Assembly (NCBI GenBank): GCA_030604405.1
Contig: JAUVVY010000025.1
Location: forward strand, 1 to 64,000
Direction of reading: 5' to 3'
Length of the DNA: 64,000 nt
From: a bacterium
GTDB lineage: Bacteria; Armatimonadota; Zipacnadia; Zipacnadales; UBA11051
The number at the start of each line of letters is the position of its first letter. Position 1 is the stretch's first letter. The notes below the pieces were generated by a model. That model searched no databases and had not been told where the DNA came from. It saw only the letters and a list, made by a program, of their open reading frames with translations. Of this stretch, positions 1-64,000 are shown piece after piece. Both the position numbers and the translations under genes were made by a program.

Positions 1-453
1 CATTCCGTCCTCGTCTATCGGCACAGTCCCCGCTGCGTATGTCTTCCACTCCTGCCCATCAAACCGGCTCAACCCGTTGCTGCATGTCCACTTGTTCCCC
101 TCCTGGTCAATAGCAATATCTCGGATACAGCTGGATGCCAGGCTATCTGCTGCGGTGTACATCGTCTGTTCACCTGTCACGACGTTAATCTTGACCAGGT
201 CCCTTGGCTCCTGCTCAGCCTCATATGACGCACACGTCCCCACCCACATGGCGTCCCCCTCTGCTGCTAAGGCCGTTATGCGTACGCCCTCAAGATAGTC
301 AACCCAGTGATATTGCTGGGATGGCAAGCTTTCAGTGACCGCCTGATCCCTAGGCGACTCCACAGGCGGAGAACCCGGGCGGCAGCCGATCAGAGTACTC
401 AAAATGCACGCCGCACCTATCACAGACATCGGCCAACCATGTCGCCTAATCAT
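1..453 (-). CDS. Two-component-regulator-type propeller lipoprotein, 5' part (cut by window start)
   Basis: An open minus-strand frame starts with ATG at 453-451 and is still open at base 1, giving about 151 residues. The N-terminus is a lipoprotein signal: positive MIRRHG, a hydrophobic stretch and the lipobox STLIGC with the lipidated cysteine at residue 24. The mature part has repeats such as DAMWVGTC and DIAIDQEGNKWTCSNGLSRF, the 'x-G-N-x-W-x-x-T-x-x-G-L-x-x-F' pattern of Reg_prop beta-propeller blades. A GAGG lies roughly 10 bases before the ATG. Probably a lipid-anchored sensor or binding propeller; the C-terminal part, which could carry a signalling domain, lies outside the window. The lipobox and blade pattern are seen; the role is inferred. 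Confidence 0.75.
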   Translation of the reverse strand, partial: MIRRHGWPMSVIGAACILSTLIGCRPGSPPVESPRDQAVTESLPSQQYHWVDYLEGVRITALAAEGDAMWVGTCASYEAEQEPRDLVKINVVTGEQTMYTAADSLASSCIRDIAIDQEGNKWTCSNGLSRFDGQEWKTYAAGTVPIDEDGM

Positions 454-1034
454 TGCCCGTTGCCTCGCTCGGATGTCACTTTGAACTCAGTGGCCCTTGG
501 TCTGGAGCTTCTTCTCCTAAGCTACCGTTTCCTTGCTCAGTTTGGGTTTACTTTGCGCTGATGCTTATCAGGACACCAGCACGGCATGTGTGGGTTTTCA
601 CAAGCAACGGGAATCCTCCCAATGCGAACTTGACCTCAGTGCGCCTATCCGGGAGCCGTAACATAGGGGCGCTTGCAACGACTGTCTGAACCGTTTCGCG
701 TCTTTCCGCCATCGACAGGCCATCCCACTAACCGCCGCCAAAGCCTGTAACGGAGCCTCGAGTTGATGGACAATACGGCCAGACTGGGGAGTTCGCCTCA
801 GCTTCACGCGGCCCGACGGCCACTACGCCCTGGCTGCCGCGAGCCATGAAGAGCAACCAGCCAGAGAAGGCCGTATGCTCCGCATCTCAGCTCCCTAATA
901 CCCCCAGACGTGTGAGCAGCCATGATGCCGACTCCAGCACGCGGTTATCATGAGGTATGACAGCGGCGGGAGAATAGAGGATTCACGAACCCGCACGGCG
1001 AAACTAAGCTCCACCAACCACGAGGGGTGATGGA
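454..1034. other. Intergenic region between divergent genes
   Basis: This 581-base gap lies between the divergent starts at 453 (minus) and 1035 (plus). The open frames in it are short, overlap one another and show no recognisable motif or convincing ribosome binding site. It must contain both promoters, but no clear -35/-10 pair can be named. A strong Shine-Dalgarno-like GAGGGGTGA sits just before the gene at 1035. Confidence 0.5.
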
Positions 1035-4000
1035 ATGTCTCGACGAGCGCTGTTGCTGGCGTTTCTACTCTGTGTGTGCGGCGCGGCCGGATGGTCAGCG
1101 CCCGAAGCAGGTGAGCGTATGATTGGTAACGATAGCCCGTATTCCTGGCATGCCCCCGACCGCGGAGCGAAGGTCGCAGCACTCATTCCCGGTCGCCGGC
1201 TTCCCGTGCTGACGCCCGACAATCTCTTCGCTGATTGGACGGCGCAGCAGGTTGCGCGCTGGGCCGAAGATCATCCGGCCGAGGACCCGGAGAAGGCCTA
1301 CGAGCGCTATGCTGCTGCGTCCCCCACCGACGCTGAACTGACCACCGATTTCCCGGTCCACATCGCGCCTTTTGGGCGCGTGCGCTCCGGCTCACCGGAT
1401 CGCGACGACGCCGCTATGGTGATGATTCAGTACTGCCCCTTCTGCGGATCGAAAGCCCTTTCCTTGAGATATGACCCGGAGAATCCCTACCACGCGACCA
1501 CAAGCTGCTGCGCTACGGACCTGTACGGACGAGTGGAAGACGCTCCGGCGGACTATCCGCTCAAGCCCGACACGACTGCAAAATTCCTGCACCTCGATGA
1601 GAGCTGGGTGGAGGTGCCCGGCACTCTCTATACGGACAAAGACGGCGTCGAGTGGGAGCTGTTCATCAAGACCATCTTCGACCAGAGACGCTGGCTGACT
1701 TATGGTTGTGATCGTGTTCGGCAGTATGCGAACGAGTTCAAGGAGACGGCCGACCCGCTCTATGCGCACAAGATTGCTGTGATCCTGGACAAGGTGGCTG
1801 ACACCTACTACGGCCTGCCCCTGTGCTACTGCAACGAATTGGCCAAGGGCAAGGACGGCAAGCCCCTGACGCGTGCCGAATGGGAGGCCGTGCCGCGTCC
1901 GGCCATATTCGAAGTAAGCTACCTGGGAGGCTGGAGCCGCCGCACGCCGCTGGGCAGCAAAGGCTGGCTCAACATGTTCGATGAGCACATCTGGGTCGAG
2001 CCGTTCGCGCGGGTGCGTCACCACCCGGCCTTCAAGTACTATTCGCAGAAGAAGTACGGGGATCCGGAGGCCCTTGATGAAAAGATCATGACCAAGCTGT
2101 TGCGCGAGCTGTCGCTGATGTTCAAGAGCGTTTTTTCGCAGAAGCTGTTGACCAACTACCAGGAGGCCAACTATGTGGATCTCTGGCTGCTGGGGTTGCT
2201 GCTTCAGGACAAGGAGCTGACCGAATTCGCCGGGCCCGCGCAGGAGGTGACGTTGTACAACCACACGTACCAGGACGGGTTGAATGGCGAAGGCGCACCC
2301 AACTACATGGCTATGCCCGGAGGGTACTTCTATCCGTTCCTGCGCGACCCCAAGGGTTGGCTGCAGTACTACCCCGACTTCCTCAAAGACCACCCGTTCT
2401 ACTGGGCGGCCAATGATGAGATGTGGAAGCTGCGTACCGTACGGGGCATGCAACTGGAGTTTGGCGACCAGCACGAGTACGCTTTCCCGCGCACTTGGGC
2501 AACAGATGCCGACAAGGTGCGAGCCGACGAGCAGATCGGCAGCCGCAACTGGGCGGGCTACGGAGTTGGCATCCTACGCGTTGGCGGGCCCGGGCACCGG
2601 CAGGAGATATCGCTGAGCTACACCCGCGCGAGCCTGCACAACGGCCAGGACGCGCTGAGCCTGGGGTGCTGGGTTGACGGCGTGCCGGTGATGCGCCGGG
2701 GCGGCTATGCGGCGGGCTCGCTGAACGTTCCGCTGCAGTGGGATCGGCCCGAGTTCCAGGCTCTCAAGCAGATGAACTACCCCCGCGAGATCGCTGAGGC
2801 GGGCGGCGGCTGGAGCGGTTGGGCCAGGAATTATGTCCGCAGTCCGCTCTGCCAGAACAACGCAACCGTGGATGAGGTTGCGACCGGGGCTGGCTGGGGA
2901 GACAACCGCGGATACGGAGAAGTCATCACCTTCAAGGGCGGAGAGGCCGCGGGCGAGCCGGGCTCGGGCTTCCAGGTGCTCGATGTCAGTGACCACTATT
3001 CGTGGGCCCGAATGAACAAGGATGTCAGCGATTTCCGGCGCACGCTGATCGCCGTGGAGGGCCCCAACGGACGCCCGTACGCCATTGATATCCTCAAGCT
3101 CAGTGGGGGCCAGCGACATGCCTTCTACCAGAGCGCGTGGGCTGAGCGCGGCGAAGACAAGCTGCCAGCCGTGAAAGCGGAGGCGGAGGACCTCGCCGAG
3201 GTTTTCTTCGGCGACGAACTGCCCGAAGACACGTACCACTACCGCAATTTCCGGCTCGTGAGGCACGTCGAGCGCTTCGCGGAGCCGGGCGAGACCTGGG
3301 AGCTGACCTGGAAGACCGACATCGGCGCCTATGCGCCGCGCGATGTGAGTGGGAAGCCCTTCGTGCGCCCACTGCCTGAGCACGTGGGCCGAGTTCGCCT
3401 GAGGCTAATCGGCATCCGTCAACCCGACGGGCCGCCGGAGCTGATTCGAGCCCAGGGCCCGTGGATCGGCATCATCACCCAGCCTCTGCCGAAGGGCCAT
3501 CGAGTGCACGGCAATGTGGCCTTCATGGATGCGCGCGATTTCCTTGTCGAGTACCGGGTGGCAGACGGACCCGACGAAGTGTGCAACAGCCGGTTCGTAC
3601 ACGTGCTCGAGGGCTACCGGGAAGGCGAGACATCAGCCATTGCCTCGGTGACCCCACTGGAGGTCACAAGCCTGAGCGGCAACGAGCGCGATATCGTGGC
3701 CCTCAAACTGGAGATGGCCGGCGGTCACACGGACACGATCATCTACCAATCTGAAGCCGGAGCGGTGAGGCTGCCTGATGGCGGCGAGACCGATGCGCGC
3801 TACGCTCTCCTGCGCACGAACGCCGCCGGCGAGGTGATCGCGGCCGAGGCCTGTCGCGGCACGTACCTGAAGACCGGCAAGTTCGGCGTTACCATGCCCG
3901 GTGACTTCACGGGCACGATCGTGGACATCACCGGCGACCTCACCGGCACACGGCAGGAAAGCGCTCTGGTCATCAAGCCGGACAAGCCCTGGCCGGTGGG

Positions 4001-5504
4001 GGAGAACCTTAAGGGCCGGCAGTTGCTCGTGCGCGTGGAAAGCACTCTCCGCGACGCCTGTAACGAGGGTTATCGCGTGGAGAAGGTAACGGCTCTGCCC
4101 GGCGGCCTTGTGCGCGTGGACCTGCAGGACTACGCGCCCTTTGGCGAGAGCTGGCATCAGGTTGTCGTCCTGCCGCCGGACAAGCCGAATGTCATTCGCA
4201 CCAACCGGCCGATGGTAGCTCATGGCAACGCCCCCTGGTACGCCGGCACGAAGCTGTGGTTCCCCGAGCGCGGCAAGACCTACACTATCAAGAGCGTCAA
4301 CCGCGTGGGCGGCGGCTACGGTGGCGATACGGTGGAAGTGGTGGGGGAGACCAATCTGAGGGATGATGGCATCCAGGTCGGTGACTGGTATGTTATCTAT
4401 GCCATCGAGCCCGGGCTCAGGGTCACCGTAGCCAATGACTTCTGCTTCCGCCAGGAACGCACGACCGAGTGGAAACAGTATGCGGTGCGAGCTGCGGGCG
4501 CGGTCACGGTGCAGGCCCCGGCCACAGCGGGCACGCACTTCTGCCGCAGCGCCGGCGGCACCTGGCGGGAGACGACGGGAGGGTCCGATACGTTCAGTGG
4601 TGACGAGATGGGCGCCGGGTCTGTGCTGTTGATCGCAGGCAAGCCGGACTGGCTCAAGCTCAATGATGCCGCAGCTCCCGTAGTGGTGCGCCTCACTCTT
4701 GATGGCAAGGATGTTGATCCCGAGGCGGCCGCAGACCTGGGTTGGATTGAGCCTCCGCGCAAGGTTACTGTCGAGTTCCACGATGCGGATAACCGGCTTG
4801 AGGTGACAGCCTTGCAGGTCACACTGGACGGCAAACGGCTTGAGCAGCACCAGGCCGGCCTGCTGACAAGCCAGGTCGGCAAGGACGGTAAAGACCTTTG
4901 GATGCAGGTGAACCTGGAGCAGGCCCTGGCAGATCGCAGGTACGAGGCCCGCAGGCATGTCCTCCAGGTCGCGATCAGTGACCGCTCAGTGGACCGCCAC
5001 CAAACGACCGTTATCCTGTCCTACATCGCCAAGGTGCCGCTCGACCCTGACGCGACCTACCTGAGCGACCTCAAGCCGGTCAAGTCGTTTGCGCACGGCG
5101 GGCTGATCCTGGACCGGGACTACGGAGGGAAGGTCGCTGAGATCGTCGGGCGCATCTACCCCAAGTGTGTGATGATCTGTCCCGAGCCGAGCGCGGACGG
5201 GACGCATGGTGAGGTGATCTACGAACTGCCAGGCGGCCAGGGACCACTGACCCTCAAGGCCGACATCGGCATCGAAGAGATGGCTCGCGGCAATGGCAGC
5301 GCTGTTTTCATGGTTCAGTGCGGGGATACCCTTGATGGCCAGTGGGAGACACTGTTCAGTTCACCGGCGCTGTACGGCGGTGGGGAGCCGGTGGCTATCT
5401 CGGTGGAGTTAGGACGGCCGAAGTATCTGCGCCTGTACACGACCGACGGCGGCGACGGCATCAACAGCGACCATGCCCTGTGGGGCAACGCGCGGCTGAA
5501 CTGA
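1035..5504 (+). CDS. Very large secreted heparinase II/III-like polysaccharide lyase
   Basis: 1489 residues with a signal peptide (MSRRALLLAFLLCVCG) and a GAGGGGTGA ribosome binding site. An N-terminal cysteine cluster, CPFC at residues 134-137 and CC at 158-159, resembles the metal-binding knuckles of this kind of lyase. An alpha-toroid-like helical region follows (about 200-500). The beta-sheet core starts near residue 520 with the heparinase II/III-type segment RASLHNGQDALSLGCWVDG, where H534 is a candidate active-site residue. About 600 further residues have beta-rich, sandwich-like composition, which is unusually long; family members are commonly 600-900 residues. Expected role: extracellular or periplasmic beta-elimination of uronic-acid-containing polysaccharide. 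The substrate cannot be read from sequence. It is followed by a relic of a related gene and by a glycoside hydrolase on the same strand. Confidence 0.75.
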   Translation: MSRRALLLAFLLCVCGAAGWSAPEAGERMIGNDSPYSWHAPDRGAKVAALIPGRRLPVLTPDNLFADWTAQQVARWAEDHPAEDPEKAYERYAAASPTDAELTTDFPVHIAPFGRVRSGSPDRDDAAMVMIQYCPFCGSKALSLRYDPENPYHATTSCCATDLYGRVEDAPADYPLKPDTTAKFLHLDESWVEVPGTLYTDKDGVEWELFIKTIFDQRRWLTYGCDRVRQYANEFKETADPLYAHKIAVILDKVADTYYGLPLCYCNELAKGKDGKPLTRAEWEAVPRPAIFEVSYLGGWSRRTPLGSKGWLNMFDEHIWVEPFARVRHHPAFKYYSQKKYGDPEALDEKIMTKLLRELSLMFKSVFSQKLLTNYQEANYVDLWLLGLLLQDKELTEFAGPAQEVTLYNHTYQDGLNGEGAPNYMAMPGGYFYPFLRDPKGWLQYYPDFLKDHPFYWAANDEMWKLRTVRGMQLEFGDQHEYAFPRTWATDADKVRADEQIGSRNWAGYGVGILRVGGPGHRQEISLSYTRASLHNGQDALSLGCWVDGVPVMRRGGYAAGSLNVPLQWDRPEFQALKQMNYPREIAEAGGGWSGWARNYVRSPLCQNNATVDEVATGAGWGDNRGYGEVITFKGGEAAGEPGSGFQVLDVSDHYSWARMNKDVSDFRRTLIAVEGPNGRPYAIDILKLSGGQRHAFYQSAWAERGEDKLPAVKAEAEDLAEVFFGDELPEDTYHYRNFRLVRHVERFAEPGETWELTWKTDIGAYAPRDVSGKPFVRPLPEHVGRVRLRLIGIRQPDGPPELIRAQGPWIGIITQPLPKGHRVHGNVAFMDARDFLVEYRVADGPDEVCNSRFVHVLEGYREGETSAIASVTPLEVTSLSGNERDIVALKLEMAGGHTDTIIYQSEAGAVRLPDGGETDARYALLRTNAAGEVIAAEACRGTYLKTGKFGVTMPGDFTGTIVDITGDLTGTRQESALVIKPDKPWPVGENLKGRQLLVRVESTLRDACNEGYRVEKVTALPGGLVRVDLQDYAPFGESWHQVVVLPPDKPNVIRTNRPMVAHGNAPWYAGTKLWFPERGKTYTIKSVNRVGGGYGGDTVEVVGETNLRDDGIQVGDWYVIYAIEPGLRVTVANDFCFRQERTTEWKQYAVRAAGAVTVQAPATAGTHFCRSAGGTWRETTGGSDTFSGDEMGAGSVLLIAGKPDWLKLNDAAAPVVVRLTLDGKDVDPEAAADLGWIEPPRKVTVEFHDADNRLEVTALQVTLDGKRLEQHQAGLLTSQVGKDGKDLWMQVNLEQALADRRYEARRHVLQVAISDRSVDRHQTTVILSYIAKVPLDPDATYLSDLKPVKSFAHGGLILDRDYGGKVAEIVGRIYPKCVMICPEPSADGTHGEVIYELPGGQGPLTLKADIGIEEMARGNGSAVFMVQCGDTLDGQWETLFSSPALYGGGEPVAISVELGRPKYLRLYTTDGGDGINSDHALWGNARLN

Positions 5505-5516
5505 GAGCACCGGGCG

Positions 5517-5774
5517 ATGCCTGACGATGTCAAACGCTCGTCTTCGGGCGACCTCCACCTGCCGAAAACCACATCTCGACCGTTCCGGCCGCCTGGTGAG
5601 TTGACCAGAATCGCTTCCGCCGACCTGGTGATGAAGGGCCTTCCCAGGCACGTCATCAAGTTGGTGGACGTTTTTCGGGCGAGCCGATTCACGCCGGAAA
5701 ACAGCTATGCCATCTACGACTACGGGCCGGGCGATACATGGTACATCTGCGAGATGTCCTCCACCGTGGAGTAG
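5517..5774 (+). pseudogene. Detached C-terminal fragment of a heparinase-like gene
   Basis: A short open frame of 85 residues begins 13 bases after the large lyase. Its last third, RFTPENSYAIYDYGPGD, resembles the segment NRFVLWDYGVGD near the C-terminus of the heparinase-like protein at 47364-51089. The fragment has no signal peptide, no good ribosome binding site and nothing of the catalytic region. It is best read as the tail of a lost paralogue left behind by recombination. It could instead be a small real protein, but the match to a larger family makes that less likely. Confidence 0.45.
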
Positions 5775-5795
5775 TGGCCCAAGGGAGATGACGCA

Positions 5796-7778
5796 ATGCA
5801 AATGAGGAATCTATTAGCTGCGTATATCGTGATGCTACTGGCGGCGGGAGCCTGCGCACAGGACATAACTGCCGGCAATACGCTACTGGCCGATGACTTC
5901 GCCCGGTTCACCGAGGCGCAATCTGCTCTCGGGCAGTTGCCGGGGGCAGAGGCAGCCTGGGGCAAGCGCGTCCCGATCATTGATGGGGTGCCGATGGATA
6001 ACGCCATCCGCGGGAGCAATGGCGTTCTGGTGGTCGGCTATGCATCAGGCCATGCGCCCTTCGACACCGGCGTGTATGTGGAGGGTCTCACCATTGCCGA
6101 TGGCGTCATCTCTCTGACCGTGGGGTCCTCGTACATGAAGGACCGCTGCAACAGCGGCAGCATCAACTACCGCGCCCCCACTGCCGAGGCTGCCGCGGGG
6201 AGCCGCCGGGATGGCGCGTACCATGTCGACCTGGCTGGTGACTGGGCGGGGAGCCGTGATGTGATCTTGCGCTATGGGGGGGATGTGCTGGCGACGGGCA
6301 ATGTGGCCGACGAGCGTGACCCCCACGGCTCACACCAAGTCAGGGTCGCCTTCTGCGGCGACAGGCACACGGTTTGGGTCGACGGAATCAAGATCATCGA
6401 CTATTGGGAGATAGATGCCGGGCGCACTGAGCCCGGGCGTGTTGGCTTCGGTGGCTGGTATTCCATCGGCGCATTTGACGACTTCGCCCTGTCTGAAGCC
6501 GTCGCAGGGACGAGCAGGCGGCCGGCCGTCGCCGGCAGGGACGGACCGCTCTTCTTTCAGGACAGGCCGTTCTTCCCAATCGGCACCTACAACCCGCCGG
6601 GTGAGAAGGACCTGGATGAGTGGGTCGCCGCCGGGTGCAATACTGCAGTGTTCCATGTGCTTGGTGAGGCGGCGCGTGACAAACGTGCCGCAGGCATCAG
6701 AGCGACTGCCGACTGGGCCGCGGAGCACGGCGTTGCGGCCATCTACTTCCCGGGTGTGGATTTCTACAGCCGGGCCGACGGCAAACCGACGGTGACGCAG
6801 CCGGCGGACATCCCGCCCAAGGTTGCCTTGCTCGAGGAGATGCTGGCGATCACGGCAGATGATCCACAGACATTTGGCTATTGCACCTTTGACGAGCCCG
6901 AGAACGTGCTTTACGGGGTATACAAAGACTGGGACCTGCGAAAGGACCAGGGACTTGCGGAGTGGATTGCGGAGGGGATGGCGTGGACCTTCGACACACT
7001 GAAGGCCGGTGACCCCGACGGCTACGTGATGCCGATTGTGGCGTGGTGGACCACGTATGAACAGCTTGCGCCGCTGTATGACGTCAATTTCCCCAACCAC
7101 TACCCAACGCTGAAAAAGGATGCTCCGCTCCATGGCGACCTGTATGAGGTGGTGATGGATGCGGCAATGGCGGCGGATGCGGCGCGTGTGACGGGCCGCA
7201 TCGGCTTCGTCTACATGCCCGGCATCTTCGATCTGATGCCCGGTCGCTGGCGTGCAGCGACGCTCCGGGAGTTGCGCTACACCTGCCTCGCGCCGGTCAC
7301 CCAGGGCGCCCTCGGCGTGATCCCGTGGCGGCTCGGCTACTGCAGCTTGCCGTACCGCCGCGCAGTCATCTACCCTGTCATGCGCGAGATGAGTCGGCTG
7401 CGGCCGTGGCTGCTGGGAGAATGGTGTGGCGACCTGGTGACCAGTGACTGCGACCGGCCCACCGTCGAATATCTCAAGAGCCTGCCGAAGCGCGTCCGCC
7501 TCGTTGAGGACGAGGAGAAAGCCGAGAGAGTCGAGACGGACGCCGTGCCCGACTGCTCACACTGCCTCCGCCGGCGACCGGACAACACGTACCTTCTCCT
7601 TGCCGTCAACAACCGGCGGGAGCCGTTGGAGGTCACCTTCACATTGAACGGCATCCCCGGCCTTCCGGAGCATACCCTGGACTACCTACAGTGTGCCTCC
7701 GTGCCGATTGCCGATGGACAGATACGAGACACGCTTGAGCCGTTTGGAGTGCGCGCGTACATCATCGAGCCGCAGTAG
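5796..7778 (+). CDS. Secreted TIM-barrel glycoside hydrolase with N-terminal LamG/concanavalin-like domain
   Basis: 660 residues with a signal peptide (MQMRNLLAAYIVMLLAAG, cleavage near CAQ) and an AAGGGAG ribosome binding site. Residues about 30-230 form a jelly-roll-like module (DDFARF at the start, HQVRVAFCGDRHTVWVDG in the middle) like the concanavalin-fold domains attached to glycosidases. From about 245 a beta-galactosidase-like TIM barrel begins at DGPLFFQDRPFFPIGTYN, with barrel strands FGYCTFDEPEN (the glutamate after Asp is a candidate acid/base) and IGFVYMPGIFD. A small beta domain closes the protein (YLLLAVNNRREPLEVTF). Expected role: hydrolysis of oligosaccharides outside the cytoplasm, probably with the neighbouring lyase. 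The exact GH family is not assigned. Confidence 0.65.
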   Translation: MQMRNLLAAYIVMLLAAGACAQDITAGNTLLADDFARFTEAQSALGQLPGAEAAWGKRVPIIDGVPMDNAIRGSNGVLVVGYASGHAPFDTGVYVEGLTIADGVISLTVGSSYMKDRCNSGSINYRAPTAEAAAGSRRDGAYHVDLAGDWAGSRDVILRYGGDVLATGNVADERDPHGSHQVRVAFCGDRHTVWVDGIKIIDYWEIDAGRTEPGRVGFGGWYSIGAFDDFALSEAVAGTSRRPAVAGRDGPLFFQDRPFFPIGTYNPPGEKDLDEWVAAGCNTAVFHVLGEAARDKRAAGIRATADWAAEHGVAAIYFPGVDFYSRADGKPTVTQPADIPPKVALLEEMLAITADDPQTFGYCTFDEPENVLYGVYKDWDLRKDQGLAEWIAEGMAWTFDTLKAGDPDGYVMPIVAWWTTYEQLAPLYDVNFPNHYPTLKKDAPLHGDLYEVVMDAAMAADAARVTGRIGFVYMPGIFDLMPGRWRAATLRELRYTCLAPVTQGALGVIPWRLGYCSLPYRRAVIYPVMREMSRLRPWLLGEWCGDLVTSDCDRPTVEYLKSLPKRVRLVEDEEKAERVETDAVPDCSHCLRRRPDNTYLLLAVNNRREPLEVTFTLNGIPGLPEHTLDYLQCASVPIADGQIRDTLEPFGVRAYIIEPQ

Positions 7779-7816
7779 CACCGTCACGTGCCGACGACCG
7801 GAGCGAATAGAGTGTA

Positions 7817-8358
7817 ATGAGAAGCTTGTTCACAGCATGTGTGGTGGCGATATTGGCGACATCACTGGTTTATGCCGTCGAGGGTGGGCAATGGCCGATG
7901 CCGGGTGGCGACACACAATTCTCAAGCTACCAGGCCCTGCCAGGTCGGATGAGCCGGGCGGGAGTGCGCTCCCCATGCGCCCCAGCGCCCGCACGATGTG
8001 CTCCGGCGTGCCACGTTACACGAACAGCTTCGTCATCCGGTTTGGAATCTCTTCGCCCGTCACACGATACGCAACCACTTGGGGAGTTTGGACTCTACCG
8101 TCCCGACATCATCCCCGGACAGGAGTTGCCGAGCAGCTCACAACGCCTATTGGGCGCCGGTAAGGGATCTCATGGCCTCCTGCGGTTCGGGGACGACCGA
8201 AGCGGTGGCAGTTAGAAACACCGCCCTGAAGAACAAGGAATTGAGACCACACGAGTTCCGTTTGAAGGATTCTCTGCCTGTACTTGCGCACTCTAGAACG
8301 GGCCAGATGCATGGATACTACCCGGTGAGCAGCCCTGGATGCTCAGGAGGCGGCAGGC
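7817..8358 (+). pseudogene. Truncated 5' end of a PQQ-type propeller gene in a decayed spacer
   Basis: The frame at 7817 starts with a clear signal peptide (MRSLFTACVVAILATSLVYA). It continues with GGQWPMPGGDTQFSSYQ, which resembles the first strand of secreted PQQ-like beta-propellers (W-P-M-x-G-G-D-x-x-x-T/S-S-Y). After about 45 residues the frame turns into low-quality Arg/Pro/Ser-rich sequence and stops at 8215, with no blade repeats. The rest of the 580-base gap up to the next gene has only short conflicting frames. I read it as a gene remnant cut after its export signal. Confidence 0.5.
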
Positions 8359-9858
8359 ATGGAAGAACTGATTCGGCATTCGCGTCAACTGCGGGCGAAA
8401 CTGGTCGGGGACCCCCACCGGCCGACATACCACTTCGTAGCGCCTGAGGGGGTGGGGATGCCGTTTGATCCGAATGGGTGCATGTACTGGAAGGGCAGGT
8501 ACCACCTGTTCTACATCTTCCAGGACGCCGATCTGCCCCGCGGCGGCCATTGCTGGGGCCACGCATCCAGCACCGACCTGCTCCACTGGGTCCATCACCC
8601 GACGGCACTTGCGCCGGCTCCACAAGACCCCGACACTGGCATCTTCAGCGGCAACGGCTTCATCGACAAGGACGGGATCCCCACGCTGGCCTACTTCGGC
8701 ATTGATGCCGGAATCTGCATCGCCACGAGCGAGGATGACGAACTTAACCATTGGAGGAAGTCGCCGGCGAACCCGGTCATCGCGATCCCGAAAGAGACTG
8801 AGCCGGGCTATGGCGAATACAACGTCTTCGATCCGCATATCTGGGTGGAGGGCGATACATACTACGCGATCCTGGGCGGCAAGGTGCTCCCGGAGAACGA
8901 GTATGACACTGTCTTCCTGCTCAAGTCCGATGATCTGGTCAACTGGCAGTATGTCCACCCGTTCTACGAGCCCAATCCCGCATGGACGGGCCCGGAGGAG
9001 GACTGCGCCTGCCCTGACTTTTTCCGTCTCGGCGACCGCTACATGCTGCTGTGCATCAGTCACCCGCGAGGCGCACGGTACTACCTGGGGCGATATGAGA
9101 ACGAGACCTTCCACCCGCAGGAGCACCACCGGATGAATTGGCCGGGCGGCACATGCTTTGCGCCGGAGAGCCTGCTGGATGACAGCGGACGCCGTATCTT
9201 CTGGGCCTGGGTCATGGACCGGCGAGAGCGGGAGACGGCGCAGGCATCGGGCTGGAGCGGGGTGATGACACTCCCGCGAGTACTGTCACTCGATGAGGGC
9301 GGAGCGGTGCGCATCGAGCCGGCTGAGGAACTGGAAGCACTCCGGATGAACCATCGTGTCGATGAAAGCATCCATGTTGGCGTGGATGAGGTACTCGCAC
9401 TGAACGATGTGAGCGGGGACAGGATCGAGCTGGGTGTCGAATTCCACAACGAGGACGCGGATGAGTTTGGCGTCATCGTGCAGCGGTCCCCGGAGAGTGA
9501 GGAGCAGACGGCAATCACGTACGACGTGGCGGCGGGCCTGCTGCGGATCGATCTCAGCCACTCAACCCTGGACAAGAGCATCACGTATCAGCAGTTCTGC
9601 ATCCCCCCAGAAGGTGGGAACCCACAGGTGCACGCCCAGGAGGCGCCGCTGACGTTGCAGCCGGGGGAGCCACTGAGACTGCGCATCTTCCTGGACCGCT
9701 CGATCATCGAGGTATTCGCCAATGGCCGGCAGTCCATGACCCAGCGGGTATACCCGTCTCGCGCCGACAGCACGGGAGTGGCTTTGATCAGCCGCGGCGG
9801 GAGCGTGAACGTTGCGAAGCTCGAAGCATGGGACATGGCCCCCACCAATCCCGCGTAG
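8359..9858 (+). CDS. GH32-like glycoside hydrolase (five-bladed propeller plus beta-sandwich)
   Basis: 499 residues, ATG preceded by AGGAGG; no signal peptide, so probably cytoplasmic or cryptically exported. The N-terminal propeller carries the GH32 landmarks: FDPNG at residues 36-40 (D37 in the nucleophile position), FSGNGFID, FDPHIW near 157-162 in the place of the usual RDP motif, and EEDCACPDFF near 213-222 in the place of the usual ECP motif. A C-terminal beta-sandwich typical of the family follows, ending with FLDRSIIEVFANGRQ, the conserved GH32C strand. The family hydrolyses beta-fructosides (sucrose, levan, inulin). Here the arginine of RDP is missing and the acid/base motif is rearranged, so the substrate may not be a fructan. 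Confidence 0.8.
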   Translation: MEELIRHSRQLRAKLVGDPHRPTYHFVAPEGVGMPFDPNGCMYWKGRYHLFYIFQDADLPRGGHCWGHASSTDLLHWVHHPTALAPAPQDPDTGIFSGNGFIDKDGIPTLAYFGIDAGICIATSEDDELNHWRKSPANPVIAIPKETEPGYGEYNVFDPHIWVEGDTYYAILGGKVLPENEYDTVFLLKSDDLVNWQYVHPFYEPNPAWTGPEEDCACPDFFRLGDRYMLLCISHPRGARYYLGRYENETFHPQEHHRMNWPGGTCFAPESLLDDSGRRIFWAWVMDRRERETAQASGWSGVMTLPRVLSLDEGGAVRIEPAEELEALRMNHRVDESIHVGVDEVLALNDVSGDRIELGVEFHNEDADEFGVIVQRSPESEEQTAITYDVAAGLLRIDLSHSTLDKSITYQQFCIPPEGGNPQVHAQEAPLTLQPGEPLRLRIFLDRSIIEVFANGRQSMTQRVYPSRADSTGVALISRGGSVNVAKLEAWDMAPTNPA

Positions 9859-10065
9859 ATCGGCCAGGTGTACTGCCCCCCAGGAACCGGTCCAGGTGTT
9901 GTGTTAGTGTGTGGGGCACTTGGAGGCAATAGAGAGGGGCAAGGTCACTTCCTGTCTGGTCGTCTGGGCCCACTGGGAGGGTCACCGGCATGCTTGCCTC
10001 AGCAGCGACGGCTCCGGGAACGATAGTCGTGCCAGTTGCTATGAGCGACGCAAGGGTCAGAACCC
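9859..10065. other. Short spacer between convergent genes
   Basis: Convergent gene ends face each other here. No coding frame, strong hairpin with T-tract or repeat was recognised. Confidence 0.5.
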
Positions 10066-11946
10066 CTACCCGCCGGGCTGGACGGAGTTCTTCGGGGATA
10101 CAGGGGCCTGTTCGGGCTTCACTTGGACGAGGAAGAAGCCCTTGCCTGTCTTGAACAGGAAGTAGAGCATGGTGTTTTGACCGTCCGCGTCGGGCCCCAC
10201 GATGGCGCCATACAGGTTCGCGGTAACGGCCGCCTCGCCCAGGTCCTCAAACTCGGCGTCCGCCAGACGGTAGCGCCAGACGTGGGTGCCTGCGCCGAAG
10301 TAGATCCCCGTGTCGTTGACCACCCAACCGCACCGAGCGGAGACGGGAAGCTGTGCTACGGTACGCACCTCAAATGAGCTGGGATCGACGCCGTAGATAG
10401 CCGTGCTCGACAGGCCGTAGATGAAGCCGTCCGTGTGAAAGCTCAGCGAGATCGGCACTGCCTTTGCTGGCAGCGGGCCCGTGTGCACGACCTCCCCGCG
10501 CTCAATGTCGAATACGCGAAGTTCGGTCTCGGCGACGCAGTACAGCCTGCCCGCGACTACACACATCGCCACCGGGGTAGGCATGTCCACATGCTCAAGC
10601 ACCTTCTCATGCTCGGGGTCAATAATGAATATCCCGTTGCTGCCGCCGAACACGAGTCCTGAGGCCGGGTCGTAGGCCAGGCAGGCGACGCCGGAATTCT
10701 CGAAATGCTCCCGGTAGTTCTTCACTATTGCATTGGCTTCGGGATTCCAGACCGCCACCGCCCCGCCGCTGGTCCCGTAGCCGGCCGAACTGCCGATGTA
10801 GACCATGTCATCTGGGCCAAGGATCGCTGCCCGCGGACGCAAATGGCCGACGCCCACGGCGTACTTCTTTCTGAGCATCCGCGGATTGCTGTCAGGTGCC
10901 GTTCCAGGGCTCCAGGGCTTGGTTGCATCAATCTGCCAAACGGCTGCGCCAGGATACGAGAGCCCGTAAACAGTGCCGTGCCGATTGATGATTGAGTAGA
11001 GCTCCCCACTTCCCAGGTGCCCGTGGTAAGTGAGTTGCTCGGTCGCCGGGTCATAGGTGAAGATCTCCATCGGCAGGATAGTGCTGCCATAGACTACGTT
11101 GTCCGGCCCCTCGCCCAGCACGAACACACCAATGCCCGCTCCCTTAAAGCCGAACTCTCCCTCGAAAGCCTGCCCGCTGTGTGGCTCCACCAGCTTGTAG
11201 CCGCACCGCTGGTGAACCGAGTCAGTGATCTGCGCCTCGGTCAGCACCCGCCCATCTGCCAGCGGCGTCCGCCTTCTCTCCGGCATCTGCTCCTTGTTGA
11301 TCTCCATGCCTTGGCCGTCAACCAGCCTATAGCACTTGCCCGCGAGACTACCGTACGCATGTCCGTCCGCTCCCTCATAGACGTCGCCCGTGTAGGCCTT
11401 CGGACGGTCTTGTTCCCGGACAATGCCCCGCTTCTCCCCGGTGGCGGGGTTGTAAGCCACAATCTGTCCCCGGTTCACGCCGATGCCGTTGTAGATCCAG
11501 CCGTTCGTGCCGACCGCGACGTGTCGGTTGTACTTCTCCGCCGGGTCCATGCGCCCCAGGTCCGCTATTTCCCCGGTGGCCGGATCGCAAACCACCAGCT
11601 TCGCCTGCGGGTACGTGCACCCGTAGATCCTGCCGTCTTTGCCGACCGTCACTTCCCAGATGTACGTCTCTGTGTCGGTCGGCTCGCCAAGATCGATGAT
11701 ACCCCGCTCGGGGTTGGCCGGGTCCCATACGAGGAGCTTCGCTCGATCATTGCCGCCGATGGTGCCCAAGTAGATCTTGCCGTCGGGCCCGAACGTGAAG
11801 GCGTATGAAATGTGGCCGCCGCCCTCTGCAGGCGGATTGATCTGAGTGACTTGGTCCCCGAGACCTCCGGGCACAAACCACACACCGGTCGCCAACGAAA
11901 CAGCCACCAGGCTGAAAGCGCGGCGAAATAGGGCCTGGCGTGACAT
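10066..11946 (-). CDS. Secreted beta-propeller protein (NHL/SMP-30-like repeats)
   Basis: 626 residues with GGAGG before the ATG and an N-terminal export signal (residues 1-31). The body consists of repeats of the form 'G-P/T/K-D/N-G-x-I/V-Y-x-G ... V-x-D/N-P-A/E-T-G-E', for example GPDGKIYLGT, GKDGRIYGCTYPQAKLVV, GTNGWIYNGIGVNRGQIVAY and GPDDMVYIGSS. This is a large multi-bladed propeller. It is paralogous to the protein at 28327-30228: the same blade motifs and the same closing strand (FGAGTHVWRY here, TSGSHVWSY there). No catalytic motif was found. Likely a secreted binding or scaffold protein; an enzymatic role such as a lactonase or lyase-type propeller cannot be excluded. It ends convergently with the GH32-like gene. 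Confidence 0.7.
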   Translation of the reverse strand: MSRQALFRRAFSLVAVSLATGVWFVPGGLGDQVTQINPPAEGGGHISYAFTFGPDGKIYLGTIGGNDRAKLLVWDPANPERGIIDLGEPTDTETYIWEVTVGKDGRIYGCTYPQAKLVVCDPATGEIADLGRMDPAEKYNRHVAVGTNGWIYNGIGVNRGQIVAYNPATGEKRGIVREQDRPKAYTGDVYEGADGHAYGSLAGKCYRLVDGQGMEINKEQMPERRRTPLADGRVLTEAQITDSVHQRCGYKLVEPHSGQAFEGEFGFKGAGIGVFVLGEGPDNVVYGSTILPMEIFTYDPATEQLTYHGHLGSGELYSIINRHGTVYGLSYPGAAVWQIDATKPWSPGTAPDSNPRMLRKKYAVGVGHLRPRAAILGPDDMVYIGSSAGYGTSGGAVAVWNPEANAIVKNYREHFENSGVACLAYDPASGLVFGGSNGIFIIDPEHEKVLEHVDMPTPVAMCVVAGRLYCVAETELRVFDIERGEVVHTGPLPAKAVPISLSFHTDGFIYGLSSTAIYGVDPSSFEVRTVAQLPVSARCGWVVNDTGIYFGAGTHVWRYRLADAEFEDLGEAAVTANLYGAIVGPDADGQNTMLYFLFKTGKGFFLVQVKPEQAPVSPKNSVQPGG

Positions 11947-12057
11947 GGGTTACGTCCTCCAGTGCTACGCGCTCTCGTCATTCCCTGCAGGACTCTGCAA
12001 CTGCTCTTTGAGGCGGCGAGACGCACCGGCGAGAGCAGCCTGTCCACCAGATGGTAA

Positions 12058-12291
12058 TTGCAGCCCTTACCCGATATCGCCATAGACATGGCCATGATCG
12101 GCGCCGGCCACGATCTGCATAGTGCCGTCTCCCTTGCGGGCGGCCAGAGTGACGGTGGTTACATTACCGCCGGTCTTGAAGGTGCTTGTGATATTGCCCT
12201 CGGCGTCAACGACCCGGACCATTCCGCCCTCGGTGCCGACGACGATCTCCGGTCTGCCGTCGCGGCTGTATTCTGGTAGGCGACAGTTCAC
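12058..12291 (-). pseudogene. Detached FG-GAP repeat tail (copy of the end of the 15516-19784 gene)
   Basis: The minus-strand reading contains DGRPEIVVGTEGGMVRVVDA, followed by FKTGGNVTTVTLA and GDGTMQIVAGADHGHVYGDI, then stop. Base by base, 12052-12250 is about 90 percent like 15507-15705, the last 65 or so codons of the intact heparinase/FG-GAP gene. There is no start signal or export sequence, and the homology breaks off into unrelated sequence near 12255, inside the end of the next gene. It is a solitary C-terminal module, left by duplication or recombination. Confidence 0.7.
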
Positions 12292-15200
12292 GGCCCTGCT
12301 GCCTCTACCGCTATCTCTACCTCCACAGGCCCGTCGAGGAGGACCGGGAAGAGCAAGTCCTGATCGCGGACGGTGACTTGTCTCGACTCATCGCCAATGG
12401 TGAGCCGGTAGGGCCGGCCCTGTTCGATGGGGAACTGGCCGTTCGTAACCCGAATTCGCGCTTCGCCGTCGCCGTTCAGCGCCATTTGAATGGCCTCGGC
12501 GCCATAGCCACGCATGACGACATTAACCGGCACCGCAGACTCGACGGTGACCGGGACCTTCACGACGACGGCCGCCTGATCCGGCTCAAGCCTGACGTCG
12601 GTGCGAACGGAGCTGCCATCCACGGTGGTCGTGAAGTTGCTGCGAGTCAGCGCGCCGCGGGCATCGTAGAGGCGGACGATATGCTGCGAGCGGTCGCCGT
12701 GCCATCCGTAGATACCGGACTTCTTCGTCACGATGCGCTCCTTGCCGCTGACCGTGCCGGCGTGAATGGCCTCGCAGGTGATCGGGTACATGTGCTCCAC
12801 GAGGGTCTTGCGGGTGGCGCGGGGGTTTCCGTACCAGAAATACAGCGCGCCGTAGTCCAGCTTACTGAGCATGTCACGGCGGCAGTCGCGCTCGTTCTGA
12901 ATGGCGCGAGGGTTGCCCAGAGGCGTCACTGAGCGCCCGAGGTGCAGCGCACCGATGGACGCGGCCTCGTTGCCGGCGGTCTCGCAACTCGTGATAGTGT
13001 CCTCCTCCCAGTACGATCGCGAGCCCGGTTGGCCGTTCGAGACCAGCGTCCCACCCACGTCACTGATTATGCGCGCCACCTTCTTCAGAACCGGCAGCGC
13101 CACGTACGGTACGCAGATTTTCTTGCGGGTGACGAGCTTGGTCTCCGGATCAATCGTCACCGAATGGCCGTCCCAGCCATCGTAGCTGTAGCCGCCGCGC
13201 ACGTAGCCGGAGATATAGCCATCAGCCCACATGCCGGTCGCGCCGATGTCGTTCACCATCCGCTCCATCGCCTCGATCATCGCCTTGCCAAAGCTGTTCG
13301 TCATGGTCGGGTAGAAGATCCACCACCGCCACCCCGCCTCGACGCGTTCCTTGGAGAAGTACTTGCCGTAGTAGTCGAGTGTGTTGGGGCCGTAGTGGAT
13401 TTGTCGGCCGTTTTCGTCAAGGGCCCGGCTGTCAGCGAAACGCTCGTCGGGGTTGTTGCAGGCATACAGGGCGTGAGCGACGTGGAACCCGACCGTGAGG
13501 TCGGGGTACAGGGCCTTTGTCTGGGCGAAGGTCTCCGTCAATGCGGCGCACTCCTGCGGGTACTCGACGAATTCGAAGCCCTCCAGCGAAACGGCCGGAT
13601 CGTCCGGCGGCCTGCCCAAGCAGCCGATGCTGCTGTAGCTGAGGTTCATGAGTTCCACCTGTTGCTTCGAGGGCGGGGTCCTCCGGTTGACGAAACTGAA
13701 GGCGCCCTCGACGCGGCGGTTGAGGCCTTCGTCTCTGCGGACCTGGCTGATGAAGTCGTAGTAGTCGGTCGTGGCCGTGGGGTAGATGGCCCACTCGATT
13801 GTGTAGGATGCGTCCTTGTCCAGGCCGAAATGCTCTGTACGGATTTCTCCTATCCCGTTCGCCCAGGCATTTTCCTGCTGAAGCTGATACAGGTCGTCCA
13901 GGGCGACGAGACCCACGCCGCTCTGCGCCATCTTGACGAAGATCGTGGGGTTGGACATGCGCGTGGCCTCGGCGTCGGCGCCTTGCACGTTGATGTAGTT
14001 GCTGAGGATGATCCCGATGACATCGTCGCCGAGGTTCGAGATTTCATCCTTGACGAGGATCCGCGTGCGTTCGCGCTGGATCAGACGGGATATCTTGTAG
14101 TGCTTGCCTGTGGCTTCCACGCGACAGGTTCGGGCGTCGCCATCCTGTGTGCTGACTTGCCAGGTCGGCTCCCCCTTCCGGTCCGGCTGGCCGGCGACGA
14201 GCCGGTTCTCCCCGCCGTGTGGATAGGAGTAGCTGGACTCAATGCGGTAAGTCTCGCCCTCGATTGTGATCTCGAAGCCGCCACCGGGTGCCAGTTTGAG
14301 TTCGTATGGTGGTGGTTCGACCTCAGGCGGCAGAGGTGGGACGACGCTTTCTGCGGGGGCCGGCGGCGCGGCCGGTGGGTCGAAGGGATACTGGAACTTG
14401 ACGCTGTCCTGGACGATGATGCGCTCTGGGTCGCGAAGTGCCGCGCGAAGCTCATACGTGCCTGGCTTCAGACCGTTCAGCGGGAACTCGTGCTCGAAGT
14501 CGTGACGGGCGCTGTCGGGGTCAATCCGCACCTCGAGGCCCTGCTCCTCTGAGTCCGCAGAGAGCAAATCGCAGCACATCCAGGCCTCTTCCGGCAACGG
14601 CTGCACCCAGCGGAAGTTGACGGACAGGACGGCTTTGTCCTCATCGGGATAGTAGAACGGCTCAAGCATGAAACGCCCGAGCTTGGTGGTATCAAAGGGC
14701 TCGAGCCCCTTCTCTTCGGCGTCCAGGCTGTAGCAGTCAATGATCTCCCGCTCACTCAACACGCGATTGTGCACGCGGACACTGTCTATCAAACCGGGGA
14801 AGAAGGCGGTCTTGCGGAGGTTGATGTCTCCTGCCCCGGGGTCGCCGACGATGCAGCCCATGAAGAAATTCTTGCCGTGCTTGATCTGCTCGAATCGCGA
14901 CTCCTTGCTGCGCACTTCGGCACCGTTGACGTATATGCGCATGGTCGTCCCGTCGAAGGTAGCGGCGACGTGCATCCACTGCCCGAGCTTGGTGGGCACG
15001 GAGACGTTGTTCCCGCCACTGGAGATGTAGAAGTAGGCGCTTCCGTAATAGCTGATCGCGTAGCTCTCGAAGAACTTGCCCACGATACCCGGCTCACCCC
15101 GATTGGCGGCGGTAGGCTGAAAGAACGCCTGAAGGGTGATGGGCCCGGTGATGTCCAGGCTGGGATCCGTGCCGCAGTCCACATAGTCATCCACGCCGTC

Positions 15201-15401
15201 GAACTTCAGGGCGTACCCGCTGCCGCACTTGACCCACGTCGCACCGTGGATGCTGCCGTGGTTGCTATTGCCACTGCGGTCGTGCAGGACATCGCCGCTG
15301 CCTTCGTCGAAGTCCCAGTGGGCCACGAGGCCCACGTCCGCCCCCAAAGCCGCCGCACTGATGAGTGCGAGCAGCGCTGCCGAAAGCACCATACTCGTCA
15401 T
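12288..15401 (-). CDS. Secreted LamG-domain protein with C-terminal TIM-barrel hydrolase-like region
   Basis: 1037 residues, GAGGAG ribosome binding site, signal peptide 1-20 (MTSMVLSAALLALISAAALG). Residues about 22-230 are a clear LamG/concanavalin-like domain: LVAHWDFDEGSGDVLHDRSG at the start, ALKFDGVDDYVDCG, WMHVAATFDGTTMRIYVNG, and FPGLIDSVRVHNRVLSERE at the end. A beta-rich middle and a Pro-rich linker (about 340-360) follow. Then comes a barrel-like region (about 590-880) with LTVGFHVAHALYACNN, IGATGMWADGYISG and GALYFWYGNPRATRK, whose acidic residues (the D of WADG, E of SCETAGNEA) could be catalytic. A small beta domain closes the chain. Probably an extracellular glycoside hydrolase; the family is not assigned. 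It follows the 15516-19784 gene on the same strand. Confidence 0.65.
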   Translation of the reverse strand: MTSMVLSAALLALISAAALGADVGLVAHWDFDEGSGDVLHDRSGNSNHGSIHGATWVKCGSGYALKFDGVDDYVDCGTDPSLDITGPITLQAFFQPTAANRGEPGIVGKFFESYAISYYGSAYFYISSGGNNVSVPTKLGQWMHVAATFDGTTMRIYVNGAEVRSKESRFEQIKHGKNFFMGCIVGDPGAGDINLRKTAFFPGLIDSVRVHNRVLSEREIIDCYSLDAEEKGLEPFDTTKLGRFMLEPFYYPDEDKAVLSVNFRWVQPLPEEAWMCCDLLSADSEEQGLEVRIDPDSARHDFEHEFPLNGLKPGTYELRAALRDPERIIVQDSVKFQYPFDPPAAPPAPAESVVPPLPPEVEPPPYELKLAPGGGFEITIEGETYRIESSYSYPHGGENRLVAGQPDRKGEPTWQVSTQDGDARTCRVEATGKHYKISRLIQRERTRILVKDEISNLGDDVIGIILSNYINVQGADAEATRMSNPTIFVKMAQSGVGLVALDDLYQLQQENAWANGIGEIRTEHFGLDKDASYTIEWAIYPTATTDYYDFISQVRRDEGLNRRVEGAFSFVNRRTPPSKQQVELMNLSYSSIGCLGRPPDDPAVSLEGFEFVEYPQECAALTETFAQTKALYPDLTVGFHVAHALYACNNPDERFADSRALDENGRQIHYGPNTLDYYGKYFSKERVEAGWRWWIFYPTMTNSFGKAMIEAMERMVNDIGATGMWADGYISGYVRGGYSYDGWDGHSVTIDPETKLVTRKKICVPYVALPVLKKVARIISDVGGTLVSNGQPGSRSYWEEDTITSCETAGNEAASIGALHLGRSVTPLGNPRAIQNERDCRRDMLSKLDYGALYFWYGNPRATRKTLVEHMYPITCEAIHAGTVSGKERIVTKKSGIYGWHGDRSQHIVRLYDARGALTRSNFTTTVDGSSVRTDVRLEPDQAAVVVKVPVTVESAVPVNVVMRGYGAEAIQMALNGDGEARIRVTNGQFPIEQGRPYRLTIGDESRQVTVRDQDLLFPVLLDGPVEVEIAVEAAGP

Positions 15402-15515
15402 AGCGAGTCTCCTCGGCGCTCAATCTCTGTCCAGTGCCTGTCATTTTGGGAACACCGTGTCGAGATGAAGCTCACTATGGCTCTCCTGCCGCACGCCAAA
15501 TGGTGATTGCAACCC

Positions 15516-18500
15516 TTACCTGATATCGCCATAGACATGGCCATCATCGGCGCCGGCCACGATCTGCATAGTGCCGTCTCCGTTGCGGTCGGCCAGAGCT
15601 AGCGCAGTTACATTATCGCCGGTCTTGAAGGTGCTGGTGATATTGCCCTCGGCGTCAAGGACCCGGACCATGCCGCCCTCGGTGCCAACGATGATCTCTG
15701 GCCTGCCGTCGCCGTCAATGTCGCCGACTGCCAGGTCAAGTATGGCCTCGCCGACATTGCAGTTCCACAGGATGTTGCCGTGCACATCGGTGACCAGGAC
15801 GCAGAAATTCTTGGAGGCGGCGATAAGCTCAAGGTTGCCATCGCCGGTCAGGTCCGCCATTGCCAGCCCGGTTATCTCGACGCCTACGGATTTTGACCAC
15901 TGCGGCTCGCCGCCCAGCTTGTCCAGATGCAGCCCGCCAACTCGCGAGCCGGCAACGATCTCGACGACACCATCACCATCCATATCACCGGCCGCCACGC
16001 ACATCGCCCCGCCATGATAGCCGGTGTTGATCTTCTGCAGGAACTCGCCATGTTGGTCGAAGACGTTTGCCCAGTCGTAGGTAGTCCCGATTAGAGACCC
16101 CAGGCTACCATCGCCCATGTCAATGAAGGCGATGGAGGTGGGCTGGTGATACTTGTTATTGGCCGTCCAGACGAGGCTACCCTCATGGTCGTAGGCGTAG
16201 GCAAACCAGTTGCTGCAGCCGATCACGATCTCGCCGTCACCGTCACCATCAATGTCGGCGCAGCCGACAACCTTCACCTCTCCCGATCGCGGCTCGATAT
16301 CCGGCGTGTAGCCGTTTGCAGGCGTGTCCACGGACCACAGCTCGTTGCCTTGATGGTCGAAGCAGTAGAGTCTGTGATCCGCGCCGCCGACGACGACTTC
16401 GCCGCGCCCGTCACCGTCGAGGTCATAAGCATCCACACACAAGGCCTCGGTATCCAGCGTCTTCTCCCAGACGACTTGGCCATCGCCGTTGATGCACTTG
16501 ACCGAATCCGCCGCCACGCAGATGACCTCAGTGCTGCCGTCGCCGTCAACGTCCGTGGTGGCGAGGGCGTTGGTGCTGAAAGGCACGCGGAACTCGCGGT
16601 GCACGGGAGCCGCCGGCTCGGGGAATATGCGCATCTCACAGACAGCGGTGCGCCCCTGTTCGAACTCGGTTATGAAGACCCTGATGCGGGTGGTCTTGAC
16701 AGGCTCGAACCTGTAGGTCCAGTTGGCGCCACTTTCGTCTCTTTGAATCTGTGCTTCGATGGGATACCAGTCCTTGCCGTCCCAGGCCTGCAACTGTTGA
16801 CCGTCAATAGTCGGCCCATGGTTGGCATCAGCGTAGTCTATCTGGAAGCAGCCTGCGATCACCGGCCCGGTCCACTCCATGCCCATGTCCTTGGGCAGGT
16901 CGCGTGCCCAGGCATGCGTGCTATAGACGCCGGCCCAGGTGTTGGGATTGCCGTCCACTGCATCACGGGCCCGGGTTCTGCGCTGGCCTTCGGTCCAGCA
17001 CTTCGCTGTGCCGATCTTGGTCAGGTTCTCTACCTCTTCCCCCTTGTCATTAACATAGACCGTTCGGGTTTCAATCCTGCTGTTGTCCACCTCCCAGGCG
17101 GCCTGCAGTTGCTTAGTTTCGTCCGTACCGGCACCGAGGGCCGCCAGCTTCTGCTCATGCTTCCTGGCGAGCATGGTGTACTGGTGCCGGGCGCCGATAT
17201 TCAGTTCCGTAGCAGCAGGCCTGAACCTCAGCGTGTGCCTGCCCGCTGGCACTGTAAACCTCATGGTGTCGGGGCCGGCCTGTGCCGGCTCCACCTCAAC
17301 CCGCGCACCGTCAAGTCTGACGTAGCCCTTGGTGCCCAGCGTGATCTCGGTATCCTCTTTCACCTCGATCGTTCCCGTTGCCGTGCGGTCAATATCTACA
17401 CTGATGTTGACCGGGCTAGATGCCGCCAACCAGATCTGACCGTCAGCCGCGAGGGTCTTTGCCGCAGTCAGTGCGAAGTAGTCCTGCTGCAGATAGAAGA
17501 CCGCGGCGTCAATTTGGATGTGCGGCAGAAGCTGGCATTGGCCGGCTCCCGCCAGCGCGTAGCCATGCGGCGATGTTATCATCACCGCGTTCTCGGACGC
17601 CGGCACAATCTGATACGGCCAGTCCTCTTCGCCCGGGGCGTACAACAGATTCATCAGGTACAGCTTGTCGCCCGCTGCCATCTGCGCACCCTTGCTTTCG
17701 ATTATCGAATGGCGGTAGGAGATATGCGGTGTGGTATTAGTAATCTTAAGCTGCGCCTGGGACGCGCTGACCAGATTGAAGGCCTGGCTACGGTAACTCG
17801 CACGCACGCGATCCTTGCCGAGCTCTGGCTTGTCATCCGATAGCGTGCGGAATACCGCGCGGATACCGTAGTCACCGGGCTTCAGCGCCTCGACCTCGTC
17901 AATGACAAGGAAGTACTTGTCCTTGTTCCACACGATATTGCGACGCCAGTTGGCACCGTTGTAGTTGTTCAGATAAGTCCGGGTCATGCCGATATTATCG
18001 AAATCGGACATGGCTGCGAGGCCGGCCAGGTGGGGAACAAGCTCGAACATGCCGTCGCGCAGAACGATCAGTGTGTTGTGCTCGACGGTCTGCGGGACAA
18101 AATAGCCGCTGTCGAAAAGACAATAGCGATTGTTGTCAGTGTACTCGATTATGGCATTGGCGTCGGGATGGCCGTGGAAGCCCCACGATTGGCCCCCGAT
18201 GATCAAGTACTGGTCCTCGCTGTTCATGCTGGTGCGGAATGTGATCTTGTCAAAGCATTGGTCGCGCGGCGGCGGGGGGATGGCGTCCAGGAACTCCTTC
18301 CAGCCGGGCCGCCAGGCATCCAGCACCTCAGTGCGATGCTCGTACACCCAGTCGGGCAGTGGTATCACATGCACGCCCATCGCCGCATCGGACTTCTCAG
18401 GTTTTATTTCGTCCTGCAAATAGGTATTGTGGAAGAAGTTTCCGCTGCGGCTGTTGGCTCCGGAGGAGTTTTGCTCGGCGTATAGATAACTCCCGTCTCT

Positions 18501-19784
18501 GAGTTTCCAGCCCGCGACTCTGAGCAGGTCCGGCCACTCGTACGGCTTACCCATGCCGCTGGTGTCGCCAAAGCCGGCTATGCCGCCCAGGTTGTTAATG
18601 ATAGCGGCGGCGTAGTCGGCCATCTTGCGGCCGGTGCCGTTGTCCCAGTATTCGTCATAGCCGTATGACAGCACATAATACAGCGTGTCATAATTCGTTA
18701 TGCCGCCATAGCCTGCGCAGTCCTCCAGGGAGCGCCAGAATCTGGCCTGGCTCTGGGAGCGCACGTGCGCCCAGGTGTAGAGGCCGCCGAGGTCCAGATC
18801 GTAGTAGTTCTTCCAGTACCGCGCCATGTCGCAGGTCGTGCGGGCATCCCAATCGTTGCCCAAAGGCGCGTGGGTAGCCTCGGCCTGCTTGCCGAAGCGC
18901 CCGAAGCGGTGGGTCAATTCCCACATGAACTCGCTGATCTCAGCGCGCTCCTGCTCGCTGAACTGTGACGCCTCCTCGATGGCGTCCCAGATATTGAAAA
19001 GATAAACCGTCGTCCGCAGGTCATGAACCTCGCCCAACTCCCGCACCGTCTCGCGAAACAAAGGCAGAATGCCTTTGAATATCTCCAGTTCATCGGGATT
19101 GCCGAAGCAGTAGTAGTTGCTGCCGGCCTTGCATAGCAGTTCGCCGCAGGCGCGGAAGTTCTTATCCCTGGCAGCGTCTATGCGGCCCTGTACGGCATCG
19201 GGTGTTGGTTTGTAGGCCAGATTTCCGTCAGGTAGCACCACTCTCACAGTGTGCGGGTAGGAGATATTACCTTGCTGCGGGAGACTGGAGATGAAATCGT
19301 CCACGGCCTTGCTCAGCGAGTGCACATCCGCCCCGCCAATGCAGACAAAGCTGGTGCCCCTACCCACGGGGTCATGCACAGTGCGGATTGTGTAACCGCC
19401 TTTGCCCGGCCATTTGGCGTCCAGATTGACGTGATACTGGTCGTAAAGGCGTTCGATTAAGGGATTGCTCGCAAAATAGCCGAGCAGAATCGCGTTCGAG
19501 CTGTTGAGCAGATCAGCGGAGACCTCCGAGGCGGCTTTCACGGGCACGTCCGCCCCAGACACCTTCCTTATCGCCGCCGCCACTGTGCTGCCAAGCTGGG
19601 CGTACTCGTCGCCGTCGGGCACAACGATAAGGCAGTCCGAAGCACCGTCCTGTGCTATCGGAACTTCAGTGTAGAAGGCCTTCAGCGGCGGCATCGGTGG
19701 TATATCCACAGCTAACACGCTCCCCGTAATACCCAGCAGTAATGCAACGGTCACAAACCAATACGGCCATCCGTACTTACGCAC
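15516..19784 (-). CDS. Multidomain secreted heparinase II/III-like lyase with F5/8-type and FG-GAP domains
   Basis: 1422 residues, GTG start with GGGAGGTG upstream, signal peptide 1-25. Order of parts: an N-terminal alpha/beta domain (40-180) like those before glucuronidases and heparinases; an alpha-toroid region (about 200-510); a beta-sheet core near 530-590 with SWGFHGHPDANAIIEY and VEHNTLIVLRDG, the H and N positions typical of heparinase II/III; a beta-sandwich to about 860; and an F5/8-like (discoidin) domain at about 920-1060 with AKCWTEGQ, QLQAWDGKDWYPIEAQ and TRIRVFITEFEQGRTAV. Finally about seven FG-GAP blades (DVDGDGSTEVICVAAD, DIDGDGDGEIVIG, DGDGVVEIVAGS), each with a Ca-binding D-x-D-G-D-G loop. 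Probably an exported lyase held to polysaccharide or a surface partner by the C-terminal modules. Confidence 0.8.
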   Translation of the reverse strand: MRKYGWPYWFVTVALLLGITGSVLAVDIPPMPPLKAFYTEVPIAQDGASDCLIVVPDGDEYAQLGSTVAAAIRKVSGADVPVKAASEVSADLLNSSNAILLGYFASNPLIERLYDQYHVNLDAKWPGKGGYTIRTVHDPVGRGTSFVCIGGADVHSLSKAVDDFISSLPQQGNISYPHTVRVVLPDGNLAYKPTPDAVQGRIDAARDKNFRACGELLCKAGSNYYCFGNPDELEIFKGILPLFRETVRELGEVHDLRTTVYLFNIWDAIEEASQFSEQERAEISEFMWELTHRFGRFGKQAEATHAPLGNDWDARTTCDMARYWKNYYDLDLGGLYTWAHVRSQSQARFWRSLEDCAGYGGITNYDTLYYVLSYGYDEYWDNGTGRKMADYAAAIINNLGGIAGFGDTSGMGKPYEWPDLLRVAGWKLRDGSYLYAEQNSSGANSRSGNFFHNTYLQDEIKPEKSDAAMGVHVIPLPDWVYEHRTEVLDAWRPGWKEFLDAIPPPPRDQCFDKITFRTSMNSEDQYLIIGGQSWGFHGHPDANAIIEYTDNNRYCLFDSGYFVPQTVEHNTLIVLRDGMFELVPHLAGLAAMSDFDNIGMTRTYLNNYNGANWRRNIVWNKDKYFLVIDEVEALKPGDYGIRAVFRTLSDDKPELGKDRVRASYRSQAFNLVSASQAQLKITNTTPHISYRHSIIESKGAQMAAGDKLYLMNLLYAPGEEDWPYQIVPASENAVMITSPHGYALAGAGQCQLLPHIQIDAAVFYLQQDYFALTAAKTLAADGQIWLAASSPVNISVDIDRTATGTIEVKEDTEITLGTKGYVRLDGARVEVEPAQAGPDTMRFTVPAGRHTLRFRPAATELNIGARHQYTMLARKHEQKLAALGAGTDETKQLQAAWEVDNSRIETRTVYVNDKGEEVENLTKIGTAKCWTEGQRRTRARDAVDGNPNTWAGVYSTHAWARDLPKDMGMEWTGPVIAGCFQIDYADANHGPTIDGQQLQAWDGKDWYPIEAQIQRDESGANWTYRFEPVKTTRIRVFITEFEQGRTAVCEMRIFPEPAAPVHREFRVPFSTNALATTDVDGDGSTEVICVAADSVKCINGDGQVVWEKTLDTEALCVDAYDLDGDGRGEVVVGGADHRLYCFDHQGNELWSVDTPANGYTPDIEPRSGEVKVVGCADIDGDGDGEIVIGCSNWFAYAYDHEGSLVWTANNKYHQPTSIAFIDMGDGSLGSLIGTTYDWANVFDQHGEFLQKINTGYHGGAMCVAAGDMDGDGVVEIVAGSRVGGLHLDKLGGEPQWSKSVGVEITGLAMADLTGDGNLELIAASKNFCVLVTDVHGNILWNCNVGEAILDLAVGDIDGDGRPEIIVGTEGGMVRVLDAEGNITSTFKTGDNVTALALADRNGDGTMQIVAGADDGHVYGDIR

Positions 19785-19919
19785 GAGCCGGCACCTCCCT
19801 GGAGCAAAACGATAACGCCATTGATTGGCGATATTATCATGTAATAGCTGGCTGGTTTTGCGCCAGGCCTCGTCACTGTTGGCTTCGAACTGCGCGGACC
19901 AACGGCCTGTGCCTGCACG

Positions 19920-20138
19920 CTACTTCAAATCCCCACACATGAAGCGGTCATCGTCTCGAGCTACGATTTGCATCTTATCATCGCCGTTGAGGTCGGCCAG
20001 AGTGACGGCGGTTACATTATCGCCGATATTAAAGGGGTCTGCAATACTGCCTTTCAGGGGAGAGTGGCAGGAAGGACTGTGGAAGTCGATTGGCGAAGTG
20101 GTTGATATGACGTTACCGTTGAATTGCGAAAGGAGCAA
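19920..20138 (-). pseudogene. Second detached FG-GAP tail relic, more diverged
   Basis: The minus-strand reading has FNIGDNVTAVTLADLNGDDK and then MQIVARDDDRFMCGDLK, ending with a stop at 19920. It matches the last FG-GAP blade of the gene at 15516-19784 (FKTGDNVTALALADRNGDGT, MQIVAGADDGHVYGDIR), with more substitutions than the copy at 12058. Sequence upstream of 20050 is unrelated. It lies 135 bases before the start of the 15516-19784 gene, on the same strand. No translation start fits; a gene remnant or recombined module. Confidence 0.65.
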
Positions 20139-20143
20139 GCAAA

Positions 20144-21067
20144 GTGAGAGTGTGTGTTATCGGCGGCACCGGCCATACCGGCAAGAACCTGACGGCAATG
20201 TTGGTTGAGGCAGGCTACGACGTGACCGTGATCTCCTCTGGAAGGACCCCAGTGCCGGATGAGAGTATCTGGGCATCGGTCCGCAAGGTCCAACTGGTCT
20301 ATGGATCTGACGGGTGGACAGACGTCATACGGGATCTGCAGCCGGAGGTGATCGTTGACATCGTCCAGGACGCCTCTCCGGAGCTCTACGAAGCCCTCAG
20401 AGACGTCTGTGAACACTTCGTGCTTTGCGGGTCGGTATGGATGTTCGGGTTCCCGCGCGTGGTCCCGACACCCGCAGAGCCGCAAGCCCCCTGCCTGTCT
20501 GAGGGCTACGCGCGGAGGTACGAGCAGATGCTGGCGACAAAGGCGCGCGCCGGCGCGGAGGGCAAGGCCCTCACCGCGATCATGTGCCCGAATATCTGCG
20601 GACCCTACAAGATCCCGCTCGAAGGAGAGGGAGGGCGCAGCCTTGATGTGCACATGGCGCATCAACGCGGAGAGCCGGTTGTTCTGCCGGAGCCGGGGAA
20701 CTGCCTGATAGGTCCCTGCGATGCACAAGACATAGCCCGCGGTTTCTTTTGCGCCATTGAGAATCGTGAAGCGGCGGCGGATCAGATCTTCAACGTGGGC
20801 TCCGCCTACGCACTGACCGCCGTGCAGTTCATCGAGACCTACGGGGACATCTACGGCGTCAAAATCCCCGTTGAGTTCGTCAGTTGGGAACACTTTGAGA
20901 CGGAGGTTCTCCCCGACCTGGGAGCCAACTGGCATTTCAGGGCCAACATGTGTCCCGATATCACCAGCATTTCGGCAAAGATCGGCTACCGACCCGCCTA
21001 CACTCCCGAACAGACAATGGAACGCGCGGTCAAGTGGATGATCGACCAGAAGCTTCTACCGAGCTGA
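20144..21067 (+). CDS. NAD(P)-dependent epimerase/dehydratase (extended SDR family)
   Basis: 307 residues, GTG start with AGGAG eight bases upstream. The N-terminus VCVIGGTGHTGKNL is the Rossmann nucleotide-binding loop (G-x-x-G-x-x-G). The acidic residue expected after beta-2 of NAD-preferring members is replaced by SSGRTP, which fits NADP or a divergent pocket. The middle has VLCGSVWMFGFPRVV and a YARRYEQMLATKA segment, in which Y followed by K at a distance replaces a clean YxxxK. The C-terminal half (GPCDAQDIARGFFCAIEN, QIFNVGSAYALT) is typical of NAD-dependent epimerases acting on nucleotide sugars, so a role in processing released sugars is plausible. No signal peptide: cytoplasmic. Confidence 0.8.
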   Translation: MRVCVIGGTGHTGKNLTAMLVEAGYDVTVISSGRTPVPDESIWASVRKVQLVYGSDGWTDVIRDLQPEVIVDIVQDASPELYEALRDVCEHFVLCGSVWMFGFPRVVPTPAEPQAPCLSEGYARRYEQMLATKARAGAEGKALTAIMCPNICGPYKIPLEGEGGRSLDVHMAHQRGEPVVLPEPGNCLIGPCDAQDIARGFFCAIENREAAADQIFNVGSAYALTAVQFIETYGDIYGVKIPVEFVSWEHFETEVLPDLGANWHFRANMCPDITSISAKIGYRPAYTPEQTMERAVKWMIDQKLLPS

Positions 21068-21156
21068 GTCGCTTGAGCGGCTCGATCTGTTGCGGTTAGT
21101 CGTTGAGAGAACTGACGGCTCCGAGTGAAAGAGGGTCGGTCCGCAGGAGGAACATC

Positions 21157-21828
21157 ATGGAATACTACGTTCAGCGCGCGACAGTGTGTCCGGAATTAGC
21201 CGGACTTTGGGACGGCCCGGCCTGGCGGCAGGCTGAGGCGATCACGATAGGCAATTTCCGGCCGGAGAGTTCCGACCACCGTCCGAAGGTACAGGCCAAG
21301 CTGCTCTTCGACGCGGCGACGATCTACGGCATCTTCTACGTTCAGGACAAATACGTCCGCGCGGTCCATACGGGCTATCAGGATCCCGTCTGCAGGGATA
21401 GCTGTGTGGAGTTCTTCGTCGAGCCCAACCCCGACGAGGGCTACTTCAACTTCGAGTTCAGCGCCTGCGGGGCATTTCTCGTCCACTACGTGACCGATAC
21501 GACACGCCGGCCCGACGGCGAGTTCAAGGGCTTCGTCGAGTTGCCGCAGGAAGACGGGGACCTGGTGAGCGTGTACACTTCTCTGCCCGGACTCATCGAA
21601 CCTGAGATCCAGGAAGACACGGACTGGGTGCTTGAGTTCGCCATTCCCTGCAAGCTCTTCGAGAAGTACATTGGCTCGCTGGGCGACCCGGCGGGACAGA
21701 CCTGGCGGGCGAACTTCTACAAATGCGGCGATGCCACTTCGCATCCCCATTGGGCCTCCTGGATGCCGCTGCCGAAGACCGACTTCCACCTGCCGGAGCA
21801 TTTTGGAACGCTGCGTTTCGAGGAGTAG
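21157..21828 (+). CDS. CBM9-like carbohydrate-binding protein
   Basis: 223 residues from the ATG at 21157, chosen because AGGAGG lies six bases upstream; an earlier in-frame start at 21103 lacks this. The fold signature is that of family-9-type carbohydrate-binding proteins: LWDGPAWRQAEAI at the start, KVQAKLLFDAATIYGIFYVQD, CRDSCVEFFVEPNPDEGYF with the conserved D-S-x-V-E-F-F, and DTDWVLEFAIP. It ends with NFYKCGD and HFGTLRFEE. No signal peptide, so either cytoplasmic or released by another route. Stand-alone copies of this fold are frequent near glycan-degradation genes; the ligand cannot be read. Lies between the epimerase and the transglutaminase-like gene. Confidence 0.8.
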   Translation: MEYYVQRATVCPELAGLWDGPAWRQAEAITIGNFRPESSDHRPKVQAKLLFDAATIYGIFYVQDKYVRAVHTGYQDPVCRDSCVEFFVEPNPDEGYFNFEFSACGAFLVHYVTDTTRRPDGEFKGFVELPQEDGDLVSVYTSLPGLIEPEIQEDTDWVLEFAIPCKLFEKYIGSLGDPAGQTWRANFYKCGDATSHPHWASWMPLPKTDFHLPEHFGTLRFEE

Positions 21829-21980
21829 TCCCCGGCAGCCCTGCTGTGGTATCTTGTGCAGTGGCTGCGCGAGGCCACGCTGATGTTCCGTAGAACCGTT
21901 CGCGCGCAAGCTTCTACAGTCATGGGTGCCCGGATGAGGGACGTCACCATCGCTGGCGTCTCAATGAGGAGGCGGCGAAG

Positions 21981-24668
21981 ATGCGGCTCTATCCCGTCAG
22001 CAACGCACTAGGGGGCAGAGGCAGAGAAGCCACGAGGCCAGGCAGCGAAGTGCGTCCGCGACCGGATCTGGTCGCACGGCTCATGATTGGCATCCTGGCG
22101 ACCATTGCTGTCCCGCTGTGGCTTGGCTTGAGTTTGGGCGAGAGCGCTGCGGAAGTGGCAAGAGAGTCCACAGCCGCGCGCGGCATTGCCGTGCCGGCCT
22201 CGAGCATCGGGAACGAGTATCCGGTCGAAGCGTTGGCGGCGTTCGTCCAAAGAGCTGGGTTCTCCCCGGTGGTCATCGATTGGGCCTACATCACGGCGCA
22301 TTGGGAGCGCACCGACTTCGCCGGGGTGAACCGGCTGGTCGAAATGCTCTCGACGGCTGGCGTAGAAGTGGCCGCGATGTACCGGCCACGCTTTCTGGGG
22401 GAGGCGACCGTTCCATTCCAGATGACTCGCGACGGGGAGTCCGTAACCTCCCACGGTCGGGAGATCTGTTTCTCCAGCGAAGAGGCCCGCCGTTGGGGGA
22501 TCTCCTGGGGGGAGAAGATCCTTCAGAGCTGTCCGGGCTTTGCAGAGATCATTATCTACAACCCTCGCAACCTATGCCAGTGCCCGGATTGCCGCACGGC
22601 GCAAAAGATGGACCCCTTCGCGCACTACACCGCTGTGTGGCGTTTCCTGAGAGAAGCGCGGACGGCGTGGCAGGTGCTGAAGCCCGAAGTCAAGTTGGGG
22701 GTCGTCTTTGGGCCGGATCCGGACTTCTGGGCGCGCGGAGAGCAGGTCGTTGACGTAGCCCGGCCGTTCCTCTTGGTAACCGAGGAAGCAGATATACGCC
22801 AAAACGTGGCGGCGGTCGGTGCAGTACGCGACCTGCTTCCGGGACGGACAGGTGCGGCCCTAGCCAAGGTCACCTGGGGACCGGAGGACAAGGTCTCGGC
22901 CGTAAAACTGGCGGAATTTGATCGGCTTACGCGCGAGACCGGCACTGGCTACTTCTTGTGGATGTTCGACACGCTATTTCTTTCCGATCTGTACGATCCC
23001 CGCACCGTTGCAGAGGCACTTGGGCTAGACTGGGCAACTCTCAGGGAGCCACTGCTCGCCATAGCTGTCGGCAGCGAAGAGGCGCAGGCTGCAGAGAAAC
23101 GCTACACAGAGGAAGAGATCCAGGCGACTGACGCCGCCATCTTCTTTGAGGGCCTCGCCCGGCCGCCCAACGGATATCACCGTTTTGCGAGTCTGTGGGC
23201 GCTGACCGAAAAGGCGAGAATGGGCAATGTTGCCACCAAGAAGGAAATCGCGGACCGAGCCATCGAGATAGTCCGGGACCCCACACAGCCGGTTCATCAA
23301 AGGTGGCAATGCTGCTATGTGCTGCCCGCAACAGAGGACGAACGCGCAGTGGCGGTGCTGGCTCTTGTGCTGCAGGAAGATGAGAGCGAGACCCTCAGAG
23401 GTGTTGCGGCCTGTGCGCTCGGGCAGTTTGATACATCTGATGCACTGGACGCGCTTAAACAAGCTGCCGAGGATGAGCAAAGCGAGGCAGTACTTGACTG
23501 GATTAGGAGAGCCTTGCGCGGCGAGTTCCGCCCAGTTGCACCAGTATCGCCCAAGGTGAAAGCAGAAGGCGTCTCCCTGGCGGATGCGCTAGAGGGTAAG
23601 AGCGTCACTCTCGTATTGGTGAAGGACTTCATGCGCCTCGAGAACTCGGGGGCGGATTTGCACGAGGTCGAGTTCGAACGGTACTTCCCCGCTGTTGATG
23701 GTGAGCAGATTGTGGTTGGCCGGTGGGTAGATGCGCGAACAGACGCCGGCCAAGTCCTGCCGGCGTCGGTGGTCAAAGTCATGCCCGACGAACAGGGCAA
23801 TCTCATTCACACCTGGGGCCTAAGCACCTTTCCCGGAAGCCAGGAGGCATCTGTTATCATCACATCGCTGGTAGCGCGGCGTGAACGACCCCAGCCTGAG
23901 GGCGAGTTTGCTATTCCTGAACCTGAGCAGTATCCTGCGGAAGTTCAACCCTTCCTACGCGCTACGGCCATGGTCGCTCGAGACCATGCGGAGGTTCGGA
24001 GACACGCCCAGGAGTTGCTTGCTGGCACGCAAGACGCCTATCAGGTCACCCAACAGCTTGTCCACATAATGAGAGAAAAGTCCTACGAGCAGAAAAAAGA
24101 CGCGGACCACAGTCTACCTACCGCCGCATCCGTCCTACGCTACGGCGGATCGTGCTGTGTGAGTGCTGTGGCGGCCGCGGCGGTGCTCAGGGCAGCCGGC
24201 ATTCCCGCGCAGATCACCTATGTCCCCGCCGGCTACATTCACGGGATCGTCCAATTCTATCTCAACGGATACGGCTGGGTTCGGATGGACGCGACGTGCG
24301 GTAGTGCGAAGCTACCCCTTGTGCAGGAGGAGGCCGACTTGGGGAGAATCCGGCTATTCGACATGCCAATCGAGATGGAGGCGATATGGCATGCGTATGC
24401 CTGGCCTTACCACCACATCAACGCAATCGGCGCTTACAAGTTCCGTGCGGCGGGGCAGGACTGCCAAGTTCTACGGTTTACCCTCGAAGCGCCAATAAGT
24501 TCCTCAAACCAGGTGCTTGGCGGTATGCCACTGGAAGGCACCTGGGAGGACTGGGACGCGCTTGTCGCAGCGTCCAGGGCGGAGATTGTCAACGGCACTC
24601 TGGGCGAATTTCAGTCAGTTACGGAGAAGCTGCCCGGCCTATCGAAATACGTTGCGTTCCTTCGCTAG
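21981..24668 (+). CDS. Membrane-anchored TIM-barrel / HEAT-repeat / transglutaminase-like fusion
   Basis: 895 residues, AGGAGG before the ATG. One hydrophobic segment at about 31-52 (VARLMIGILATIAVPLWLGL) is a signal anchor. Residues 65-350 look like a glycosidase-type TIM barrel (FSPVVIDWAYITAHW, FAEIIIYNPRNLCQCPDC with a CxxC, GTGYFLWMFDTLF). Residues 380-510 are helical repeats of HEAT/armadillo type (LRGVAACALGQFDTSDAL). The C-terminal part is a transglutaminase-like domain: a GGSCCVSAVAAAAVLRAAG helix with the nucleophilic cysteine near 725, HGIVQFYLNGYGWVRMDAT with His near 752 and Asp near 769. This order of domains is unusual. Probably an extracytoplasmic enzyme acting on protein or glycan-peptide; the catalytic triad is seen, the substrate is unknown. 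Confidence 0.7.
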   Translation: MRLYPVSNALGGRGREATRPGSEVRPRPDLVARLMIGILATIAVPLWLGLSLGESAAEVARESTAARGIAVPASSIGNEYPVEALAAFVQRAGFSPVVIDWAYITAHWERTDFAGVNRLVEMLSTAGVEVAAMYRPRFLGEATVPFQMTRDGESVTSHGREICFSSEEARRWGISWGEKILQSCPGFAEIIIYNPRNLCQCPDCRTAQKMDPFAHYTAVWRFLREARTAWQVLKPEVKLGVVFGPDPDFWARGEQVVDVARPFLLVTEEADIRQNVAAVGAVRDLLPGRTGAALAKVTWGPEDKVSAVKLAEFDRLTRETGTGYFLWMFDTLFLSDLYDPRTVAEALGLDWATLREPLLAIAVGSEEAQAAEKRYTEEEIQATDAAIFFEGLARPPNGYHRFASLWALTEKARMGNVATKKEIADRAIEIVRDPTQPVHQRWQCCYVLPATEDERAVAVLALVLQEDESETLRGVAACALGQFDTSDALDALKQAAEDEQSEAVLDWIRRALRGEFRPVAPVSPKVKAEGVSLADALEGKSVTLVLVKDFMRLENSGADLHEVEFERYFPAVDGEQIVVGRWVDARTDAGQVLPASVVKVMPDEQGNLIHTWGLSTFPGSQEASVIITSLVARRERPQPEGEFAIPEPEQYPAEVQPFLRATAMVARDHAEVRRHAQELLAGTQDAYQVTQQLVHIMREKSYEQKKDADHSLPTAASVLRYGGSCCVSAVAAAAVLRAAGIPAQITYVPAGYIHGIVQFYLNGYGWVRMDATCGSAKLPLVQEEADLGRIRLFDMPIEMEAIWHAYAWPYHHINAIGAYKFRAAGQDCQVLRFTLEAPISSSNQVLGGMPLEGTWEDWDALVAASRAEIVNGTLGEFQSVTEKLPGLSKYVAFLR

Positions 24669-24982
24669 CCTGACCAGCCTGGACACGGCCACCACAAGCA
24701 TCCAAGTTCAACCCATTTCCAGAGGATGCGTTCTGGCACCGCCCCAACGCGTCAAAAGGAGGTTTTCGCCGATGTCGGTCTCCAGGTGGCGGCCCCGGAG
24801 GACGCCATAGCGGTCGAGGCTCTTACCGACAATGCTTCCTTCCTCCGCCGTCCCGGGCAGAATCTCTTTGAGCAGGCAGTCGGTATTTCCACCCTTCCGC
24901 GGCCCCTGAGCGCCGGCGGGGTTACCGGCACCACATCCGCCGGCGCGGCGCCATCCTGATGTTGGCAGCGAAGTGACAACTA
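24669..24982. other. Spacer between convergent genes
   Basis: This 314-base gap holds overlapping frames on both strands with no family match. It contains a 25-base stretch (24896-24920) identical to 28524-28548 inside the propeller gene at 28327-30228. This may be a small duplication relic; no gene is called. Confidence 0.4.
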
Positions 24983-25288
24983 TCAGATCTCCACGTCGCC
25001 CAGAGGGAAATGGTGTTGGCAGCCGTACACGTCCCGGTCGCCGGGCGCCCCTGAGCCGCGGCCGGGCCGCGGCAGCGCAACCTTGATCGTCAGAAGCCGC
25101 TCGAAGGGCACGACCCGCACGCTGTCTGGCTGCACATGGTAGAGCGCAGCAATACGCGATGGCAGGAGACTGCGTGCGCCAAGGACACGCCGGAAAGTGG
25201 CGATGTCGGGCAGCACCAGGTCGATCGTCAGCGTGAACGGGCCGGCGTTCTTGCTTCGGATGACCGTGGCGCAATCGTAAAGGCGCAT
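24983..25288 (-). CDS. DUF4387 domain protein, last gene of the hydro-lyase/AtuA operon
   Basis: 101 residues, the usual length of DUF4387 proteins. It starts MRLYDCATVIRSKNAGPFTL and ends with SGAPGDRDVYGCQHHFPL, matching the family pattern (L-x-D-x-A-x-V-I-R-S-K-N-A-G-P and G-D-x-D-V-Y-G-x-Q-x-x). The start lies two bases after the stop of the AtuA-like gene, so the two are translated together. DUF4387 proteins are recurrent partners of DUF1446/AtuA-like proteins and resemble the small C-terminal domain of AtuA; the molecular role is unknown. Small, soluble, cytoplasmic. Confidence 0.85.
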   Translation of the reverse strand: MRLYDCATVIRSKNAGPFTLTIDLVLPDIATFRRVLGARSLLPSRIAALYHVQPDSVRVVPFERLLTIKVALPRPGRGSGAPGDRDVYGCQHHFPLGDVEI

Positions 25289-25290
25289 CG

Positions 25291-26667
25291 TCAGACCTCC
25301 TGGAACTCGACCGGAAACAGAGCGCTCAGGTCCGGGACCTGCATGAGATGATAGACTGAGAACTCATAAACCGGCCCGCCACTGAAATCGGACGGGGAGA
25401 ACGGGAACGCGAGGTTGCCAGCCGTGGTCTTGCGCCCGTCGTAGTGCTGGTGCAGGGCCGTCGAGCGCGCCAGCTTGAGCACGCGGTCGGCCAGGTCCTG
25501 GGAGGGGGCGACCGCGTCAATGACGAGGCCCACCTCGCGCGGTGGCGGTGAGGGCAGGCCCTCCAGCGGACCGGTCACGCCGTCCAGGCCATATCGCAGG
25601 AACCGAAGGCTAATCTGATCGGGTGGAAGAACGTCCGCAAGGGCACGCGTCACTGTCTCGCGTACTGAATGCTCGAGGGCGTCCAGCCGCTCAATGGTAC
25701 CCGGATCGCGGACGCCGGCAATGGTGATGGCGCGATATCCCACGCAACGCGCGCCCTCCAGCTTCACGGCATCTTGAGCGGGCGGCACCAGGCAGGCCCC
25801 GCGCACCTTCACCCCACCTTCACCCACAGGCTCAAACGTGCAGTTGGAGAGGTCAACCTTGCCTTCGGGCTCATAGAAACAGTTCGGGTCAGGCTGCTCA
25901 TACAGCGAATGGGCCGCCACCGACTCGGGCGTGCAGCGCCGCTCGGGGTTGGCCGGAAACACCTCAAAACAGGTCGCCCCGACCGTCCCGATCAGCACAT
26001 CATTGGCGCCTCCGGGCGTCGCACACAGGGCGCCGCATTCCATGATCTTGCCCAGGTGCAGGGCGAGGCCGGGGTCGAACCCGTGACGGATCGGCTCCGC
26101 GGCGAAGATGGCCGCATCACAGCAGCGCCCCGCGATCACCACCTGGGCGCCGCCGTCGAGCGCCCGGATGATCGGCTCCGTGCCCATCTGTGCGACGATG
26201 TGTGTGCAGGCCCGAACGTGCTCTTCCGTGAGCGGGTGGGAGTGTCCACACGGCGCAAGACGTCCCTCCCGCAGCGCCTCGAGCACGGTCGCAGCCGCCA
26301 CGTCGGCCGGGATCACGGCCAGGCGGAAGTGAAGTCGGTTGCGCCCGGCGATCTCCCGCAGCATCTCCAGGAAGCGCTCCAGGTGCGGTTTGGCCCCGGA
26401 GCCACCTGCTGTGCCGACCACCAGGGGAGTTTCTCTCTCGATGGCTGCACACAGGGCCGGCTCGAGATCGCGCGAGGCTTGAGCAGTGCTGACGAAACCC
26501 TCACCGGCTCCGAGGTAGTACGGACCGGGGTCGGTCGAGCCGGCGTCAACCCCGATCAGGTCCGGATGCATGGCGAGAGCACGCTCAAGGCTCTGCAACG
26601 GGTAGCCATATCCCAGCAGGCCGCACAGCGACACCATGCGCAGTCGGCGGCCCTTACCCGCGCTCAC
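25291..26667 (-). CDS. AtuA-like (DUF1446) protein
   Basis: 458 residues; the GTG start overlaps the stop of the upstream hydro-lyase beta subunit (GTGA). An alternative ATG is at 26637. The sequence has the DUF1446 landmarks: LIGVDAGSTDPGPYYLGAG near the N-terminus, VGTAGGSGAKPH, a GAQVVIAGRCCDAAIFAAEP segment and LHLGKIMECGALC. Named for AtuA of acyclic terpene (citronellol/geraniol) catabolism, but most family members have no assigned reaction. Here the C-terminal AtuA domain is missing and the separate DUF4387 gene follows at once, the common split arrangement. With the dehydratase upstream, a role in catabolism of a hydroxy-acid or dicarboxylate is more likely than terpene use (inference). 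Confidence 0.85.
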   Translation of the reverse strand: MSAGKGRRLRMVSLCGLLGYGYPLQSLERALAMHPDLIGVDAGSTDPGPYYLGAGEGFVSTAQASRDLEPALCAAIERETPLVVGTAGGSGAKPHLERFLEMLREIAGRNRLHFRLAVIPADVAAATVLEALREGRLAPCGHSHPLTEEHVRACTHIVAQMGTEPIIRALDGGAQVVIAGRCCDAAIFAAEPIRHGFDPGLALHLGKIMECGALCATPGGANDVLIGTVGATCFEVFPANPERRCTPESVAAHSLYEQPDPNCFYEPEGKVDLSNCTFEPVGEGGVKVRGACLVPPAQDAVKLEGARCVGYRAITIAGVRDPGTIERLDALEHSVRETVTRALADVLPPDQISLRFLRYGLDGVTGPLEGLPSPPPREVGLVIDAVAPSQDLADRVLKLARSTALHQHYDGRKTTAGNLAFPFSPSDFSGGPVYEFSVYHLMQVPDLSALFPVEFQEV

Positions 26668-27299
26668 GGGTTCACCTCCGTATATGCGAAGTCCGAGGGA
26701 ATGCCGAGCTCTTCATACACGTCTGCCAGATGCCCGCGTCCCCGGGCCTCGAGGATCTCGAAGTAGTTGCGGCCGGCAGCATCCATGTCCACAAAGAACG
26801 GGCCGAAATGGTCCACCTCGAAAACCCAGGTCGCCTCGGTCTTGCCGAGTTCCTCGAGGAAGTGCACCGCCACCACTCGCTGCACCTGGCGGCGCAGCAG
26901 ATTGCCGCAGACCCCGATCTTGGTCAGATGCACCGCGCCGACGTCACGCAGCGCGTGTGCCGTGCCGGGCCCCATCGTGGTCTTGCCGATGAGCGTCCGG
27001 AGCCCCAGCTTCCTGACCACAGCGCCGCCGTAGCGCTCGAACCGGATACTGGACGTAGGCTCGATGCTGACGATCTCCCAGGCGTCCTCAGTTTGCCGCA
27101 TGACCGGGCCCACGTGGAAGAAGCAGTTCACCTCACGGAAGTCGAGCGGCGGGAGCAGGTCGTCCTCGATGGCGCGAATGTGGAAGAGGCTGCGCCCGGT
27201 GAACAGCAGCCCGCTGACGGTGACCACCTGTCCGAGTTGAAGTTCACGCGCCAGGGGCTCCGACAACGGCAACTGGAGATGGCGGATGGTGTCGTTCAC
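26664..27299 (-). CDS. Fumarase/L-tartrate dehydratase-type hydro-lyase, beta subunit
   Basis: 211 residues from the GTG at 27299, which overlaps the alpha-subunit stop (GTGA) and gives the family's usual length; longer in-frame starts read into the alpha gene. Class I fumarase C-terminal-domain features: LPLSEPLARELQLGQVVTVS, then LLFTGRSLFHIRA (T-G-R-D-x-A-H in most members), FHVGPVMRQ, TTMGPGTAHALRDVGAVHLT and GPFFVDMDAAGRNYFEIL. The beta subunit completes the active site that binds the substrate carboxylates. With alpha it forms an oxygen-sensitive 4Fe-4S hydro-lyase. Possible substrates: fumarate/malate, tartrate, mesaconate/citramalate; sequence alone does not decide. Confidence 0.88.
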   Translation of the reverse strand: MNDTIRHLQLPLSEPLARELQLGQVVTVSGLLFTGRSLFHIRAIEDDLLPPLDFREVNCFFHVGPVMRQTEDAWEIVSIEPTSSIRFERYGGAVVRKLGLRTLIGKTTMGPGTAHALRDVGAVHLTKIGVCGNLLRRQVQRVVAVHFLEELGKTEATWVFEVDHFGPFFVDMDAAGRNYFEILEARGRGHLADVYEELGIPSDFAYTEVNP

Positions 27300-28198
27300 G
27301 GCAGCTCTCCCGTATAGCTTACTTGCCCGTCGCTTGAGATGGTAGCCCGCCAGCGGCGTCCGACCAGGCACTGAGCATTGACGGCCACCGGCAGCGCCGC
27401 CGTGTGCGTCATGGCCGTTTCCACGTGAATGGCCAGCACTGCGTTGGTCCCCGCGACGCCCATCGGCCCCAGACCCAGGCGTTGCGCCGCGGCGTAGAGC
27501 TTGTCTTCAATCGCCGCCACGCGCGGATCCGGATGCGGCCGGCGGACCGGTCGGAGCAGCGCCGCTTGCTTGGCCAATTTCATGCACAGATCCGCCGTGC
27601 CGCCGATGCCGATGCCGACAATGACGGGCGGGCAGATCTTCCCCGCGTAGCAGCCATCACGAATTGCATCAATGGCGAACTTGAGGATTCCTGCCTCACC
27701 ATCGGAGGGATACATCATGCGGTAGAACGTGCCGAAGATCTCGCCGCCGCCGCCCTTCGGCGCGGCGATGATGTCGAGCCCATCACCATCCCCGTTGAAG
27801 CGCAGCTCCACCGTGGGCATCCCCGGCCCGAGGTTGTTGCCCGGATTATCGCGGGTCAGCGGGTTGACCATCGTCGGGCGGAGAAAGCTCTCCGCCGTGG
27901 CCCTGGCGGTTGCCTCCCTGGCGGCTTCCCAGAGAACGCCGAATCCTCCCGCAATCTGCGTGCGGCTTCCGGCCGTGACAAAGAAGAGCGGGAACCCCGT
28001 ATCCGCGCAGACCAGCACCGCCCCCTCGCCCGTCTCGCGCGCATTCTGCAGGCTCACCTGCAGATGCCGGCGCGCTAGCGGATCGGTCTCCTCCTCGAGC
28101 GCCGTCATCAGCGCTGCCTCGACGTCAGGCGGCAGATTCGTCGCCGCCAGGCACATGGCCTCATACATAGTGGAGACGATCGTTTCCCGGCGAATCAT
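27296..28198 (-). CDS. Fumarase/L-tartrate dehydratase-type hydro-lyase, alpha subunit
   Basis: 300 residues, ATG start. The three cysteines expected to hold the 4Fe-4S cluster are at C64 (VCADTG), C189 (KICPP) and C277 (NAQC). Conserved segments PVIVGIGIGGTAD, LGLGPMGVAGTNAVLAIHVE and HTAALPVAVN agree with two-subunit class I fumarases and tartrate dehydratases. First gene of a four-gene operon (alpha, beta, AtuA-like, DUF4387) with overlapping or nearly overlapping junctions, hence coordinated expression. Substrate is inferred only as a dicarboxylate: malate, tartrate or citramalate. Cytoplasmic; likely sensitive to oxygen because of the solvent-exposed cluster. Confidence 0.88.
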   Translation of the reverse strand: MIRRETIVSTMYEAMCLAATNLPPDVEAALMTALEEETDPLARRHLQVSLQNARETGEGAVLVCADTGFPLFFVTAGSRTQIAGGFGVLWEAAREATARATAESFLRPTMVNPLTRDNPGNNLGPGMPTVELRFNGDGDGLDIIAAPKGGGGEIFGTFYRMMYPSDGEAGILKFAIDAIRDGCYAGKICPPVIVGIGIGGTADLCMKLAKQAALLRPVRRPHPDPRVAAIEDKLYAAAQRLGLGPMGVAGTNAVLAIHVETAMTHTAALPVAVNAQCLVGRRWRATISSDGQVSYTGELP

Positions 28199-28326
28199 GC
28201 GCCCGCTCCTCTCGCAGTATGTTCCTCACTTTCTCTCATGCCAAGCGGACCCAGACCTGGTGGTCAGACCACAATGACGCGCCCGATAGCAAGCTCTCCG
28301 CGCTTGTCGAGAGTTGAAAAGCGCGG

Positions 28327-30228
28327 CTATAGCCCCGGGATCGCGTAGCTCCACACGTGCGATCCGCTCGTGAAGTAGATCCGCCCCTGAAGCAGCACCA
28401 CGCCGGCTCCAATGGACACCGGGCTGTCTGCGAGCTTGCGGTGGCCGAAAGTCCCGGGCTCAATAGTCACCACGGCCTGCCGGAACAGGACATAGATAAC
28501 GCCATCAGGGCCCTGGGTCATGATCCGCGGCCCCTGAGCGCCGGCGGGCGGTCCGTAATCGGACAGCGCCTCCTCGTGGACCAAGCTGCGAGTCTTGGGG
28601 TCGAAGACGAAGAACGTCGAGTCCCCGGCGATGCCGTAAACCAGCCCGTCCAGCGCGGGCAGGAGGTCGGTAATAGCGGTCCTGGCGGGAAGCAGCGCCT
28701 TTCTCCACACAACCTGTCGGCTTGCCCAGTCGAAGAGATACAACTCCGCCTCGGTGGCCTTTGCCTGCCCTCCGGTGCCGGGGGCCACGGTAGTCCCGCC
28801 CAGCAGGTTCCCGTCCGGCAGCGCCACGATGCAGAGCGTGCTGTGATCCTCCAGGAGCTGCTCGTGCGACAATACCTCGCCACTGCCGGCCTCCAGGTCA
28901 TAGATGAACAGCCCGCCGCCAGTGCGCCCGTACGCGGGTGTTCCCCCCATGATGAGGTGCCGGCCGTCAGGGTGGGCGAGCAGCGCATGGGGCCGGGTGA
29001 TGGCTGGGGCAGAGCCGCCCAGGGCTCGAGGATTGGGGGCCTGCTCGTCTCCCGGCGCCCAATCCGCCCCGACGTCATACTGGTACAGCACGCCACCACC
29101 GTACAGGGCCCCGAAGAGCAGGTTGCGCTGGACCGCCAATGCGTTCAGATGCCCCATTTGCGCCCCCAGGCCGTGATGCGTGAAACCGCCCGTGAGCGGG
29201 TCGAACCGATATACCCGCAGAGGATGTCCTGTGGAGCCATAGATCGCGCCATCAGGGCCCTGCACGATGGACAGGATGCCCGAGCCCTCGGACTCGTACT
29301 CAAAGGCTAACTCGCGGACGGTCTCGTCAGTCTCCTGCACCCGCAGCAGCCTGTCCGGTACATCCAACTCCACAATCCGGCTCCCGTCCGGGAAGTCGGA
29401 GAAGACCGACTCCTGGGCACCAGTTTTGGCCGGCGCTCGCTTCACGGGCGGCTCCTCAATCGGCGTAGCCTCGCCGCCGGCAAGCACGTGCCAGCCCCAC
29501 CCGGGGGCATGTGCATAGACCTTCCCGTCGGTGCCCACAAACACTTGCCCTCCGCCCTGCACCCGACTCTCCTCAGCCACATAGCGCCGCACCTCGCCCG
29601 TCGCCGCGTTGAACCCCGCTACCTGGCCAGTGACATTGCCTATGCCGGTGTACACCCAGCCCTGGTCATCGGTGGCCAGGGAGCGGGGATACTGGCGCCA
29701 GGTCTCCTCGTTGAGGGCCCCATGGTTCACCAGCTCTCGCGTCTCAGGGTTGAAGCTCACCAGATGAGAGCCCGGGTACAGCGCCGCCCAGATGGTGCCG
29801 GAGGCATCTTCGGCCATCGACATGGCACAGCGGGCCGAGGTGTCTCCCACGAAGCTGAAGGTGAGCGTCGCCGGGTTGAACTCGTAAAACCGGCTGCCGA
29901 ACTGCGAGTACCACAGATTGCGGCTGGAGAGCAGCACCGCGAAGGGGGAATCGTGGCCGGTCCGGTCCACGGGAACCTGCTGGGTCTCGCCCGTTGCCAC
30001 ATCTATCACAAGCATGGAGGTGCAGGACTGACAGTCTGAGAGCCAGACCAGAACCACTCTGCGCCCCTCACCATCCACCGTCGCTGCCGCACCCCGAGAC
30101 CGGGATACGTCCGCCGCGACTCCGTGGTCGGTGAACGCTTCCGTCTCCTGGGCAACCGCGGATACTGCCATGATCATCAACAACATTGCTACCAACATCA
30201 TAGTCGTTACCACACGCGACTCAATCAC
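28327..30228 (-). CDS. Secreted beta-propeller protein, paralogue of the 10066-11946 product
   Basis: 633 residues, GTG start with AGGAGGTG upstream, signal peptide 1-26 (MIESRVVTTMMLVAMLLMIM...). Repeated blades such as GPDGAIYGSTGHPLRVYRFD, DDQGWVYTGIGNVTGQVAGF and GPDGVIYVLFRQAVVTIEP give a multi-bladed propeller, closing with IYFTSGSHVWSY, parallel to the 10066-11946 protein. Function unknown; a binding or scaffold role at the cell surface is likely. It lies upstream of the hydro-lyase operon in the same direction (128-base gap), but the export signal and different role suggest a separate unit. Confidence 0.68.
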   Translation of the reverse strand: MIESRVVTTMMLVAMLLMIMAVSAVAQETEAFTDHGVAADVSRSRGAAATVDGEGRRVVLVWLSDCQSCTSMLVIDVATGETQQVPVDRTGHDSPFAVLLSSRNLWYSQFGSRFYEFNPATLTFSFVGDTSARCAMSMAEDASGTIWAALYPGSHLVSFNPETRELVNHGALNEETWRQYPRSLATDDQGWVYTGIGNVTGQVAGFNAATGEVRRYVAEESRVQGGGQVFVGTDGKVYAHAPGWGWHVLAGGEATPIEEPPVKRAPAKTGAQESVFSDFPDGSRIVELDVPDRLLRVQETDETVRELAFEYESEGSGILSIVQGPDGAIYGSTGHPLRVYRFDPLTGGFTHHGLGAQMGHLNALAVQRNLLFGALYGGGVLYQYDVGADWAPGDEQAPNPRALGGSAPAITRPHALLAHPDGRHLIMGGTPAYGRTGGGLFIYDLEAGSGEVLSHEQLLEDHSTLCIVALPDGNLLGGTTVAPGTGGQAKATEAELYLFDWASRQVVWRKALLPARTAITDLLPALDGLVYGIAGDSTFFVFDPKTRSLVHEEALSDYGPPAGAQGPRIMTQGPDGVIYVLFRQAVVTIEPGTFGHRKLADSPVSIGAGVVLLQGRIYFTSGSHVWSYAIPGL

Positions 30229-30490
30229 TGGACGTCACCTCCTGATAGTCCCTGCATACTCACCAACAGCAGGAGCAGGCGCAAAGGGGCTCCGCACGAT
30301 CCACTTCCGGGTCTGCTCTCGCCACCGAGGAGTTCTCCCCAAAGCGGGGAAATCCCTTCCGGACGGAGAGATGAGAGGTTTTCTCCTTGTCGGCAACCAG
30401 AGGCAGACCCTCTCTGCGGAGAGGGGTTCCCTCTGCTGGCGGGGAAGCATTCACGGTCAGGTTCTGGTGCTATGAAGGAGGAATGATGCT
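30229..30490. promoter_or_regulatory. Divergent intergenic region with three hairpins
   Basis: Region between divergent genes starting at 30228 (minus) and 30491 (plus). It has three inverted repeats: TCCCC/GGGGA at 30336-30350, CCCTCTC/GAGAGGG around a TGCG loop at 30408-30425, and TTCCC/GGGAA at 30427-30446. The last two abut and end about 30 bases before the ribosome binding site AAGGAGGA of the plus-strand gene. They could form a structured 5' leader or a palindromic extragenic repeat. Hairpins are seen; a regulatory role is inferred. Confidence 0.4.
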
Positions 30491-31972
30491 GTGGATTCTG
30501 GTGCGAGTGAACGGCTACTGGTGGGCTGGGCCCAGCGCGACATTACGCCCCGCCTGCCGACGGTGTTGTACGGGCAGTTTCATGCGCGTGTGGCCACGGA
30601 GGTCCGTGATCCGCTGGCGGTGACTGCCTTGGCGCTGTCGGAGGGCGAGGCGGGAGACTGCGCGGTATTCGTGTCGTGTGACCGCTGCACCATTCCGGCG
30701 CTGGTCCGCGAACGTTGCCGGGAGGCGGTGCGGGAGCGGGTGCCGGAACTGGCGCCGGAAAAAGTGGTGCTAAATGCCACGCACACCCACACCTCGCCGT
30801 GGATTCTGGAGGGCAGCTATCCACCGCAGGTGGAGGGAGAGATGACGGCGACGGAGTACGCCGACCTGTTTGTGGAGCGCGTGGCAGAGGCCGTTGAGGA
30901 GGCCTGGCGTGAGCGTAAACCGGGGAGCGTTGGGTGGGGTTTCGGCCATGCCGTGGTGGGCCACAATCGGCGCGTCAGTTACTTTGGCTGCTACGGCGAC
31001 CGGGAGGGACACAAGCAGCCTCTGGCTCGTGCAGCGGACGGCGTCAGCAAGATGTATGGCAACACCAACGACCCCGATTTCAGTCACATCGAGGGTTATG
31101 AGGACCACGGAGTGGACCTGCTGTTTACCTGGAACGAGGCTGGCGAGTTGACCGGTGTGGTGGTGAATCTGGCCTGCCCGTCCCAGGAGGTGGAGTCGGC
31201 GTACTATGTGTCAGCCGACTTCTGGCATGATGTGCGGGTGGAGTTGCGACGGCGGCACGGCGAGAGGCTGTGTGTTGTGACGCAGTCCAGTGCAGCGGGG
31301 GATCAGTCGCCACACCCACTGCTGCACAAGGCGGAGGAGGAGCGGATGCTGAGGCTGCGGGGACTGAGCCGTCGGCAGGAGCTCGGCCGGCGGATCGCCA
31401 ACGCTGTTGACGATGTCCTGCCCCTGGCGCACAAGCAGCCCTACGAGCGCGTGACATTGCGCCATGTGGTGGAGCAGGTGCCGGTGGCGCGGTGGATGGT
31501 CACTGATGAGGAGTTGGCGACAGCGCGCGAGGACCTGGCGCGGGCGGAGGCAGAGGTGCCTGCCGATGCGCGTGCCGCGTCGGTGCGCCACGTCTGGATC
31601 AACCGCTGCCAGCGGCTGATACGGCGGTACCAGGCCCAGCAGGCGCAGCCGTTCCTGATGGAGGAGGTGCACGCCATTCGCCTGGGCGACGTGGCGTTCG
31701 CCACCAACCGGTTCGAGCTCTATCTCGACTACGGGTTGCGGATAGAGGCGCGGAGTCCGGCGCAGCAGACCTTCGTGGTACAGTTGGCCGCCGGTGGCGA
31801 GTACACGGGCAGCTATCTGCCCACGGCGCGCTCAGTGGCCGGAGGCAGCTACGGGGCCGGAGCGTACTGCAACGAGGTAGGCCCGGAGGGCGGTCAGCAA
31901 CTGGTGGAGCACACACTGGGGATGCTGAACGAGCTGTGGGCAGAGCCGGGCGACGCTGGCAGGAAATGGTAA
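30491..31972 (+). CDS. Neutral/alkaline ceramidase-like family protein
   Basis: 493 residues, GTG start chosen because AAGGAGGA precedes it by eight bases; nearby ATGs are in another frame. LLVGWAQRDITP is the family N-terminus. NATHTHTSP at 96-103 holds the zinc-binding histidines (H98, H100), and SSAAGDQSPH near 267-275 corresponds to the G-D-x-S-P segment with the active-site serine (S273). Unlike secreted ceramidases there is no signal peptide, and the C-terminal domain is short. Such 'ceramidase-like' proteins are numerous in environmental bacteria that probably lack sphingolipids, so the substrate may be another amide. Confidence is high for the family, low for the reaction. Confidence 0.8.
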   Translation: MDSGASERLLVGWAQRDITPRLPTVLYGQFHARVATEVRDPLAVTALALSEGEAGDCAVFVSCDRCTIPALVRERCREAVRERVPELAPEKVVLNATHTHTSPWILEGSYPPQVEGEMTATEYADLFVERVAEAVEEAWRERKPGSVGWGFGHAVVGHNRRVSYFGCYGDREGHKQPLARAADGVSKMYGNTNDPDFSHIEGYEDHGVDLLFTWNEAGELTGVVVNLACPSQEVESAYYVSADFWHDVRVELRRRHGERLCVVTQSSAAGDQSPHPLLHKAEEERMLRLRGLSRRQELGRRIANAVDDVLPLAHKQPYERVTLRHVVEQVPVARWMVTDEELATAREDLARAEAEVPADARAASVRHVWINRCQRLIRRYQAQQAQPFLMEEVHAIRLGDVAFATNRFELYLDYGLRIEARSPAQQTFVVQLAAGGEYTGSYLPTARSVAGGSYGAGAYCNEVGPEGGQQLVEHTLGMLNELWAEPGDAGRKW

Positions 31973-32092
31973 TTGATGTGGAGGTACACGTTGCGGCCTT
32001 GTCTGGTCACGGTGATTTCTTCGATAAATGCCTGCAGCACCCCCCCCTGGTCTGTATTATGTACTGAGGCGAACACACATAGCCCAGTTAAG

Positions 32093-33535
32093 TCAAAGCT
32101 TCGCGCGGTTGCCCATGGCGTCATATGTGGCATATTTATAGAGTTCGCCGAGGGTGGGATAGTTGAAACAGAGGCCAATAAACAGATCGCTGCCTGCGCC
32201 CATCATCAGGGCGCTGACACCAATGTGGATCAATTCGGAGGCGGTCTCTCCAATGGCATGTACGCCCAGCAGTTTCATGGGGCGACTGAGGTCGTTGTTG
32301 AACTCGAAGATCAATTTCAAGAAACCGTCGCAGTCGCCGACGATCATGCCTCGGGCATTCTGGTCATAGGCAGCTTTGCCCACCACACAATCGATCTTTT
32401 CCTCCCGGCATTCTTGCTCGGTCTTGCCCGCCAGAGAGCACTCGGGGATGGTGTAGATACCAAGCGGCAGAATAGGCACCACGTGCTCCTTGTAGGGCTC
32501 CAGGTTGAACGCTTTGATCATGGCGAACCGAGCCTGTTCCATGGCAGTCGAGGCCAGGGCAGGCGCGCCAATGACGTCGCCGGCGGCATAGATACCCGGC
32601 ACAGGTTTCCGTGTCTCTGGGTGTATGACCTGGTAGTTCTGGTCTACCACCAGTAGGCCGTACTTGCCGGGCGTGATGCCGGCGGCCTCGAGATTCAGTT
32701 CCCCGGTGTTGCTAGTCCGCCCCGTCGCGAGCATTACCACCTCGGGCTTGCTGACTTTCCCCGAACCCAATTCAATCTCCAGCCTGTTGGCCTTCACAGT
32801 GCAGGATTCCACGCTCTCGGGCATCACCAGGTCAATGCCCATCCTTGACATGCTGTTCTTGAGTGCCAAGGAGATGTCGCGGTCCAGGAAGGGCAGCAGA
32901 ATCTCCCTGTTGTGAACCAGGGATACTTCCACGCCCAATGCGGCGAAGGTGCAGGCGTATTCACAGCCAATGACACCACCACCCACCACCACCATATTAT
33001 TGGGCATACTTTTGATCTGCAGGATAGAGTCCGAGTCGTAGATGCAGCGGTTCTCAGGGAAGTTGTCCGGCCAGCGCGGAGACGACCCCGTTGCAATCAG
33101 GATAATGTCGCCCCTGAGGAACTCGGGTGCGTTGCCGCGGGCCTCGACCTTGATTGTACGCTCATCCACTAACGAACCCACGCCGTTGAAGACGGCCACG
33201 TCATGGTGCAGCATGTTATTCATGACACGGGTGCGCTCAGCATCCTTCACCACACGCTCGTGGCGGAGAAAGTCCTGGACCGTGGCCCGACGTTTGAGTG
33301 CGACATCCACGCCGTGGAGACGGCGTGTACGTATCCCCGAGAGTGCCAGCGACGTTTCGCGCAGGGCTTTGCTAGGGATCGTAGTGCCGGCTGCAGCACC
33401 GCCCAGATCGTGGTCCCGTTCCACCATGGCTACCTTCTTGCCGAAATAGGCAGCCTGTGCGGCGCCTTTTTCGCCTGCTGGACCCGAGCCAAGAACGATC
33501 AGGTCATAGTTGTGCATTGGTTTCCTTTCAGCCAT
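32093..33535 (-). CDS. sthA: Soluble pyridine nucleotide transhydrogenase (SthA-type flavoprotein)
   Basis: 480 residues from the ATG at 33535 (AGAGAGG upstream; an extra in-frame start lies at 33553). FAD-binding motif LIVLGSGPAGEKGA and NAD-binding motif MVVVGGGVIGCEYA. The region where dithiol reductases have CxxxxC reads GGAAAGTTIPSKALRE: both cysteines are absent, which supports SthA rather than dihydrolipoamide dehydrogenase. IYDSDSIL, GIYTIPECS and HIGVSALM follow the SthA pattern to the end (FNYPTLGELYKYAT). Reaction: transfer of reducing equivalents between NADPH and NADH in the cytoplasm. The gene stands alone between unrelated neighbours. Confidence 0.88.
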   Translation of the reverse strand: MAERKPMHNYDLIVLGSGPAGEKGAAQAAYFGKKVAMVERDHDLGGAAAGTTIPSKALRETSLALSGIRTRRLHGVDVALKRRATVQDFLRHERVVKDAERTRVMNNMLHHDVAVFNGVGSLVDERTIKVEARGNAPEFLRGDIILIATGSSPRWPDNFPENRCIYDSDSILQIKSMPNNMVVVGGGVIGCEYACTFAALGVEVSLVHNREILLPFLDRDISLALKNSMSRMGIDLVMPESVESCTVKANRLEIELGSGKVSKPEVVMLATGRTSNTGELNLEAAGITPGKYGLLVVDQNYQVIHPETRKPVPGIYAAGDVIGAPALASTAMEQARFAMIKAFNLEPYKEHVVPILPLGIYTIPECSLAGKTEQECREEKIDCVVGKAAYDQNARGMIVGDCDGFLKLIFEFNNDLSRPMKLLGVHAIGETASELIHIGVSALMMGAGSDLFIGLCFNYPTLGELYKYATYDAMGNRAKL

Positions 33536-33553
33536 ACAGACCTCTCTAGACAA

Positions 33554-33863
33554 TAGGCTTGTACGTCGTCAAAGCCTTTCGGACACGCCGGGCCTTGGGA
33601 TAAGGTTGACTTCGTGGCCTGCCCCCGCTGGTGGTGGCAACTGTAATGCGGTAGTGTGGTCCGGTAAACTGCCTGCGTTCGAATACCACAATCGGGTGAG
33701 CTATGGGTAGCATCAGGTTTCCGGCGAAAATACCAGCGAGGCCCGTGAATGTGGCTGACATGAGTTCTCGGGAAGGGCAGAAGGGTTACGGGCCGAAGTT
33801 GGCGGCAGAGGCGGTGGCCGAACTGAAGGCAGCAACCACTTAGCGCCAATAACACAACTTAGC
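33554..33863. other. Spacer upstream of sthA carrying the dispersed repeat
   Basis: A 310-base gap without a convincing gene. The only recognised structure is the 90-base dispersed repeat at 33691-33780. Confidence 0.45.
33691..33780 (+). repeat. About 90-base dispersed repeat, copy 1
   Basis: This stretch (starting ATCGGGTGAGCTATGGGTAG, with GGCGAAAATACCAG and GAATGTGGCTGACATGAG inside) is about 88 percent like the reverse complement of 62764-62853. A shorter, weaker relative (ATATCAGCCACATTGATTCG, 34979-34998) lies 1.2 kb away. It is not part of any gene called here. It may be an insertion-sequence end or a miniature element; the family was not recognised. Confidence 0.55.
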
Positions 33864-34841
33864 TCAATTCGCCGGTTTTCCTGCTTGCGGCAGCGTCAGT
33901 TTCCACACGTCATTCATCAGCGGCCACATGTTGCCGGCCACGACCCAGAGGCTGTTGTCGAAGACGTAAACCGTGGGTTCGTGTCGCGCAGACCACATTG
34001 ACGCCGACTGGAATTGCTGCCAGTTCAGGCCGTCCTCTGTGTACCAGGCCTCGGCGAAGTTGATGCTCTGGCGGTTGGAGAAGCCGCCGATGATCCAGAG
34101 CCGGCCTGCGTACTCCCGGGCGATGAACCACATGCGCTCGGCCCACGGCGCATGCTCCAGCACACGGGTCCAGTTGGCCCCGTCCGTTGAACACCAGACA
34201 TCGTTGTGGGTCGTAAACTGGGGATAATGCTTCTCCGGCGGGTCACTGGATTCATTGGTCCGCCCGCCAATGAGCCAGAGCTTCCCCTCGTAGGCGGCAA
34301 CCGCAGAAGCTGCGCGGGGTCCAAAGGGGGCCTCGCTCGTGACACAGGTCCAGGTGACGCCATCGGTGGAATTCCAGACATCGCGCCCTGCCCCGAGCTG
34401 CCACATCCTGCCGTCGTGGATCACCACTTCGCCATATCCGCGGGAGCCGAAGGGGGTCTTGTCCAGGACCTTGGTCCAGGTGACGCCATCGGTGGAGTTC
34501 CAGACGCTGCCCTTGATCGCCCACAGCTTGTCCTGGTACACCGCCATTTCGCTGTAGCCATCGTAAGGCGTCTCGTCGAGAACTTTCGTCCATGTCACAC
34601 CGTCGGCGGAGTTCCACAGGTCGCGGACGAGGACGCCCCCCGAGTGGTAGGCGTTGCTGATCCACATCTTGCCCAAAAAGACAGCGTCTTCGGCAGTGTC
34701 CCGAGGGGTGAAGGTGGCGTGTTCGGCTACGCGCACCCAGCCGGGATGCTGTTGGGCGGCTGATTGACTGGCAGTCATGATGACCCCCTGCAGTACGAGA
34801 ATCAGTGTCATTAGGCTGGCGAAGGTGCTCAGTGTTCTCAC
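33864..34841 (-). CDS. Secreted kelch/galactose-oxidase-like propeller protein
   Basis: 325 residues from the GTG at 34841, chosen because AGGAGG lies seven bases upstream and a signal peptide (VRTLSTFASLMTLILVLQG) follows directly; the longer frame from 34892 has neither. The mature part repeats 'D-x-W-N-S-T-D-G-V-T-W-T-x-V' together with 'Y-x-G-K-L-W-L-I-G-G' (for example DVWNSTDGVTWTCV, EGKLWLIGGRTNE, AGRLWIIGGFSN), a kelch-type six-bladed propeller. No copper-site residues of galactose oxidase are visible. Likely an exported binding propeller. Single gene; convergent or tandem neighbours are unrelated. Confidence 0.75.
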   Translation of the reverse strand: MRTLSTFASLMTLILVLQGVIMTASQSAAQQHPGWVRVAEHATFTPRDTAEDAVFLGKMWISNAYHSGGVLVRDLWNSADGVTWTKVLDETPYDGYSEMAVYQDKLWAIKGSVWNSTDGVTWTKVLDKTPFGSRGYGEVVIHDGRMWQLGAGRDVWNSTDGVTWTCVTSEAPFGPRAASAVAAYEGKLWLIGGRTNESSDPPEKHYPQFTTHNDVWCSTDGANWTRVLEHAPWAERMWFIAREYAGRLWIIGGFSNRQSINFAEAWYTEDGLNWQQFQSASMWSARHEPTVYVFDNSLWVVAGNMWPLMNDVWKLTLPQAGKPAN

Positions 34842-35381
34842 TGTCCTGCCTCCTGTATCGGTCATGGCCTCACCACAACCTGCTGCGTGCATCGCGCCGC
34901 ACGGTCCGCGGTGTCCCAGACGGTCTCAGTCGCAGAGCCGTTTCCCGACCGGCAGCAGGTTGTCCTTCCCGACAAATCATATCAGCCACATTGATTCGCC
35001 CTCCGGCTGGGCCCCCAAAATTCCATACTGTCTACATCTTCCCGATTCAGCCATTTGCGTGTAGGACATTCGCCTTGACACGGATTTTGGGGAAGCACAG
35101 GCGGACTATCTTAGGCGCCGGTACTGTAATACATTTCTCTGTTGGCGCTGTCCGGTTCCAGCCTTTTTTCGTGAGCGAACTGGCCGAACTGGTTGGATTG
35201 ATGCGTGATCCGAAGCCAGAGCCGGCGCTGCGCGACGCAGCGCCAACCCAGAGCGGGTAAGTGCCCCCAGAAGGGATTGGGGCTGTATCCTCCCTGTCGG
35301 CACGGCTCAGCGTCTATCACCAGGCGGGGTAGCCCAGTGCGGTCTGACGCTGCACGCGATGATAGCAGCTATCGGGGTGCT
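34842..35381. other. Intergenic region with partial dispersed repeat and strong hairpin
   Basis: No gene is supported in this 540-base gap. Near 34979-34998 it holds a short sequence related to the 90-base dispersed repeat. At 35224-35244 there is a perfect nine-base-pair hairpin. Confidence 0.45.
35224..35244. terminator. Perfect 9-bp hairpin downstream of the cyclase operon
   Basis: GGCGCTGCG and CGCAGCGCC pair perfectly around a three-base loop, 137 bases past the stop of the last gene of the 35382-41951 operon. No T-run follows on the minus strand, so it is at best a Rho-dependent or processing signal. Confidence 0.35.
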
Positions 35382-36413
35382 CTACTGGGGAGGGGGTGGT
35401 GGAAGGTGTCGCAGCGATGCAACGCCAGGAGCCGGCGCCAGCAACGCCGTCAGAGTCTGCCAACGGTGCATAAGGTAATCCAAAGCCGCCCCTGCGGGAG
35501 ATGTGTCGCTGCGTTCTGCAGTCAAGAAGCTGACTTCAGTGTCTCCGGTGCGTGTCCATGACAACAGGGCCACCAACTCCCCGTGCTGGCGCAGTTGGCC
35601 GGCGCCAGAGAAATCGAGATTCAGTGAAAACTCGCCAGTCGCCCCTCCGCCCAGATCGACGGACATCGCGGCCCAGCGAGAAGGCGCGTCTGCTGTTGAG
35701 GTGAGGGTGAATTGGATGTTGAAGTCAGCGCTGCTGTATGTGCCGATGGTCGGCTGGGAGAAATCAGGAAACATGAACTCGGGGGGCGCTAAGGGAACAA
35801 TCAAGGTGAAGGCTGAACCGTCGCTCTGATCAGCTTGCACCGCAGTTTGCCCGGTGGCTGTGAGCGCTGAAAACTGTTGGGTGAGGTTGCCGGGCAACAC
35901 CGAGGAGCCTTGTAATTCCGTGGTGTCATCACTGATGTCGTAAATCGTCCCCTGGTCGTCAACAACACTGGTGTAAGTGACGGAGAGCCCCTCGCTAGAG
36001 GTCACTTGCCAGTCGGTGGTCATTTTCGACACAGAATCGAATTGGGGGACCGACTGCAAGACGGTTTGGGTGGTGCCATCTAGCTGGGTAATGTCGAGCC
36101 GGACCGAGCCATCGGGAAATCCCGTGATGAGGGCCTCGGTACCATCCGCGGCGGTATAGCTTTGGCTGACGGAGCCGTCCGAATTGAAGATGGGGTCACC
36201 GAACGACGGAGTCTCTGTCCCGGTCTGACTGGTGACGAGGCCCCACAGAATCTGAGCCCATTGCTGGACAAACACAGCTGAAGCGACCTGACCAGATGCA
36301 GAGCGTGAACTAGCCGACACAGGCCCGCGAGCGCTGCCGGCGGAGCAACCGCCCAGCACGACTACAAGGCAAGTGAATGCAAGCACATAAAGAATTCGTA
36401 GTGTCAGTCTCAT
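35382..36413 (-). CDS. Lipoprotein of unknown function, third gene of the cyclase operon
   Basis: 343 residues from the ATG at 36413 (AAGGTGG upstream; a GTG nine bases earlier is possible). The N-terminus LTLRILYVLAFTCLVVVLGG ends in a lipobox LGGC, so the protein is exported and lipid-anchored. The mature chain is Ser/Thr/Gln-rich and beta-like (DGSVSQSYTAADGTEALITG, DGSVRLDITQLDGTTQTVLQ), reminiscent of RHS/YD-like or antigen-43-type strands but without a clear family. The end is proline-rich (LRHLPPPPPQ). It starts 23 bases after the beta-barrel gene, so it is probably co-transcribed and may be its periplasm- or surface-facing partner. Confidence 0.65.
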   Translation of the reverse strand: MRLTLRILYVLAFTCLVVVLGGCSAGSARGPVSASSRSASGQVASAVFVQQWAQILWGLVTSQTGTETPSFGDPIFNSDGSVSQSYTAADGTEALITGFPDGSVRLDITQLDGTTQTVLQSVPQFDSVSKMTTDWQVTSSEGLSVTYTSVVDDQGTIYDISDDTTELQGSSVLPGNLTQQFSALTATGQTAVQADQSDGSAFTLIVPLAPPEFMFPDFSQPTIGTYSSADFNIQFTLTSTADAPSRWAAMSVDLGGGATGEFSLNLDFSGAGQLRQHGELVALLSWTRTGDTEVSFLTAERSDTSPAGAALDYLMHRWQTLTALLAPAPGVASLRHLPPPPPQ

Positions 36414-36436
36414 TAGTCCCACCTTCTCGCGTCGTA

Positions 36437-39400
36437 CTAGTAGCGATACTCCGCACCGGCAAAAATAGTCCGGCCAGCCCCCGGAAATCCAGCAAAGGTT
36501 TCATAGTCCCGCCCGGTGAGATTGGCCAGCTCAACGAAGTACTTCTGCTGCAGATTGGGCTGATACTGAATGTACAGGTTGACCAGGGGATAGCCTCCGA
36601 CCCGTTGCGTATTCTGCGGATCGTGAAAGCGGCTACCTACCCAGGTGCCGTCTAGTCCAATGCGAAAACCATTGGCGTCAATGTAGTCCAGACGCCCGCC
36701 CGCCTGCCACCTGGGCGCATAGGGCCACTCAGTGCCGCCGACCTGGGCATCGGGGAACTGCCCATCGGTGGATTGCCAACGTACCCAAACGCGTCCCGTC
36801 ACAGTATCAGTTAGCCATTGCTCGTAGGCAGCGTCTGCCACCCAGCGATGACCACGGTCCATCAATACTCGAGTCGGAAGGCCGGTCAACTCGGGAGCCT
36901 GCACATCAGCCAGTAGCCCTCGCACCCGCTGATAGGCAAGGGAAGTGGTAATCGTGCTTGAGCGGCTGCCCTGTCGCTGGTAGCGCAATTCGTAAGAGCG
37001 TCCTGCGCCGCCGTCGGTAAGATTGAGGTACGTCAGTCCCCGCGGATCGGCCAGGGCCTCGACCGGAGCCAGTTCCAAGGCGTCGCTGCGAAATATCGGA
37101 TTTGCGACAAATGACCACCAGGTGGACCGATCAGGGCGGTACACAGCCACCACTTTTGGCAGCAGTACGCTCGACGTACCGTTCTGTCGGCCCCAATAAT
37201 CTCCCACCACCAGATGGAAACGGTCGTTGACGCGGGCTTCTACCTCAAACCACGCGGTGTCAGTTTCGCCGGTATTGCGCGCAGCAAAGGGACTAAAGAC
37301 GGTCCCGCCAGTGCCAGGATCGACGGCTCCTGCGATACCGTGCTGTTCGCGTTCGTCCCACAGATGGCTGTACCCCAGACGCAGCGAGTATTTCTCGTTG
37401 ATATTGGCATCTACACGAAACTCGGGCGAGTGCTGTGAACTCTCGTTCACCAGCTCGCGAAACGAATTGGTGTCCTGTCCGGTCAGGCTGTCGGGATTGC
37501 GGAAGCGAAAGCGATTTCGGCGGAACGAATACTTCAGGGTGCCAGTTACCTTTGGAGACAGCCGCTGGCGATATGCAAGAACCACATCACCACCAGTGAA
37601 GGCCTGCTCGTCGTCCGAATCTCCGGCGGAGGTGGCTGTGACAGGCCCGGGACAGCCACGTGTGCGGTCGAAGAATGTGCTGGACAATACCAGTTGCCGC
37701 CTGGGATCAGACTGATATCCAACGATGAGCTCGAGGAACTTCTGCGACTCGTGGTCGTTCACCGTCCGGAAGCCATCGTTATCTTCTAGCAGCCCACTGG
37801 CGAAATAGCTCAGCCGCCCTTCCGAAGCCATGTCACTATGATGCACATCATAGCGAATTCGGTCGTGGCTCCCGGCAACAAGGGTGTTTTCCGTCCGAGC
37901 ATAAAGCCGAGTCTCAAGCATGGCCGACGGGTCCCTGGTCACCGAGGTCAAGACCTCCCGCACAGCATCCCGCGGCCTGTCCTGACCTACATACAGCTTT
38001 GACAGTTGAAAATGCGCTTGAGAGTACGCCGCATCCAAAGCCACTGCCTCTCGCAACTCGGCCAGCGCGCGGTCGCTGCGACCCTGACGCATGTAGATCC
38101 GTGCCAGCACCGTGTGCACGAATGGCGAGCATTCGCCCAACGCCAGAGCCCGTTCCCCCGCCTCCAGAGCTTCCCGAAAGCGGTTCTGTTCCAGGTGAAC
38201 CAGGGCGAGGTTAGCATACGGCATTCCCCAGTTCGGCTGTAGCTGGATGGCGCGGTCCAAATGCTCCATAGCCAGGCTCATACGGCCAAATGACGCGTAC
38301 ACGCCGCCTAAGTTATTGTGAGCCGACGCCGAGTCGGTATCCACGGAGACAGCGGCCTTTTGTTCGTCGAGAGCTTCCCGGAAGCGGCCACGTTTGGTCA
38401 GAACCAGACCCCAGCCGGTGCGAGCCTCAGACAGGCTGGGATCCACGGCCAGAGCCTGTTCGAACTGACGGCCCGCACGTTCTGGGTCATTGTTAAGCAG
38501 GAACAGCAATCCCAGGGTGCTGCGGGCAGGAGCGCTTTGAGGATTGAGGGCGACCGCCACTCGAGCTTGCGCGAGGGCGGCCTCGATTTCGTCTTCCGCG
38601 GCCATGAGCTTGGCAAGTGTCAGGTGTGTGCTGGCCGACAGATCGTTGAGCTCAAGCGCTCGGTCCAACTCTTGTCTGGCCTCGGAGAAGCTCCCGGCAA
38701 AAAACAGGGCAGTGCCGAGGGCTTCATGGGCTAACGCCGACTGGGGGGCCACCTGTGCCGCCTCACTGCCGGCCGCAAGGGCCTCGTCAACCTTCCCCTG
38801 GGCCAGGCGAACGTAGGCGAGATACGTATTGGCCAGGTAATGGTCGGGGCCGAGCAGGAGGGCCTCAGACGCTGAAGCCGCCGCCCTTTCCAGATCGCCC
38901 GCGCGCAGGTAGGCAGCGGTCAAGTATGCCTGAGGTAACGGATCATCTGGGGCCAGTTGCGCCGCCTGCTGCAGCAGTTCCACGGCTGGCTTGGCGTCAC
39001 GTTGGCTCAGAGCGACGAGCCCCAGGCCGATCTGCCAGCGTGCATTATCTGGCTCAGCCTGGGACGCCACTGAAAACTGGTCGCGGGCCTCGGCGGGCCG
39101 ACCCGCTTGCAACAACGCGTATCCCAGCACCCCACAGTAGGCCCCCTCCTCGGGGGCGAGCTCCACCGCCTGCTGGGCCTGCACCAGGGCTTCCTCGGTA
39201 CGCCCCAAGTCTAACAACACCCCTGCCAGGGCCGCGTGCGCCGCAGGATCCTCAGGAGCCTGCTCCAACGCCGCTTGCCGACCAGTCAGCTCTTGCTGCA
39301 GTTGTTCAGGGTCTGTGCTGACCTGAGGGTATTCCAGCTCGATGATGAGAGTTTGCAGGTTGGCCTCCCACGCGATCAAACTCGAGGGGTCAACCACAAT

Positions 39401-39973
39401 CGGGCGGGTCGGAGCCTTCCCGACCTCCGCCGTACTTTGTTGGGAACTCAGCACCGCCACACTGCCCAAATCATTGAAGAATCGGACCTCGCCCTCAACC
39501 ACGGTGAGCACGCTGGTGCCATCTTCGCTCACATCAACCTGAAAAATGGTGCCCTCCGCAGCCGCGACAGCCGCTGGGGCCCGTATCTCCAGGCGACCAC
39601 CCGTAACGGTGGCCAGTATTCGTCCCACAATAACGCGCCAACCACGAGGCTTGCCTGGCTCTCGCAGGATGACCTCGGTTTTGGGCCCCACGGCAACCCG
39701 CGTGCCATCGCCACTGACGATGCAAACGGAGCCATTAGGGCCGGTGCGTATACGGTCCCCCGAGGATGCTGCTCGAGTGCCCCGTTTGAGGGCAATCCAG
39801 GCCCCCTTACCGCCCACCTGGACTTCGACTCGACCCCGAGCCGATTGCAGGCTGAGCTTAGATTTCTGTGCGTGAGCCTCGCTGTGCAGGTAGAACAGGC
39901 AAAAGCAACTCAGGCTGACCCACAGTACCAACCAGCGCAGCGGGTTCGGGCAGGAGCGTAATCTAGCTTTCAT
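36437..39973 (-). CDS. FecR domain / TPR array / outer-membrane beta-barrel fusion
   Basis: 1178 residues from the ATG at 39973 (AGGGAGAGG upstream). The first 11 bases overlap the cyclase stop, so translation is coupled. After the signal peptide (LRWLVLWVSLSCFCLFYLHS) comes a FecR domain (about 40-170: GRVEVQVGGKGAWIALKRGT, GDRIRTGPNGSV, RLEIRAPAAVAAAEGTIFQV). About 14 tetratricopeptide repeats follow (about 215-690), for example DNARWQIGLGLVALSQRDAK and SAHNNLGGVYASFGRMSLAM. The last 450 residues look like an outer-membrane beta-barrel with alternating strands, ending in an aromatic C-terminal strand (TIFAGAEYRY) after a TonB-receptor-like closing segment (LANLTGRDYETFAGFPGAGR). No plug domain is seen. 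It may link envelope sensing to a surface pore or assembly platform (inference). Confidence 0.75.
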   Translation of the reverse strand: MKARLRSCPNPLRWLVLWVSLSCFCLFYLHSEAHAQKSKLSLQSARGRVEVQVGGKGAWIALKRGTRAASSGDRIRTGPNGSVCIVSGDGTRVAVGPKTEVILREPGKPRGWRVIVGRILATVTGGRLEIRAPAAVAAAEGTIFQVDVSEDGTSVLTVVEGEVRFFNDLGSVAVLSSQQSTAEVGKAPTRPIVVDPSSLIAWEANLQTLIIELEYPQVSTDPEQLQQELTGRQAALEQAPEDPAAHAALAGVLLDLGRTEEALVQAQQAVELAPEEGAYCGVLGYALLQAGRPAEARDQFSVASQAEPDNARWQIGLGLVALSQRDAKPAVELLQQAAQLAPDDPLPQAYLTAAYLRAGDLERAAASASEALLLGPDHYLANTYLAYVRLAQGKVDEALAAGSEAAQVAPQSALAHEALGTALFFAGSFSEARQELDRALELNDLSASTHLTLAKLMAAEDEIEAALAQARVAVALNPQSAPARSTLGLLFLLNNDPERAGRQFEQALAVDPSLSEARTGWGLVLTKRGRFREALDEQKAAVSVDTDSASAHNNLGGVYASFGRMSLAMEHLDRAIQLQPNWGMPYANLALVHLEQNRFREALEAGERALALGECSPFVHTVLARIYMRQGRSDRALAELREAVALDAAYSQAHFQLSKLYVGQDRPRDAVREVLTSVTRDPSAMLETRLYARTENTLVAGSHDRIRYDVHHSDMASEGRLSYFASGLLEDNDGFRTVNDHESQKFLELIVGYQSDPRRQLVLSSTFFDRTRGCPGPVTATSAGDSDDEQAFTGGDVVLAYRQRLSPKVTGTLKYSFRRNRFRFRNPDSLTGQDTNSFRELVNESSQHSPEFRVDANINEKYSLRLGYSHLWDEREQHGIAGAVDPGTGGTVFSPFAARNTGETDTAWFEVEARVNDRFHLVVGDYWGRQNGTSSVLLPKVVAVYRPDRSTWWSFVANPIFRSDALELAPVEALADPRGLTYLNLTDGGAGRSYELRYQRQGSRSSTITTSLAYQRVRGLLADVQAPELTGLPTRVLMDRGHRWVADAAYEQWLTDTVTGRVWVRWQSTDGQFPDAQVGGTEWPYAPRWQAGGRLDYIDANGFRIGLDGTWVGSRFHDPQNTQRVGGYPLVNLYIQYQPNLQQKYFVELANLTGRDYETFAGFPGAGRTIFAGAEYRY

Positions 39974-41951
39974 TGGTCCTCTCCCTGTCGGCGTGGTCAA
40001 CGCCTTGCTCGGACAGTTGACTGAACCCCTCGGGCCCAGCCACACCATAGATTTTGATCGGCGTCTTTCGCCCTCTGAGCGTCACCTCGTCAAGGTCCAC
40101 GACCTCCACCTCTTCAGGTAGATGCACTCGCACGCTTTCGCTGAAGATGAGCGGGTAGCCCAGCGTCTTGGTAAGCTCCTCCAGTCGTTGGGCTACGTTG
40201 ACCGGGTCACCGATAACGGTGGGTTCCAGGTGGGTTTTCCCTACTAGCCCTATGGCCACCGACCCGGCATTGATGCCAACGCCTATGTCAAGCCCCACAC
40301 CGGCAGCCTCCCAAGCTTGAGCGGACGTGCTCAGATCGGCCAGAATTCCTCGCCCAGCCTCCAGGGCGCAGGTCGCATGGTTGACGCCCCTGCGCTCCTG
40401 CCAGAAAACCGCCAGGATGGCATCCCCGGGCGTCTTAACAATGGTCCCGCCGTGATTGGTGATGATATCTTCGACCGCCGAGTGATAGATGTTGAGCATG
40501 GTGAGGGTATCGTGGGCAGACAACTGCTCGGCAGTGCTGGTGTAGCCGCGGATATCAGAAAACAGGATGGACGCGTCCATGGTGCGAACCTCGCCCAGCC
40601 GTGGCGCCTGTGGTGCCCCCAGAAAGGACGGGACAAACCGCGCCAAAAGGGCCGTTACCTTGTCGCTTTCAGACGCTGTCGTCACGCCCCAGGACACCAA
40701 AACGCCCAACTCGCAATACATTAGGTACATCCAGGTTCCTCGTTGCACCAGAAGCTGACGCGCCAGCACTACTGCTACGACCGTCAGAACTAGCGCCACG
40801 CCGATCGAACGCCACCCCCTGAAGCGGTGAACGCCCACGGCAGTTGCAACAGCGAAAGCTGCCAGTAACGCCAGGTAGCTCCAGGGAGCCATGGGACGTA
40901 TGAATTTCCCAGAAATCAGAGTATAAAGGGCATTTGCCTGGACTTGTGGCCCGGGCATGGCACCCACAGCGGTCCAATGCGTATCCCAGTCCATTCGGCC
41001 GATGATGACGGCTTTGCCCCCAAACAATTCGCGCCCCTGCGCGTCATCGCTAATCGCAAGCACCTCGCTCAACAAGTGCGGCTCGATCATTCCCCGGCGT
41101 CCCGCCCAGTTGATCAGCAAGGTATTCCACGTCTTGAGCCCAGGGACCTCCTCCACGTTGCTACCCCGTACGATTTCCACGCCTGCAATAGCGCTTCCCT
41201 GGCGCTTGCGCCCGCCACTGCCTTCACCAGAAGGCAGCAGATAGATTCGCTCGCCTGACAGCAGCGGCACTTTGCGTTCGGCCGTCAACAGCCAGCGGCC
41301 CTCGCTTAGTTGCATGTCCGAGGGCTTGGCGCCCATAAAGCATTGAAAAGCCAGCAGCGACAGGGCCAGGTACTCCTGCCCGCTATCACGATCGCGTACC
41401 ACCAGCGGTATAGAGCGGACCGTCTCGTTGGGCTGATGCGCGGCCGGCGAGCCCGCGGCCCACACCGCTTCATCAAGGGGCTTGACAGGCGGTTCAAAGC
41501 CCACCGCGCCGGGCTTAGTCTTGGTCGCCGCCGCTACCACAACGTTGCCCGCCTCACGAAAGGCCTCCGCCACCTCAGCATCCTCGTGTGGGGAACGCCG
41601 CTTGAACATAAGATCAAAAACGATAACCTTGGCCCCCCATCGGCTAAGCAGACGCGCCGCCTTGGCGTATGCTAGCCGGGGGATCTCCAGGCGGCCGTCG
41701 CCCGTGTCCTGCGGAGCCCGTAAGTACTCGTACGCGGTCGAGTCCTCGCCTATATCAATAACCTCGATGCGGGGATCTATGGGTTGGGGCGGCATCCGCA
41801 GCAACAGTTCGTCCAGTGCGCGCACTTCGACGAAGCTCAATACCGGAGCCATAAGAATAACGGCGGCTACCACCAGAACGGCGGTAGCCGCCGGCCTCGC
41901 CAATATGCTCCACACCCGCCCACCAGTTATCCTCTGACGAAGTGAATTCAT
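39963..41951 (-). CDS. CHASE2-domain class III adenylate cyclase
   Basis: 662 residues from the ATG at 41951; a TTG start 36 bases earlier is possible and no strong ribosome binding site decides. Architecture: one N-terminal membrane segment, a CHASE2 extracytoplasmic sensor (about 35-340; DPRIEVIDIGEDSTAYEYL, AKVIVFDLMF), three membrane helices (about 350-440), then a class III cyclase domain. The catalytic residues are visible: metal Asp in ILFSDIRGYTS, K-x-x-G-D in KTPGDAILAVF (adenine-specifying Lys and second metal Asp), GINAGSVAIGLVG, and N-x3-R in GDPVNVAQRLE. It should make cAMP in response to an outside signal. First gene of a three-gene operon. The effector is not in the window. Confidence 0.88.
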   Translation of the reverse strand: MNSLRQRITGGRVWSILARPAATAVLVVAAVILMAPVLSFVEVRALDELLLRMPPQPIDPRIEVIDIGEDSTAYEYLRAPQDTGDGRLEIPRLAYAKAARLLSRWGAKVIVFDLMFKRRSPHEDAEVAEAFREAGNVVVAAATKTKPGAVGFEPPVKPLDEAVWAAGSPAAHQPNETVRSIPLVVRDRDSGQEYLALSLLAFQCFMGAKPSDMQLSEGRWLLTAERKVPLLSGERIYLLPSGEGSGGRKRQGSAIAGVEIVRGSNVEEVPGLKTWNTLLINWAGRRGMIEPHLLSEVLAISDDAQGRELFGGKAVIIGRMDWDTHWTAVGAMPGPQVQANALYTLISGKFIRPMAPWSYLALLAAFAVATAVGVHRFRGWRSIGVALVLTVVAVVLARQLLVQRGTWMYLMYCELGVLVSWGVTTASESDKVTALLARFVPSFLGAPQAPRLGEVRTMDASILFSDIRGYTSTAEQLSAHDTLTMLNIYHSAVEDIITNHGGTIVKTPGDAILAVFWQERRGVNHATCALEAGRGILADLSTSAQAWEAAGVGLDIGVGINAGSVAIGLVGKTHLEPTVIGDPVNVAQRLEELTKTLGYPLIFSESVRVHLPEEVEVVDLDEVTLRGRKTPIKIYGVAGPEGFSQLSEQGVDHADRERTNES

Positions 41952-42241
41952 CGCCGTCTCAGACGCGGACCTTCCGAAGGGCCACAAGCTGCCGAATTCG
42001 TGACCTCATTCAGCGCCGCTATTCTTTGCACTTACCGTGCGCGGCGATCGCTGCTAGCTATCGTCGGAGACTTACCGAACACAGCCGGCTAGCCTCTTGA
42101 TCGTCAGCCGTGCGGGCCGTCAAGCGGATCAGACAGGTGCCCGCCGCAACCGGCCAGAGCAAAGGCGATCTGCGCGGCTTGGCCCCTTGTGGGTGCCGCG
42201 GTCATGGACGTGATCTGCAACGAGCCTACGACCGCATCATC
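41952..42241. other. Spacer upstream of the cyclase operon
   Basis: Both flanking genes are on the minus strand. The gap should carry the cyclase promoter, but no motif can be named and no coding frame is convincing. Confidence 0.45.
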
Positions 42242-43777
42242 CTAGGACCCCTGGTCATGGGTCACACGCACCAAGAGCGGCCATGCATCGGACACGTTGC
42301 CGGCCATATCTATGGCCCGGATAGTCACTGTGTATATGCGGGTCTCCTCCGGGTGGTTGCCCGAACGCTCCGCTCGCAACTGCAAGGACTGCACATCATC
42401 AGGGTCGAGCACCCAGTCCGGCGTGTAATCGCCGTCACCAGTGCCCAACTCGGGCTGGTTGCTCGTGACACTCTCAATGTACCAAACCGCGCTATCATCT
42501 GTGACTATGACACCGTTATCTTGGACTGTGACATCCAATGTCATATTGATCATCACGTGCTCAGGAGGCCACAGGCTGGACGGGTCGGCACTCGCGCCGA
42601 GGATGACCGGAGGCGTTGTGTCGTCCCCCAGAGGTACCGCCATGGCCTGTTCTACCCAGGTCAATACGCAATTGCCCGCGTCGTCAACAATCTGTCCCCG
42701 GCAAACGTAGGCCGCACCCTCGGGGACACCCGGAACCGCAATCGTCGTGTATCCATTCGCCGGCAGCATGAGGGTCGGTTGGACGTCTTGTGACCACGAA
42801 TAGTAGTCCAGCCCACCAACTTGAGCTGGGGCCTCCGGGCCAGCATCAGACAGATCCCCAAGAGCGCCAGTATCGGGCAAGTCCTCAAGCGCGAACATTA
42901 TCTCCTCAGCGCCGACCAGGGGGGGAGCCTCGCGGCCGCAAATCCACCACTCGGCCAGCACCTCGCGGATCGTGCCCTTATCCCTCATGGTGACCAGCTC
43001 AGAGATGAAGTTCCCCATCTGGTGGGCAGCCTTCGCCCACAGGAACAGAGCCTTGTCCTCGTCGCCGACCTGCCACTTGTCGAGACCCGCCAGGGCGTAC
43101 TCCTCGGCTTTGCCTGTCTTGCGGAACAGGCTGTTGATCGAGGGATCCGAAAGCTCATCATCCCACGCCTGCACGTCGGCCTCCAGGGCGTGAATGTAGT
43201 CCAGAATGGCATATACGCGCTGGGCAACGAAACCGACATTAAGTATGTCATTCACTGCCGCTGGGTCAAGCTCACCGGCGAACATGCTAAAGTCGGTGGG
43301 AACCGCTATTTCCGATTCGGTATCGTTGGTGATCACAACTACCAGAGTACCGTTATCCCAGTATGCATAGCCTCCGCCGGGGATCTCCCCCTTGTCGAGC
43401 TCGGTCGGAATGATGGTTGTCCCGTCGGCCCACTGGAGATCTCGCAAGCGGCAGCTATTGTCGGCAGTGACCCAGAGTATTGCCACATTTGTGCCGTCTG
43501 CCGCCTCCACGGCCGGGTTACCAAAGGTAAGACTCGTGCAGAAGATACCACCAGACAACATGTAGCCCTCGCTGAAATCCCAAGCCGGGTATACATAGGT
43601 CTTCGTGATGGCTTCCAGGCCATTGGTAATGGCCCGCACGGAATACTGCGAGACTCCCGTCGTGTTCTCAAATATGTAGGCCTTGGTATACTGCGCTCGA
43701 GCCGGCAGGGCCGCGCTCATAATAAGTATCCCCACGAACGCGAGCACAATCGAATACTTCCTGTCTAATCGTCTCAT
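42242..43777 (-). CDS. Secreted protein of unknown function, intact copy of a tandem duplication
   Basis: 511 residues, GGGGGAAG before the ATG, signal peptide MRRLDRKYSIVLAFVGILIM ending near ARA/Q. The N-terminal half is a beta-rich domain (YSVRAITNGLEAITKTYVYP, GGIFCTSLTFGN, VAILWVTADNSCRLRDLQWA). Residues about 185-300 are helical (ILDYIHALEADVQAWDDELS, KALFLWAKAAHQMGN). The C-terminal part is an Ig-like or bacterial Big-type module (TPPVILGASADPSSLWPPEH, RIYTVTIRAIDMAGNVSDAW), a frequent ending of secreted envelope proteins. No recognised family for the whole. A truncated, mutated duplicate with the same upstream sequence lies directly upstream. Confidence 0.7.
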   Translation of the reverse strand: MRRLDRKYSIVLAFVGILIMSAALPARAQYTKAYIFENTTGVSQYSVRAITNGLEAITKTYVYPAWDFSEGYMLSGGIFCTSLTFGNPAVEAADGTNVAILWVTADNSCRLRDLQWADGTTIIPTELDKGEIPGGGYAYWDNGTLVVVITNDTESEIAVPTDFSMFAGELDPAAVNDILNVGFVAQRVYAILDYIHALEADVQAWDDELSDPSINSLFRKTGKAEEYALAGLDKWQVGDEDKALFLWAKAAHQMGNFISELVTMRDKGTIREVLAEWWICGREAPPLVGAEEIMFALEDLPDTGALGDLSDAGPEAPAQVGGLDYYSWSQDVQPTLMLPANGYTTIAVPGVPEGAAYVCRGQIVDDAGNCVLTWVEQAMAVPLGDDTTPPVILGASADPSSLWPPEHVMINMTLDVTVQDNGVIVTDDSAVWYIESVTSNQPELGTGDGDYTPDWVLDPDDVQSLQLRAERSGNHPEETRIYTVTIRAIDMAGNVSDAWPLLVRVTHDQGS

Positions 43778-44200
43778 CTGTCTTCCCCCTGTAGGATCAG
43801 GATTAGATAACGAGATGCCGGAAGCCCATGGCGGCGCCCTGGACTTGCACTAAGTCGGTATGGTCATTCAGTGGAGTGAATTGCTTCGGCGTAGGGTATG
43901 AATTCTGCCGCGATTCTAGCTGCGAAGTTGTAATGCGGTGACTGCGGTGCATGTTTTCAAAGCCAATGTGGAGATGTTACCCCAGGTTGGCTCCGTGTGT
44001 GGCCCGGCTCTCCACCTCATAGTGCGATCCACGCGTGTCGCAGAGTGCCACAACAAGCCCCAAGGCTCATGACTGCACCCAGTGCCGCACGAGCCCATAG
44101 AGCACCGCGCTACTTGTTGCCGTGCACCATACTGCAATACGTTACTTTATGTCAAGGGTCCTGGGTAAAAAAGCGCATGTATGAATCGTCGGTAGACTAG
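42287..44200 (-). repeat. Tandem duplication, copy A
   Basis: Covers most of the intact gene at 42242-43777 plus 423 bases of its upstream sequence. It matches copy B at 44331-45907 closely across both coding and upstream sequence. Copy A contains an extra ~320 bases (encoding residues ~185-290) that copy B lacks. Confidence 0.85.
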
Positions 44201-44307
44201 GGTGGAGGATAGTGGGAGCCGAAATGGTGCCACTGGCGGCTGACCACCAGGGCGCGCCCGGCTAACGTGGCCGCGCCTCCCATTCGCCGAGACCCGCCCG
44301 GGCGCAC
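43778..44307. promoter_or_regulatory. Duplicated leader of copy A and gap to copy B
   Basis: Bases 43778-44200 are repeated at 45487-45907 with only scattered changes and small indels. The indels shift every reading frame, so the segment is not protein-coding. It must hold the promoter and may hold a structured leader RNA. Bases 44201-44330 are unique, with nothing recognised. Confidence 0.5.
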
Positions 44308-45486
44308 TCACCGGGTTTGCCTGAGCACATATGGATCGGACACGTTGCCGGCCATATCTATGGCCCGGATAGTCACTGTGTATGTGCGGGTCCCAGGTGT
44401 GCCCAAACGCTCCGCCCGCAACTCCAAGGACTGCACGTCATCAGGGCCGAGCACCCAGTCCGGCGCGCCATCGCCGCCTTCAGGCTGGCTGCTCGTGACA
44501 CCCTCAATGCACCAAACCGCCAACCCGCTATTATCTGTGACTGTGACACCAAATGTCATATTGACCATCTCGCCCTCACGAGGCTACAGGTTGGGCGGGT
44601 CGCTAGTCGCATTGACGATGACCGGAGGCTATTTGTCGTCCACTGGCGGCCCCGCTATGGCCTGTTCTACCCAGGTGAACACCCAATTGCCCGCGGGGTC
44701 ATCAATCTCAACCTGTCCCCGGCAGACGAAGGCCGCACCCTCGGGGACACCCTCAACCGCAAACGTCGTGTATCCATTCGGCGGCAGCTTGAGGGTTGCC
44801 TGGAGCCCTGACCACGGGCGGTACACCAGCTCACCAACTTGAGCTGAATCCTGCTGCGGACCAGCCTCAGGCAAAACGCCAAGTGAGCCAGCCTTGCGGA
44901 GCAGGCGCTTGGCCGAGCGCAGGCCAGCTAAACCGACATCAAGTATTTGCTTCACGTCCTCTGGGACAAGCTCATCGGCGTACATGCTAAAGCGGTTGGG
45001 AACCGGTATGGGCAATCCGGTATCGTTGGTGATTACAACTACCAGAGTACCGTCCTCCCAGTATGCATAGCCTCCGCCAGGGATACCCTTGTCGAGCTCG
45101 GTCGGAATGATGGTTTGCCCGTTGGCCCACTGGAGATCTCGCAAGCGGCAGCTATTGTCGGCAGTGACCCAGAGTATTGCCACATTTGTGCCGTCTGCCG
45201 CCGCGGTCTCGCCACCAAAGGTAAGACTCGTGCACAAAATGCCACCAAACAACATGGTGCCCGTGCTGTAGCCCGGGGGGAGATTCCAGCCCGCCGGGTA
45301 TGCATAGGTGTTCGTGATGACTTCCAGGCCATTGGTAATGGCCCGCACGGAATACTGCGAGACTCCCGTCGTGTTCTCAAACATGTAGGCCTTAGTATAC
45401 TGCGCTCCAGCCGGCAGGGCCGCGCTCACGATAAGTATCCCCACGAACGCGAGCAAAACCGAACACTTCCTGTCTAATCGTCTCAT
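44308..45486 (-). pseudogene. Decayed duplicate of the 42242-43777 secreted-protein gene
   Basis: Copy B starts with the same signal peptide (MRRLDRKCSVLLAFVGILIV) and the same beta-rich N-terminal domain. A deletion of about 107 codons joins VKQILDVGLAGLRSAKRLL directly to VLPEAGPQQDSAQVGELVY, removing the helical middle of copy A. The frame stops after PVDDK (TAG at 44631-44629), and a second stop follows in the bridge where copy A reads SSLWPPEH. The rest of the C-terminal module remains open as a separate frame (44308-44568, VWCIEGVTSSQPEGG to VTIRAIDMAGNVSDPYVL). Either a recent pseudogene, or the first part (285 residues) is still made as a truncated secreted protein; its start and ribosome binding site are intact. 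Confidence 0.75.
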
Positions 45487-45907
45487 CTGTCTTCCCCCTA
45501 TAGATCAGGATTTGGTAACGAGATGCCCTAAGCCCATGGCGGCACCCTGGACTTGCACTAAGTCGGTGTGGTCATTCAGTGGACTGAATTGCTTCGGCGT
45601 AGGGGATGAATTCTGCTGCGATTCTAGCTGCGAAGTTGTAATGCGGTGACTGCGGTGCATGTTTTCAAAGCCAATGTGGAGATGTTACCCCAGGTTGGCT
45701 CCGTGTGTGGCCCGGCTTCACCTCATAGTGGGATCCACGCGTGTCACAGAATGCCGCCGCAGGCCCCAAGGCTCATGACTGCACATAGTGCCGCACGAGC
45801 CTATAGAGCACCGCGCTACTTGTTGCCGTGCACCATACCGCAATACGTTACTCTATGTCAAGGGTCCTGGGTAAGAAAGCCGCATGTATAAATCGTCGGT
45901 AGACTAG
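44331..45907 (-). repeat. Tandem duplication, copy B
   Basis: Direct repeat of 42287-44200 in the same orientation. The upstream part (45487-45907) is as conserved as the coding part. It lacks an internal ~320-base segment and has premature stops in its last third. Confidence 0.85.
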
Positions 45908-46458
45908 CCTATAGTTCAGCACATCTTGAGGCAGGGCGATGACCGCGCCAGTGCAGATGCCCGTTGCTGCCAGTTGAAGCAAACGGGGGCAATTCACGAG
46001 ATCTGATTTCGTGAGCGGATTTGGATTTGCTCGTTACAGGTGGGACAGTAGATAGGTTGGCCTATAACAGCGGCGTCCTCGATGCAAATCTCTGTCCCAC
46101 AGGCAGATTCGGGGCGGGTCCCCTGGCGCTTCCTGCCGGCGTTTTCCTCAGCTCGGCAGTCAACGAAGCCGCGGTCCTCGTGCGCATGCGGGCAGGGGCG
46201 AGGTTGGCGCAGCCTTCGACGGGGGAGATCTGGCGGGAAGTTCGGCCTACTCTTCGTCTTCGGTGCTGCCATTGCCATCACCGGCCGCTCGTTGCTCCGC
46301 CTTAATAGCATACGAGCAACCCCCTTAGCAGGAAATCGTGCACAAATGTCGAATAATGGCATTGCCAGCGGGCTCCGACACAACCTGGCAATGCCTGCGT
46401 TAAACAGGAGTTGGGCCCCGTCGGCAAAACCGAGTTGCCCAGGAAAGGAATGCTTCCG
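45908..46458. other. Unassigned region with possible zinc-ribbon remnant
   Basis: No confident gene. On the minus strand, 45994-46150 reads ENAGRKRQGTRPESACGTEI, then YCPTCNEQIQI and a stop. This resembles tandem zinc-ribbon knuckles of small regulatory proteins (A-G-x-x-x-x-C-P-x-C-G-x-E-I ... C-P-x-C), but one cysteine pair is incomplete and no start fits. Probably a relic. Confidence 0.35.
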
Positions 46459-46659
46459 ATGACCAAACGAGATGCCCTCATTCGCATCGCTTGCACCATA
46501 GCGCCCAAGTGTATGCCGCCCATAGAATCGCGCGGACGGGTGGGCGACTGCGTCCAACTCATGGACAACATCATTCGAGTGGTGGATAAGCAATTGACGC
46601 CCCTCCTCGAGGAAATGGGCTTCACAAATCCTCATGAGCCTGATTCATCGCCCGAATAA
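46459..46659 (+). CDS. Small hypothetical protein
   Basis: 66 residues from ATG at 46459 (AGGAAAGGA upstream). MTKRDALIRIACTIAPKC is followed by a mostly helical charged chain (VGDCVQLMDNIIRVVDKQL, LLEEMGFTNPHEPD). Composition is protein-like; no family recognised. Its end overlaps the end of a convergent small ORF by 38 bases, so one of the two may be spurious. Confidence 0.4.
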   Translation: MTKRDALIRIACTIAPKCMPPIESRGRVGDCVQLMDNIIRVVDKQLTPLLEEMGFTNPHEPDSSPE

Positions 46660-46828
46660 TCTCTTCGTCCGCCTCCAGGATGGCACTGATTAGTGGGTTC
46701 ACGGCGTCCGGCCTCTGCGCCGCGAGTCTCGCCCTGCCCATGGCGGACAGGCCTGGCTCACGGGCACCGGCGCGCACCTCCGCCTGCAATCGGGGAATCT
46801 CGCGCGCCGCTGCCTGCAGAATCTGCAC
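46622..46828 (-). CDS. Small hypothetical protein, helical
   Basis: 68 residues (alternative starts upstream). Alanine- and charge-rich amphipathic helices: ILQAAAREIPRLQAEVRAGA, NPLISAILEADEEIIRAMNQ. It resembles short phage- or plasmid-type proteins in composition only. It converges with the small gene at 46459-46659. No ribosome binding site decides the start. Confidence 0.35.
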   Translation of the reverse strand: MQILQAAAREIPRLQAEVRAGAREPGLSAMGRARLAAQRPDAVNPLISAILEADEEIIRAMNQAHEDL

Positions 46829-47363
46829 CGTCGGGGCAGAGGCCTCGCTACAATGCCTTTTGTTCGCGTTTTGGCGATTCCCAGCGTCCGGTGAGGGGGG
46901 TAAGCCCTACCTTGGTGCTGGAAATGGCCGTATGACGCTCATAGCCCGAACCAGTGCCCGCTTTTTCGCCCCAGAGCCAGATGTCATACAGCGGCGGCTG
47001 CCGATTCGCGTCTTCGCATAAGGCGGCGAGTCTTATACGTTTTGAAACCGGCTTTAGCAAATGTTTCACGGAAAGTGCAGCAACCAATCTCTGTGCAGGA
47101 TTCAACACAAGCAAAAGCGAATAACACGGTCGAAAAATATCAGCGAAAAGTTGCCAAACACAATGTCTTACAGGCATCAAGACCGTTTCGCAACGGTCTC
47201 GCTGAGTGTGATACCGGTCCCTACAGCTACTCAGTTTCGGGACGCACCTGCTCATTTCCCACAGGAATCTTCATGAGGCACGCCGGAACCTGCGCGACGT
47301 TGTGCAAGGAGAATGCCCTGGTGCGGCGCAACAGGCAAGCAACAGCGAGTAGAGGCAAACAGA
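46829..47363. other. Spacer before the heparinase-like gene
   Basis: Short overlapping frames on both strands without family match. A minus-strand frame (46848-47255) has a protein-like stretch (YDIWLWGEKAGTGSGYERHT), but the rest is poor. No gene is called. Confidence 0.4.
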
Positions 47364-50300
47364 ATGCATAATACTGTTGTCCGAGCATGGGCGATCTTGA
47401 TTGTGCTCGTTATTACCAGTTCAAGCATCACATTCGGCAAGACCGGGCCTACTTATTGGACTGAGGCACGCGTCAGCCAACTGCGCGATAGTGCCAAGAA
47501 GGACGAGTCCGACCTTCGGCGATGTCTGGAAGGCACACCCTACAACTTCCATGGCACAACCTACTTTTCGGCTGACACTCTGGCCGGGCTGTCCGATGAG
47601 AAGCTATGGAACCTGATGCCGCCGACCACTATGAAGCGCAAGCTGAATCCCAGTGAGCTCAAAGGTTGCCCGGTGCATGGCCTGCAGGTTCGCCAGTTCG
47701 GCAGCCATTACCCGTGGAGAATAGACTGCATCGATCACCCTTACAAGATTCAGTGCCCGGTGGGCGGTGAGTGGTATCCTTCCAACGACTATGCTGCGGG
47801 TGATATGACCTCCGGCAAGTACGCCGATGATGGCACCGGCTGCAAGCTGGGTGATGACACGTATTATTTCGTCCAGCACTACGCCTATGCCGCTTTCCTG
47901 GGGTGTGTGCGGCCGGGCATCAAAGCACTGGCCCGGTCCTACGGATATACGGGTGATCCAAAGTACGCCCACGCATGCGCCATAATGCTGGCTCGTGTCG
48001 CCAAAGAGTACCCTAATTCGACCGACAAGCGCCACCTGTGCTACAAGGGCAACTACGGAAACATAAGCGGCATGATATGTGATCACGTCTGGGCCAATGA
48101 CACGCTGCAAACAACGGCTTTGGCGTATGACCAGATCTACAACTATTTGCCCCAGCATCCGGAACTGATCGATTTTCTGTCCACCAAAGTGAGTGCCATC
48201 AGCGAGGTCGCAAGCTATCGCAAATATGTCGAAGACAATCTCCTGCGCGCTGGCGGCCAGGGCGTGATAGATGGGGCGATACTGGGTAACACCGGCATGG
48301 CGGAACTGACCATCGCAACAGTGGCCCTGATTCTCGATGACCACAGCGACCAGCGCTCCAATTCGCGCGACATGATGCAGTGGCTATACCACGGGCAGGG
48401 CGGCATGCTGTGGCTTGGCAACCAACTCTACAAGGACGGTTTGTCGTATGAGTCGATGAGCTACAACGGTGCGCGCAGGGGCTATATCTGGGCGCTTGAA
48501 CGGGCCCAGCAACTGCGAAGTCTGCATCCTGACCAATACCCGCTCCGCGATTACCCGATGCTGACAGAGGGCCCCAAGTTCAAGGCGCTGACCACATTCC
48601 AAAGCCGCGTCGCTTGCCTGGGACGATACCGACCGGCGGTGGGCGATGCCGGTGGCTACATGAAGACGCCTGCAAAGCCGCCCAAACGCAGTATGGCTAA
48701 CCAGACAAGCGGCGAGCTGTTCGACGGCTACGGGCTGGGAATTTTACGGCAGGGCGGTAGTGGTGAAAACCAGCGCGCTCTGTGGCTCTTTTACGGCGGC
48801 TTGCTGGGCCACCGCCACGATGACCCGCTTAACCTCGGCCTGATGGGGTATGGGTATAATCTGCTGCCGGAGTTGGGCTATCCGGCACATTGGCGCCACC
48901 GATGGTCCTGGGAAGGCAGCATTGCGGCGCACAATACCGTGGTTGTGGACGGCGTCACGCAAATACGCCGCCGGATCGAGGGTCGTGCCAATTATTTCGT
49001 TGACGGCCCGAACTGGGCTGTCATACAGGCCGAGCACGCGCCGTACACCTATGACTCTCAGTATTGCCCTGACCAGCCGCTTGTGCCCGAGTACCAGCGC
49101 ACCTGCGCGCTTGTGGGCATCTCTGACCAAGATTACTATGTCTTCGATCTGTTCCGCGTCACAGGCGGGGTGCACCATCAGCTTTGCTGGCATGGCCCTG
49201 ACACGGCAGGTGACATGACATACGATGGCCCCGAATTAGCTGCTCAGGACACGGGGAGTGCGGCCGGCCCTGATATCGAGCGCGGCACGTATTACCGCAA
49301 CAGTGCAGGGCGGGTGCGACACGATGCATTTGGCTGGATGAAGAATGTCAGGCGCGGGACAATAGCAGAGCCCGTCCTGTTGGACTGGGCCGTTAGAGAC
49401 CAGATCGACACACATCTGGCCATGCATCTGCTTCCCCACAACAGCGCTGACCTTACCTTAGCCAAAGGCCGGCCTCCTGCGCAGCCCAGCCGGTACACGG
49501 CCGAATTTGCCATACTGGCACAAGGCGCGCCCCGGCCGCCGCAGCCGTGGATATCTCAAGACAAATCGGAAATTGTAATCGAAGTCGAAGATTTCAGCGG
49601 CTTTGATTCAGTGGATGACTATTTCTGGGAGACCAGGAACTGGGCACACCTGCCGGGGGCACAATACGTCGGTGGCGCGTCGGGACGGGCCTACCAAGCC
49701 GACAAGACCATCACCTGTGACCGGTATACAATTCCGGCCGGTGACTACAAGCTGTTCTTGCGTGTGGTCAATTACAACAAAGGCCAGAATAAGGTGCAGG
49801 TCCAGGTCAATGGTGTGAAAGGCGAGGTGGACTGGAAGCCGGTGCCGCTGACTGAAGCCAACAGCCTTCTTCACTGGACCAGAGGCGTAATCCTGCGCGG
49901 GGTTCCTACAGGCAATCAACTGAGCATCACCACCGTGCAAGCTGACCAGGCGGCCATCTCCATAGACAACATCTATCTTACGACTGATCTGTTCGCCGAC
50001 CCGCCGAAATCCACACATCCACTGCTGGCACGCGTCGGACGTGATGAACAGCAACTGCGAAGTTGCTTTGTCACGCTCATCGAGCCATACCAGTCGCAGC
50101 GACATATCGCCGCTGTGGCCAGATTGGAGGCTGAGGGTAGATACAGCGGTGCGGTCATTGAGCTTGCAAATGGCTGTCGGGACCTGATACTCGCCTCAGA
50201 TACACCCGGGCAGCCGGTTGAGGCACAGGGGCTTTCAGTCACGGGGGAGCTGGGTATGATACGCCTGCGCGGGGAAGATGTAGAGGCGGCCCACTTGATC

Positions 50301-51089
50301 AAAGGCACCAGCCTTTCATACAAGGATTGTCTTGTGAGCATCTCCGCAGGGCGCGAAGACTGCAAGATCACAGTGGTGGATCGTGAGGCCAACTCGGTCA
50401 CGGTCGTGCCCGCGCTGAGCGCCCCGCAATTATTGGCCGGGCGATGGGTGCGGATTTACAACCAATTTCGCTCCGGCATGTACCGGTCCAAGGAAGCGCA
50501 CAACACCGGTCACGCCACTGTTATCTCGCTTGAAGCTATCGCCAGCCTCAGCGAAGGTCACGCGGTGGGTCTTCGCGATGGCTTAGTCCGCAACGGTTTT
50601 GTGCCCATGCCATTTGCCGGGGCCAGACAACGAGTCGATGGGACGCTGGACCTGACTAACGCATGGTTCCGCGGCAGCTATCTCAGCGACGAAAATGGGC
50701 GCCATCAGTGGCAAGTCAAAGGCGTCCATTGCAACCGGACCGCAGGTGTATCTCTTCACGGCTACGGCTATTACGACGTTGTCTTGGCCGAAAAGGTTGG
50801 CGCTTTAGCTCTACAACATGGCCTGGCGCCGTCAAACCGGTTCGTTCTCTGGGATTATGGGGTCGGCGATATGGCGGAAATCGTCCACTCCGCTCATCTG
50901 CAAGCCACCCGCCAGGACAGTTGGCGGCTCGTGACGAGCGGGCCAGTCAAGTTACAAGTGCCGGGGGCGGTGGCAAGAGTGCAGATACGGTCCCGCGGCA
51001 GCGAGGAGTGGACAGACAGTCCCAATCCGATAATTATTGATGCCGATAAGTTAAGCGCGTGTGAATGGGAAATCAGGGCGCAAAGGTAA
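47364..51089 (+). CDS. Secreted heparinase II/III-like polysaccharide lyase
   Basis: 1241 residues from the ATG at 47364, where the signal peptide starts (MHNTVVRAWAILIVLVITSS) with GAGG upstream; an earlier in-frame start at 47313 would precede the export signal. A cysteine-rich segment (ELKGCPVHGLQVRQ, YKIQCPVGGEWYPSNDY) probably binds metal. An alpha-toroid follows (about 190-440). The heparinase II/III core near 480-530 has GLLGHRHDDPLNLGLMGYGY and SIAAHNTVVVDGVTQ, with the conserved His-x-His-x-x-D/N and H-N-T-V elements. A carbohydrate-binding-like beta domain (about 720-860, DKTITCDRYTIPAGDYKLFL) is inserted before C-terminal beta-sandwiches. Expected to cleave uronate-containing polymer outside the cytoplasm. 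Ends convergently with another heparinase-like gene. Confidence 0.8.
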   Translation: MHNTVVRAWAILIVLVITSSSITFGKTGPTYWTEARVSQLRDSAKKDESDLRRCLEGTPYNFHGTTYFSADTLAGLSDEKLWNLMPPTTMKRKLNPSELKGCPVHGLQVRQFGSHYPWRIDCIDHPYKIQCPVGGEWYPSNDYAAGDMTSGKYADDGTGCKLGDDTYYFVQHYAYAAFLGCVRPGIKALARSYGYTGDPKYAHACAIMLARVAKEYPNSTDKRHLCYKGNYGNISGMICDHVWANDTLQTTALAYDQIYNYLPQHPELIDFLSTKVSAISEVASYRKYVEDNLLRAGGQGVIDGAILGNTGMAELTIATVALILDDHSDQRSNSRDMMQWLYHGQGGMLWLGNQLYKDGLSYESMSYNGARRGYIWALERAQQLRSLHPDQYPLRDYPMLTEGPKFKALTTFQSRVACLGRYRPAVGDAGGYMKTPAKPPKRSMANQTSGELFDGYGLGILRQGGSGENQRALWLFYGGLLGHRHDDPLNLGLMGYGYNLLPELGYPAHWRHRWSWEGSIAAHNTVVVDGVTQIRRRIEGRANYFVDGPNWAVIQAEHAPYTYDSQYCPDQPLVPEYQRTCALVGISDQDYYVFDLFRVTGGVHHQLCWHGPDTAGDMTYDGPELAAQDTGSAAGPDIERGTYYRNSAGRVRHDAFGWMKNVRRGTIAEPVLLDWAVRDQIDTHLAMHLLPHNSADLTLAKGRPPAQPSRYTAEFAILAQGAPRPPQPWISQDKSEIVIEVEDFSGFDSVDDYFWETRNWAHLPGAQYVGGASGRAYQADKTITCDRYTIPAGDYKLFLRVVNYNKGQNKVQVQVNGVKGEVDWKPVPLTEANSLLHWTRGVILRGVPTGNQLSITTVQADQAAISIDNIYLTTDLFADPPKSTHPLLARVGRDEQQLRSCFVTLIEPYQSQRHIAAVARLEAEGRYSGAVIELANGCRDLILASDTPGQPVEAQGLSVTGELGMIRLRGEDVEAAHLIKGTSLSYKDCLVSISAGREDCKITVVDREANSVTVVPALSAPQLLAGRWVRIYNQFRSGMYRSKEAHNTGHATVISLEAIASLSEGHAVGLRDGLVRNGFVPMPFAGARQRVDGTLDLTNAWFRGSYLSDENGRHQWQVKGVHCNRTAGVSLHGYGYYDVVLAEKVGALALQHGLAPSNRFVLWDYGVGDMAEIVHSAHLQATRQDSWRLVTSGPVKLQVPGAVARVQIRSRGSEEWTDSPNPIIIDADKLSACEWEIRAQR

Positions 51090-51265
51090 GAGTATTATTA
51101 CAGGGCAAGGAGTACATTACCTGGCCAACTCTCCAGCCCGAATTACTCATGGGCGAAATTGCACACCTGGCAGAATTGCACAGACGGGCCGCCTATGGGC
51201 ACATGGAGCAGGCCGTGCCACGGGTTCGTGAATAGTACGGGCCAAGAACGGCAACGGAGACAGCG

Positions 51266-54064
51266 TCAGGGGGCGGTATTAGTCATGGTCGTCGCCAGGG
51301 GAATGCAGAAGGTGTTGGTGCCCTCGATGCGGCGGCGTGGATGGAAGAGCTCTTCGGTCACGCTGCCTTCTATCTTCAGGCCATGGTCGCCAGTGAGTAC
51401 TATGACCGTCTGGCCGTCCAGGCTCTCGACGCGGTCTATCTCGTAGCCATGAGTGAATCCGTTCCCGTGGGTGACGATCATCCAGACGCCGTGCAGCACA
51501 TCTCCGGCAGGCAAGTCGGCCTCGGCAATGAAGGCGTCATGCGCTGCGCCGTCGTCTTTGCGAGTGGCGGCTTGGATCCGGCCCTCGTAACGGCCCTTCT
51601 CGGCAGCGAGGACCCAGCCGCCGTCCGCCAGCTTCTCTCCCTCAAACAGCCACGCTCTGAGTGTTTCCCTTGCTTCTCCCGTGCCTGGCGAGGCGGCCTT
51701 CTGCCGGACGATCCCCAGCCGGCCTCTGATGCTGATGCCGTCGGCGGTGACGCGCTGCGGGTACGGTGGCTCGTCCACCGTGCCGATAATCGTGTCAATA
51801 GTGTCGCCGTACGTCACGCGGAGAGCCACGGCGTTGCGGTCCGCGGGCGTCAGCGCCAACTGCTCGACCTTGCTGATGAACGGTCCGCCCGCGTAAGGCT
51901 CCTCGACGGCTACGAAGAGGCTGTGCAAGGGGGCCTGGCCGGTGCGCCGCGCCACAAGCTGCGGCATCCAGAAGTCATACACCATGTTATTGTCCTCATT
52001 GGCTCTGCGCACCGAGGGACTGCGCCCGAGATAGACCTCGGTCGTCCCATCGCCGAGGAGATGCGTTCGCACGCCCCTTGCCGGGTCATCGGCATACCTG
52101 AAGGTGATCACCAGATCGCCGTCGGTGTTGCCCTCGGCCACGTCTCGTATGGCACCGTAGGGGCTGAAGCTGGATGAGTTGATTCTCGGCTCTACCCACT
52201 CCTCGCCGGCCGCCATCATGTTCTCGCGGCCCGGCCTCAGCGCCACATTACACTCCGCCGTCATGTCATGGTCAGCCGAGCCGTGGAGCAGCCAGTCGTG
52301 AAGCGCGCCGCCCTGCACACGGAAGATGTCCACAACATAGGCGTCTGCTTCCGAAACCGGCACCAGCACTAGCATCCGCCGGTACATCTCGAGCCCCTCG
52401 ATGTTGTAGTAAGCGCGCTTGCCGTCGGCCTCGACCGTCGCAACGCCATCGGTATCGGGGAAGAAGGCCAGCAAGTCGCCGGCTGCATCGCGTCTGCCAC
52501 TCCCCGCCCATCCCGACTGCTGGGTCTTGCGATCGATGGCGACCAGGTTGTGGCCCGGGGTCATCACCGACCAGCAGCGCAACTTGGTGTTGGTATAGCC
52601 GATGTCGCACAGCATCTCGCGCTCTTTGGCGTACAGTATCAGGTTGAGATTGTCGTAGTGCTCATGGCCGTGGCACTTGGAGAAATGGAGTTGTGCCTGC
52701 ATCTGATTTGGCCCTGTACCGCGCCCGAGGCAGGCGTGCCCGTATCCGGGGCGGATGGTGGAGACGGTTTCATTGCGCGGCGGGAAACGCCTGGCCGGAT
52801 ACTTGTTGCCGGTCCAGGTATCGTGTATCGGGCTGGAGTGGCCATTGGGGAAGGCCAGTATAGCCGGGGCGTTCTTCGCCCTGGCGTAGAAGGCGATGTC
52901 GCGGTCGGGGTCCAGGTCATCGAAGCGGCGGCCAGTGTTCCTGTTGAGGTAGCCGGGCGGGTCCGAATAGCCCTTGAGGGTGGCAAAGGCCTGGCGCAGG
53001 CCGCCCATGACATAGTAGTGATACGAGGGCGCCTCCCACCACATTCCGTCGTAGTGGCATCCGCCCATCAGGATCTCCATCAGCCACTTATACGCCCAGT
53101 GCACGTAGTCGGGCTCGTTGATGACCCGCCCGATCTTCGCCGCTGCGGGTAGAGTGACCGCCGCCGAGCCGTTGCTGTCGTGGCGAGGCGCGGCGCCCGG
53201 TGGAGTGCGAACTGTCGGCGAATTGGAGTACTCCCAGGCGGCCTTGAGGAAGTCGTTTTCCAGCGTCTCGCGCACGTCGTATCCTCGGATCGCCGAGAGC
53301 TTGTCGAACTCATCGCTGTCATAGACGAGGTCATAGCACGCCGCGACGGTGCCGGGCATCTCACTGGGCATGGCGGGGCCCCATTTTCCGCCTCGGTGTG
53401 GATACGGCGGCTGCTGACGCTTGGCGATCTCGAATGTAGTCGTCCACTGCTTCATCACCGGGTAGTGCGGGTACACCTGGGCGAGACGATCGAGGATAAG
53501 GGCCGCCCGGCGCGCGTACTGGGCCTTGCCGGTCGCCTGGTACGCCCGCCCCAGGGCTCGACACTGGCTGAGTATCCACTGCCGCTTGTGCATCAGGATG
53601 TGGCCGGGGATGAAGATACGCAAGTCGTCGCGGAGCTGGTCCTGGTGGTAATCGTACGTGACCTTCTCGCCGAGCGGGTTGTGGCCCTCCATGACCTGGT
53701 CGCACGGGTACTTGTCATTGGGGAAGACCATGCCGCAGTACTTGCACTTGAGCTGCTCGGGATGGTCTATGCTCCAGTCGTAGATCAGGTTGCCATCGGA
53801 GCCGCCATGGCAGTTGGGACAGTCGCAGAAGCGTACGTACGGCCTGTCCGGCACGTGGGACAGCATCTCGTCATCGCTCATCGCCATGAGCCGCTCGACG
53901 GCCTTCTCGTAGCCAGCAGCGTCGTCAGGATTGATGCCGTGCTGGAGGACGGGGTGCTTGATGCCGACTGCCTGGCCCACGGGGAATGCCGGAGAAGCAA
54001 TGACGGCAATCAGCGCGGAGATGAGCAGGATGCCAAGTATGCCGACGCGATAGGAGGTCGTCAT
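51266..54064 (-). CDS. Secreted heparinase II/III-like polysaccharide lyase
   Basis: 932 residues, signal peptide MTTSYRVGILGILLISALIA. Zinc-knuckle-like pairs CDCPNCHGG (near 81-86) and LKCKYCGMVFPND (near 108-113) are followed by a helical toroid containing AGRRFDDLDPD-like and LYDSDEF elements (about 150-430). The core near 460-530 has KCHGHEHYDNLNLILYA and TPGHNLVAIDRKTQ, the H-x-H-x-x-x-N and H-N-x-V motifs of heparinase II/III. A beta-sandwich closes the protein. It ends at the convergent junction with the previous gene, 176 bases away. Of the five in this window it is nearest to the typical length of single-chain heparinase-type lyases. Substrate unassigned. Confidence 0.82.
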   Translation of the reverse strand: MTTSYRVGILGILLISALIAVIASPAFPVGQAVGIKHPVLQHGINPDDAAGYEKAVERLMAMSDDEMLSHVPDRPYVRFCDCPNCHGGSDGNLIYDWSIDHPEQLKCKYCGMVFPNDKYPCDQVMEGHNPLGEKVTYDYHQDQLRDDLRIFIPGHILMHKRQWILSQCRALGRAYQATGKAQYARRAALILDRLAQVYPHYPVMKQWTTTFEIAKRQQPPYPHRGGKWGPAMPSEMPGTVAACYDLVYDSDEFDKLSAIRGYDVRETLENDFLKAAWEYSNSPTVRTPPGAAPRHDSNGSAAVTLPAAAKIGRVINEPDYVHWAYKWLMEILMGGCHYDGMWWEAPSYHYYVMGGLRQAFATLKGYSDPPGYLNRNTGRRFDDLDPDRDIAFYARAKNAPAILAFPNGHSSPIHDTWTGNKYPARRFPPRNETVSTIRPGYGHACLGRGTGPNQMQAQLHFSKCHGHEHYDNLNLILYAKEREMLCDIGYTNTKLRCWSVMTPGHNLVAIDRKTQQSGWAGSGRRDAAGDLLAFFPDTDGVATVEADGKRAYYNIEGLEMYRRMLVLVPVSEADAYVVDIFRVQGGALHDWLLHGSADHDMTAECNVALRPGRENMMAAGEEWVEPRINSSSFSPYGAIRDVAEGNTDGDLVITFRYADDPARGVRTHLLGDGTTEVYLGRSPSVRRANEDNNMVYDFWMPQLVARRTGQAPLHSLFVAVEEPYAGGPFISKVEQLALTPADRNAVALRVTYGDTIDTIIGTVDEPPYPQRVTADGISIRGRLGIVRQKAASPGTGEARETLRAWLFEGEKLADGGWVLAAEKGRYEGRIQAATRKDDGAAHDAFIAEADLPAGDVLHGVWMIVTHGNGFTHGYEIDRVESLDGQTVIVLTGDHGLKIEGSVTEELFHPRRRIEGTNTFCIPLATTMTNTAP

Positions 54065-54148
54065 TGTGGTCAGCTCCGGACTGAGTGTGGGATAGGCGCA
54101 ATAGTATGGTTCGTCCCGGAAAGGGCGATACCTCCTGGCGGCGTGCTC

Positions 54149-54435
54149 TGAACCCCGGATCTTGGTCCACTTGGCATGAGAGTAGATGAAGGTCTATACT
54201 CTCGACAGCAGGGCTGGGAATCATGAAGCGGAAACGGTACACGGAGCCCTGGATTGTGTTCGCCTTGCAGCAGGCTGAGGCGGGCCACGCAGGAGAAACC
54301 TGGCGCTGCAGTGAATACGCACAAGGCCACAGGGGCGCCGGTCTGACCGGGGAGGGCTTGAGGCGGCTTCTGAGGCGGCGAGAAGTGAGCAGCAGCGGCA
54401 ACATGGCACAGGCAATCCTGAGCGAGAGAAGGTGA
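54149..54435 (+). mobile_element. IS3-family relic: left part with truncated orfA
   Basis: The frame at 54223 starts MKRKRYTEPWIVFALQQAEA, the N-terminus of IS3-family OrfA (consensus M-K-R-K-R-Y-T-E-E-Q-I-V-F-A-L-R-Q-A-E). After about 26 residues the helix-turn-helix reading is lost and nothing of the rest of OrfA is recognisable. Upstream, 54149-54222 has the look of an IS3 left end (TGAACCCCGG then TTGGTCCACTTGG), though no certain inverted repeat is shown. Clearly a dead element. The matching OrfB end is found about 6.5 kb downstream. Confidence 0.6.
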
Positions 54436-54440
54436 CGTGT

Positions 54441-55310
54441 ATGACCATGCGAGTGACGGCTGGTGTGGTGTTGAAGGCTTTGCTCCTTGCGGCCGGTTTT
54501 GTGGCCCTCGCGTGGGCACAATTACCGGCGACGGCCCAGGAGGACCCGCTATTTGATGCGGCCCGGCAGGGCAATCTCGAAGCCGTCAAACGGCTGCTGG
54601 CGCAGGGGACAGATGTCAACGTAGCGGCGCTTGACGGCGAAAGACCCCTCCACAAGGCCGCTTATTATGGACACACTGAGACCGTGGCCGTGCTGCTCGA
54701 TCGCGGGGCTGATGTCAATATCCAGAACCAATATGGCGCGACTCCGCTGCAGCACGCAGCCAGGCAAGGGCACGGCGCGACCTTCAACCTGCTGCTGGAG
54801 CGCGGTGCCGACATCGAAGTCCGCGACCACAACGGCGCCGGCCTGCTGCACAAGATAGCTCTCGGCGGCGAGGCGGAGATGTTTCGGTTCCTGCTCAACC
54901 ATGGCGCGAAGCCGGACGCCCGGGATGACTACGGGGTAACGCCGCTGCACGAAGCTGCGCGCTGGGGCCAGTTCCGGATCGTGCAACTGCTGACGTACCG
55001 GGCAGCTGTCAATGCCTGCACCAACTACGGCTCGACGCCACTGCACTGGGCCGCACTCTATGGGCGCACTGACATCGTGAAACTGCTGCTGCGGCGTGGC
55101 GCAGGCCCTGACATCAAGGATCTGCGGGGCGAGGTGCCGCTGCACTGGGCGGCCCAGCATGGACACACGGAGACAGTGGCACTGCTGCTGGAGCACGGCG
55201 CCGAGGTGAATGTCAGGAACCACCAGGGCCACACCCCGCTCCACATGGCAGGCACAATGGGTCACACCCAGACCGCCGAACTGCTCCGAGCGCATGGCGG
55301 TGTGGAATAG
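54441..55310 (+). CDS. Secreted ankyrin-repeat protein
   Basis: 289 residues from the ATG at 54441 (AAGGTG upstream; other in-frame starts at 54432 and 54447). Signal peptide VLKALLLAAGFVALAWA, then about eight ankyrin repeats with the standard G-x-T-P-L-H-x-A-A-x-x-G-H-x-x-x-V/A-x-L-L-L-x-x-G-A-x-x-x pattern (for example GERPLHKAAYYGHTETVAVL, GSTPLHWAALYGRTDIVKLL, GHTPLHMAGTMGHTQTAELL). Export of an ankyrin array suggests protein-protein binding in the periplasm or at the surface. First of four plus-strand genes lying between the two IS3 relics. Confidence 0.9.
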   Translation: MTMRVTAGVVLKALLLAAGFVALAWAQLPATAQEDPLFDAARQGNLEAVKRLLAQGTDVNVAALDGERPLHKAAYYGHTETVAVLLDRGADVNIQNQYGATPLQHAARQGHGATFNLLLERGADIEVRDHNGAGLLHKIALGGEAEMFRFLLNHGAKPDARDDYGVTPLHEAARWGQFRIVQLLTYRAAVNACTNYGSTPLHWAALYGRTDIVKLLLRRGAGPDIKDLRGEVPLHWAAQHGHTETVALLLEHGAEVNVRNHQGHTPLHMAGTMGHTQTAELLRAHGGVE

Positions 55311-55352
55311 CGGCGTGCTAACTCTAGCATCAATCGAGGGAGAGATGACAGA

Positions 55353-56432
55353 ATGCGAAGTGCACAGTTGCTTGGACTATGGGTCATTGTGACACTGGCC
55401 ATAACCGGTATGGCACAGGCTGCTGGCATCGAGACTTTCGGCGATCACGAGAGTGTCGGCTGCGAAGCGAACCCGACCGGCAATCCCATCGGCGGCGGCG
55501 AAGGCTACAGCGACATCCTCACCACCGGCGACTTCACCGTCAAGACCACCGACGAATTCCTCGCCGCCCTCAAGGAGGCCCAGCCGGGCCAGATAATCTT
55601 CGTGCCGGATGGGACGAAGATTGACTTGAGCGGCCAGCGCACCCTGTTAATTCCGGCTGGCGTGACGCTGGCCGGTACCCGGGGTAAGAACGGCTCTCAG
55701 GGCGCGCGGATCTTCACAGCCACCTTCCCCAGGATGTTTACTACCGCCGGTGATGATATCCGCTTGACGGGGTTGCGTTTCGAAGGGCCGTACGCCGGCC
55801 GCGAGCGCATCGCCGGTATGGCCAGCTTCTTGAGCATCAACCATTACAACAATAGAGTGGATAACTGCGAGATCTACAATTTTAACTCAATTGCCATCGG
55901 AGTAGGCACTGGGGCGCTCAATACTTATGTCCATCACAATTACATTCACCACTGCCAACTAACCGGCTTGGGTTACGGGGTCGCGGCCGATGGTGCTAGT
56001 GACGTTTATATCATCGCCAACAAGTTTGACTACTGCCGCCATCACCTCAAGTCGACTGGGAGTCCCGGGTCGGGCTACGAGGGGGCCTGGAACCTGATTA
56101 TGGAGCATGCCAACGGCAGTCACTGCGATATGCACGGGGGACGCGACCGCGGTGATGGAACCGACATTGCCGGCGACTGGATGCATATCCATCACAACAC
56201 CTTCTTGAGTCCACTCACCCACGTCGGCATTCGCGGCATGCCCTCGGACGGGGCCGAAATCCACAATAACTGGTTTGCACGTCCCGCAGAGGATTCAGTG
56301 CGCTCAACCGGCAACACCCGCGTCTATAACAACGTCTGGGGGCCAGACAGAATACCCCAGGAACATGCGATACAGTTTATTGATGGAAAGCCGGTGGAAT
56401 CCACCATTGAGCAGTGTTACTACTGCCGTTAG
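55353..56432 (+). CDS. Secreted right-handed parallel beta-helix protein (pectate-lyase-like)
   Basis: 359 residues, GAGGGAGAG before the ATG, signal peptide to about residue 24. FGDHESVGCEANPTGNPIGG then a beta-helix: TTDEFLAALKEAQPGQIIFV, GTKIDLSGQRTLLIPAGVTL, coils VDNCEIYNFNSIAIGVG, NTYVHHNYIHHCQLTGLGYG, WMHIHHNTFLSPLTHVGIRG, VYNNVWGPDR. The order and the H/N/D-rich turns match pectate-lyase-like proteins (PL1/PL9-type coils). A calcium-type Asp cluster is not certain, so activity could be lyase or hydrolase. Probable target: an extracellular acidic polysaccharide. Confidence 0.82.
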   Translation: MRSAQLLGLWVIVTLAITGMAQAAGIETFGDHESVGCEANPTGNPIGGGEGYSDILTTGDFTVKTTDEFLAALKEAQPGQIIFVPDGTKIDLSGQRTLLIPAGVTLAGTRGKNGSQGARIFTATFPRMFTTAGDDIRLTGLRFEGPYAGRERIAGMASFLSINHYNNRVDNCEIYNFNSIAIGVGTGALNTYVHHNYIHHCQLTGLGYGVAADGASDVYIIANKFDYCRHHLKSTGSPGSGYEGAWNLIMEHANGSHCDMHGGRDRGDGTDIAGDWMHIHHNTFLSPLTHVGIRGMPSDGAEIHNNWFARPAEDSVRSTGNTRVYNNVWGPDRIPQEHAIQFIDGKPVESTIEQCYYCR

Positions 56433-56531
56433 CGCAGTCAGCGAAAACCTGCCAACTCCCGGCCGGGCAAGTGACGCATCTGCCAGAGAATATGGCTCTG
56501 GGACCATTGTGAAAAACAAGGAGGCGTCAGC

Positions 56532-58901
56532 ATGTACTCACTCAGAGTGTGTCTGGCCGTGATGCTTTTTGAGGTGGCCGTGTGCTCGGCAGGGGCGCTG
56601 GCACAGGCGACGGAGGACCGGCTGGGCGATCCCCTGCCCGAGGGTGCAGTTCAGCGCCTCGGAACCTTACGGCTGCGTGGCGGCATTGGCGATCTGGGCT
56701 ATCTTCCGGACGGGCGAGCGATGATTGCGTACGGCGGTGAGGTGGAAATATGGGATTTGAAGACTGGAGAGCGGTTGTTCCGTGAACGGGTCATCTCCGG
56801 CAGCATTCGCTCCATGGACGCCCGTGAGGACGGCCAGGCCGTGCTATTGGCCGACAGTGGCGGTTACGTCCATGAATGGGATATTGCGAATAATGAGATT
56901 CTGCACAGTTTCCCCACCGTGCAGGGAGTGCTGCTCACTGCCCGGTACTCGCCCGACAACACGCGGGTGTTGACTACCGGTGGAAGCCCTCCGACGCTGA
57001 AGGAGTTTGCGCTGGCCACCGGTAAGGAACTCGTTTCCATGACGGGCAGTAAGCTGTACAGTTTCCGCCAGGGCATCTACGGTGCCGAGGGCAAGACCGC
57101 TTTCGTGGATGGCGGTTACAGCGGAGATAACCCGATACTTGCTCATTACGACCTGGCGGCAGGGAAGTTGCTGCACGCGTGGCACAACAACTACTACTCA
57201 CATGCTCGCAGCCTGGAGCTGTCACCCGACGGTGAGCGCATTCTTATCGGCAGCCGCACCATGGCCGCCGAGTACAAGATAGATGGCTATGAGCAACTCA
57301 AGCGGTTCACGGGCCATCAGGGCGCTGCGGTTACTGCCGTCGCCTACTGCAAGGATCCGAGCCAACTGCTGACGGGCTCGCGCGATGGCTCGATCCGCCG
57401 CTGGGATCGCGAGACGCCTGAGGTCCTGTTGCGCTGGTGTCCGCATGCGGCTTACTGCACCCACATCCGCGTATCACCAGATGGCAGCCGGGTGCTCTCC
57501 TACGGAGGTGGTATGGTGGTCGAAAGCGATACCGCCACCGGCTTGCCGACAATTGCCTGGGAGCGCCACACCCAGGGCGTAGAAGCCGTTGCGGTGCTGC
57601 CTGACGGTCAGCGCGTGGTCAGTGGCTCGTCTGATACGACCCTGCGCCTCTGGGATATCACCACCGGAGAGGCGCTGGCTGTCATCGAAGGCGCGACGCT
57701 CGGGGCCTATGCAGTGGCGGTAGCGCCCGACGGCAGCAAGCTCGCCGCTGGCTGCAAAGACGGTGTGGTGCGCGAATTCAGCCTCCCTGACGGCAATCTC
57801 ATACGAGAGCTAGCAGGCCATCTCGGCTACGTTCGCTCGGTGGCCTACACACCTGATGGCCGGCGGTTGCTGAGCAGCGCCGGCGATGGTCGTGTTCGCA
57901 TCTGGAGTGCTGACAGCGATGAGACGATCCATGTCATGAGGGAGCACCGGGGCGGGGTGTTGTCAGTGGCAGTATCTGCTGACGGCCGGCAGGCTCTGAG
58001 TGGCGGTCGTGACGGTACGGTGCGGCTGTGGGACCTGGAGGCGGCGGAGTTGCTGCGCACCTTTGCAGGGCACCGCGGCTGGGTGCAAGCCGTTTGCTTT
58101 GCAGTTGAGGGTGGCTATGCGTTTTCGTCAGGTCGTGACGGCCGCATTCTGAAATGGAATCTGGAGAGTGGCGAGATTGAAGCTGAGATGGTCCACGGCA
58201 GTTGGGTGCGCGCTCTGGCCTGTGCGCCGGATGGCAAGTACATTTACGCTGGTGGTGATGACAGCCTCATTACCTGCTGGGACTTGACCAGTGGTGCGAA
58301 AGTCGCAACTCTGCGGGGCCATGCGGCCAGTGTGGTGGACCTGGCGTTCACGCCTGACGGCGAGTATGTGATATCGGCCAGTCTGGACAGTTCGCTGCTG
58401 GTTTGGACACGGCCTGAAACCCTCCTTGCAGTGTACGTCAACGCTGCTGGTGAGGAAGTTGTGCAACTGCACCGACAGGGCCAGGCAACCTGCTGGACAG
58501 AGGCGCAAAAAGGGGCCAACCCGCACCTTGCAGTTGATGCCGATGCGGATACCTACTCGGCTACTCCCAGTGGCGTGAAGGGGACAGGTGCTCTCCCCAA
58601 GGACCTGGGAATGAAGTGGGACGCTGCGGTCGTCGTCGGGGCTTTCGAGATTGACTATTTCAATGCCGGCTATGCGCCGACGGACGCCGGCCAGCAGTTG
58701 CAGGCCTGGGACGGTGAAGACTGGTATCCGATCGAAGCGCAGGTGGGCAAGGACGACAGCGGGGCGAATTGGGTCTATACCTTCACGCCGGTGACGACTT
58801 CACGGATCAGGGTCTTTATCACCGAGTTCTCCCAGGGCCGCACCGCAGTACGTGAGATGCGGGTTTTCCCGGAGCCGGCCAGGCTGCAGGAGCGACCGTG
58901 A
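56532..58901 (+). CDS. Secreted WD40 propeller with C-terminal F5/8-type domain
   Basis: 789 residues, AAGGAGG before the ATG, signal peptide 1-25. About twelve WD40-type units between residues 40 and 640, with typical endings VEIWDLKTGE, IRRWDRETPE, LRLWDITTGE, VRLWDLEAAE and ITCWDLTSGA, and G-H preceding; they form one or two propellers. The last 150 residues are an F5/8-like (discoidin) domain that closely resembles the one in the heparinase at 15516-19784: AVYVNAAGEEVVQ, ATCWTEAQ, QLQAWDGEDWYPIEAQ, TSRIRVFITEFSQGRTAV. Probably a surface protein that binds glycan or another partner through the F5/8 domain while the propeller holds proteins. Confidence 0.85.
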   Translation: MYSLRVCLAVMLFEVAVCSAGALAQATEDRLGDPLPEGAVQRLGTLRLRGGIGDLGYLPDGRAMIAYGGEVEIWDLKTGERLFRERVISGSIRSMDAREDGQAVLLADSGGYVHEWDIANNEILHSFPTVQGVLLTARYSPDNTRVLTTGGSPPTLKEFALATGKELVSMTGSKLYSFRQGIYGAEGKTAFVDGGYSGDNPILAHYDLAAGKLLHAWHNNYYSHARSLELSPDGERILIGSRTMAAEYKIDGYEQLKRFTGHQGAAVTAVAYCKDPSQLLTGSRDGSIRRWDRETPEVLLRWCPHAAYCTHIRVSPDGSRVLSYGGGMVVESDTATGLPTIAWERHTQGVEAVAVLPDGQRVVSGSSDTTLRLWDITTGEALAVIEGATLGAYAVAVAPDGSKLAAGCKDGVVREFSLPDGNLIRELAGHLGYVRSVAYTPDGRRLLSSAGDGRVRIWSADSDETIHVMREHRGGVLSVAVSADGRQALSGGRDGTVRLWDLEAAELLRTFAGHRGWVQAVCFAVEGGYAFSSGRDGRILKWNLESGEIEAEMVHGSWVRALACAPDGKYIYAGGDDSLITCWDLTSGAKVATLRGHAASVVDLAFTPDGEYVISASLDSSLLVWTRPETLLAVYVNAAGEEVVQLHRQGQATCWTEAQKGANPHLAVDADADTYSATPSGVKGTGALPKDLGMKWDAAVVVGAFEIDYFNAGYAPTDAGQQLQAWDGEDWYPIEAQVGKDDSGANWVYTFTPVTTSRIRVFITEFSQGRTAVREMRVFPEPARLQERP

Positions 58902-59044
58902 GTGTGTCCGACCGGCGTACCGTGTAGGGTGCGGAAACTCATCGTCCCCGCATCCGGGGGCATCCGGGGTTTCCGTCGTTCGCCGACTTCCAGGGCCGCA
59001 GCAGGCCCTGTTGTATCAATTGGGCAGCGGGAGGACGGGTTTTG
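58902..59044. other. Short spacer
   Basis: Intergenic 143 bases with a GGGAG ribosome binding site near 59029-59033 for the next gene; no other feature seen. Confidence 0.4.
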
Positions 59045-60679
59045 ATGAGGGATGTCGCCATCGGATGGACCGCGTCAGGAAAGAACGGAGCAGTCGCTGC
59101 GGGGGCCGGCGAGGCGGTCGCAGCAGGCGTACATCTCTTGGCAGAAGGAGGAAACGCCGCAGATGCTTCAGTCGCTACCATACTGGCGTTGGCAGTCACT
59201 GACTACGGCCTCTTCGCTATCGGAGGTGAGGTCCCATTCATCATTTATGACGCAAAGAGCCGGCAGGTGAAAGTCCTCTGCGGTGTCGGGCGTGCGCCGC
59301 TGGACGAGAATGCCATCGACTGGTACTACGCGAACGGCATCCCGGACGAGGGCAGCTATCGCGCCATGCCTGTACCGGGTGCCCTGCATCTGTGTCTGAC
59401 GGCGCTGGAACTCTACGGCACCAGAAGCTTTGAGCAGGTGCTGACCCCGACGCTGGCTCTGCTCGACGCCGGAGGCTGCGAGTGGTATCCGGCGTTGGCG
59501 GCGACACTGCGGAAGATGGTCGAATGCGAGCAGCAGACCAATGGCACGAGGGAACAGAAACTGCGGGCAGCGCGGGATCGCTTCTATAAAGGCGACATCG
59601 GCGATGACCTGGTCGCCTGGTGGCAAGCAACCGGGTCGTTCCTACGGAAGAGCGATCTGGAGGCCCACATAACCACGTTGGAGGACCCGGTATCCGTCGG
59701 CTATCGAGGCTACGTCGTGCACAAGTGCAACACGTGGACGCAGGGCCCGGTGCTCTGTCAAGCTCTACGCCTTCTCGAGGGCGAGAACCTGCGGGACATG
59801 GGGCACCTCTCCGCCGACTACATTCATGTCCTTACCGAAGCGATGAAGCTGGCTTACGCCGACCGCGACGCCTACTACGGCGATCCTGCCTTTGAGGACG
59901 TGCCAATGGCCCAGCTTCTGTCTGATCAATACACGGCCGCCCGGCGCGGCTTGATCGACATGGCAAGAGCATCCTCCGACAGACGCCCCGGAGATCCAGT
60001 CGCTATGCAGCCACTCAAGGGCGATGGCCGCTGCAGCGCGAACGGTGTGCGAACTCCGATATCGGATACGACCACGTGCGTGGTTGCGGATCGCTGGGGC
60101 AACGTCGTGGCGGCCACGCCGAGCTGCAATGTCCTGGGCAATGAGCCGGACCCAACCACCGGGGTCACGCAAGGCAACAGAGTCAGAAGCCTGAACACTG
60201 CAGATGGTCACCCTAACCGCATCCGGCCGGGCAAGCGCCCCCGGGTCACCCTCACACCTACTCTCGTCACCAGGCACGGCAAGCCGATCATCGCCATCAG
60301 TGTGGCGGGCGGCGACCTGCAGGACCAGACGACGCTGAATGTGCTTCTCAATCATATCGAGTTCGGCTTGATGCCGCAGGAGGCGGTGACCGCACCGCGG
60401 TTCAATACGGACCACATGGAGAACTCCTTCGACGCCGATCCGGACCGTGACCGTGCTTTCATGGCGCCGGGCAGTCTCCGGGTGCAAGCCGCAGTGCCGG
60501 ACGACATCCAGCGCGAACTGGCCGACCGCGGGCACACGGTCTCCACCACTCCTGACGCCATCGGCGATCCGGTCATGCTACACGTGGACGAAGACACCCG
60601 CACCCTGTACGTCGCTGGCGACCCGGCCGCTGGGCGACATGCGGCGGCAGTGGACGGGCTCGGCTGTACTCGGGCCTAG
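59045..60679 (+). CDS. Gamma-glutamyltranspeptidase-family protein
   Basis: 544 residues; start ATG at 59045 (a TTG three bases earlier is possible). No signal peptide, so probably cytoplasmic, unlike most family members. The large-subunit part has GEAVAAGVHLLAEGGNAADA and GRAPLDENAID. The autoprocessing site is near residue 340: SDTTTCVVADRWGNVVAAT, with the nucleophilic Thr most likely T342 after S-D. Family members usually read T-T-H-x-S; here the His is replaced by Thr. Other family segments: PRVTLTPTLVTRHGKPIIAI, VAGGDLQDQTTLNVLLNHIE and MPQEAVTAPRFN. Expected: a self-cleaving N-terminal-nucleophile hydrolase acting on gamma-glutamyl amides or related substrates; the altered site may mean another amide. 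Confidence 0.85.
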   Translation: MRDVAIGWTASGKNGAVAAGAGEAVAAGVHLLAEGGNAADASVATILALAVTDYGLFAIGGEVPFIIYDAKSRQVKVLCGVGRAPLDENAIDWYYANGIPDEGSYRAMPVPGALHLCLTALELYGTRSFEQVLTPTLALLDAGGCEWYPALAATLRKMVECEQQTNGTREQKLRAARDRFYKGDIGDDLVAWWQATGSFLRKSDLEAHITTLEDPVSVGYRGYVVHKCNTWTQGPVLCQALRLLEGENLRDMGHLSADYIHVLTEAMKLAYADRDAYYGDPAFEDVPMAQLLSDQYTAARRGLIDMARASSDRRPGDPVAMQPLKGDGRCSANGVRTPISDTTTCVVADRWGNVVAATPSCNVLGNEPDPTTGVTQGNRVRSLNTADGHPNRIRPGKRPRVTLTPTLVTRHGKPIIAISVAGGDLQDQTTLNVLLNHIEFGLMPQEAVTAPRFNTDHMENSFDADPDRDRAFMAPGSLRVQAAVPDDIQRELADRGHTVSTTPDAIGDPVMLHVDEDTRTLYVAGDPAAGRHAAAVDGLGCTRA

Positions 60680-61232
60680 CGTCTGCCGAGGCTCACAGCG
60701 GAACCTGCATGGGACCTCGAGACGGATGTGTCCTCTGGTGAGGGCCTCAGCGTCTGTTTCTCCTGATCTCCGCGCGGTTGGAGTACGCCATCACGCCGGG
60801 GGAGTCCGTGGGAGAACGGATGCTTCGAGTTATTCAACGGCAAGCTGCGGGATGAGCTTTTGAACGTGGAGACCTCTGACACGCTGCTGGAAATGCAGGT
60901 ATTGGCGGAGCGATGGCGAACACACTACAAAGCAGTGAGGCCACACAGCGCACCCAACTATCGACCCCCAGCGCTGCAAGCGGTCCAGCCATGGCCGGAG
61001 GACGAGGCGTAGCCGACCCTGGAGGTCATGGCTATGCAGGCTGTAGGACGGACACAGCCAGTGGTAGCATTCTTGGGGACAGGTCAAGGGCAAGCAGGGC
61101 CGCACACTGTACAAGCACGAAAACTGGCAGCCCGATGTCGAAGAGGGATCGGGAAGCGCCCATCACCTGCACGAGACGCTGAGCTGGTCGGCATTTGTAC
61201 GAGTCTGGACAACCATCGGGAGGTGAAGACGT
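60680..61232 (+). mobile_element. IS3-family relic: C-terminal end of orfB (integrase core)
   Basis: Frame 60803-61012 reads SPWENGCFELFNGKLRDELL, then RWRTHYKAVRPHSAPNYRPP and a stop. These match the OrfB integrase C-terminus, G-S-P-W-E-N-G-x-x-E-x-F-N-G-K-L-R-D-E-L-L-N and R-P-H-S-x-L-G-Y-R-P-P. The preceding frame (LEYAITPG, 60779-60802) joins only after removing one G from the G-run at 60800, so a frameshift breaks the gene. The N-terminal two thirds of OrfB are missing. Downstream, 61073-61086 (TTGGGGACAGGTCA) resembles an IS3 right terminus. Clearly inactive; same orientation as the orfA relic at 54149-54435. Confidence 0.7.
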
Positions 61233-61823
61233 ATGGCCGCAATACAGTGTCGGATCAACCGGAGGGTGATCGCCGTGCTGGTCGTTTTATGTCTCGCCGT
61301 AGGCGTCACAGTGTGTCTCGCCGCGGGCGGCGGAGGCCTGCAGGCGATCCAGCTCAAGAAGGGCCCCGACCTCGTCATCCGCGAGATCATGCTCACCGAG
61401 GTCGGCGCTGGGCCCGTCGGCGCGAACCTGTCGGTCGGCGTCGGTGTGGAGAACATCGGTGAGGGACAGGCAGGCAGCTTCCACCTCGCGCTGATGTACG
61501 TGAGCAACACGACCTTTGACCACCCCTACGTGAAGATCGAGTGGAAGGAGGTGTCACCACTGGCCGCCGGTGATGCCTTGATGGTGAGCTTCGTGATACC
61601 GGCGCATCCCGGCACGCCCGACAAGGGCCTGTTGATCGCGATCGCTGATCCACCCACAGTGGAGCACCCTGCGGGCGCGATGACCGAGGGCCGGTGGATG
61701 ATGATGGTGGCGGCCGGCGTTCCTAAGAGGGGTCGCACGGACACCAATAACGTCTTCGGCGTCATCTTCGACGCGAGTGGCCACAATATGCCCCTGCGAT
61801 GGAGGAATCCAGCGGTGGACTAG
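61233..61823 (+). CDS. Secreted CARDB-like domain protein
   Basis: 196 residues, GGGAGGTG before the ATG, signal peptide/anchor 11-31 (VIAVLVVLCLAVGVTVCLAA). The mature part starts GPDLVIREIMLTEVGAGPVG and contains VGVGVENIGEGQAGSFHLAL, the usual start of CARDB (cell-adhesion-related Ig-like) domains: D-L-x-V-x-x-I ... V-x-N-x-G-x-x-x-A-G-x-F-x-V-x-L. Probably a cell-envelope adhesion module. It stands alone after the IS relic. A terminator-like hairpin follows. Confidence 0.75.
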   Translation: MAAIQCRINRRVIAVLVVLCLAVGVTVCLAAGGGGLQAIQLKKGPDLVIREIMLTEVGAGPVGANLSVGVGVENIGEGQAGSFHLALMYVSNTTFDHPYVKIEWKEVSPLAAGDALMVSFVIPAHPGTPDKGLLIAIADPPTVEHPAGAMTEGRWMMMVAAGVPKRGRTDTNNVFGVIFDASGHNMPLRWRNPAVD

Positions 61824-62322
61824 CGGTCACGTCCATGCGCGACAGCGGCCGGCCTCCTGGCAAGGCGGAGGACGTCCGGCCGTTCCATCGCGGCAGACTG
61901 GGCTATCAGCTATGATCGGGGGTGCCAGCGCGGACCTGATCTGCCCCGGAAAAGGGGCCAGGTATGGCGTGCCGACTTTGACGCCGACACGCCATCGGAG
62001 AGCGCTCAGTGAGGTTGTGTGTGCATCAACGCCCACCGCTCTGGCCGCCACCCGCCCGTTCGCTCTCGGGCTTCGTGTGTAGTAGCTTTCTTTTCTGTTG
62101 CGAGTTTCCCAGGGCATTTTGTGTTACCCCTTTCGCGAGTCCCCGCTTTGGCAAATGCTGAGAGGCATGTGACGCTATACGATGCTCATGCTATTGCTTC
62201 CGCCAGTTCCCGGCGGTCATCGCTGCCGATCCAGTTGCGAAGGTTGTCCAATAGGGGGACCCCAGGGGCTTCTGGCAAGTCCATTCCAGGACCAAAGCAC
62301 AACTGCAAAGAAAGGCAAAGCC
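61824..62322. other. Spacer between CARDB and SnoaL-like genes
   Basis: Contains the hairpin at 61846-61882. The remaining frames are short and unconvincing; no gene called. Confidence 0.45.
61846..61882 (+). terminator. Inverted repeat after the CARDB gene
   Basis: CGGCCGGCCTCC pairs with GGAGG (then ACGT) CCGGCCG 23 bases past the CARDB stop, a long GC-rich hairpin. No U-rich tail follows, so an intrinsic terminator is uncertain. Confidence 0.4.
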
Positions 62323-62694
62323 ATGACCAGAGAGATGTTCGAGCAGTGGATGCACACATACACCCATCGGCAGGAGCAGGGGGACCCGGAGGTCGTCAAG
62401 GAGCTTTGGGCGGAAGATGGTGTGTACTGGTGGGGCCCGTTCAACGAGCCGCGACGCGGTTTGCACGCCACCTACGAACATCACAAGAAGGCATTGTCGC
62501 ACCAGATCGATTGGAGCTGGGACTACGAGATCCTGGCCGTCACGGAGCAGTACGGCATCGCCCACTTCTACTTGACGCTCAATGACGATATTCCCGGAGA
62601 GCCGAATACGTACGACGGGATCTTCCTGGTGCATCTCGACGGTGAGGGCAAGTGCACACTGTTTCAGGAGTGGTACCACAGCACGACGAGATAA
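62323..62694 (+). CDS. SnoaL/NTF2-like fold protein
   Basis: 123 residues from the ATG at 62323 (AAAGG upstream); a longer frame from 62182 has no signal and poor composition. Fold pattern of cone-shaped SnoaL-like domains: MTREMFEQWMHTYTHRQEQG (first helix), VKELWAEDGVYWWGPF (D-x-x-Y at the first strand), TYEHHKKALSHQ, DYEILAVTEQYGIAHFYLTL and KCTLFQEWYH (closing strands). Such small domains bind hydrophobic or sugar ligands or act as polyketide/terpenoid isomerases; no catalytic residue can be assigned. Cytoplasmic, single gene. Confidence 0.75.
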   Translation: MTREMFEQWMHTYTHRQEQGDPEVVKELWAEDGVYWWGPFNEPRRGLHATYEHHKKALSHQIDWSWDYEILAVTEQYGIAHFYLTLNDDIPGEPNTYDGIFLVHLDGEGKCTLFQEWYHSTTR

Positions 62695-62763
62695 CAACAT
62701 GGCCGAGGCTGATACGGCGGTCAGTCGGGGCAGAGATACTCACGTTGGCCACGCGCAGTTGCC

Positions 62764-62853
62764 TTGTCCTCCCCGAAAGCTCATGTCAGCCACATTCATG
62801 GGCCTCACTGGTATTTTCGCCGGGAACCCGACGCTGCCCACAGCTCACCTGAT
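62764..62853 (-). repeat. About 90-base dispersed repeat, copy 2 (inverted relative to copy 1)
   Basis: Reverse complement matches 33691-33780 with about 88 percent identity. It ends 16 bases before the ATG of the gene at 62869. No open frame. Confidence 0.55.
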
Positions 62854-62868
62854 GGGGGTCTGAGCCTT

Positions 62869-64000
62869 ATGGTTTGCTTCACTTCCGCCGAAGCGCAGAT
62901 GCGCACGCCCGGTGCTCACCCCAGGCTTTTCTTCACGGCCGACACGTTGATGCAACTGCGCCAGTTGCGCTCGAACGCAGTCCACGCCCGCATCTGGGGG
63001 AACCTGGAGGCCTCCGCGGACTGGTGCCTGGATCTTGAACCCCGCACCGACTGGATTGCCCCCAGATCTCCGGACCCCATCTACGAGAACCTCTACGACC
63101 GCTTCTATGCCATGATGCACGACATGGCAGTGATGGAGCATCTGGCCTTCGCCTGCGCATACAGCGGAGAGCAACGCTACGCGGAGGCCGGCAGGCGGTG
63201 GGCGCTTTGTGGCGCACGGGTCTGGCAGCACGAGGCCGACGGCGAAGCAGACGCGGCCAAGGCCTACGCGGTGATGCGGCTGGTCAAAGGTCTGGCCGTG
63301 AGCTACGACCTGCTCTACTCCGGAATGCCGGAGGCCGAGGCCACGGAGATCCGGGATACCATCGTCCGCATCGGCCGCAAGTATTACGATTGGTATGTGA
63401 AGAACCCGGGGATGGCAGGGCCCGACCAGGACAAGCACCACGGCAGCGTGGAGGCCAGTTCCTTGGGGATCGCCGCCCTGGCTGTGCTCGGGGAGGCACC
63501 TGAGGCCGCCGACTGGTTGGCCCTGATGGTCAAGAAGCACCGGGAATACCTGATCCGCTGCGCTCTCACCGCTGACGGCAATCAGCAAGACAGCTCCAAC
63601 TTCTGGGCCTCCACCATGCAGTACAGGATCATGTTCATGGATGCGCTCCGCCGCGTCACCGGAGAGGACCTGTTCCAGGGCGCGGATCCCTTCATGGATG
63701 GTCGCGTGGCACTGGCGGCAGTGGTCGGGGAGAAGCGGCCCGGGCCCAACGAGGACAACAGGTCAATTCTGTTCGGGCCCAGCTACGGACAGCTTGACTA
63801 CTGGTCTCCGGTGCTGGTGTTCCTGGCCCGGCAGTACCGTCGGCCGATCTACCAGCATCTGGCCCTGTGGGACCATGCTCTGGGCAGCCTTCAGAGGACT
63901 CGCTACACGACCCCCAACGGAGAAACATTGCTCTTCAGTTGGGGCGGATACGCGTACGCATGGTACGACCCATCGGTGGAGCCGGGCGTTGAGCCCGGGC
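62869..64000 (+). CDS. Heparinase/alginate-lyase-like protein, N-terminal part (cut by window end)
   Basis: 377 residues are visible, open to the window edge. Start ATG at 62869. It begins near HPRLFFTADTLMQLRQLRSN, the entry helix typical of heparinase/alginate-lyase-type (DUF4962-like) lyases. A helical toroid follows (HDMAVMEHLAFACAYSGEQR, KGLAVSYDLLYSGMPEAEA, DKHHGSVEASSLGIAALAVL, DSSNFWASTMQYRIMFMDAL). No obvious signal peptide is seen. The catalytic beta-core lies outside the window. Fifth heparinase-type protein in this stretch; function inferred only from the fold. Confidence 0.7.
   Translation, partial: MVCFTSAEAQMRTPGAHPRLFFTADTLMQLRQLRSNAVHARIWGNLEASADWCLDLEPRTDWIAPRSPDPIYENLYDRFYAMMHDMAVMEHLAFACAYSGEQRYAEAGRRWALCGARVWQHEADGEADAAKAYAVMRLVKGLAVSYDLLYSGMPEAEATEIRDTIVRIGRKYYDWYVKNPGMAGPDQDKHHGSVEASSLGIAALAVLGEAPEAADWLALMVKKHREYLIRCALTADGNQQDSSNFWASTMQYRIMFMDALRRVTGEDLFQGADPFMDGRVALAAVVGEKRPGPNEDNRSILFGPSYGQLDYWSPVLVFLARQYRRPIYQHLALWDHALGSLQRTRYTTPNGETLLFSWGGYAYAWYDPSVEPGVEPG

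Follow-up and report, generated by a model that had tools for sequence, protein, structure and literature searches.

The window analyzed here (the whole stretch of DNA, 64,000 nucleotides) carries a four-gene operon on its minus strand, running from 28198 to 24983 in the order alpha-beta-AtuA-DUF4387, which we read, with a probability of about two in three, as a module for the hydration of a mesaconate-like dicarboxylate and the subsequent CmlAB-type cleavage of the product. Judged from sequence, this functional class appears well supported. As we envisage it, the operon would be a two-enzyme catabolic module, with the hydro-lyase feeding the lyase. The alpha-beta pair would form a [4Fe-4S] hydro-lyase whose substrate is a branched, unsaturated dicarboxylate, with mesaconate or something closely analogous as the most likely one, and whose hydration product is a citramalate-type tertiary 2-hydroxy acid. 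AtuA and DUF4387 would then act as a CmlAB-type lyase that splits this acid into a 2-oxo acid (pyruvate in the case of citramalate) and acetate, and would do so without the acyl carrier and the CitE and CitF subunits of the classical lyase.

The four genes were recognized by open reading frame reading and profile matches. The first is the alpha gene (27296..28198, minus strand), which encodes a 300-residue Fe-S hydro-lyase subunit of the class I fumarase/TtdA family (PF05681, E 5e-70) with its cluster cysteines at positions 64, 189, and 277, and this is followed by the gene for the 211-residue beta subunit (26664..27299, minus strand; GTG start; PF05683, E 9e-25). Next are AtuA/DUF1446 (25291..26667, minus strand; 458 residues; PF07287, E 8e-29), a homolog of CmlA (PDB ID: 9erq_A/9evf_A), and DUF4387 (24983..25288, minus strand; 101 residues; PF14330, E 5e-26), a homolog of CmlB (PDB ID: 9erq_B). 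Both the alpha/beta junction (27299-27296) and the beta/AtuA junction (26667-26664) are GTGA overlaps, and a 2-base gap (25290-25289) separates AtuA from DUF4387; the coupled operon described in a first-pass annotation of this DNA was thus recovered with the same genes and junctions.

The PDB entries 9erq and 9evf pair an AtuA protein (chain A) with a DUF4387 protein (chain B), deposited as the citramalate lyase subunits CmlA and CmlB. We found that the window AtuA matches 9erq_A over residues 7-447 (E 7.8e-126) and that DUF4387 matches 9erq_B over residues 4-100 (E 1.7e-18), such that both marks of CmlAB membership are present, namely, full-length homology to 9erq_A/9evf_A and a 9erq_B homolog next to the large subunit. 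In fact, the AlphaFold model of AtuA (pLDDT 92.8) superposes on 9evf_A with a Z score of 52.3 and a deviation of 1.8 Å over 446 residues (46% identity), and nearly all of the residues invariant across both AtuA types described below are kept in 9erq. Beyond 9evf, the fold search with this model gave only single-subdomain matches (residues 309-433, Z of about 9 or less), which did not illuminate the mechanism. Entry 9evf was released in October 2025 under the title 'Citramalate lyase - ADP - pyruvate complex'. No paper on CmlAB or DUF4387 was found in the open literature, and for this reason the CmlAB reaction is taken from the names and title of the deposits. By CmlAB homology, cleavage of (S)-citramalate to pyruvate and acetate is a candidate function of the window-type lyase. 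Here, we infer the direction of the pathway, its substrate, and any use of ADP or ATP, with ADP appearing only in the 9evf title. The view of the DUF1446/DUF4387 reaction as unknown, as it stood in the first-pass annotation, is outdated by these deposits, which also speak against the CoA-ester or isomerase partner roles suggested there. Likewise, AtuA as a CoA-ester or terpene enzyme was set aside on account of the 9erq/9evf match.

Our survey of AtuA neighborhoods covered the 80 named AtuA loci most like the query (one genome per species), along with 388 genomes belonging to the same phylum as one Lentisphaeria locus and 150 genomes related to that of the window, and provided 119 usable AtuA loci in total, which is not a random sample. 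DUF4387 adjoins AtuA on the same strand in 114 of the 119. In 53 loci, the two genes are accompanied by glutamate mutase and/or methylaspartate ammonia-lyase (glutamate fermentation), mostly then by a conserved uncharacterized gene, and often by a mesaconase. A separate type, to which the window belongs, accounts for another 44 loci and combines a different alpha-beta pair with AtuA, with no methylaspartate gene in reach. No locus mixes both types. Moreover, all four genes are present in the same order in 39 of the 44 window-type loci, which excludes a chance grouping; the other five end at a contig boundary (L018, L204), are masked upstream (L047), show a changed gene order (L089), or have a 1.3-kb distance to DUF4387 (L187). 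The strong co-occurrence seen in these counts answers the call for a neighborhood survey in the first-pass annotation. This gene order recurs in Armatimonadota, Planctomycetota, Lentisphaerota, Kiritimatiellota, and Spirochaetota, and carriers of the window type also include relatives from the window's own order, one bin assigned to Spirochaetales, and a small number of gut Clostridia. Two further arrangements were noticed: a Klebsiella plasmid (L027, NZ_MK104259.1) represents a third context, in which AtuA and DUF4387 are found together with aldehyde dehydrogenases and a gene for fumarate hydratase, close to resistance genes, and a relative of the window's genus (L015:6038-9288, genome G003) has a second, divergent AtuA with DUF4387 1.4 kb off and without hydro-lyase genes.

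With PF05681 and PF05683 in neighboring subunits and three cluster cysteines, the alpha-beta pair has the composition of a class I fumarase/TtdAB-type enzyme. Alpha Cys64, Cys189, and Cys277 are conserved in the alpha alignment and match the three cysteines in the chain of Leishmania major class I fumarase (LmFH; PDB ID: 5l2r), in agreement with the earlier observation that the hydro-lyase has all three. Alpha Asp66, Arg107, and His265 are kept and align with LmFH Asp135, Arg173, and His334, and beta Arg36, Thr82, Arg86, and Lys106 are likewise kept and align with LmFH Arg421, Thr467, Arg471, and Lys491; we take all seven LmFH residues to be contact residues, their positions having been checked by alignment. 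More conspicuously, alpha residue 65 is Ala in the window and aligns with LmFH Gln134 (the Gln of the CQDTG motif), presumably a substrate contact and also placed by alignment. All 40 window-type alphas having a letter there show Ala, Gly, Pro, or Val at this position, and the Gln is present without exception in the mesaconases, FumD, fumarases, and TtdA used for comparison. Beta residue 37, which adjoins the Arg aligned with LmFH Arg421 (substrate Arg), is Ser in all 44 window-type loci and Asp in other family members. In a 55-sequence tree, the window-type alphas form one clade (support 100/98) that stands apart from the mesaconases of methylaspartate clusters.

Family-level matches to TtdA/FumA models would fit an alpha-beta pair acting as an L(+)-tartrate dehydratase or fumarase, with AtuA and DUF4387 serving an unrelated reaction. 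We regard this as very improbable, as the NCBIfam matches of the pair, all to fumarase/tartrate-dehydratase models, fall below every equivalog cut-off, alpha shares 29% identity with E. coli TtdA, in which the Gln is retained, and the operon order with the lyase is fixed across phyla. Moreover, another locus of the window's genome encodes a second alpha, that of a canonical fumarase, and this groups with mesaconase/fumarase alphas in the 55-sequence tree, away from the operon alpha. Because of this second fumarase, the operon pair is not the housekeeping one, and together with the separate clade it tells against the ordinary fumarase that the first-pass annotation had held out as the counter-case. 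Chemistry of the class I fumarase type, as proposed there, holds up, as does the guess at citramalate/mesaconate, whereas tartrate and malate become weak candidates, given the sub-cut-off equivalog scores and the loss of the family-wide active-site Gln.

For AtuA, we noticed seven motif positions that separate the window type (C/G/N/Q/F/E/E) from the methylaspartate-linked type (Y/S/S/K/L/G/G). The window protein itself has Cys, Gly, Gln, Phe, Glu, and Glu where the methylaspartate-linked CmlA has Tyr183, Ser220, Lys258, Leu264, Gly266, and Gly268 (numbered as in the window protein), and the CmlA letters are found in 53 of 53 methylaspartate-linked proteins. The combination of Cys183 and Gln258 occurs in 41 of the 44 window-type AtuA proteins, as compared with Tyr and Lys in all 53 of the methylaspartate-linked ones, and there are concordant changes at 220, 222, 264, 266, and 268. 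The three exceptions equal in number the three gut-Clostridia AtuA proteins with CmlA letters. In the AtuA tree, for which support is by SH-aLRT only, the window protein falls in a clade (99) apart from 9erq. From its sequence, the window AtuA is best placed as a sister subfamily of the methylaspartate-linked CmlA, and not as its orthologue. We further infer that the residue differences in alpha, beta, and AtuA may change the substrate.

Such changes bear directly on the main reading, against which there are both the position of the window hydro-lyase outside the mesaconase clade, with the counterpart of LmFH Gln134 missing, and the seven altered positions in the lyase. A module shifted to a bulkier substrate than mesaconate or citramalate, or to some other substituted dicarboxylate from plant material, could account for the replacement of the active-site Gln by Ala, Gly, Pro, or Val and the Asp-to-Ser change beside the substrate Arg in all window-type members; an example would be a carboxymethyl-substituted fumarate such as trans-aconitate, converted via citrate to oxaloacetate and acetate. 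Consistent with this, AtuA proteins encoded beside tripartite tricarboxylate transporter genes have mostly window-type letters, and the carriers of the operon include gut and anaerobic-digester bins, with some loci close to genes for acetyl-xylan or feruloyl-type esterases or glucuronate isomerase. Even so, we consider a bulkier substrate somewhat unlikely, as the enlarged pocket is an interpretation of the letters, no gene in the loci names a substrate, and three rumen-type loci pair the window hydro-lyase signature with a CmlA-letter lyase, which argues for citramalate there. Only tentatively, then, might the operon represent an undescribed two-step pathway for a di- or tricarboxylate other than mesaconate or citramalate in plant-biomass and gut anaerobes of at least five phyla, with an extended form in Lentisphaerota.

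Whether the citramalate of our preferred reading would derive from glutamate can be judged from the genome contexts. The 9erq sequence is enterobacterial and shares 94% identity with a protein encoded on a Salmonella plasmid. The gene for that protein is flanked by methylaspartate ammonia-lyase and DUF4387, and the cluster also includes glutamate mutase and a class I fumarase. This cluster corresponds to that of E. coli O157, from which FumD was measured as a mesaconase and in which a DUF1446 gene was noted downstream of mal (Kronen and Berg, PMC4682846); what becomes of citramalate in enterobacteria carrying the glutamate-fermentation cluster was described as unclear at that time, in 2015 (PMC4682846). 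In the window's genome, another contig (L038:9107-10558, C57) encodes a methylaspartate ammonia-lyase that is convincing by its score (E 2e-90) and its intact family motifs, and the enzyme is also present in three other genus members, two of which carry the operon. These findings would favor a tie between the operon and glutamate-derived citramalate. However, the glutamate mutase E subunit (PF06368) was not found in the window's genome (97% complete), both enzymes are absent from 14 of 17 other operon-bearing genomes, and no locus pairs the window-type hydro-lyase with mal (0 of 53). We therefore see the tie as improbable, and the operon, with the ammonia-lyase present and the mutase not found, would not simply be one of glutamate fermentation. 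In the three of the 17 genomes that do have them, the genes are at another locus without AtuA.

Two side observations concern these methylaspartate genes. In three of the four genus members, the ammonia-lyase adjoins a gene of some 280 codons, homologous among the three, whose product by eye resembles a sugar-isomerase-type protein. Moreover, in many glutamate-fermentation clusters, DUF4387 is followed by a conserved gene for a protein of about 310 residues (e.g., L029:8865-9809 and L181:3862-4791, the latter with a P-loop-like GSEGSGKST), with homologs in 36 of the best 80 loci. It gave no convincing Pfam or NCBIfam match, and none was seen beside a window-type operon.

The Lentisphaerota operons often have additional genes on their upstream side, one for an M20 amidohydrolase and one for an enolase-superfamily protein (L049:1594-5023, L205:13072-16468, L190, L192, L193, and L206). 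The latter scores as o-succinylbenzoate synthase, and N-acylamino-acid racemases belong to the same family. Divergent LysR-family genes lie on the opposite strand near many of these operons; such associations are clustering counts without a statistical test. No M20, enolase-superfamily, or LysR gene was recognized beside the window operon, and its own neighbors (beta-propeller, ceramidase-like, heparinase II/III-like, GH32, and CBM9) were not repeatedly found with the operon in relatives. Elsewhere in the window are polysaccharide-degradation genes at 8359-9858, 15516-19784, 47313-51089, and 51266-54064, which comprise a GH32 protein, a protein whose beta-propeller match is of the lambda-carrageenase type, and two proteins that are heparinase II/III-like. 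Nothing links these genes to the operon, although the first-pass annotation saw a possible connection to sugar-acid breakdown by nearby lyases. A 789-residue protein made up largely of WD40 repeats is encoded at 56532-58901.

With the DUF1446/DUF4387 reaction already assigned by the deposit, our sequence comparisons suggest that what is new is the window-type operon with its fixed residue signature. On this reading, the lyase type would work with a hydro-lyase dedicated to it, in settings other than glutamate fermentation and in several phyla, and a structure released in 2025 links AtuA/DUF4387 to a compound whose fate was in doubt a decade before. The window-type operon opens the family's substrate range to direct testing, and the 'acyclic terpene utilization' label on these genes, which is misleading, would be corrected.

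In relation to known systems, the module and the classical citramalate/citrate lyase (CitDEF with acyl carrier) have by name the same overall reaction, but the proteins are unrelated. CitE-like genes occur in two of the three methylaspartate clusters without AtuA, and a scan of one genome per species with one CitE-like query found none beside AtuA in the best 80 AtuA loci. E. coli L(+)-tartrate dehydratase TtdAB belongs to the same two-subunit family as alpha-beta, though TtdA keeps the CQDTG motif whose Gln is missing from the window alpha, and its operon is without the AtuA/DUF4387 partner that the window operon has. The mesaconase/fumarase FumD and the mesaconases with two subunits found in glutamate-fermentation clusters are, like the window type, class I Fe-S hydro-lyases with three cluster cysteines that co-occur with AtuA/DUF4387. 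In contrast, the window type forms a separate clade, has lost the Gln beside the first cluster Cys, has Ser for Asp next to the substrate Arg, and has alpha and beta directly upstream of AtuA. The closest resemblance is to enterobacterial CmlAB (9erq, 9evf), with which both subunits, their adjacent gene order, the fold (Z of 52), and nearly all invariant residues are shared, whereas the identity is about 46-48%, the seven motif positions are fixed differently, and the window type lacks the link to methylaspartate genes.
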